From NCBI GenBank assembly GCA_000310025.1, contig FN649740.1:4713103-4777102 (forward strand): a stretch of 64,000 nt of DNA, written 5' to 3'. The DNA is from Ectocarpus siliculosus. Taxonomy: Eukaryota > Sar > Phaeophyceae > Ectocarpales > Ectocarpaceae. The notes under the pieces are model-generated. The model was given only the letters and a program-made list of their open reading frames with translations, was not told the origin of the DNA and made no database searches. Shown in pieces: positions 1 to 64,000 of the stretch. Position 1 is the first letter of the stretch; each line of letters opens with the position of its first letter. The translations under genes were made by a program, and so were the position numbers.

Positions 1-83
1 GCTTCCAAGGCTTCCGCATGTATTTCCAACAGTCCTCGACGAAAGCTTCCTAATTAATGCTTGTTATGTTATGTTGCTCCAAG

Positions 84-470
84 AACGACGGACGGAAAAC
101 CACAAGCGGCCATCTATCAACCTTCGAGCAGGCCACGCAGCCTTCTACGCCCGTCTTTCCCCACAGCGGGAGCGGCATCGGAGGCCAACAAGATCACGAG
201 CCAGTCACGCCTCACCCCGTGTAGCTTTATGCGCTGCGAGCACCTTCCGAAGCAAACCAATTAACCGAGAGCCCGCAGTCGGGTCTGACAGAAGGCGCAT
301 TGTCGGTGTTGGATCTACCCAAACCCGCGATATGACTTCCGGCGGGGCAGCTGGCATCGGAGCGTGCTGGTGAGAATGCACAACGTACCGCGCCTGCGCG
401 AGTATCAACCCCGTCGCAAAGGTTTCGAGCACCTCGTCATCACGGAAAAACTCCTGCGGGACCAGACGGA
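84..470 (+). pseudogene. Degenerate third copy of module-gene exon A3
   Basis: After a CAAG acceptor at 80-83, the frame starting at 84 reads like the first half of exon A3 of the module gene at 12867-16246. Shared landmarks are the NDG start, a TTSG..-TFE segment, GGQQD, and a proline/threonine-rich stretch matching 15345-15480. The similarity also reaches upstream into the intron (about 45-83), so a genomic segment was copied, not only an exon. The frame has a TAG stop at 222-224, and similarity fades after about 470, before the exon's conserved 3' donor. I read this as a truncated, dead copy in direct orientation with the left arm. The assignment rests on hand alignment only. Confidence 0.55.
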
Positions 471-1975
471 CGGGTTGTTGTGCCGCGGGATGTCGGTAGA
501 CTTCATAGATAGATGAATTATGGCACTTTTCTCGGGGTGGGTGGCTGGTGCGATGTCCGAAACTACGGCAAACGGCCTGTCTGTCTTCAGGCGCAACTCT
601 CGCGGAAGAGAGTGTTCGTGTTGTTCTTTTCCGTGTCATTTTCGTCGAAACAACCACAAGAACAATGTTTCCTTTCCGGGGGTGGTGCCAATTACCCATC
701 GCGAATATCTCACGCAATGGATTGGACAAAAAAATCGGAATTTGCCGTGAGCACATTTTTCCGACGTTTCATTCGAGACGGATTCTGTATGCGACTCAAA
801 TAACCACCGTTCTCTGAACGGCGGCGCTTGGGAGGGTTTCGTCCTTTTTTTGCGCACGTCACATACATGCAAACGTGGGCCCGATCCCGTGAGAATGAAA
901 CGGAAAGCGTGTACTCCGCGTCCATTTTGGCGGCGATTCCCGCGGGCATCAGTTTTTACCGCTCGCTCTGCCCACAGCAAAAGAGCTTGCATTGTGCACA
1001 AAGTTATGTCTCTTTTACATCAACTTTCTTACTTTCTCAAATACATCCCCGCTCTTCCCGACAACCCATATCCGGACTCTCTCGCTACACCCGCCGGAAA
1101 GAGCCAAGAGGATCAAATACCCGGGTGACATCACCCGCCACATACACCTTTCAGCGTATTGGTGGTTGACAAGAAAAAACAACACTACAGCAACCATATG
1201 CATGCAGAAAACACAACTCGTGAGTTGCGGATGGACGCAGCAGACACGACGATGAGAGGTGGCAGAACTCAATCATGCAATAAATCAAACGTCAGACCCC
1301 AATTTTCTCGGACGCGGGACAAGTTACGCCGACCGCAGGAAGAAAAAGACGACAACGTATAAGACAAGTGAACGTACCTACCACCCGATTTGCGTTGTAG
1401 TACACATCCTACCTCCAAAGCCGTTTTCTGGTACATGCGCTAAAATACCCAACAAAGGGTTGCTGCGGGTTTCAAGTTCAACGATGACTACTGAATCGCC
1501 TTCAATCCTTCGCCGGCGGTATCTCTTGGCCTAAAAAACATGCACGATATAATACACCATATCGGACACAGAAACCGCAACAACGAAAAAAACAAAGAAT
1601 TGTTGCGACGCTGCGATACGCACCCAATCCGCAAAGAGTTCTACTCGTGCTCCCACACAGCCTTCGCGTAAATGGTACATGTCCAGCACCCCAACAGACA
1701 CCATGCAACTCTCCGTGCCCGTGCGCCCGATCAAAACGATTCCAAAACACTGCACTCTTGCTTGGGTTCATCAATTTTGACATGCGTCGTCTCCCTACAC
1801 TGCGATCTGTCACAACTGTGAACCGAGCCACATTGCTAGCGATTGCTCTCTACATGCTTTCGCGCCCTCTTCTCCTCGCCTACATCATAACTAGATCTGT
1901 GTTCATCGAACGCGCTGACAAAAAACAAAAAAAGCGCTGGAACCCGCTTCCATACCGAACAAGTGTAGTCCTATA
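471..1975. other. Non-coding or unassigned stretch
   Basis: I see no ORF with protein-like composition, no splice-consistent exon chain and no RNA gene here. The 3' untranslated region of the CCT-domain gene probably lies at its right end. Confidence 0.5.
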
Positions 1976-3223
1976 TTACACTGTATATTGGTGGCCAAAC
2001 TCCGGGGACGAGGGGACTCCATCCCCACACGGAGCCCCAGCGGCAGCACTCCCTGCTGCTGCAGATGCCGACCCCGCTGTAGCTGCCGCCGTCGCCGCCG
2101 CCGCCTTCTCTCGCATCTGTACCATGAGCACCCGTTGCCTCCGCTGCAGCTCCGCGATGGGCACGAACTCGGACTCGAGGGGCAGAAAGCGGCCCTTGTG
2201 CCGCGGCCTCGAGTTGGCCACGCGCTGGCGGCTCTGGTAAGAGGAGGCCTTGGACCAGCGGCGCCTCTGCTTCTTGGCAAGGTAGCGAGCGACTTTCTGC
2301 CGCCGAACCTGCTCCTTCACGCTGACGGTGGCGTCAGCGTCGTCGTCGCCGCCATCCCAGTCGGTGACAGCAGCAGCGGCAGGAGCGTCCTGATGGTTAG
2401 CCTTCCCTTTCCTCCGTGCCGCCCCTCCTCCGTCTGCATTGACCCCCGGTGCCGCGACTACCTCGACTGCCGCCACCGCCGCCGCCGGCACCGACCGGAT
2501 CGGCGAGACATCACCAACGCCCGAGACCTCCGCACCGCCGCCCGCTACCGGCGAACCCATCACCCCCCCCTGCCCCCCCGCAGCGGCAAGAGGAGGAGGA
2601 GGAGCAGCAGCAGCAGTCATCACCGGCGCTGATGCCTCTCCGCCCCCCGCCACATGATCCGGCAGGGTCTCGATTTCGTGGGCGGACGAAGGGGACAGCG
2701 GCGCACCGCCGCCGGCGCTGGTCCCCGCCTCAGGAGCGCCCTCTGCCGCCCCCGCCGGCAGGAAGTCGGCCAGGTCCATGTCGGCCAGGTAGGCCAGGTC
2801 TTCCTCCGAGATGGCGGCGCCCCCTCCCCCCTCACAGCCCTCTTCCAACATCATGCTGTCGCCGTAGTCATCGTCTCCGGCTAGCGCAATGAACTCGTCG
2901 AGGAAGCCGTCCACGTTGTCTGCGATGTCTCCCTCGCCGCTGACGTTGAGGCCGACGTCCATGCTGTCGAGCTGCTTGCGTTGGTTCTCGCCGCTTTCGT
3001 TGTTGTTGATGATGATACTGCTGCTCTTGTTCTTGCCGAGCGTCCCGGCAGCCGGTGCTGTGGCGGCGGAGCCGCCACCCGCCCCGACCTCGCTGTTGCC
3101 GTTGTTGCCGCCGGCGTTTATCTTGCGGTCGCTGCTGTCCACCGTGCCCTCGACGGGGCGGTGTGCTCCCGAGCACGCCCAGAACGGGGCATACATGCTG
3201 ATGATGGTCTCGTCGTTGTGCAT
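1976..3223 (-). CDS. CCT-domain protein, putative transcriptional regulator
   Basis: Intronless 415-residue ORF; the ATG is at 3223-3221 and the TAA at 1978-1976. Residues about 305-346 form a CCT motif (CONSTANS, CO-like, TOC1). It has the basic run VARYLAKKQRRRWSK followed by YQSRQRVANSRPRHKGRF, which matches the family pattern of R.L.RYR.KR..R.F....RY.SRK..A..RPR..GRF. CCT motifs mediate nuclear localisation and protein or DNA contacts. No B-box or receiver domain is present. The N-terminal two thirds is low complexity (Gly, Ala, Asn, Ser) with acidic patches near residues 100-155, including SEEDLAYLADMDLADFLP, which could act as an activation region (inference). A short Gln/Arg-rich helix and an Ala-rich tail follow the motif. 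The nuclear role is inferred from the family; targets are unknown. The start is the only Met ahead of the ORF body. Confidence 0.85.
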   Translation of the reverse strand: MHNDETIISMYAPFWACSGAHRPVEGTVDSSDRKINAGGNNGNSEVGAGGGSAATAPAAGTLGKNKSSSIIINNNESGENQRKQLDSMDVGLNVSGEGDIADNVDGFLDEFIALAGDDDYGDSMMLEEGCEGGGGAAISEEDLAYLADMDLADFLPAGAAEGAPEAGTSAGGGAPLSPSSAHEIETLPDHVAGGGEASAPVMTAAAAPPPPLAAAGGQGGVMGSPVAGGGAEVSGVGDVSPIRSVPAAAVAAVEVVAAPGVNADGGGAARRKGKANHQDAPAAAAVTDWDGGDDDADATVSVKEQVRRQKVARYLAKKQRRRWSKASSYQSRQRVANSRPRHKGRFLPLESEFVPIAELQRRQRVLMVQMREKAAAATAAATAGSASAAAGSAAAGAPCGDGVPSSPEFGHQYTV

Positions 3224-6200
3224 GACGGCGAAGACTCTTAACTGGAAAAAAAAAAAAAACTGATCAACGACTGACTGAGTAAAAATCGCCCACGACAGCA
3301 GCGACGATCTTTCCTTTTTTTTCCTTTTTTTTTTCTTTCCACCCTTCCCCCGATGTGCGCGACGAAGCGGAACTGGTCGTTTCCCCCTATGTCGTTCCGT
3401 CGTAATCGCCGCGGTTGTTGCCGTCTTGGCCGTCGTGGTTTTTACGTGCTCTGCTTAGCTGGCAGCCCTTCTTCTCGTTTGCCTCTCTCTGCTCTCGGCT
3501 ATCGTTTCTTTCTACGGCCTCGGTGTTGTTTTTGGCGTCCAAGCTTGTGTGCGGACTGACGGTAGTGCTGCGTGGAGATCCTTGACATATTGGTGGCAGA
3601 AGACAGAAGTGCTAGTAGCGCTGGGATATTTTGGCGAGCAGGTTTCTGGTGGAAATCCGGAGAGAGGAACGAGCGGCCAAAGTTGGAGAGGCGGGGGGGA
3701 GAGGGGCTGGTGAGGTTGAGCTTACGTGGCAGCAGTGTGGGACAAAATCTGTAGTGGTATGCGTTGAGTGATTTCTTGGTGTACGCAAAATACAAAGGCG
3801 CTTGCCCGGAAACAGGCAAAGGGGTGTTGCGCCGGGCAAAAAAACGAGTCGAGAGCGTATGAAAGTACAACTTTGCCGGCAGTTTTCGTCTTTTGAAAAC
3901 GATGTCAACACGTCATTAGCAGCGGGAATTATCAACGAGAATTTGTAAAAAAGAATCGCAGGGCCTTTACGTTAGGGATGTCTGCCAGGAACTACGCCCT
4001 CTTTAGGGCGAACCCTGCGGGTGGTGTGTACCAAGGGCGGGGACGCAATGCTGACGTCTTGCGTTGACTAGGAAATTCTCGCTTGAGATCAATTGTAGCG
4101 TGTATCCCTACCACGATGCACGTTCGACAGGTTCCCTAGGCCTTTCGACCAATGAAAATAAAAAGTCGTCGCATGCGTACAAGTGTCGCCCGCGTGGGGC
4201 CCACGACATGTACATGTACGGGTGTCCCAGCAGTCCCGATATTGCCTTCCGAAACATGACGGTAAACAGGAGCCACAAAGAAGGGGTACACGACGACGAG
4301 CATATGGAAAAGAAAAAAAAAAAACTCGTGGAAACAAGGTGGACCGGTAGTACTGCGAAAAATGGGGCAAACTTAGGAAAAGGACTCAACAGCAAAGGCG
4401 GCGTTGGCACTGCTTTTCCCTAGGCACGGTCAGGACCGCCTTCACGGCCCGCCTTCACGGCTCTGGAGCCTACTTTCAGGAAAGAGAATCATATATTTCG
4501 ATTTCACCCAATGGGGCACACGGAATAAACATAATACTTGAAGCGCTGCCCCACCTGATATAGGACCAAATCAAGAAAGGGGGGGGGGGGATCTGTTGTA
4601 AGAAAGATCTACAGCAGTTCGTATAGCCTAAGTCACAAAGGCAATCCTTCGAAAAACCAATTTCCTAAGGATGCGAGAGATGGCACCCCCTCTTCGGACC
4701 CATAATTAAAACTTTGCTCTTGCGATTCAAGACCGACTTTCAAAGCCCGGTTGCTCCACAAACAAGTGGATCCGGAAGAGCACGATACGTCCACAGAAAG
4801 CCCTCGTCGATGTGTTTCCAAAACCACCGTTGTTGGTGAGGGTTGTGGGGCAATCGAGCTTTGAAAATCGGTCTACAGCAGTAGGGGAAGCGCAATTCTC
4901 GCGTTCTTCGGTAGTCTGCACCCCTGCTGTACAGCAGTATGGGTTACAGAAAGTTGCACTGCTGTCGGATAAGGATTTAGAGAGGTACATGTAAACCCTA
5001 CATAAAACATTTGACTAGAAAGTAGGATTAGCGAGGTACTTCCTCTCGTCACTTGAACTCTGTAGATTGGTTACAGTATAGACTGTTACAACCAAATACA
5101 AGTTGTGGATACTGTATGTACTGCTGTAGGCTTCATTATGTACCATGCTATGCTACAGCACAGAACCTTACTAATCCTATATGCATACAGCAAACACCTT
5201 GACCAAACTGAAAACGAGTGGGTGAGGTGAAGGGGGTTCAACTCAAAGAAAAATATTAACTCGAGGAGATGATCGAGAGCGCCAAGCATGTGGGCAAGTG
5301 AACCGGGAGAAAAAGCGAACGCTATGTACCGGCAACTCTGGTGAGGGCGGATCGATCAACAAGACGCGGTGTGCTCGTGCTAACAGCTACAGGAAGGGGC
5401 ACAGGAGGAAGCTTAGAGAGAGAAGGGGAGATAGAAATGTATCACAAGACAAACGCAGCAGATGTCAAACTCCGTCCTGCTGCCAGTCAAGAACTACAGC
5501 ACACCGCAGTAGTTTGAAACAGCCTATGGCAATTTCTGGCAACGATAACTACGAGACGGGAGCCACGCCGTCTCCCAAGCGAGGGCCAGCACAATAGCGA
5601 CAGGGAACGAGGCAAAGAGGGAGGATGGGGACGAGAGGAAGTGAGGAGGGAGGCTGTCACGAGAAGGGAGGCTGTCACAGCCCGTCGCTCACCTCGTCTA
5701 ATCAGCAGGATGCCATGGTGAAGACCTTGGTAAGGTAATAGTGTGACAAAACGGGGGGGCCAGCGAGGGGCCAGGAGCGACAACCAGCCGGACCGTTCCA
5801 CAGATCGTTCCACGTGGTTCCTCAGCAAGCACGAAAATATCTTGATTTCAATCTTGACATGCGGCGCAATCTGCCAACCAATCGGACCCCCGGGGTGGGC
5901 CCGTGCTGGCTGCTGGCTGCTGGCGTCCGTGCGCCTGTGCGTTCTTGCGCTCGTTACACACACCCCTCAACTACGATGTGTTCAGGACGAGAATGGCCGA
6001 CCCCTGAAGCTAGACCGCGCCGGGGCGATGCTAAGCGTAGGCTGCAGGAGGTGCAAGACCTCCAGGTTTGTTGCTGGGTCACAGACCCGCCGCTGTGTAG
6101 TGATTATAATATATAGTAAATCAAGAGCGAACCTCGGCCTTATTTCGATGTTGGTTCTTCTGCAAGAACGTCGACATCTCTCTATGTAGGCACACTCGCT

Positions 6201-7447
6201 TGGTTGCATATTGTTTACCTTGGCAAGAAGCTACCGGTTGATACCGATGCCGCTGTCCATGCAGAGTTTCGGATGCAAAGTTGGAGGCTAGCCAGGGGGG
6301 GGAGGGCAGGCTGTGCTGAGTATACTTTGGTACGACTCTCATCTGTGGCATACGGTGTTTTTCCCATGCCTGCCTCTTGCTCTCTGCACGTGTCACCCGC
6401 CCAATCAACCAAGTGGGTACAAGGCGAGTGCTGCACTCACCAGTCCATTCACGGGCGGCCCTTTAGTCCTCCCCTCTTAAATGCAGCACGGACGCGGGGC
6501 CTTTTTTCTCACCAGCCCCATTGTAGCCGAACCCGGAGAGCAGCACGCTGTTGCTCTGTTCTCTCCTGTACTTCGAATAGCTCTGCCGGCAGTTACGCCG
6601 CATGACGTGCGTGTAGCCAGAGAGCAGGACCGCCAGCCAAGCAGACAAGGAGTATCCAACCCCCCCTACACACCCTGTCCGAATTCTATTCCTTTCCTCG
6701 TGTGAGCGAAGGCTATCATCGCGATTGAGTCATCCGTGCAACCCTCGTCTCTCTGAATCGAGCGAGAGAGCGACTCACACTCACTCACACTCACCCGCTC
6801 TATCACGCCCTCTGGCTGCTTCAACCAAGCGAACGAGTGTTTGCCTGTGCTCACGGTGGTGTTGTTGAACCCTACGTACCACAATACATCTTCGACTAGA
6901 TATCAATACTGCTGCTGTTGCTGCTTTTTCCACTTCCTGCACGTCATTTTAGACCCACGAGCACTTGTCGTGCCCTGCGCCTTGTGTACAGAAAATCACC
7001 ACAGCTCCACGAAAGTCTGTAGGTAGAACCCGGTTAGAAGGGGCGTGTTGAAGCCTTTAAAGCGTTGAGGGTCGGGGGACACGTGCTGGAGACCGGAATT
7101 ATTTGAGTATTTGAAGCCCCTCACGTTGAGGATCACAGTGATACCAGCCGGCACAAACACACTTCCTTGTCGCTCTGATCCTGTGGGCGGGCGTCGTGCG
7201 TTTTTTACGTCGTGGATTCGGGGATGGTGCCTGTGCCACCCCTTGGTCTCTTGGTCTCTTAACAACTCTAAAACAAGTTGGGATGCTAGCCACGCGCGAC
7301 CTCCTCCCCCCCCCCGCCCCGCCTTCGATCGCAATGTTGTTTTCTGTCTGACTCCTTTGTATTTCTCGTGGTTGTTACCCATACACGAACTCGGTTCACT
7401 CCCGACTGCAAGACGGTCGCATGTAGATTAATCGTCTTCGACCGTTC
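3224..7447. other. Intergenic, no gene recognised
   Basis: The right side of the CCT gene has long A/T homopolymers (3246-3259 and 3310-3335), probably its 5' region. Short repeated CTGTAG-type words occur around 4860-5160. ORFs at 5487-6189 and 6204-6605 are open but have no recognisable protein character and no supporting splice structure. I find no RNA gene or mobile-element coding sequence. Confidence 0.45.
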
Positions 7448-8185
7448 ATGGATCCCTTTGCAGGCGGCGTCCTGAAGCTCGGTAGATCGGGCGGGCGCTC
7501 GTTGCGTTATTTCTGGCCTCACCACCACCCCCAACCGTTGTTGTTGTGGCCTCATCTTCCCTCTCAACAATCTTCGCTCGTCTTTCCGCGACCGCACCGC
7601 CAGGTAGCCTCGGTGTGCATGGGCATCGAGCATCTCATGAACAAGCGCCGGAGATCCACCAAGCGGCGAGGAGGCGCCGCACGAGTATTCCCCCCGGTGG
7701 GGCAACAAGCACGCCTCTTCCGAGACAAGAGCAGCGACGACGCCGGCGACTCATGTGGCGGCGATCACCAGTGCGGCGGCGACCACGACCACCCTTCTTC
7801 ATGCCGGCTCTGCGAGTCGACGCTCCGCGTTCTCAGCACCGCCCTCTTGCACGTCAGACGCTGCCGTCACCAGCAGAAACAGAAGCAGCAGCATCTCGAC
7901 AACGGCGAAAGCATCAACAACAACAACAAGGACGTCCCTACCGCCTCCGGCTGCGACGCCTGCCGGATGTGGTCCATGGTCGGCGAACGCTGCGCTTCCC
8001 TCGGCATCTCCCTCTCCAACAACCTCCTCTTCGCCGCCAATGGTAGTATCGAAGGCGGAGCCGGTGTTGGCGGTGGCAGGGTGGACGGCAGCAGGCTCGC
8101 TGGTGGCGCCACGACCGCTGCTACCGCTTCTGAACCAGACGGGCCAGCGCTTCGGGTGGTGGGAAGGGTACTCTATCATGAGTAA
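7448..8185 (+). CDS. Hypothetical Cys/His-rich protein (weak)
   Basis: A 245-residue ORF beginning MDPFAGG; an internal ATG at 7619 (MGIEHLMNKRRR) is an alternative start. Residues from about 100 carry clustered Cys and His: SCGGDHQCGGDHDH, then SCRLCEST, LLHVRRCRH and, after an Asn-rich spacer, GCDACRMWSMVGERC. The LLH-x3-C ... C-x2-C ... C order loosely recalls one HCCC module of a TAZ zinc finger, but with a long insertion, so I do not assign the family. A basic run (NKRRRSTKRR) could be a nuclear signal. The overlapping antisense ORF at 7799-8392 is also open but compositionally poorer. No introns were evident. The gene may be incomplete or not real. Confidence 0.35.
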   Translation: MDPFAGGVLKLGRSGGRSLRYFWPHHHPQPLLLWPHLPSQQSSLVFPRPHRQVASVCMGIEHLMNKRRRSTKRRGGAARVFPPVGQQARLFRDKSSDDAGDSCGGDHQCGGDHDHPSSCRLCESTLRVLSTALLHVRRCRHQQKQKQQHLDNGESINNNNKDVPTASGCDACRMWSMVGERCASLGISLSNNLLFAANGSIEGGAGVGGGRVDGSRLAGGATTAATASEPDGPALRVVGRVLYHE

Positions 8186-10676
8186 GCGGCCCTCGATGTA
8201 TCGGTGTAAATGAGAGGTAATGCGTAGTGTTGGGTGTCGGCGGCGCCTTGTTTTATATTCCTCGATAGCGTGTAAGGGAGTGAAGTAAGGGGGTGAAAGG
8301 CGGCGTAAGATATCCACTCTTGAAAATGGTTTGCCTATTTCAGGCTGTAGTTTCCGCACATGCGATTGCTTGATAGTGACGAGATTAATCAAGGTTGAGA
8401 GTCATTATCAAGGGTCGACAGAGGCAGCGTTCTCTCCAAGGTCGGGAGGGGCATCGTTCCCTAAAAGTACTCATGTTCCCACGCTCTCGCCTGTGATCAG
8501 CACGTATTGTGGACGATTCTATGCAACATTGGCGTTTTACACACCGGCAGACTCGTTAGCTTATCCGACACTTTTTAGCATGAACGGGTTGGGTTGTCGG
8601 CAAAAGTTGGTTCCGTTCCACTGGTGTTTCATGCCTTATGTGTGGAACGTCTTCTTTCCGCGCTCGTCCGGTTGCGGGTCCGCAGACGAGCAAAGGGTTT
8701 AGTCAGCGGAACTCCGAAATTATCAGGGCTGGTACCATGTATGTGTATGTACGGCGCAACCGCAGAAAGCCAGCAGAATGGAGACGATGAAGATAGGGAG
8801 GGGGGGGGGGGGTCCAGGTGCTTCGTTAGGGGTGGAAACTTGCGTATTTGTGCAAGCGCACCTCTCTTCGTCCACGCTTCACGCTTGGCACTCGTGGCAT
8901 GTGTGCCCCCGCCGCCTCCGCTGTTGGTTGTAGACGTAGCACGAACACCTACAGTACGTAGCTTGCCGTAAGTTTCCCCGTCGGCTGCAGAACGCTGCCT
9001 TGTGTCCCGCGTTTCTGTCATACCATGGATTCATTTCACAGAACCCATTGGATTGGTTACAATATCGTGGTTGTTTTTAAATTGCGGGGGGCATGTTGTA
9101 CGCGTCGCGTCACGACGAGCTTCCCGTACCCATCTGAGTTTTGCATCAGAGTCTGGCCTTGTGCCTCCTGAACAGACCGCGCGAGGCCTTGGTTTCGGGG
9201 GTAGAAAGCAGCGGTTGAGAAGAAATCTGCAACCGCGATTCGAGGTAGACAAAACAATGTAGGCGTCGCCTTTTTTTCTGGTTCACGTCGTTTTGTATGA
9301 ATGTGGGGAGGCGAATGTGTAGTCGACCTGTTCGAAAGACGGCCGAAGCCAAAGAGTGGACGGCAGCAGCTTGCGTCTGCGACATCCTGTATGGTTGACT
9401 ACATAGTATCACACGCGTGTCGCCCTCATATGCCGTTGGAAGACCCGTGGAGAATGGCTTCGTTGCAAGAAAAAACATTCCGGATGTCACAGATTTGAAG
9501 GGTCGGTTGCGTGTGGCAGAGAAACGGACAACGCAGAGAGAGGATTGAGATACTAGACTACAGGTAGCGCCCGCATTCAAGAACCTCTGGTTTTTGCTGA
9601 GGTTGAGGTTCTGAGTTCCTCTTGTGGGCTACGCATGGCCGCTGTATGGGTTTTGTATTGGCTCTTACCGGAGATCATGAATTGGTGCTCAAATTTTCAG
9701 TGTTGAGCATGAAATTCTTATTCTTCCAAGTCATGAAAGAAATTCTCAAGTGCGGGCGCTACCTGTAAACATCCCGATACTCGTGTCCCTCTAGACGCAA
9801 ATATCAAAGGTTTCACCGCAGAATTAGCAGTGTTCACTACAATGCTTGCATCCACAAACCGGAAGCCTTTTCGTGCGTGCTGTAGAGATGCTAGGTGGTC
9901 GAGCGATTCTACCTTGCCCCGCGGTCTCATGATGAACCGTAGATTTTCTTGGGTTTTTTGGGGGGGGCATGGCTCCAAGTTGACTTGGTTTTAGGGTCGG
10001 GGAGATTGACTTTTGTGCACCACGCACGGGGACGCGAAACGTACAATAGCGCCGGATCTTTGCACTACATAGTCATCCACACCTGAGACGTGCGATCGCA
10101 CCACCAAACGAATGCAGACCCGAGACATAAATGTATGTTGTTGCACGGACACAAGACTACAGGCTGTAGCCTCGCACCAACAAAAGCAACGATTGCAACA
10201 AACAATAGGGGTTCACAGAGAGAAGGGCGACCTCGCTCGGCAGAGTTCATCTCCGTCCCACATGCTCTTTTCAATTGGGGGATCAACACGATGCCATCCG
10301 GTTGCCTACGGAGCCAGCACTCGTCGGTTACTGCAGCAGTTGATGGGCAATGAATATTTCTTTATGTTTCAAGAGTGCGTGGCCCTGCTCACTGGATCAC
10401 ATGGCTACCCAGCACCGCGCGTACCACGTGGAACATCCGGGGATGCTATACTACAGTAGCATCCCCTGGTTGTCCGACCTTTGCCTCCAACAGTGGTGAT
10501 ACTCGTGCAGTCGAAGTTGAATGTGTATCTACAGCGCCGGTGCCACGCGTTGCCGGATGTCGGGCATAGGGTTTGATATGCCAGAGTAGCGCGTACAGTC
10601 TACATAGTACAGTGGGGGGTGGTATCTTGCGAACAGTGGGGGGTGGTATCTTTCGAACTGAAATCCTTTCAACCAT
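8186..10676. other. Intergenic, no gene recognised
   Basis: No convincing coding chain. ORFs at 9146-9580 and 9718-9978 (minus) are open but isolated. A G-homopolymer lies at about 8799-8812. The right end runs into a 24-bp direct duplication and then the inverted-repeat arm. Confidence 0.45.
10609..10656 (+). repeat. 24-bp direct duplication beside left repeat arm
   Basis: Two adjacent 24-base units (10609-10632 and 10633-10656), each ACAGTGGGGGGTGGTATCTT plus four bases, differ at one position. They sit about 20 bases outside the point where homology with the right arm begins. Confidence 0.8.
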
Positions 10677-13600
10677 ACAGATATCGACGGTTTCGGATTT
10701 CCGCCGACGAGAAAAACGACAAAAAATGACGTGTTTTCTCCTCTCGTGTCGTTACGCACTTTTCGCGGTGCCTACCTGTTCACACATCAGCAACAACAAC
10801 ACCAGACCCAAAGCCCTGTTCCAAGTCAAGCACACTCAACCACAACCAGCGCGTTGTGGAGCGGTGTGACGTGGACAACAGCGGATTCTCCGTCGTCGCT
10901 TCAGCCTGAACACTGAACGACAGTGGGGGTTGTTGAGCCGAGAGGTACTATCATAGCGCTGTAGGAGAGCAGGCGAAGCAGAGAAGTGACCGGACCAGTA
11001 CAATCTGGCCTCATCGATCGTACTCTGAAGCGCGGTGTAAGGCAGCAGCTGACCAACCACTACTTCTCGTGCAGGACAAGAACTGCGCGTGTCATCCTCG
11101 AGACGGTTCGGCCTCCTATCCTGTCTTTCGCGACGAAGGATACCGTTTACCGTACCGGTCGTGTCAGCACTGACCGGCGTGTGTGCATCAAAACAAATAA
11201 CCAGAGAAACATCAATCAATTGACGACATGACCAACAGCGGACGAAGCAGAGGAGCAAGGGATGCGAGGGTTCATCGACATGGGGTGAGTTTGCGTTGTA
11301 GGGGCTCGCGCGCTTGTCCAGGAAACGCCACCTCTCTCTACCGCGGTGTGCCTTTCGCTTTCGATTCGGGTCGAGGGAGGAATTGGTCTAGAATCCATAG
11401 TAGACGTATATTTGTGTCTCCTGATTACACCCAAAAAAGCTCCAGACCCCGAGGTAGGTTTTAGATTGGCCGAGCGAGCGCGCTTGTCCACCACAGGTAC
11501 TCCGATAACGACCGCTGCCGATCGATGACATGCATCCATATAGACTTGTGATGATATGGTAGACCATATCGCCTTAGAAGGAACCCACCCCTCCACCAAC
11601 CAACACCCCTCCCGCTGAATTAATTCGTCATCCTGTACTTCTGGAAACAAAGAAGAAGAGGACAGGATCCGTATCGTTGGGCCCGGAGCAAACACCGGCG
11701 CGGTCCGCTACGACGCGCCAGCAATCGGCCCCCACCTCCACGGCCACACGCTCGCGGTTCAGTCTCTGGCGCCTCCTGTTTCCGTGCAGCGTCACACGAA
11801 GAGTCCTCGGCGGAAGCACGGCCGGAAGCAGTGAGGCAGACAGCGGGACAGGAACCGTGCGAGGGGCTGGAATTTCCGCGAGGCCAGTCAAGCACGGGAA
11901 TGGAGCCTCGGGCGGCGAGGGACTACCGTCTAGGATCGTTGAGCCAAGTCGGGGCGTCGATGGGATCGGCGGTGGGGGAGGAGGAGGTGGGGGAGGAGGG
12001 AGGTGGGGGAGGAGGAGGTGGGGAAGGCTGGGGAGGTGGGGGGAAAGACCGCGGCACTGGCGGCAGAAGCGGGCATGGGAGCAAAGCATCGCACTCCGGC
12101 AGCGGCGGATTATGGGCTGATCCTCGTTCGGGCTCTGCGAGGCGAGCGTCTCCCTCGATCAGGTGCACCACGAGCTCTCAGCCAACAGTCCGGAGGGGTC
12201 TTGGCATGGAGCAGTACACGGACCCTTGGAACGATTTCCCGTCGAAGGTGGACGCACCGGCAGCCGGAGGTAGCGATGACTTGGAGTTTGGAATGAGCAA
12301 CGAGCCGTGGTCGGCCCACCGTACCTTCTTCGCAGCTGCGGCTAGGGTAAGATCAGCCAGGCGTTCCGCTCTCAAGGCATCTCGCAGAAACGACATGATG
12401 AACGGCATCGGGTGGGATTCGCAGGGTGCAGGACCAAGCCAATCAAGCGCAGCAGGCTTGTCGCTGGCGCCAGTTCTCGGTGTGGGGCGGCGAAACGATG
12501 GACACGAAAGGTGTGGATACTACTGAATCGTGCCGTGTGTCGCCGACGAAAAGGAGGGTCTCTGGTAAATTTGGCAAGCTCACCCCAATATAGTCACCAT
12601 CGTTAGACGTACCGTTCTATAAACAAACACGGCTGGCTGTTGTGCGAAGTACCGAAGAACACGTTTGATTGGTTTGTGTCCCGTCGCACTTTACCGGGAT
12701 CCCCCAAGTAGTTTTCAAGCCTACTGTAGAGGTCAGTGCGTGCGTCCGTCTAGCGCTCACATATGTGCGTAACAACCCAGAGCGACATGCCCTTGACAAC
12801 GCCGAGACACACAAACATACAAACCGGATTTGATCGACGTTTTGTTCCAGGTTGGAGCGGCCCTTGATGGACTCGCCGCCATCGCCGGCCACTTGCGGCA
12901 TCGTCCCCGCCCACGGTAGCGAATACCGGTCTGGGTCGGCCGGCAACGAGGTGAACACTCACCTCGAACAGACCGCGACGTTACCATCTCACTCATGCAG
13001 ACCCCACACGTACCCTACCGCACCTGACATGAGTGATTATTTTTGTAGTTCCGCAAGAAAACGTGCCAAGCAGTTCCCAAACCGTCCATTCTTCAGCCGA
13101 GCCACCTGCAACAAGAGGCGGTAACTCCAGCTTTCCGTGTGCTTGATATACCATGTTGTTCCAAGAACGCCGGAGGGAGCGGGATCTACAAGGGTCATGT
13201 CTCTGATGGTGGCACGGAGGGAACTTTGGAGAAGTCCACAGCTCAGGCGGAAGCGTCCTCGCCGTGGACACCCGCAGCTGTGTCGACCTCATGCCAGAGC
13301 TTCGGTGGAATCCACCACCAATCGAACCACCCACAGAGGACAGCTGAAGACCGGGAGTGTTCCCTAGACGGAGAGTGCCGAAGCTACGGAGGCACCAGCC
13401 TTTCTACCCGTAGCCCGACCATGTTGGGTTCACCTCGCAACACCATTTCAGGTTTGTGCCATTGTTGTTGTGTGTCTTCATATTCACGGGACGTGCGTTG
13501 ACCTCTCTCTTCTTGAGTCAAGTAACTCCACTCCAGTGCCCCTGAAGCAAAAGGAAAGGTTTTCTGTTGTAGAAGGAAGAAATCATTCTATATGAGTCAA

Positions 13601-15863
13601 ACCTCTTACTTTGTCGTCGGTTGGTACGCTTTGCACTAAGCAACGATTGTCGACGCGACCGGAAATCGAGACTAACTCTCGTGGACCCCTTGTTATGTCG
13701 TGATAACGGTGAAAAGACACTGACTGCCCCGTCCAACACCTCTCACTGCATGTATGTATATGCCATCGGACTTGATCTGCTCTACTAGGACACGACATGG
13801 ATACCGCCGACGACAAGGACGACGTGCAACACGGTGTTCAAGATCGCAATGCCGACCTCACGGTAACACCTCCCAGGTCGGCGCGAGGCTTCATGGGATC
13901 ATCAGGCACGAGCAAGACCGAGGTCGCGTACTACCAGCCACCGGTCTCGGAGGGGTACACCGGGGATGGAGATGAGGGGGCCTCGACAGACAGTGGGCTG
14001 AGCTGGCCATCGACACCTGGCATCGAGGTGAGTGCTCACGTCAAACAGACCTCGAGGTATCTGTATGCACGCATCCAACACAAACATATCCGTTTCTAGA
14101 GAACTCTTGCTTCCTGAGAAACGCTCCATCCGATAGTTCCGCAATATAACGCGCACAAAAAGGCAGTACCAACCATTCTACATCCCATGTGCACAAATCA
14201 TACCGTAATTCCAGCTTTCCGCGTGCTTGATTTGATATGCCATGTTGTTCCAAGAACGACGGAGGGAGCGAGTGTTTCAGGGGCAGTGCCTCTGATGGTG
14301 GTAAGGAGGAGGCTTCGAAGGAGTCCACGGCTGGTGTGGAAGCGTCCGCGCCTTCGTCACCAGCATCGTCGATCTCGTACAAGAGCATCGTCGGTGGAAT
14401 CCGCCACCAATCAAACAGGAGAGCGGGAAACGGGAAGCGCCACCTAGACGAAGAAGGTGGAATCTACGGAAGCGGCGGCCTTGCTGCTCGACCCCGCACC
14501 ATGTTCGGTTCCCTGCGCAGCATTATTGCCGGTGAGGTAGTTGATATCGTTGCCGATGTTTTCCAATTGTCCAAACCCGCGTTGGTGGCGGTGAAATGAC
14601 ACTGACTTTCCCGTCAAATTGCTCTCGCCGGACGCCCTCGCACTTGATCTGGCCCACCAGGAAACGGAATGGACATCACCGATGACGAAGAGGGGGAGCA
14701 AGAGGACGACGAACCATCCTACCATGGCGACCTCATCGACCCTGCTCCCACGTTTGAGCGACGCTTCACGGAATCACCAGTTACGAGCAACAACATCCCT
14801 GCCCCCGCTAGGGCATACTCGCCTGGGTCCCCTGGCAACGAGGTGAGGGAGTACTCACGTCAAACGCAACTCTCGGGGTAGCACACATACGACCTGCGCT
14901 CGCCTACCATAGGAAGACATGTTCATGTCTAGCGTAGATTCTCACACCCTCGCGACGTTCGGCCGTGATTGTTTCAATAGTTGAGAGTAGGAATACCACG
15001 CCCAAGCAGTTCCAGCCATGCTACGTGTTCGTCTAAGTCACCTGCACCAACAGGTCATAACCGCAGCTTTCCAATGCTTGCCATGTCATCTTGTTTCAAG
15101 AACGACGGAGGTAGCGGGACTACAAGCGGTGACTTCTACACCTTCGAGCACGCCAGCCGGCCTTCCACGACGTCCGCCCCATCGTACAGCAGGAGCGGCG
15201 ACGGAGGCCAACAAGATTACGACGCGGCCCAGCTTCAGTCCATGCGGCCTTGCGCCAGGCGAGCGCCTCCCGATGCAGTACAGAACGACAGCCCACCGCC
15301 GGGTGCGAAAGAAGGCACAGTGTCGTCGTATGGTCCACCCAAACCCGGCGACGTGACTTCCGGCGGGTCAATTGGAATCGGAGCATGCTGGTGGGGAGAG
15401 AAGGTGCAGCCTACTGCCCGCGCGAATATCAGCCCCGTGGTGGAGGTTCCGAGCACCTCGACCTCACGGAGCAAGCGCTCGTGGGATGACGCGGGTTTGC
15501 GGGGCATTGAGGTATCGGGATCGTCGGCAACATCATGTGGTGGCAGCAGTGCTAATAGCGGAACAGCGCCTGCCGATGGTGCGCCGGACAGCGGTACGGT
15601 TGAACAGTCTCCAAACGATGGGCTTCCACCATCGAAGCGTCTGCGGGTGTACTTGGACGACTACGACCTTGTCCAAAGCGGTGGTGCGCCGGAGGCCTGG
15701 GAGGAGTCGGCAGCTGGCGTGGGAGGGTCCGTGCCGGCTGAAGTGTCGAACAACGCAGGGAGGAGAGCGGGAGATCGGGAGGGTTTCCCAGACGGAGAAG
15801 TTGGCCGCCTCGCTACGCGAATGCCCGCCACCTTCATGTCCCTACGCGACATCATAGCCGGTG
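10677..15863 (+). repeat. Left arm of ~5.2-kb inverted repeat
   Basis: This segment matches the reverse complement of 38290-43468 almost throughout, with scattered substitutions and small indels. It starts at AGATATCGACGGTTTCGGA. It ends inside the donor of exon A3: both arms read GCCGGTGAG and then diverge at once. It contains six of the seven proposed exons of the module gene and a candidate antisense ORF. The spacer between arms is about 22.4 kb and holds the sulfur-activation fusion gene. No terminal repeats or transposase were seen, so a segmental duplication is the simplest reading. Boundaries are judged by eye, within about 10 bases. Confidence 0.9.
12178..12408 (-). CDS. Candidate small protein, antisense side of left arm
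   Basis: A 76-residue ORF starting MPFIMSFLRDALRAERLADL and ending LRTVG. It lies divergent to the module gene, whose proposed start is 460 bases away. The same ORF is intact in the other arm (41746-41976). Of six base differences I could align between the arms, four are silent in this frame and two change residues. In the overlapping plus-strand frame two are silent and four change residues. That mildly favours this strand as coding. No domain recognised. It may be one exon of a longer gene: proline-rich open frames lie downstream to about 11620, but one carries a stop in this arm. Confidence 0.3.
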   Translation of the reverse strand: MPFIMSFLRDALRAERLADLTLAAAAKKVRWADHGSLLIPNSKSSLPPAAGASTFDGKSFQGSVYCSMPRPLRTVG

Positions 15864-16246
15864 AGTTGTGTCATATATATCATTACCGTTTTGACTTCTG
15901 TATATGGTAAATCTTGCCCTGCGCTCTTGAAGGAAAACAATTGATTTTCCGCTCTACGTAGGAGGCACGTGTACCGAGGTCTACGGACCGTACTCGGTTT
16001 CCGAGAGCTAGATGGCTGTGGTTCAGTCACGGTGGGCTGGTTACTGTAGTAACTTGTGTCTCAAAGTTGCCGAAGATCGAGACGCTCTTGGCCGCGTCCT
16101 GTTTGATTTGGTATGATGAATCTGACAACGTTCAACGTCTTCCGCTGGACGTCTCGAACATTCGATCTGCTTCGTCAGGACACTTCACGGAAAAGAAGGA
16201 CATCGACGACGACATCGACGACGACTCCGACGATGACGACCTCTAA
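12867..16246 (+). CDS. Unrecognised gene of alternating A/B exon modules, left copy
   Basis: Proposed exons: 12867-12950 (B1), 13166-13451 (A1), 13789-14027 (B2), 14255-14531 (A2), 14661-14842 (B3), 15101-15860 (A3), 16179-16246 (B-end). The sum is 1,896 bases, 631 residues. Every A exon is preceded by TTCCAAG or TTTCAAG, starts N-(D/A)-G-G-S, ends in a motif like GSLRSIIAG and has phases 0 to 1. Every B exon starts near MDITDDEE and ends (N/I)-E with phases 1 to 0, so A-B units can be added without breaking the frame. The last exon is acidic (DIDDDIDDDSDDDDL). Composition is Ser, Gly, Pro and Asp rich, with PPSKRLRV in A3 as a possible nuclear signal. No family recognised. The start ATG in B1 is the least certain part, because B1 also has a usable acceptor at 12850 and earlier exons are possible. 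Confidence 0.55.
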
Positions 16247-19014
16247 GCTACAGGGCGAAAAACGCAATCAATCGTGTTGTGTTGTGGCGAGGGGGGCGAT
16301 GGACAGGATCATGCTACGTTGTTTCCCCATTTAGCATCTGGTCCGCGGCACAAAGCACCGCCATTCGAATTGATGCCCTTGAAGGCATATCTTTCAAAAC
16401 AAATTTTCCCAGTCGTCGTTCATGAACAGCTGCTCTGTTATGAAGAGCAGTCGTGCTGGCCCTTGGTTCCGGAAAGTTCTTGTTCCTTTCCCGCATTACA
16501 TGTGTTGTACCGAAGAAGTGCTTCTTGCGTGATGCCTCGAGTCATATCACCCGCGTACTTCTTGATCTTTTTCGTGAAGTTCTGATTTGTACCTTGTTGT
16601 CGATGTATTGGATTTTCTATTGTGGCCACGGAAGCCCGTGCTGATTCTTCTTCTTGGAAGAGTACGGAGGAGGTACTGGATTGAGATCACATCGGTTGCA
16701 GATAGACGTGAAGCATCAAAGGAAAAAAGGCAACCTTGGCAACAACGGACGTGCCGCACACGTTGTTGCCATATCGTGTATCTTGCGTGACGTCTCGAGT
16801 CATAAGAACCGCAAGATCTTTATGTGATGTTCAAAAAAAACGTGTGCCTCGTTATGTAGTTGTATGGATTGGTCGCGACCATGGAAGACCTTGCCTTCGC
16901 CTTAAGAAGAGTACCGAAAAAGGGACGTGCTGGATTTGGGTCACAAGTGGGAATTGAATGTATGTGAAGCCATCAACGGCAATCACGGTGACAACGCAAG
17001 GGTCGCACACGATGGCATGATACGTACCATGCCTGGATCGACTACTATCCCCTCTGGATGGATGGGTGGACAACTAGAAGTGACTCGACGGGATTGAAAT
17101 GGATGAAATGGTTGAAGATATTATGTGATCGCTGGAAGTCATCGCGTGTCGGAGCGGATGAATCGCGGTGCCCCCAAGATGTGGCGAGCATCAGTGGAGC
17201 GTTCTGCTCTGAGCTGGCATACAAAATCAGCCCGCGGGCTAAACGATCGCGAACGATGGACGGTTGTGTATCGATGTAGTTCGGTACCAATCTTCCACTT
17301 CGAACGACGACATCGCAGCGTAACACAAAACAACACGCCGAGACGCACTCACTCCTTGGTCGATGAGCTCGGTCAAGGCGAGACAGAGAGAGCACACCAA
17401 CGGCGGGCGCATTCTTCCCACAACCGAGAGTCCTACGGCCTACGTGCAGTACGCTAGAACGCTGGTGGCGACCTGGTGGTGGTGGAGGTGACGCTGAAGG
17501 ATTCTTCGCCACTCCGGCCCAGCGTGCCGCTCAACAACCACCATGCACGCGCTCGCTCGCGCCAGGCCTATGAGACTTGATGGTAAATTCGGAGAAGGCC
17601 CCCCTACCCCACAACGCCTGCCAGCGAAATAAGCCGAGGAATGTGGGCGTCGATTGCAACTCCTTCGAGCAATCTAGCGTGTTCGCCTGATGAAACAGAC
17701 GCAAATAGAATAGAACGGTTTTTGAACAACAGAAGAAGAACCGACACTCGACGATGATGCCGTGTCGCGGTGTTTCTGAGACACGCAAAGTCCGACGACA
17801 AGGAGATGGAAACGTTACGGATTGATTGATGGATGGATACCATGACTGACAAGTCTGCGACGACCCGACCACGACGACGAAAAACAAAAAATCAAACGGA
17901 GTTCCATCGTAGTATACTCCAGAAAAAAACAAAAAACAAAGGCAGGGAAGTGGCTTCCTCGTTAGTCTCGAGTAAGTATTTAGTCATCATTCCTTACGTA
18001 ATCTTCTGGTCTCTGCAGCTGCGTTCTGCAGCCTCGACACCTCGCATCACCAAACCACACCCCCACCGAAGCATCTCACCGCCATTTCCATCCCACCGTG
18101 GTGGGGCGGTCGCAAACAGGCAAGGCCGGAGGAGGAAGGAGCAGAAGCAGCAGCACAAGCACAAGAAATAGTGCCGAGTTATGCGTACGAGGGAGAAAAG
18201 AAAAGAAAATCCGTCGCCAAAAAACAAAACAAAACATAACACAAACTGAAGATTGCAGCAAAAGAATTAAAACAACGACCACACGAGGGGCCCGCGATAT
18301 CAACCCACAAACCAGCAGCGAGCAGCCGCTATAGACAAGGAAGGCACACACGCTTCACCCACCACTGCTCCTACCACCACTACTACGGTACTACCGCCTT
18401 TCACGGCCGCAACGAAACACCCCAAAAGCTTCTCGGAAGTTTCTTGGAAGCTTCCTGATTAGAGCTCCGGCGTTGCATGCCGTCCCCCGCGTTAGCTTCG
18501 TCTCGGCGGTGCAAGACTGGCCAAACAACAGGCCCTGAGCCCTCCCCTTCTCTCTTTCGGTCACACCCCCAAGCTGTTACCAAAATCGAGATTGCAACAT
18601 GGCCCGCTCCGGGGGGGTGGGCGCCATAAACCTCCTCCGGACACAGAAAGGCGACGACAGCCCCTCGCGCCACAAGCAGCGAGGAGGAAACCCGGGTGAA
18701 ATCCACGCCATAAAAACATTACTACCGTTACTTTCATAGGCCGTTGAATTTTCCGTCCAGCATCCACCTTTAGGGTGGTTTTTCCGACAGCAACGGGTAG
18801 AAAGCGGCCAACCAACCGAAACGCCTTGCTGGCAGAGAGAACTCCCCGCAACATCATACGCGGAACCGAATTCCCTCCTACTACCCCGTGTTCCGGCTCT
18901 CGGCCTGAGAGGGTGAGTAGAAGACGAAGACCACAAACATCGACACCAACAACACGGCAAAAAGACAGCATAACCCGGGGAATCTCAACCATCATCCCCG
19001 ACCCCGGGAGATTT
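16247..19014. other. Intergenic between module gene and sulfur fusion gene
   Basis: Holds a diverged tandem duplication (16521-17030) and otherwise only isolated ORFs. The two flanking genes converge here, so both 3' ends lie in this stretch. No RNA gene seen. Confidence 0.45.
16521..17030 (+). repeat. Diverged ~258-bp tandem duplication
   Basis: The word TCTTGCGTGA, followed by CTCGAGTCATA, occurs at 16523 and 16781. The rest of each unit stays alignable: an A/T-rich part, a GAAGAGTAC word, GTGAAGC.ATCAA and a GCACACG end. The two copies have drifted considerably. Confidence 0.6.
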
Positions 19015-36691
<17,677 letters not shown>

Positions 36692-37877
36692 GGTGTTCCC
36701 CCCTCCGATTCTTCAAAAAAAAAACCGGTTGCCAAGGCTAAGAATGCCGAGGCTTGGTCTCTGCAGGCCTGCGCAGCAGCAGCACTGGTCGTGTGTGCGG
36801 CTGTCACTGCTTTGTCGTGGTGTGTTGATTTCACGCTTCCCAGCTTCCACAACCCTCGGGGGGGGTACGCAAATAGGAACTCCCTGAAGAAGGGAGGGGG
36901 GGGGGCTGGCCCGCCCGCACCCGTCGCTACAGTTTCAGATCCAAATCGACAGCAGCGATGCGATGCCGATCCATCGGTGGCTAGTGGAGCAGTGCTTGCG
37001 CTTCTTGCCCCTGTAAGAGAAGAATATCGCCACCTTACGTCCTGTTACCGTCATCTTGCACTACCATCCTGCACTGCTGCGGTATGGTGTTCTTCAGGCA
37101 CACACGCTTAGCGGCGCCGTTACACACAGGCACCGCGGTGTTTGCCCCCCGCCCAGCTAGCCCGCCGTCTCGAGGGCAAGATGCTTCACAGCTCAGGATC
37201 CCAACTTAGCCCCTATTTCAGAACGCCCCCCAGCAGAGTGGAACGAAACTTGGCACACTGCGTCGGGGGGCATGACACAAAGCATGCAAGCCTAAAACGC
37301 GTACAAATACGGTACGGCGGCTAGCAACTGCTGCACGCTGTCGATTGCATCCTGAGTGATCATGCGGTACAGAGTAGCACACCAGGAACGAACGGTGGCT
37401 TCAGACGGGGGTGCCGGGGCACACGAAAGCACGGACATGAATATGTACACAGATAAAGACTAGTCTACTGCAAACAGTTCAACTTTCACAAGCGTGGGCC
37501 ACGGCTTTCGCAAGGACATGTTGGTCACAGGGCGAATCTTCTTCGTGTACGCACGGTAGACCGTTGGACACACACCACAAAAGTGGAAGACAAAAAAGGC
37601 ACCCTGCGAAAAGGACTATGTACGTATTATTGTACCGTGTACCACCATCGTCAAAGGCAACGCCTACACACGGAACGGCATCCAAATACTTCAAAGACGT
37701 ATAATTCTACGCGTTCACACGGAACGACATCAATCAAAATAATGCAAAGACGCAAACAGATAGTAGATAGAGTGATGCATCCGGCTCAAAGGCTTAACAA
37801 GTGACACTCTCTTCAAGTTCACCCCAGCCCCCCTTCGAGAAAAAGTACAACACGAGGATGCATAGTTTCGAGGAGGC

Positions 37878-40800
37878 TCAAAGGTCGTCGTGGTCTTCTT
37901 CCTCGTCATCACTGCCAGTACAGTTTCCTGGCGGGCCAAATTGAGTGGTGATGGGGGATCGATCGGAGGGCGTGTGACAACAGCGTCAGTACCACCACAC
38001 CATTAAACACACTGAGACCAACAGTGATTATACTCCATGGTAGTCCTTTCGCTCACTTCATCCAAACTACCAACCCGCCAGCAGAGGTTGAATGGTGGCT
38101 TCACGGTGCCCGGAAAACTACGGTTTGTTCGGAGTGCAGTGGGCACCGTGCGGTACATACAATACGTGCCGTCTCCGACGGAGACACATACAGACTACAG
38201 TAGATATCCCCTCAATAACACTGGAGAGGAGGTACCGGATATATGAACGCCCATGTAGGCGTACAGTTACACCACAAACAAAGACCCCTCACCGGCTATG
38301 ATGTCGCGTAGGGACATGAAGGTGGCGGGCATTCGCGTAGCGAGGCGGCCACCTCCTCCGTCTGGGAAACCCTCCCCATCTCCCGCTCTCCTCCCTGCGT
38401 GGTTCGACACTTCAGCCGGCGCGGCTCCTCCCACGCCAGCCGCCGACTCCTCCCAGGCCTCCGGCGCACCACCGCTTTGGACAAGGTCGTAGTCGTCCAA
38501 GTACACCCGCGGACGCTTCGATGGTGGAAGTCCATCGTTCGGAGACTGTTCAACCGTACCGCTGTCCGGCGCACCATCGGCAGGCGCTGTTCCGCCATTA
38601 GCACTGCTGCCACCACATGATGTTGCCGACGATCCCGATAGGTCAATGACCCGCAAACCCGCGTCATCCCACGAGCGCTTGCTCCGTGAGGTCGAGGTGC
38701 TCGGAACCTCCACCACGGGGCTGATATTCGCGCGGGCGGTAGGCTGCGCCTTCTCTCCCCACCAGCATGCTCCGATTCCAATTGACCCGCCGGAAGTCAC
38801 GTCGCCGGGTTTGGGTGGACCATACGACGACACTGTGCCTTCTTTCGCACCCGGCGGTGGGCTGTCGTTCTGTACTGCATCGGGAGGTGCTCGCCTGGCG
38901 CAAGGCCGCACGGACTGAAGCTGGGCCGCGTCGTAATCTTGTTGGCCTCCGTCGCCCCTCCGGCTGTACGAAGAGGCGGACGTCGTAGAAGGCCGGCTGG
39001 CGTGCTCGAAGGTGTAGAAGTCACCGCTTGTAGTCCCGCTCCCTCCATCGTTCTTGAAACAAGATGACGTGGCAAGCATTGGAAAGCTGCGGTTATGGCC
39101 TGTTGGTGCAGGTGACTTAGACGAACACATGGAATGGCTGGAACTGCTTGGGCGTGGTTTTCCTACTCTCAACTGTTGAAACAATCACGGCCGAACGTCG
39201 CGAGGGTGTGAGAATCTACGCTAGACATGAACATGTCTTCCTATGGTAGGCGAGCGCAGGTCGTATGTGTGCTACCCCGAGAGTTGCGTTTGACGTGAGC
39301 ACTCACTCACCTCGTTGCCAGGGGACCCAGGCGAGTATGCCCTAGCGGGGGCAGGGATGTTGTTGCTCGTAACTGGTGATTCCGTGAAGCGTCGCTCAAA
39401 CGTGGGAGCAGGGTCGATGAGGTCGCCATGGTAGGATGGTTCGTCGTCCTCTTGCTCCCCCTCTTCGTCATCGGTGATGTCCATTCCGTTTCCTGGTGGG
39501 CCGGATCAAGTGCGAGGGCGTCCGGCGAGAGCAATTTGACGGGAAAGTCAGTGTCATTTCACCGCCACCAACGCGGGTTTGGACAGTTGGAAAACATCGG
39601 CAACGATATCAACTACCTCACCGGCAATAATGCTGCGCAGGGAACCGAACATGGTGCGGGGTCGAGCAGCAAGGCCGCCGCTTCCGTAGATTCCACCTTC
39701 TTCGTCTAGGTGGCGCTTCCCGTTTCCCGCTCTCCTGTTTGATTGGTGGCGGATTCCACCGACGATGCTCTTGTACGAGATCGACGATGCTGGTGACGAA
39801 GGCGCGGACGCTTCCACACCAGCTGTGGACTCCTTCGAAGCCTCCTCCTTACCACCATCAGAGGCACTGCCCCTGAAACACTCGCTCCCTCCGTCGTTCT
39901 TGGAACAACATGGCATATCAAATCAAGCATGCGGAAAGCTGGAATTACGGTATGATTTGTGCACATGGGATGTAGAATGGTTGGTACTGCCTTTTTGTGC
40001 GCGTTATATTGCGGAACTATCGGATGGAGCGTTTCTCGGGAAGCAAGAGTTCTCTAGAAACGGATATGTTTGTGTTGGATGCGTGCATACAGATACCTCG
40101 AGGTCTGTTTGACGTGAGCACTCACCTCGATGCCAGGTGTCGATGGCCAGCTCAGCCCACTGTCTGTCGAGGCCCCCTCATCTCCATCCCCGGTGTACCC
40201 CTCCGAGACCGGTGGCTGGTAGTACGCGACCTCGGTCTTGCTCGTGCCTGATGATCCCATGAAGCCTCGCGTCGACCTGGGAGGTGTTACCGTGAGGTCG
40301 GCATTGCGATCTTGAACACCGTGTTGCACGTCGTCCTTGTCGTCGGCGGTATCCATGTCGTGTCCTGGTAGAGCAGATCAAGTCCGAGGGCATATATATA
40401 CATGCAGTGAGAGGTGTTGGACGGGGCAGTCAGTGTCTTTTCACCGTTATCACGACATAACAAGGGGTCCACGAGAGTTAGTCTCGATTTCCGGTCGCGT
40501 TGACAATCGTTGCTTAGTGCAAAGCGTACCAACCGACGACAAAGTAAGAGGTTTGACTCATATAGAATGATTTCTTCCTTCTACAACAGAAAACCTTTCC
40601 TTTTGCTTCGGGGGCACTGGAGTGGAGTTACTTGACTCAAGAAGAGAGAGGTCAACGCACGTCCCGTGAATATGAAGACACACAACAACAATGGCACAAA
40701 CCTGAAATGGTGTTGCGAGGTGAACCCAACATGGTCGGGCTACGGGTAGAAAGGCTGGTGCCTCCGTAGCTTCGGCACTCTCCGTCTAGGGAACACTCCC

Positions 40801-41287
40801 GGTCTTCAGCTGTCCTCTGTGGGTGGTTCGATTGGTGGTGGATTCCACCGAAGCTCTTGCATGAGGTCGACACAGCTGCGGGTGTCCACGGCGAGGACGC
40901 TTCCGCCTGAGCTGTGGACTTCTCCAAAGTTCCCTCCGTGCCACCATCAGAGACATGACCCTTGTAGATCCCGCTCCCTCCGGCGTTCTTGGAACAACAT
41001 GGTATATCAAGCACACGGAAAGCTGGAGTTACCGCCTCTTGTTGCAGGTGGCTCGGCTGAAGAATGAACGGTTTGGGAACTGCTTGGTACGTTCTCTTGC
41101 GGAACTACAAAAATAATCACTCATGTCAGGTGCGGTAGGGTGCGTGTGGGGTCTGCATGAGTGAGAAGGCAACCTCGGGGTCTGTTTCGACGTGAGTGCT
41201 CACCTCGTTATCGGCGGACCCAGACCGGTATTCGCTACCGTGGGCGGGGACGATGCCGCAAGTGGCCGGCGATGGCGGCGAGTCCAT
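37878..41287 (-). CDS. Unrecognised gene of alternating A/B exon modules, right copy
   Basis: Exons 41204-41287 (B1), 40702-40987 (A1), 40126-40364 (B2), 39622-39898 (A2), 39311-39492 (B3), 38293-39052 (A3) and 37878-37927 (B-end); 1,878 bases, 625 residues. The first six have the same lengths, base for base (84, 286, 239, 277, 182, 760), as in the left copy, although both contain substitutions. So both copies look to be under constraint or recently homogenised. A2 is identical in protein, A1 has one change and A3 about fifteen. The last exon differs from the left one (NCTGSDDEEEDHDDL) but keeps the acidic DDL end. It lies outside the repeat arm, past an intron that has no similarity to its left counterpart. 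Function unknown. Confidence 0.55.
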
Positions 41288-43468
41288 CACGGGCCGCTCC
41301 AACCTGGGACAAAACGTCGATCAAATCCGGTTTGTATGTTTGTGTGTCTCGGCGTTGTCAAGGGCATGTCGCTCTGGGTTGTTACGCACATATGTGAGCG
41401 CTAGACGGACGCACGCACTGACCTCTACAGTAGGCTTGAAAACTACTAGGGGGATCCCGGTAAAGTGCGACGGGACACAAACCAATCAAACGTGTTCTTC
41501 GGTACTTCGCACAACAGCCAGCCGTGTTTGTTTATAGAACGGTACGTCTAACGATGGTGACTATATTGGGGTGAGCTTGCCAAATTTACCAGAGACCCTC
41601 CTTTTCGTCGGCGACACACGGCACGATTCAGTAGTATCCACACCTTTCGTGTCCATCGTTTCGCCGCCCCACACCGAGAACTGGCGCCAGCGACAAGCCT
41701 GCTGCGCTGGATTGGCTTGGTCCTGCACCCTGCGAATCACACCCGATGCCGTTCATCATGTCGTTTCTGAGAGACGCCTTGAGAGCGGAACGCCTGGCTG
41801 ATCTTACCCTAGCCGCAGCTGCGAAGAAGGTACGGTGGGCCGACCACGGCTCGTTGCTAATTCCAAATTCCAAGTCATCGCTACCTCCGGCTGCCGGTGC
41901 GTCCACCTTCGGCGGGAAATCGTTCCAAGGGTCCGTGTACTGCTCCATGCTAAGACCCCTCCGGACTGTTGGCTGAGAGCTCGTGGTGTACCTGATCGAG
42001 GGAGACGCTCGCCTCGCAGAGCCCGAACGAGGATCAGCCCATAATCCGCCGCTGCCGGAGTGCGATGCTTTGCTCCCATGCCCGCGTCTGCCGCCAGTGC
42101 CGCGGTCTTTCCCCCCACCTCCCCAGCCTTCCCCACCTCCTCCTCCCCCACCTCCTCCTTCCCCACCGCCGATCCCATCGATGCCCCGACTTGGCTCAAC
42201 GATCCTAGACGGTTGTCCCTCGCCGCCCGAGGCTCCATTCCCGTGCTTGACTGGCCTCGCGGAAATTCCAGCCCCTCGCACGGTTCCTGTCTCGCTGTCT
42301 GCCTCACTGCTTCCGGCCGTGCTTCCGCCGAAGACTCTTCGTGTGACGCTGCACGGAAACAGGAGGCGCCAGAGACTGAACCGCGAGCGTGCGGCCGTGG
42401 AGGCAGGGGCCGATTGCTGGCGCGTCGTAGCGGACCCCGCCGGTGTTTGGTCCGGGCCCAACGATACGGATCCTGTCCTCTTCTTCGTTACCTGAGTACA
42501 GGATGACGAATTAATTCAGCGGGAGGGGTGTTGGTTGGTGGAGGGGTGGGTTCCTTGTAAGGCGATATGGTATACTGCTGTATCATCACAAGTCTATATG
42601 GATGCATGTCATCGATCGGCAGCGGTCGTTATCGGAGTACCTGTGGAGCACAAGCGCGCTCGCTCGGCCAATCTAAAACCTACCCTCGGGGTCTGGAGCT
42701 TTTTTGGGTGTCATCAGGAGATGCAATAACAACCTATCGATTCCAGACCAATATTCCTCCCTCGACGTATCCGAAAGAGCAGGGCACACCACGGCAGAGA
42801 GAGGTGGCGTTTCCTGGACAAGCGCGCGAGCCCCTATAACTCAAACTCACCCCATATCGATGAACTCTCGCATCCCTTGCTCCTCTGCTTCGTCCGCTGT
42901 TGGTCATGTCGTCAGTTGACTTGATGCTTCTCTGGTTATTTGTTTTGATGCACACACGCCGGCCGGTGCTGGCACGACCGGTATACGGTAAACGGTATCC
43001 TTCGTCGCGAAAGACAGGGTAGGAGGCCGAACCGTCTCGAGGATGACACGCGCAGATCTTGTGCTGCACGAGAAGTAGTGGTTGGTCAGCGGCTGCCTTA
43101 CACCGCGCTTCAGAGTACGATCGATGAGGCCAGATTGTACTGGTCAGGCAACTTCTCGCCTTCGCCTCTCTCCAGTAGCAGCAGTGTTGTAGTATTAATA
43201 ATACCTCTCGGCTCAACAACCCCCACGGTCGTTCAGTGTTCAGGCTGAGGCGACAACGGAGAATCCGCTGTTGTCTACGTCGCGCTGCCCCACAACCTGC
43301 CGATTGTGGTTGAACTTCCTTGACTTGGGAACAGGGACTTGGGTCTTGTGTTGGTGCTGATGTGTGACCAGGCAGGCACCGCGAAAAGTGCGTAACGAAA
43401 CGAGGAGACACATGTCATTTTTTTGGTCGCTCCCTTCGTCGGCGGAAATCCGAAACCGTCGATATCTG
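38290..43468 (-). repeat. Right arm of ~5.2-kb inverted repeat
   Basis: Reverse-complement partner of 10677-15863. The inner end falls in the donor of exon A3 (low side) and the outer end at CCGTCGATATCTGTTTTGG. Differences are mostly substitutions plus length changes in the G/C-rich tract around 42120-42180. Confidence 0.9.
41746..41976 (+). CDS. Candidate small protein, right-arm copy
   Basis: 76-residue ORF matching the one at 12178-12408 with two replacements (Asp to Gly and Pro to Leu). Open from MPFIMSFLRDAL to LRTVG. In this arm a downstream proline-rich frame runs on to 42506 without the stop seen in the left arm, but a length change in the C-rich tract shifts it relative to the preceding part. 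No domain recognised. Confidence 0.3.
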   Translation: MPFIMSFLRDALRAERLADLTLAAAAKKVRWADHGSLLIPNSKSSLPPAAGASTFGGKSFQGSVYCSMLRPLRTVG

Positions 43469-45541
43469 TTTTGGTTGACTGCAATGGTTGACACAGGATC
43501 TCACATCCTCGCACGATCCCATCCATCCCCGTCAAGTTTGTCTTTCTCCGTCCTCAACATACTGGGAAGCATAGGCTCCACTCATCCGCAAACACGTGGC
43601 ATATAGGCGCTGTGGATAGCACATAAACTTGACCTGCACGACGACCACCGGTATACATCGATCGGAGGCATACAGTGTCTACATAGATGATCTGTGACCC
43701 GGAGAAGGCAGCATCTCATCCCCGGGTGTTCCATACATACAAGCCTGAGCAGCAGTCACACTTGTTGTTTGTGTGCTTAATCCGGTGCTTTGGCCGCCTT
43801 GAGCAGCACGAAGAACTCGTCCGTGATGCTCACCCAACTGCTTCAACAAGGAAGTGTTGACTCGTGGCGCGATCAGATAGATGCTTTCGAGACAACATGC
43901 GCTGCTGTACTACTACTGTTGTCCGCCATCCATTCATTGCTTCTGAGAAACATTGTACCGTGGTCTCAGACGAATTCTGTCGAGAGGGGTCGCGACCTTC
44001 GGATAGACCTTTGGTAGGCCATTATTAACGAAAGCGCTTTCCCCGCGAAACACGCAACAGTCTAATGTGCTGCTGTAGATCTATCGGTGTTGTTGTGTTG
44101 TTCCTTACTCTCTTCTTTGGCGAGCAGGTCGTCGTTGTTCACCAAGAGAAGAACATATATGTCTCGCATCGCATTTCTCTTGTGGTTTATTCGGGAACGA
44201 ACGCGCGTTCAACCACAGGCACCCATTCCAACCAGGAAGAGTATCTGGGACTTGGTGCGAAGCTGTAGCCCCTTCGTTTGATAGGCGCCATGTTGTTGGT
44301 CAGCCGCGATGTTAGAAGTCGTGGCGACGGCAACAATTATTGTCGAATGACTGGATGGACACCGACACAATCCACAGAGTCAGTCTTGAGAGTCGCAGGA
44401 GGCCGCAAATACAGTAAACTTGTGCATCTTCTGTATCAGTGACCCTGGCTGGTTTTTGCGTTAGATGAGAGAGACCATGCCCCTTCGCCACTTAGACTAG
44501 TGCTGCTGCCGGCATGTACCGGGCCGGTTCTAACCCCAAGCGGGTACCGGCCAAAATGCTTTCAAAGCGCATGTTAACAAGAAACAAATGTCCCAACAGC
44601 TGTGGCATGGATGCATCGTCACCGACCGGCTGGCTCTACCGGGAGTATGCATAGCACCATCAACCGAGAGAGGCATTCATTGCCGTTGAGCGTTACCCAA
44701 GCTGGTGTGATTGCACCGCACCACCGCAAGCTTCAACTCGCATCCACATGCTTATCGAAGACGGCAGCAGTGAGTGGTGGATAACTGAGGCACACCAACC
44801 AAAGCGAAGATATGCAAGATGAAAAGCACAAACAAGTAAGTAAGTCTGGTCGAGAAACCGATGCGTTTGGTTTTTATTGAGGCCGTTCCTTGGCTTTGCT
44901 TTCTATTGGTTGGCTGCCGAGCTTCGCATGTTCAGCAGCCAATTAACGCGCGACTCATCAAGGCACGCTCCCGGGGGAAAATAAAAATACCAAGCACGCA
45001 AACACCCTCGTTGCCCAGGAGCTAGCCCATCTAAATACCACACGAGGGTACCCCACCCTTCTCCCACCCGTTTCCCTCTGCCTGCAAGGGTCACAGGCAG
45101 CCATGCCATTAAGGTCCGCTCAAAAGTTCCGCGAACAGGCTAAAGGGTATTCAAGGGAAAATATTCACCCTGGCTTAATAATGTTGGCGGTGGGTTGCTG
45201 CATGCCAAAAGCCGCCAGGGGCGGGGCGGGTGGGGGGAGGGGGGGGTAAAACAAACCCAGAGTAACGCCTATTCAGAGGCCATCTGTCGGGGCCCCCGAA
45301 GAGGCTCTACAACACTACCCCGAAAAACCGTTACAACGCTCGTGGGTGCATCGTCCACATGTGCGTGTGGTACGGTATCTCATCTAAAAATGTACGAACC
45401 CCTTCCTTCGGCACTACATAACGCACAAACTTCTGTGATCGATCAACCACGAACTACTCTACTACGTCTTTGGAAGAGAGCCAGCACAGCAGCGAAACGC
45501 AGCAGCTGCAGCAATGTCGGTTAACTAAACGGTTTGCAGCA
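41977..45541. other. Distal right arm and intergenic region
   Basis: To 43468 this is repeat arm with G/C-rich low-complexity frames open on both strands. Beyond it, to the light-harvesting gene, I find no gene, RNA or mobile element. Confidence 0.45.
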
Positions 45542-48500
45542 TTAGTAGCCCTGTCCCTCGAGGAACGGAACGGCGCCCTTGATCCAGTGCTCTGAAGCGC
45601 ACGCCGCCACCGAGATCATGGCCAGACGGCCGTTCTTGAGCTCCTGGAGCCGCAGCTTCTCGACGGCCGCCTTGCCCCTGTGTGGCCGTAGAAGGGCACG
45701 GCCGCGAAGGGGGGGGGGATCGAGCGTAAAAAGAAACGAAACGAATTTGAACAACAGTGGACCACAACGCAAGTACGAAAAAATAAATGGGTACACAAAT
45801 GTTCCCGCTTCGTGATGAGCTCGCCGATATCGGCAAACGCTGTACATTTTGTATACCCCGCTTGAATTCTGAACGGAGAACACTCTCCGCCTTCAACATT
45901 GCGTCCAGAATCTCGTCGTCTTCGACGATGTTCCGCAGTCTTTCCGGAAAAGCCCCTCCGACAAGCGCTCGTTACATCAACATGACCAGCGCAATCGCTA
46001 CACAAGACACGTTTTTCCGCCGTACTTTCAAGCTTCTGGGGGCATCAACTATGAGAAAACCCGGGGGATGTCAACGCGTTCGGGCAGGACGAATAATTCC
46101 AAAACCAAAGGCGCAACGACGGTTCACACACAAAAAAAAAAGAAAAAAAGGGACAGCACTCTCTTGAAACTTGCACGTACAGAGTAACCGCACCGAGTAT
46201 TCGGGTACTTGCTTCGTGTATAATATTCAAGTGAGGGCACTACTACATCATGGCCAGGGGTTCCGTAGACGCAAACCACGACGCCTCCTTTGTATTGCAC
46301 TTGCCGGAATACGTTCCGCCGGCCACCCAAGCATTGCCATACCGTATGCATACCCGACACAAGAGCCTCGGTTCGCTTCCAGGGATCCCTCCGACCCTGA
46401 GCGTATATTAAACGCAACACTTGAGCAAAAAAACACCCGTAGTACCAAACACGCTACACCAAAAGCACGACAGCATTGTGATATGTACAAAGTTGCAGCA
46501 CAATAGTAAAACTTACGGCTTCTTCAAGTACAAGCCAAGGTCCCCCGCTTCGCGCTCTCCTCCTCCGCTCCAGAAGTCGCCGCAGTAGGTCGCACCCTCC
46601 GCCACAGCGAAGAACAACATAAGCTGCAGACAAAACAACCCACCACGTGACGCCGATTATCGACAGCAAGAAGAGAAGGAAGGAAGACAACAAAACAAAA
46701 CCGGGCACCACAGGAAGGGGTAGGGATTTTTAATAGGGTATTAATCAAGATTCCTAGCCAGAAGGGCCAAAAGCAACGAGAGATCGGGTTGTCGAGAGCT
46801 CGTCACAGACCAAACAAAATCAGAGAAACCTCACCCTCTCTCTCCTGGTATTTCTCAAAGGACATGTTTGTGTTGAGCAGTCTCTACAGCGGCGGACTGG
46901 GTACAGAGTCAGTAAAACACATGATATCACAGCAAAGACTGCCCGCTCGAGGCAACGCCTCCATTTGTTCCGAGTCTTCTTACCTACACACACTCAGAAA
47001 TCCGTTCCGCGAGCGACAAAGGCAAGGGAACACAGCAAACAAGACTACGCAGTCGAGAACATATTCCACATTTGTTCCCAGTCCTCTACGTACATCCACG
47101 CAGAAATCCGTTCCGCGAGCGACGAACGCAAGGCATCACAGAAAGACTTACGTGTTCGAGAAAAAAAATCTACATTTGTTCCAAGTCCTCATGCGTACAT
47201 CCACCCCCAGACATCCGTTCCGCGAGGGAGCGAGCGGGAAGGGAAAAGGAAAGCGTACGTCTCAAAGGGTACGGCTAAAGAGTGCTACCGCTGTATGCAG
47301 GCACGTATTACCTGGGCCAGCCCACCCGGGTTCTTCGAGGCGAACTCGTGGAACTGGTCGTACCACGGCACGGCATCGTACCCCAGTCCAGGGAACACGA
47401 AGCCCGACTGGGCCGCTGCAGAGCAAACACGTACAGAATGAGGGGAGGGGGGGGGGGTGTACTCATAGTCGTGCATGCCGTAGTCGTTAGACCATTGACC
47501 TCGCATCCCTACAAAGCCGGGACGGAGCACGCCGGGTTCTCACCGGACCAGGCTCTCGCATCACCAAGCGCGAAGCGCCGTGAGGTATTTGGCGAGGGGA
47601 GGGGGGGGGGAAGCACACAAGGACTACAGCGACATGAACCGCAGCAGTCACCACAGCGATTATGTTTGTCTTACACCCAAGGGATACACCGGCTATGCAT
47701 ACAACACCACAATAGCAGAGCTCCGAACAGCAAGAGCAGCACAGCAGTCGAGGCAATTGACATCAACAACATACAACGGACGGTCACATTGTATTTTGCA
47801 GCCTGAACGGTTCTTCGCTTCCTGACGACTTACCCCAGATGCCAACGAAGGCAAGCATGCAGATGCGGCAGTGCTTGATCTCAGCCTCTTGCAGCCACTG
47901 CATTGCACGATAGAAAGGGGAGAGCGACAACGAGGACACACCAAGTCGGAGAGGGTGGATGGGGTTTTACGGTGTCACCTCAAAACCAGACCGTTGCACA
48001 TCAAAACAAGCCACAGGTGGATGGAACAGCAGCAACCCAGCAGCACTCAACGCAGACTCAGGCAAAATAAAATGGTCGGAACTATCCCGTTACACATCAC
48101 TCAATCTATTAGAAACTGCCCTGCGCGCCAAATACCTACTCATGCGGTGTGCAGACTTCACATCAGGTCAGGGCAAGGGTTGCAGGGTTATTTCGTATTT
48201 CAAACCAGGTTGCAAGGAAAAAAAAAAAAGGTTGTGTTGTTTCGGTCAAGCCCCTACGTCACCTCGGCAACGTAAAAAATAAAAAATGGAACGCATATTT
48301 TTTTCACAACCAAGAACAAAGGTACGTTAGCCGGGTTGCACGGAGGGGCCCGTCGCGATCCAAACGACACGAGATGCGCCGCGTTCTCGCAGCGCTTCGT
48401 CACCGCTGCGTCCGGCCTGCTATGTATCAAGCAAGTCTGCTGCCAAAAATGCTTGCTGGCGCTACATACTTTCCTACACAGGAGCGTCGCGACTCAAGAA

Positions 48501-50908
48501 CCCTTAGCTTACGTGAGGCTCGTTTCTCACTCCTTCTGAGGGGGAACCTAACAGCGACGACATGTATGGGTTTTAGAGTCGGATCCGTAATTCCAACCCT
48601 CTAGTCCAAAGAAAGGTTTCCCCAATCCATCACTAGCCGCAGGCGTTTGCTGTTATCTTTTCTTGTCCTTTCTGGGACTGCTCCTGTCTGACCCCGGCAT
48701 CGGATAGCGACAACATCTACGACATCTACGACGACTTGATCGACCAAGAGACGGCAAGCTGCACCGGTGTTGAGTGCATGAGAGCGACGGAGGTGCGCTA
48801 CAGTCCTTCCACCGCCCCCAACGCACAGCAAACATCCGCATCACCGATGAAAGAAAGCACCAACACCAAAAGTCAACCAACTGTTGTTCACCCCCTCCCC
48901 CCCCCTTTTTTTTTGTGTCCGCCGATGTCGAAAAAATTCTTAAGTGCTTTTTCTCTACGCTATAGGCGGAACAACTGCGGTGTCCAGCAACAGGATCAAC
49001 AGCACTACACCCGATCACGCGGATGAATGTCCGCGCGGAACCACTTTCAAGAGCCTACCAAGCACAAACAACGCACAATTAAATTCTGCGTACCTTGGGG
49101 TGGGGGTTGACGAGCGGGTTGATCGAGTGGAGCTCCGCGAGTCCGAGGGGGTCGAAGACGGCACCTCCCGCCTCCAGCGAAACGCCGACCTCGCCGTCCA
49201 CGGCGCTCATCGACAAGGGCGTCTTAGACGATGCCTGTATTGCAGTAGCAGGAAGGATTGTATTGGTACGTAGTCAGGAAGAGGAGAGGAGAGAAGGAGA
49301 AAGAAGTAAGGTATCGGGAGGAATGGAACCAACACGAAAGATCGTGTCATCTATGTAGCACACTTGAATACTTTAAAGTGAATGTCGGTGTGTGTTGTCA
49401 TGTAGCAAGAGATCGATATTCAGCAGCCGTTGGCGGGCGGAGGTCCATCGCACGCGCAATCGCGGCGGTTGACGAGGGCATCGTGCACGCGGCGGCGGCC
49501 TGCGCCGTAGCACAGCAGTACTGGAATCAAAACAACCCATCCCGTATGAAACAAGGCTCATACATGTATCGTAGGTGGACACGATTTGAAACCAATTTTC
49601 GCACACACCGTAGATAGAGAGGCGTTTGAGCTGTGTTTTGGTGTGTTTCCTTGCTCCTTATGGGGGCTCCGGGAAAGGCATTTTCAGAACTCGACAGGGG
49701 GGGTGGTAACTTCCACACGTGGTAGCGTGTACATAGTGGGCCCGTGGTCAAGGTGTCAACATTTTGCAAGCTTCCGCCGGGAACGTGTGCCTACCGCGAA
49801 TATGTTGCACATGCGGGGCTGTCGTGTGAAATGTGTTCGTGAAAGAAAGCTTCATACATACGTCGCAAAACCAGCAACACATGCTCGATCGCTGCAGATA
49901 CTTCAAACTTCAAACCACCACAGCTCCGACTGCCAAGAACAGTGCGCAAAACATATGCATATGGCACAAGAAGCTGCAGACGTGACTTGCTCACAGGCCA
50001 CAGCGATCTTTTGTCTGGTGAACATCTCGGGGCGAACGGGTGCCTGTTGCACTTCTATGGCAGCGCTGACAAACGTACTTGCTTCCACTAAATTTTATGG
50101 CGCGACACTTGCTACTATATAATATTAATAAGAACAGCTGCGTCGTGTCGTCAAAAACATCGATAACGCACGTGCACCACACGCTACATCGCCCAAAACG
50201 ACGCGCGTACGACCGGATCATGAACTTTGTCTCTCCTTGCCCACCCATGCCAATTTGTGCGACACTGAAAACAGAAAACAACCGGAACAGATAACATGCC
50301 AACATCTTCTTTTCTCTATCCCCTCTCGCCCCTCCCTAACAAAAAAAAAAAAGGTGCGGATGAAGCTGCTGCGGAAATCATGCTGTGGCGTGTATGCGTA
50401 CGTAGCGGGGGCCTCCGAAACTCTGTGTGTTCCAAGTCTACAGCACATCTCTCGATCCCAAGGCACCATTCCAAGGCACCATTGCACCCGCGATGTTTTC
50501 CAGCTTTGTTTCCTGTGCCTATGCCCCCCGGCAGCAGCTCAGTCAAAAAGTCGCTGTTGCTACATACCAGTGCTTGGTGCGCATGATCGATCGCGGGCAA
50601 CAACAACAGGATTCCCGCCACCATGGGTCAGAGTGGTGGCAGGAACTGCACCCGGGAACCATACACCAGACCCTACGTCCCTCGTTCATACTGCAGCCCT
50701 AGCGTTGCTGATGGTGTGCCCTGAAAGCTTGCAGTCTGTCACATGTTCGCTCGCGCGATAATGACGAACACAAACATTGGTACATAATGATGTCTTCATC
50801 CAAACGTACCTTGCTGAGCGATGCGGTAGGTGCCCGGAAAGCGCCAGGGGTCACGAAAGCGCTTGCCATTCCAAGCGAGCAAACGGCGGCTGCGGCGGTG
50901 ACCTTCAT
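45542..50908 (-). CDS. Fucoxanthin-chlorophyll a/c light-harvesting protein
   Basis: Six exons: 50810-50908, 49094-49234, 47834-47897, 47312-47415, 46517-46623 and 45542-45677; 651 bases, 216 residues, all phases consistent. The N-terminus MKVTAAAAVCSLGMASAFVT is a signal peptide followed by the ASA-F site (cleavage before Phe18) that sends proteins into complex heterokont plastids. The mature protein has FDPLGL, then the first chlorophyll-binding helix EAEIKHCRICMLAFVG (usual form EIKHGRVAMLAFLG, so Gly is replaced by Cys), a second hydrophobic helix (LMLFFAVAEG), and the third helix LQELKNGRLAMISV with its Glu-Arg pair. It acts in thylakoid light harvesting or photoprotection. The start of exon 2 could be 49234 or nine bases further in; both keep frame. 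Introns are long (up to 1.6 kb). The subclass (LHCF, LHCR or LHCX) is not decided. Confidence 0.93.
46950..47270 (+). repeat. Three ~105-bp tandem units in intron
   Basis: CATTTGTTCC(G/C/A)AGTCCTC starts units at 46962, 47069 and 47173, each followed by a TACATCCAC word, CATCCGTTCCGCGAG and an A/G-rich end. They have diverged by substitutions and small indels. They lie in an intron of the light-harvesting gene. Confidence 0.75.
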
Positions 50909-53900
50909 GGTTTCAGAGGATAGTAGTACGATAGAGCTACGGCCGTAGGCGGAGCGAGTGCTTTAGCGCCCAGAAGGTGTGTGTTTGGAAGGCAGGAGCA
51001 AAAACAGGAACGCCTTTACTTTAGTCTAATACTAAAACTGAGTTAATTTTAGAGGATCGCGCCTCAACAGCCGCTCCCGTCCTACAGTGACACCGGGGAC
51101 ATTTACCAACCATCCCCGGAAAATGAAAGTAGGTATTTTTCTCCGCATGCGACCGCTGCTGTGTCGTTTTCTTGGCGAGCACTACTCTCATTCATTCATT
51201 CGACAACGCGCCATCCCCTTGGCCCACCTCCGTCAGAGCAATACTCCATCCACTGCGACGCATCCTTTTCTCATTTTTATTGGCTCGCCACAGATGGTGG
51301 CGGACAACAACAATCACCGATCATCTGGGGCGACGTGAGACATGCCGGTTTCACGGCACAGCGGTGTTGTACATACTACTGTACTAGACGATCTCGGTGT
51401 GTAGGCACACATTGTTGCAGTCTACACAATCTGGTTTCAAAGGATAGTGGCACAATCGAGCAAAAAGACCGCCACCATGTCCTCTCGTGAACATCATACT
51501 GCAAGAGAAACAACTATCCCCGTTTTACGTGACAAAGTTCAACTTGGTAGGAGTATTATTTTTGAACGACGCGTACTGCTGTAGTAGCATATAATGCAGC
51601 AGCGCAGACCTGCTTGGTCAGACTCAATGACAATGTAGATACGGTGTGCCGGCAGGGAATACCACCGAAGTCTAGCCTAGCGGTTACAAGCGTATATGTA
51701 TTTTCCGTGTACCGTCGCATGTGCATATAGTCTCACAAGCACCAAAACCATCTCGCAGCATGACTTATTTGTAGTCGCTTTGATCTCTAGACTACTTAGT
51801 CTACATGTCATTCCCACGACGAGGGAAGAGGAGAGAAACCACATAGCCAATCGCCCACACACACGACGAAGCTCTTGGACTGTATGTATAGTCTTGTTTG
51901 GTGGTGCTTGGTTTACAGTTGGGTCAGGGTTTTGGTATGGTTCAAACTAGGATACAAGGGAACAAGATTGACCTGTGCCTTGCTTGGTCGACCTTTGCTT
52001 CCCACAAGAGTCAGTCGTGAGACTCCTCCTTTCCGAATACAAGTCATTCGAAAGCATTACGACCACTACCACCTACATGTAGCCATCGACGACCTCGCCA
52101 AGGGCGTTGGTTTTTGTGACGGACAGCACGGTGCAAGAGACTACGTAGAGGGTCACGCACGGCCTGCCCTGGACCGCGTTTGCTGTTCTTTCGATCGTAT
52201 CGTGTCGTGTCCTCCGTAACCCCCGCGGGCAAGGAGAAGAGCCGGTCCGTCTACGAAAACATAAATCACAATCCAGGATTTACCATCATGAAAAAAATGA
52301 TTGACCTCGAGGGAACTCGCGCATATATATAGATCCATACGCATACTTCTACACGGAAGGAACAAGACAACAATCAAAACACAAATACACGAATGGGTAA
52401 AGGTTGGGAACATACTAATGTAGTAGTGGCGGGGGTTGCCGTATATATTACCGGTAGTGCTGTGCAAACGAAACACTGTTGACTTCCCTCCCGTCACAAA
52501 GAAAAAGCATAGATAATCTAATCACCAGACGAACGTTCGAGTACTGCTGACTATTGCTGTGCGCAAGACCACATGAAGTGGTGGGGGAATGGTACGCGCA
52601 TGCAATGCGTGTGTGTGCCCATCACCACCATACCCGCATGCATGTGTGTCCCGCTGAATTCTTAGGGACGGAACCTCTGAGCACAACGGCAACAACCAAC
52701 AGCAGCTGGATAGGACAAACATCAACACCGTGGGAGTACTCTAAACACGGGCCAGCCTCCCGCCCTGCACATATCACGCGGGATGTAGACGTTACGTGCG
52801 AAGGGTGCCCATACCCTCTTATTCCCGTTCCCGTCCCTATTTCCTCGTGACGAAAAACAAAACCTAGAGCACCCCCCCCCGCTGACAACGAATCAAAATT
52901 AACCAACACACAGTGTGTTTCCTTTTCCACCCTTTGAAACCGCTCTCTATTCGTGCAAAGCTAGCCGCACATCTTCGTCGTTTCCAACTCCGGTGCTATC
53001 GCTACCTCGACAACGAGCTAGGTATGTGTGCAGCAGCGCACAAAAAAGAAGAAAAAAAAAGAGAGAAAAAAACGTTTTCGGGTTCTTGCCACCCGTTTTT
53101 CCCAGTAGATCTCGCTAATTGCACCGCCGTGAATTACTCGCGTTTCGGTTTCAAAAAAAATCAAAACATAACCTCGTCGATTCGTACGAGAAGAAGACAG
53201 ACAATAGAACGATACATGCGAATTGAGAGCCCCCGCCATCCACCGAGGTAACAGGCCAGACTCGGACAGGAGCATCAACGTCAAATCGACACCAACAAAA
53301 CAGAACGCGCGATCCACTCAAGAACCTTGCAAGTCAAGCACTCCAGGCTCCAAAACAAATCGGAATCTTGAGAACTCGATCATGACAACAGGTGCGCAGT
53401 TAAGTCTCCTACACCACAGCCTGCATCGTCGATGTTGGATCATATGAAAAAACATTAGACAAGCTGCCGGAGTAGCCTCGTAGCAAAATATGAGGGTCTG
53501 ACAGGCGGTAGTGCAATCTGTCACTGTACGTATCAAATCAAGCCCATTGGTGGAAGAAATTGACTGTTCGCGACAGTTCGTAACCGAACGGAATGTGGAG
53601 GCACTCGGTGGACATCAGAAATGGTTTAGAATGTCCGATGATGAAATCAAGGAAAAACAAAGACATTGACAACAGCAGCACCACCAACGACTGCCTCGCT
53701 CAAGGCACCAAGGCTCCCCGAAACACCGTTTATCAACTTGGAAGACAACCTCGACACGCGTAGTACCGCTTGATGCGACAGATCCACCAAGGAACGGCAT
53801 TTTTTCCCACCTCAACTCTACAAGAAAGTAATGCGAGTTTGGAAGTAGTACGTGGGTTCGACGCTTGCTTGAAAGCACAAGGCTGTTCCTGGAACTCACT

Positions 53901-55205
53901 CCTACATAGGTGGATATTCGAACAAGCTTCTCCAGTTCCACGTAATTTCAAGAAAATTCTTGAGCATCTAAGAACCTCTCTTGTTGGCTTAAAGATTCGA
54001 CCGCGTAATCCGATCGATTTTGCACCATGAGGATGTCAGACCTCTCAGACTACACAGCAAAACGACTCGTGGTAGACGATCAACAGAGCTATGTCACGTA
54101 CGTAATGGTACAATCCTTCCGCCTTCTTTCCTCGGGCGTGTGACGTCACGACGCAAGACGGGGCACATGAACGAAAAGAAAATCATTCCATGCCTCTGAC
54201 ATAAAAAGCACAGCAGCACCCCCTTCCGCATAACGCATCTGTGCGAAACCCCTAAGAGCCCTCCGATTTACACCCACTACCACCCTGCTGCCGTCAAACT
54301 TACCAGCTGCGTGCCCCCTCCTCCCGCGGCCTCACCCATTGCGCTCCTCACTTATCCCTTGGAAATCCATATCCACTCGGCATTTGTGATTTTGGAAAAC
54401 GCAACGACTCGCGCGACCGCGCGTTTTCGCTACCGCCACTCCCTTCCCCATCTTGGCACGCAAGGGACCAACCACTCTATGAGTGCCATGCCACCGATTC
54501 GAAACGAAATCAGAACAAAATACAAATTACAGGGCCCTCTCTCTACTGTTCGCCGCGAGTTCCCGCCGTACCCCCCAACCAAAATTAGCCACCAATCGGC
54601 AGACAACAAAACACAAAAAAGATATTACTCCGGTCAGTTGTACCGGGACAAGAACAACACTAAATCCTCTGCTGATACCTCCCCCCCCCCATTTTTCCCA
54701 TTGAACACATGCAAACAAGCAAACACCTGCTGCGCTTTATCCACCAATCCGAGGGCACTTGACACGTGTCTCTCTCGCATGTGCCTCAGGGGGGGATAAG
54801 GAGCAGGTTGTCCGCCTCGTCAGAGCGAAGTGCATGCCTTTCTGTCCCGTGATAATTAAAAAACAACAAACAAAAAACTTGAGTCCCTTCATCCAAAACA
54901 AACTCTGCCTTCCTTCCCCAAACAGAAGACAAACCCACGCGTGTCTGACAAGCAGGCTCAAGCCGTGCCAGAAGCTGTTCGTGGCACAAGACGGACCATC
55001 GCGGCGGTCTCTTGTCGGCCCGATAGAGCGAAAATCAATGCCGCTTCTGTCGTTGGCGTATTATATTCGAAAGAGATGCGAGCGTAAATCAGTGCTGCTT
55101 CTCTCCTTCTATTCTTATAAAGCCATTGAGCGAGCGAACAAGAGGCCATGAGCAACGCCTTCCTCACCACACAAACACCTCCGCTTAACTCCGAGCTGGT
55201 TTGGT
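50909..55205. other. Intergenic region, no gene recognised
   Basis: The left end should hold the promoter of the light-harvesting gene; I cannot point to a convincing TATA or known light element. An 86-residue ORF at 53770-54030 (plus) has mixed composition but nothing to support it. The right end is the 3' side of the myosin-Tubby gene. Confidence 0.45.
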
Positions 55206-58039
55206 TTACTTACAGTCGAAGCTCGTGAGCGTGATGGCTAACGCCTGTCATGCCGTGCAAGAACCAGGACAAGGGTCAGGGGGGCAGGGGGAGGTTAAGA
55301 AAAGAAAAAGGGAAGGAGCGGGGTAGAAGAGGATAACTACACTATTGATGGGGCGGCTAGCCGCGTAATGGTACCTCAGTAATGCCTGATGTGTACCGTA
55401 CTGAGCAGACAGACACCGGCTTTCTAGCGTTAAGATGGCCACAACAACAACAACAACAACAACAACAATAACGCAGATATTAGATACTTGCAGCGGAGAC
55501 AAGGGGTGGCAGAAGTCCATGGTGAACTAATTCGTGCAACGACAGGGACAACGACAACAAGCACAACGAACAACAACGTAGATAGCGGCAACATACCTGC
55601 AGCGGAGACAAGGGGTGGCAGAAGTCCATGGTGAATTCATTCGTGTGAGTCCTCCCGAACTGCAAGGTGATCTGCTCCGTCACATCTCCCTGAACGACCA
55701 GCTGGAAGTTCTTCACGGACGCTTGAGTCACCCTCCCGTGGAAGTTCAGCACGAACGCCTGTACCTGTTGTTCGTAATAACACGGGGGGGAAGCCGGAGC
55801 ATTGGTCGGGTGCGTACATGGGGAGGGGCTGGGGTTGAGGGAAGCGGGAGGCGAGACCATTCCGCGAATAACTGTTCACTATTCACGGAAGCAACAACGT
55901 GTGCATTGTACGTGTGTTCATGTGAACTGAAAAAAAAGAAATGAATGGTGTTGGGGAAGGTGTGTTCGTGCGTGAACAGAAAAAGTAACCAAGCCAAGCC
56001 ACACATATGTATAGCAACACAACCACACCAAACCTAGGGGGGCATGGAATTGCGTTTCTTCAAGAGAAAAGAACCCGGGCTGCCCCACAGCATGCCACGC
56101 GGCCAAACGGTGTCATCATGGACACGGCAACGACGGCGACAACGAAAACCAAACGACAACAACTACTTCAACAATGACAACCATAGGACAACAACAACAA
56201 CAACAACAGCGACGGCGACAACAACAAAGTACCATGACACCAAACACACCTTGGCGTTCCATCGCGGATTTCTGTTGATGAGGCAGGGCTCCTCTAGAGA
56301 GTCCAGGCTTCCCCTCAGCATGCGGTGAAGCAGGGACGATTCTGCCTCCACGTCCGCATTGTTGCCGTGCATGTTGCCCAGTACCACCCTCATCTTGCGG
56401 GGCCCCTCGTACCTAATATACCAGACAAGAAGCAGAACAAAGGAAAACATCAAGGAGGGGGGGGAGGCATGAAAGAGAGAAAGCAAGGATAAGTCCAAGG
56501 ATAAGGGATTACAGTGGCGGCTACGGTTCAAGAGAGGGTCGTGACAAACCACTATTTCTCTATTAAATCCGGTTTTCTCTTAAACCGTACTGTGACATGT
56601 ATGTATTTCTCATGGTCGTGACAAGGCAGTTTGACTCTTAAATCGGTAATTTCTCTTAAATAGTCTCTCTTAAACCGTAGCCGGCACTGCGTGTACAACT
56701 ATCAATAGGGAGAGGGAGCTTGAGAGAGGATAAGTGGTAGAGGTGCGAGGCCGAAACAGGGGTTCCGCGGCATCACTGAGGCTGCCGGATGAGTACCCCA
56801 TCTACTTTAATTGCCATGGCTTTCACGATGGAAGGAACCAGCACCGTATGACGTCATTAACATGATCGCCGTGGGTAGCCTCGTCCCGTCAGGAATACAG
56901 CAGCACGCACGTGGAAACGGCTGCGTACTCCCAAGCACAAAACGGGCGTGGACGGGGCGACAACTTCAGTACCACCGCCGAAACCCTTCATTGCCAGCAG
57001 CTACATCAAAACCCACAACCCACAACAAAAACAAAAACAACGAGAACACCATCAGCAGCAACAACAAAAACAACAGCAGCAGCATCAGCAGCACCAGCAG
57101 CACCAGCAGGAGCAACAACAATCTCACCGTCCATGCGGATCCATCTTGTCAGCCGAGTAGTGCACCGCAGCGACCTCCTTCTCCTTCCCGTTGCCCCTGT
57201 CGTCTGGACCGGTGAACCTCGGGCTAAACACCTGCAAGTACACACATACACAGGCCGGAGCTGAGCGTGCGTACCGTCTGATTCCTTCGTTGATGTCGAA
57301 CTTTTTCGTATCTGCCATCTCACAAATCATCGTCGGCACGAAATGTAGACTACGCCTGTTGCGTCCCGCAGATGACAGAAAACATACATACCGCTCGAAT
57401 GACCTTGCCCACACATAGGAACAATAGCGTTTTGCGAGGGAAGTCGAGTGCTCTCAAAGGTCTCCGGCCGATCCCGTGACTCCACCAGTGACGAGGGTTG
57501 CAAGAAGAGAGAGCGAGAAAAAACGAACACCCAAGAACAGTAATGTTATGTGGTATATGTGGTATGTGGTACCTGAAACTCCTCCGACGTCCTGGTGGTG
57601 GCCTTGAGTCGTCCCACGATGTTGCTGCTGTTGCCGTTGTCGTCACCGTCCTCCCCGTCCTCCATGCTCATCACGAACTGAGACGCCGAAGCTCCGCCTT
57701 TCTTACGAGCCGTCATCAGATAACGGTCCGGGAAATCTCCTGCCGCACGCGTGTGCCGTCATTTAGAGCGTACGGTACGGGAAGATGAAGAAATTGCGGC
57801 GGGATACATGACGTTTCGGTGAATAGGATGGCGTATCAACGACCTGAGACGCCGAAGCCCCTTCTTTCTTTCACCGCCAGCGACAAAGGCTGCTATCCTC
57901 CGGCCCCCCGCAAAAAACGGCACTTTTTCAAGCAGACCCAAACATGTTGATACTCTCTCTCTATCTCTATCTCACCCTTTCCCTCCATGTAGAGCTTGTA
58001 CACCTCGTTGCCGCGGATGAGCTTGCTGAAACCTCGAAC
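55206..58039 (-). other. Tubby-domain exons
   Basis: Exons 57976-58039, 57573-57739, 57128-57231, 56250-56412, 55597-55764 and 55206-55244. Landmarks in order: EVYKLYMEGKG, DRYLMTARKKGGASASQFVM (basic residues where animal Tubby binds PtdIns(4,5)P2), IVGRLKATTRTSEEFQVFSP, MRVVLGN, INRNPRWNAKVQAFVLNF, HGRVTQASVKNFQLV, FGRTHTNEFTMDFCHPLSPL and the terminal SFDCK. All closing strands and the buried C-terminal helix motif (QALAITLTSFD) are present, so the fold is complete. The tiny last exon (13 codons including stop) was found by frame and family ending. Confidence 0.94.
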
Positions 58040-61000
58040 CTGTCGATATCAAATAAAGTCAAGAGCGACGGACGTTCAAACGACGACAGGGAGGAAAAAC
58101 ATTGTCTTCAAATGTGCAGCCTTCTTGCGGAGATTCCCCCCCCCCTNNNNNNNNNNNNNNNNNNNNNNNNNNNNNNNNNNNNNNNNNNNNNNNNNNNNNN
58201 NNNNNNNNNNNNNNNNNNNNNNNNNNNNNNNNNNNNNNNNNNNNNNNNNNNNNNNNNNNNNNNNNNNNNNNNNNNNNNNNNNNNNNNNNNNNNNNNNNNN
58301 NNNNNNNNNNNNNNNNNNNNNNNNNNNNNNNNNNNNNNNNNNNNNNNNNNNNNNNNNNNNNNNNNNNNNNNNNNNNNNNNNNNNNNNNNNNNNNNNNNNN
58401 NNNNNNNNNNNNNNNNNNNNNNNNNNNNNNNNNNNNNNNNNNNNNNNNNNNNNNTTTTGTAGGGAAGCCACCGGGAGACACGAGGGCATCCCACAAAGGA
58501 AAAAAAAAAACGCTGGTTGGTTGATTCATGGAGGGTGCTCCTCTCGTCTTCTTTCGTTGGGAATGGATTCTTTTGACGCACCTCCTTTTCTTCCTCCTTG
58601 CGTTACGCGCATGCCGAAGTTTTTCTCCCCCTTTTCGCCCCCCTTTTGTTGAACATACACAACAAACCCCCCCAACACAATCCAGCAGTCGGCAGCTTCA
58701 GCTTCAGCTTCAGGGGGGGTGGGGGCGACAGCAACCCCCAAGAAGCGAAGGGTGGGAGGGGCTTCAACGGGGCAGGGAGGATTTAGGATGAGGTTTTATC
58801 ACAAAAATTGAAAAATTGCTCTGTATACCTAGCTATATGACCGGTAGCAGCACAAGCACAGAGGGAGAGACTCACGAAACATTTCGTAAATAAAAGGGAA
58901 GGGGGGGGGGGGTGCTGCAGTTGAACACGAAAAGACGGGGTGTGAACCCCCTTAGGTCGGGAGTCAAAGACGCTCGAAAAAAAACAAAAAACAATCGAGC
59001 CCTGATTGGTCGAGAACAAAAAAACAGCTAGTCTGGGTTGTTGTTACAGAGCTCAATTTTGACTTTTCGATAAAAAAAAAAACTGACAAGGCTTTTATTG
59101 TTCAAGTCAAGCAATCCAAGACCCCATTTTTTGTAGCCGGGAGCCGATTACTTTTTCCGGCCAAGGGAGCCAACCGATTTTGATTTTGTTCGAGCCTCGT
59201 TAATTTACTACGGGAGCAACCTGACCCCTTACCGCGTTGTGGAAAAGTGGGTTGTAGCGGCCGACCGACATTCCCCCCTCGTCGTCCCCCTCCCCCGCAC
59301 CCGCACCCGCGGCGCCCCCATGGCCGCTGTAGAAGCGGGAGAAGGTGCCGCCGGAAGACGAGCCTGACTTGAACTTGTCTTGCATGTCCATAGGCATGTC
59401 GGTGTCGGAGTCGTAGTCGGGCATGATGCCCAAAATCTGAGGGATTAAAGTCGGGGGGTTGGTGGTGCGGTTTGGATGCCGGGGAAGGCAACTAACTGAG
59501 AATTGCCATACAACACTGCGCTCGTAGTAGTTGGTACGGGGGAGCGGGCACAGCAGTAGTGCCGGCATGCTCCGCTCAAATCCACAGAATCCTCAGCAGC
59601 CCAAACCACTTGTGAAACACACAAAAAAATGAAATAAAAATTTACAGCAAGAAAAAGAACTACGAGGACGACAGAGCGATATATACATAGCGGGGTGGCT
59701 CTCTCACTCTGTCCCGTCTCTCTTCTCTCTTCTCTCACCGAATTGCCGTTATCGACAGGGCTATCCTGTGCGAACTCCCCCCCCGCCCCTCCCCCTCCCC
59801 CGCTGCTCCTGTCCTTCTTGCCGCCGCCACTGCCCCCTCCGATCAGCTTCCCCATCAAGCTACCCCCGCCAGAGGCAGCCTTCTCCGCCTTCTTCGCAGC
59901 CTGTGTTTTACGTATTGGAATATACCATGTATTTATTAACAGGCGACCGTTATTGTACGGAATTTATTTTGTTGCGACACGTTTCTCTTTTCGAAACGCG
60001 ACAGTACGAAACGCGTGATCACAGTAAAATCATGTACATTACAAGCTTCAGATTCTGCGTGTATCTTTATTTTTTCGCACGTGGGGGATACTACAACGGT
60101 GTCGTAGCTCCGAACTAAATAACGCGGACCCCCACGTAGATACCGTGCGTACAATACGTTCATAGACAACCCTGCTTGCAGTCTGGAAGACCAAATAAGC
60201 ACAAGACAAGGAAGGCACATGGAAGACGACGGATGAAAAATACACCTTCGACGTACATAGAATATGTACAATATGACAAGAGAGTCCTACACAGATACAA
60301 ATGTAAAATACACCTTCGGCGTACATAGAATATGTACAATATGACAAGAGAGTCCTACACAGATACAAGTGTAAAATACACCTTCGACGTACATAGAATA
60401 TGTACAATATGACAGGAGAGTACAGCAGTACACACAACGGCGATGTATGTAGATTTGTTGTTGTGTTCGTCGAGAAAAAATGGTCCAACTGACTCGGGCG
60501 CCTTCCGTGGTCTACGGCCAACCATTTACATACCACTTTCGAACCCAAAACGCACATCCCCAGTGCAAAACCGCGCGCCATTAACATACTTCGAAGTATA
60601 AAAAATCGACGAACCTTCTTCCGCTCTTCCTCCTCCTTCTTAATCCGCTCGTCCTCTGCCTTCTTGGCAGCGGCCAACCTTCTCTCCTCCTCCTCCCTCC
60701 TCCTCCGTTCCTCTTCCTCCCTCGCCCGTCGTTCCCGCTCCTCCTTTTCGACCTTCAATCGCTTCGCCGTCTGTCGATCGACGTGTCCCCTATTGACAGG
60801 TAGGTTCGTTTTTTAAACGAAAGGCGGTGAGGAAAACAGCAGTAACAACAACAACAACAGCGACTGCGACGACGATAACGGCACCGCAGAAGACAACGAA
60901 AACTACGACAGCAGCAACAGTAGCAGCAACGGCAGCAATATTGAAAGACACCAGCAGCTAAATCGCAGCAACAGCAGCAGTATCGACAACGACAGCAACA

Positions 61001-63684
61001 ATGCCGACAGAGAGAACAGCAACCACAGCAACAACAATTGCAGCAGCAGCCGCAGCAATAGCACAACAGCAGCAATGTCATCAAAGACACCAACGACGAC
61101 AGCAACAACCACATCGCAGCCGCAGCAGCCGCAGCCGTAGCCGCAGCAGCGTCAGCAATGTCGTCACAGACAGCGACAACGACAGCAACCACCAAACCGC
61201 AGGAGCAGCAGCAACGGCAGCAGCAGCAGCTGCAGCAATGGCGACAACGACTCCGATAGAAACAGAAAAAAAAATCTCACCTCCACAACTTCTGCGCCAC
61301 TATCGCGGAGGTCCGAAGCCTGAGGTAGGGCCTGCGCTTGGCGTTCCCCATGAGCGCCCGCTGCACCGTGACTACTTTCACTCTAACGAACTTCCCGCGC
61401 TCCTCCTCCATCTGCTCGAGCACCCCAGCTCGGAAATACACCTGTGTCCGCGACGTTTCAGTTTCAGCACCTGTCAGCTTTTCTACGGTTGAAATTTTCC
61501 AAGGGATAAAACCAAAATAAGGGCGGGCTCGACAACCCGTAATAGTGCCGAGGAAACTTTGACGTTAACAGATTCACGACAAGTATCGCCAGGATCAAAT
61601 TCGTCTCCACGTCAAACGCGGTTATTTCCAGTTCCATCACGGGTTGGAGTAAACGGCACAAAGGATGTGAGCGCTGATTTTTGGAGTCAATACTACAAAA
61701 AAAAAAAAAAGACCCACTAGGGTTGTCGTTCTTGAATCTATACTGCCTTGTCGCCCTGCATCAATCAATGCACAATGCACGGCGACAAAACCAGCAACCC
61801 CAACGGAACACATCTGACTCAAACAACCGCGCACGACGCCGCCAACAGCAATAACGGCAACAACAGCAACACCGCTCTCTCTCTCTCCCCACCTTGGTAT
61901 TACCAAGACAGCACTTGCTGTCCTTTTCGCGTCCCAGAAGCTTCTCCAGAATGAACTTGCACTGCGACGACTCCGACCGTCTTCAAGAAAAAAGGAACAG
62001 AAAAAGAAGGAAAAAAAAACATTTGTGAGTGCCATGCCAAGGGTTTCCAGCAACCCCGGAACAGGCGTGGATGCCGGAAAACCATGCACGTACGGAAAAG
62101 CGTGGGATGGGATGGGACGGGATGCGAGAATGCGAAACGAAAGTAAAAACAGCTTCAACTGTGCGTACGAATGTACATACAAGGCTCCCCTTCCGGGATA
62201 GGTACACTTGCCTCCCGGGGGCGACGCAAGAGGACATGGCCACTGCTATAATGGTTGCATCGTTGTATATCTCAACCCACCTCCGGTAGTGCCACGGTTC
62301 GTTTCGGAAACTAACTCGCATCAATTTGCATCAATTTGCATCAATTTGCGGTGGAAACGTTTTTTCGCCGTTACTCTTCGTGAGTGCTCTCGCGGTGTCG
62401 TTGCCGTAGATCCTACTACTGCTGAAACACAGACTGCCGCTGCTGTGTTCTTCAACTAGATGCTTTTCGGCGGGTATTTGTGCGGTCATCGCTCGGAAGT
62501 TTCTGCGCAGAATCTCTGTGGTCATTCGGCGGGAAATAAGTATCGTTTCTTTTTGCGATATACCCCGGCGGTAAACGGGAATAAATTGGAGCCGGTATCG
62601 TTCCGTATTTGTCCGTGATGCTTGTTATGCAGCAGTTGGCCTGGTGAGTCCCAAGCACACATACGATAGGGAAGCGGCGTCCTTGCCGCAGGTCGTACTG
62701 CTATAACCCGCTGCTCTTGCTCTCTCTCTCCCTCCCTGTTGTGTTTTGTACGGCGTTGCTCATGATGTGTGGAACGTGTGTGCAGTTTGAGCACGCGACA
62801 AAAAAATCAGAACAATGGTTCCCTCTTGTACGGATGACAAAAAACGTATTGTAAATCCTGCAAAGACCTTTGTGGTTCGGATTCGCGACCCCTGGAATAG
62901 AGCCAGTGCCAGCGACTTCTGAGCGGCCATCACGTGCATCACCGAGGTCCCGCGAGCCCGACGCGCAACGGGCAATGTGCCGACGGGTCCTCTGAGTGCC
63001 ATGCAGACAAACGTGTGAGAAAGAACGCTGTCCCCGGAAGAGGAATAGACCAAAACCAAGCAAACAAGTGGACTTGGTACATCATGCAGACAAACGTGTG
63101 AGAAAGAACGCTGTCCCCGGCAGAGGAAGAGACCAAAAAACCAAGCAAAAGAGTGGACTTGGTACATCAAATGCATATACCTGGCGAATGCCGCCGCCTC
63201 CTTCTCCCTCGTGGCCTTGCTAGCGCCGCCACCCCCCTTCGTAACCTTGTTCGCCATCACCTCGAAACGTCGAGAAAACTCGCGGAAAATCATGCGGTTG
63301 GGGTACGCCGCTCGCGAGATTCGAATCGCCTGTTTTCACGATTTTCACGAGCGAGGTGCACATGTGATTTTTGTTCAACATGACAACGGGAGAGGAACAA
63401 AAAATAGGGGGCGGAGGGATGAGGGGAGGGAGGCGAGAAGCAAGAAGGGATCGCTAGGAAAGAGCGGGCGAACGGGTACGACGCTCGTGGCCCCAGGAAC
63501 ACATAACACACAACTTGCAATGGACTGCTGTTGCTGCGGAACTCCAACAGAGCACAATGTACGACAGCCAGCGACACGCGATGGGATGCAGACACAAAGA
63601 GGACCAAACAAGACAAGACAGCAGCAGCAAACAACAACAACAACAACAGTCACAGCACCAATAACGGCAGAAGCAGTCAAAACA

Positions 63685-63717
<33 letters not shown>

Positions 63718-63923
63718 AACCACAAACCAAATTTAAACGAGACCATGCTTCTCACCTCCACAACCCCTGCACATCTCAGCTGCTCCACCACCATGAGGCA
63801 GTTCAGCTCGTCCTTCGACTTGTTCGCGTTCGGCTTGATGCACCGGACGTACTGCACCTCAGTCCTCTGGATGGCCGCCATCAGGGCGTGCAGCTGACGC
63901 TTGAACTTGGATCCGAGGGACTC
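55206..63923 (-). CDS. Myosin with C-terminal Tubby domain (partial, 5' end outside window)
   Basis: Thirteen exons placed, 1,812 bases, 604 codons including the TAA stop (55208-55206). The phases agree across all of them, including across the N-gap. Order: end of the myosin motor, converter, IQ-like neck, charged helix, Gly-rich linker, complete Tubby domain. The motor would move on actin with ATP. The Tubby fold in animals binds PtdIns(4,5)P2, so the tail may tether the motor to membrane (inference). The first visible exon starts in phase 0 with ESLGSKFKRQLHALM, so most of the motor (P-loop, switches) lies beyond 64000. An extra exon inside the gap at 58147-58454 is possible but not needed for frame. 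Stramenopiles are known for unusual myosin tails; I do not recall with certainty whether this pairing has been described. Confidence 0.93.
55484..55536 (-). pseudogene. Partial duplicate of a Tubby exon with in-frame stop
   Basis: This stretch repeats the last ~49 bases of the exon at 55597-55764 together with its donor, 109 bases downstream in the gene. In frame it reads TN, stop (TAG at 55529-55527), FTMDFCHPLSPLQ. It has no acceptor equivalent and would end translation early if retained. Confidence 0.8.
58147..58454. other. Assembly gap of 308 N after a C homopolymer
   Basis: Gap in the intron before the first Tubby exon. Flanking exons are both phase 0. A missing exon in the gap cannot be excluded. 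Confidence 0.95.
59233..60789 (-). other. Myosin tail: charged helix and linker exons
   Basis: Exons 60615-60789, 59739-59900 and 59233-59436. The first encodes a Glu/Arg/Lys helix (KVEKEERERRAREEEERRRR and onward) with spacing more like a single charged alpha-helix than a heptad coiled coil. The second and third are Gly/Ser-rich with acidic stretches (DYDSDTDMPMDMQDKF, GEGDDEGG), a flexible linker toward the Tubby domain. Nothing here suggests another folded domain. Confidence 0.85.
60237..60420 (+). repeat. 68-bp tandem repeat, ~2.7 copies
   Basis: The unit starting TACACCTTCGACGTACATAG occurs at 60241, 60309 and 60377 with only a few differences. Each unit contains the near-palindrome GTACATAGAATATGTAC. 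It lies in a myosin-gene intron. Confidence 0.9.
61281..63923 (-). other. Myosin part: motor C-terminus, converter and neck exons
   Basis: Exons 63756-63923, 63181-63329, 61893-61980 and 61281-61441. VQYVRCIKPN is the highly conserved strand before the SH helices. EQLRCAGVVEAIRISR is the SH2/SH1 region (canonical EQLRC.GVLE.IRI.R). YPNRMIFREFSRRF enters the converter. GNTKVYFRAGVLEQMEEER is the end of the converter and start of the lever arm. A following stretch with VVTVQRALMGNAKRRPYLR, and then LWRGHVDR across the next junction, looks like one or two weak IQ light-chain sites. A Gly-rich insert with Lys (NKVTKGGGGASKATREKE) sits inside the converter. Confidence 0.92.
63001..63168 (+). repeat. 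83-bp tandem duplication in myosin-gene intron
   Basis: ATGCAGACAAACGTGTGAGA starts units at 63001 and 63084; both run through CGCTGTCCCCGG and end GGACTTGGTACATC. They differ at a few positions. The second unit ends about a dozen bases before the donor of the exon at 63181-63329. Confidence 0.9.
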
Positions 63924-64000
63924 CTGTTGGACGCAGACGAAGAACAGAACAATAACGACGACGGCACAGCAGCGAGTGAGTGAGAAAAACGAAAAAGGGA

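Follow-up and report, generated by a model that had tools for sequence, protein, structure and literature searches.

A probable myosin with a C-terminal Tub domain in the brown alga Ectocarpus siliculosus

Introduction

At the right edge of a 64,000-nucleotide stretch of the Ectocarpus siliculosus genome (C15:4713103-4777102, the window hereafter), exons for the end of a myosin motor are followed on the same strand, from 63923 to 55206 of the minus strand, by exons for a Tubby-like (Tub) domain. Do these exons belong to one gene, and what could a myosin do with such a tail? The original prediction had answered that motor and Tubby domain lie in one chain of exons with matching phases, that a TARKK patch in the tail corresponds to the lipid-binding site of animal Tubby, and that the motor would be recruited to PtdIns(4,5)P2 membrane and perhaps released by lipid hydrolysis. 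The pairing of a myosin with a Tub domain has been in print since 2014, and the gene described here is a solid new example of it.

Methods

Exons were chained from hand-picked peptide cores together with donor and acceptor signal scores, in the window and the adjoining contig stretch. At the first intron, between exons 4 and 5 and between exons 10 and 11 the junction used was not the one with the top splice score, since a lower-scoring junction was favoured by homology to other myosins. The genome assembly examined comprised 189 Mb in 492 contigs. In the genome myosin search, 65 of 144 candidates were scored and gave 96 matches, which were grouped into about 24 motor loci. Residue numbers in the Tub domain are those of tubby, obtained as the position in the 1c8z chain plus 240 and counted back from the C-terminus, which we take to be residue 505. 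The literature was searched mostly outside subscription papers.

Results

The exon model

The spliced C15 model has 24 exons and 1231 residues and lacks the extreme N-terminus; presumably it begins within the N-terminal SH3-like part, short of the true start. Exons 12-24 lie in the window (Table 1) and the 11 upstream exons beyond its edge, at C15:4777653-4785258; placed at the right edge on the minus strand, the gene has the first half of its motor beyond the window. All 13 exons between 55206 and 63923 are present with GT-AG junctions and compatible phases, and the model ends with the stop codon TAA at 55208-55206. The G+C content was 0.52-0.67 in the 12 window exons measured, versus 0.42-0.53 in the neighbouring introns.

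Table 1. Window part of the C15 gene model, listed in the direction of transcription
Feature	Position in window	Strand	Basis
Exon 12: motor, C-terminal part (SLGSKFKRQL...CIKPN...LRCAGVVE)	63756..63923	-	Myosin_head profile 557-644; junctions
Exon 13: motor, AIRISRAAYPNRMIF..., and Gly/Ala/Lys-rich insert	63181..63329	-	Pfam, splice model
Exon 14: start of converter (CKFILEKLLG...LGNTK)	61893..61980	-	Junctions; alignment to myosin Va
Exon 15: end of converter (VYFRAGVLEQMEEER) and neck	61281..61441	-	Junctions; alignment to myosin Va
Exon 16: remainder of the IQ motif (AQKLWRGHVDR, split between exons 15 and 16) and the bulk of the charged helix, rich in E/R/K	60615..60789	-	Charge-pair count
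Exon 17: end of helix, then Gly/Ser-rich linker	59739..59900	-	Splice signals and open frame only
Exon 18: linker rich in Gly and acidic residues, its end reading ...YNPLFHNA; donor GCG|GTAAGG	59233..59436	-	Splice signals and open frame only
Intron 18: 1,193 bases with an assembly gap of ~300 N	58040..59232	-	
Exon 19: first part of the Tub domain (VRGFSKLIRGNEVYKLYMEGK)	57976..58039	-	Pfam Tub match begins here
Exon 20: Tub; TARKK and GRLK	57573..57739	-	Alignment to tubby, Pfam
Exon 21: Tub	57128..57231	-	Pfam, splice model
Exon 22: Tub	56250..56412	-	Pfam, splice model
Exon 23: Tub (AFVLNFHGRVTQASVKNFQL...FTMDFCHPLSPLQ)	55597..55764	-	6.0e-23, top score among the 12 genome Tub matches listed
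Exon 24: C-terminal end of Tub, ALAITLTSFDCK, with stop codon TAA	55206..55244	-	Pfam, splice model

The domain search with the joined model, which had been proposed as a check, placed both domains in one protein: Pfam Myosin_head matched at 9.1e-218 over its full length (profile 2-679 of 679), and Pfam Tub (PF01167) matched at 6.9e-48 as a complete, C-terminal domain (profile 23-255 of 256). The claim of motor motifs and a complete Tubby domain in one exon chain was thus upheld for the joined model, the nucleotide motifs being outside the window. The phases do match throughout, as had been stated, yet this is weak evidence of a single gene because 17 of the 23 introns are of phase 0, and phase matching as a proof of one gene was rejected on this ground.

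Repeats were seen at several places in the gene. In a partial duplication of the exon, the 3' end of exon 23 and its donor recur 109 bases away in intron 23 (window 55484-55536 and 55593-55645; 53 bases at 94% identity, while blastn gives 84% over a match of 98 bases). Two introns carry minisatellites, one at window 60233-60421 (68-base unit, 2.8 copies, 95% matches) and one at 63000-63169 (83-base unit, 2 copies, 93% matches).

Elsewhere in the window there is an inverted repeat pair of 5.2 kb, 95.8% identical and about 22 kb apart (10669-15865 and 38288-43478), which is possibly a mobile element; in its first copy, neither of two long open frames matched a Pfam family at 0.01. On the minus strand we also found frames with a CCT motif (1979-3454, 5.8e-13), an inorganic pyrophosphatase (21324-22187, 6.3e-06) and an APS kinase (29477-30364, 1.1e-14). 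With gathering cut-offs applied, Rfam gave no match in the window.

One gene or two

The critical point of the model is intron 18, which separates the linker of the myosin from the Tub domain. Its splice signals are good (acceptor GACAG|GTT; the donor is given in Table 1). If the donor of exon 18 is skipped, the frame closes at VRGQVAPVVN followed by a stop, which would allow a myosin with that end. Upstream of exon 19 there is a close in-frame stop with no in-frame ATG between it and the exon, and a separate Tub gene would therefore need an exon in the gap; because intron 18 holds about 300 N, such a hidden 5' exon is possible at the C15 locus. We accordingly considered two adjacent genes, a myosin ending in the exon 18 linker (at NPLFHNAVRGQVAPVVN and a stop) and a Tubby-like gene with its first exon in the N-gap, and judged this arrangement improbable. 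The stop codon that closes the exon 18 read-through and a gap that could conceal a start both speak for it, but exon 19 offers no in-frame ATG ahead of the Tub core, and Tub-tailed myosins have been reported from heterokonts and haptophytes in the portion of PMC3942036 available to us.

Further evidence came from the other Tub loci of the genome. The 12 Tub exon matches listed in the genome search were grouped into seven loci, and at three of these (C15, C14 and C62) the same strand carries motor exons upstream, the nearest matches being 6.6-11.8 kb away. A tblastn search with the C15 protein as query, which may miss divergent motor exons, detected no motor within 9.2-11.7 kb upstream of the first listed Tub match at C8, at two loci on C33 and at C21. 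Stand-alone Tub loci thus seem to exist, in four of the seven cases, which would suit two genes, as would a Met in the first Tub exon of C14 (TMRAFL) that could act as a start. Against this, the order of motor and Tub is the same at three loci, and in C14 the two are separated by just 150 bases with good splice sites: a single exon there carries the end of the converter, an IQ motif, a charged helix and an acidic linker, and is followed by the 150-base intron and the first Tub exon. The C14 tail model (479 residues) matched Tub at 1.3e-34 and Myosin_head at 1.4e-07 (30.6 bits, below the cut-off of 33.3, as it holds the motor end only).

The three loci are not independent evidence, because they are paralogs, and a duplicated pair of adjacent genes would give a like pattern in all three. 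For the same reason no weight was given to the chance of finding three of seven Tub loci beside a motor, about 1.5e-8 if placements were independent (24 motor loci, 12 kb reach). Taken as a whole, these gene models are best explained by a single gene encoding a Tub-tailed myosin, which we regard as probable.

Motor, neck and linker

Within the window the motor is represented by its C-terminal part only (profile 557-644, converter and neck); it does not reach the P-loop, switch I or switch II. These nucleotide motifs are intact (GESGAGKT, NDNSSRFGK and DIFGFE, respectively), and from its sequence the C15 motor looks able to work. The top-scoring solved relative was myosin Va (PDB 8of8, 1.3e-159). 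In the alignment with it C15 has Lys where myosin Va has Glu at the TEDS position.

The neck contains, after the converter (VYFRAGVLEQMEEER), one good IQ-like pattern match, AQKLWRGHVDR. It is followed by a charged helix of 64 residues, of which 46 carry a charge. Its net count of attractive i,i+3/4 pairs is 33; the mean of shuffled sequences was 0.2, and none of 2000 shuffles scored as high. An excess of this kind marks a charged stretch as a likely single alpha helix. Between the helix and the Tub domain lies a low-complexity, flexible linker of about 110 residues.

The charged region might instead form a coiled coil and give a two-headed, processive motor rather than a single-headed tether. 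The E/R/K-rich helix of 64 residues could be weakly coiled-coil, and the top-scoring solved motor is that of myosin Va, which is processive. Nevertheless the strong excess of attractive i,i+3/4 pairs is typical of single helices, and no coiled-coil family was among the Pfam matches of the joined C15 model, so that we hold a two-headed form to be unlikely and prefer a single-headed one.

The Tub domain and its lipid site

The top-scoring solved relative of the tail was tubby (2.5e-28). With the numbering used here, YIGKLRSN contains K330 and R332 and FTVYDNG contains Y343, in agreement with the mutants in the available part of PMC10445746. The TARKK patch, named as the lipid site by the original prediction, aligns to tubby 299-303 and does overlap the second PI(4,5)P2 site (301-305 according to the same partial text), where the C15 residues are R, K, K, G and G, basic in three of five. 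It is not the canonical pocket, however, as K330 and R332 align to the R and K of NIVGRLKATT (GRLKA). Since these two residues are basic, the conclusion about the lipid site survives, and only the site had been misnamed.

Both canonical positions are basic in all six Tub loci read of the seven found, C21 being left out and three of the rows having been joined across junctions without a check. At other positions C15 departs from tubby: N310 is replaced by Gln, Y343 by Phe, and the residue aligned to R363 is not clearly basic; N310 and R363 are presumably part of the PI(4,5)P2 pocket. Judged from the aligned residues, the lipid-site charges of the C15 tail appear largely kept.

A real fusion whose Tub domain lacks PI(4,5)P2 binding, and serves as a protein-protein module or binds another lipid, would be in keeping with Gly at 304 and 305, Gln for N310 and the doubtful R363, and the animal tubby domain is described in the part of PMC10445746 seen as binding a protein too, E-Syt3. 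We think this has a low probability, given that the two canonical positions are basic in C15 and in five other Tub loci read, and that Y343F is reported, in the same portion of that paper, to be without substantial effect on affinity.

Paralogs and their relationships

The C15, C14, C62 and C27 motors formed one clade (SH-aLRT 95, UFBoot 98) in a tree of short exon fragments around the P-loop, switch I and switch II (168 columns, or 169 with a corrected C62 fragment) from 21 of the roughly 24 algal motor loci and human myosin Va. Its support was 96.5/99 once the C62 fragment was corrected and 95.6/99 when C62 was omitted, and C14 and C62 were sisters (93/98 and 90.2/98). Five of the 21 rows have no switch II block, the first fragment of m191 has no P-loop and seems to be misread, and C62 sits on a long branch; C7:1844281, C8:3834496 and C70:88191 were left out, as their listed matches miss the P-loop/switch I block. 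The simplest reading of the tree would be one gain of the Tub domain followed by duplication. The Tub domain nearest to the C15 tail is that of C8 (64.7% in the best exon), a locus without a motor detected in the 11.7 kb upstream, and this closeness could reflect an independent gain or simply slow change of the two domains.

At the C62 locus (C62:121800-140500) the last exon matched Tub at 3.6e-19, the P-loop exon matched Myosin_head at 6.8e-13 and a late motor exon did so at 0.05. C62 is a fast-changing paralog and putative Tub-tailed myosin, with P-loop GESGSGKS and an unusual switch I, NESSSRFMA; the P-loop of C14 is GVSGAGKT. A dead motor in C62, suggested by HMFRLE at switch II, was rejected because those letters are intron: an upstream frame that ends in ...SSIGLLDMFG before a GT donor continues, with matching phase, into ...LENLDPSGFEQ and gives a recognisable switch II, DMFGLE. 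The near-related C27 myosin (C27:2474200-2486700) has no listed Tub match, its tail region holds 7,851 N, and it may be a fourth Tub-tailed myosin. A scan of IMG/VR for relatives of the tail gave three pattern matches, none of which was confirmed.

Discussion

The most likely job of the C15 protein, as read from its domains, would be that of a single-headed motor or tether linking actin to PI(4,5)P2-rich membrane. The charged helix would lengthen the lever arm, a calmodulin-like light chain would bind the IQ motif, and the Tub domain would anchor the tail to PI(4,5)P2-rich plasma membrane, which the motor could then pull on, or tether, along cortical actin. Release of the tail on loss of the lipid is possible. 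In the portion of PMC10445746 at hand, induced phosphatase depletion does release the animal tubby domain, but the domain is also noted to stay on the membrane during PLC activity, which weakens release by hydrolysis and makes it the weakest step of the proposed mechanism.

Of the five second-site positions, C15 has basic residues at three, C14 at two and C62 at one, and the lengths of the linkers differ as well, so individual members may be suited to particular lipid levels or to a particular reach. We put forward tentatively, as a possibility rather than an expectation, that three, perhaps four, single-headed Tub-tailed myosins form a small expanded family of links, gated by PI(4,5)P2, that join cortical actin to the plasma membrane, perhaps tuned in this way. 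To our knowledge a Tub fold does not serve as a lipid link in any animal or fungal myosin. If the tail binds PI(4,5)P2, actin force would be coupled directly to a signalling lipid, and the named lipid-site residues make this coupling directly testable.

Among the papers listed by the literature searches, which gave part of the hits, there was no functional study of a Tub-tailed myosin; in the text of PMC5583752 both matches to "tub" were tubulin, and PMC2375034 had none. The closest known system is class XXI, for which the section of Sebe-Pedros et al. 2014 (PMC3942036) available to us gives IQ, WW, PX and Tub (PF01167) tails in heterokonts and haptophytes. Its sampling includes Ectocarpus siliculosus, so the C15 gene may already be within that survey. 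The passage does not name the Tub-carrying species, and C15 is likened to class XXI by described domains, each joining a Tub tail to a myosin head, and by the same broad lineage. Class XXI and class XXX myosins are expanded in oomycetes and hyphochytrids, according to an excerpt of PMC5795050. To the class XXI description are added here the lipid-site residues, the paralog set and the charged helix; new are the full motor, the set of three loci with its tight C14 junction, and the corrected mapping of the lipid site.

With myosin Va the C15 motor shares the nucleotide motifs. It differs in the charged helix, the Tub tail, Lys in place of Glu at the TEDS position, and a single good IQ motif, whereas the myosin Va neck has six. 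With the C-terminal domain of Tubby and TULP proteins (PDB 1s31, 1c8z and 1i7e) the tail has in common the domain family, the basic residues at 330 and 332 and the C-terminal place. In C15, K330/R332 are swapped to R/K, the second site is basic at three of five positions, N310 is Gln, the chain ends in SFDCK, four residues before the end of tubby, and the domain is joined to a motor, unlike tubby. TULP3-type ciliary adaptors have an N-terminal IFT-A-binding helix; upstream of Tub the C15 protein has a motor and linker. Alike in the way they work are class XXX myosins, with a PX or PH tail (PMC3942036, in part), and myosin I. In both, the motor is held to membrane lipid by its own tail, which in myosin I is the lipid-binding TH1, and their lipid-binding domains are unrelated to the Tub domain of C15.
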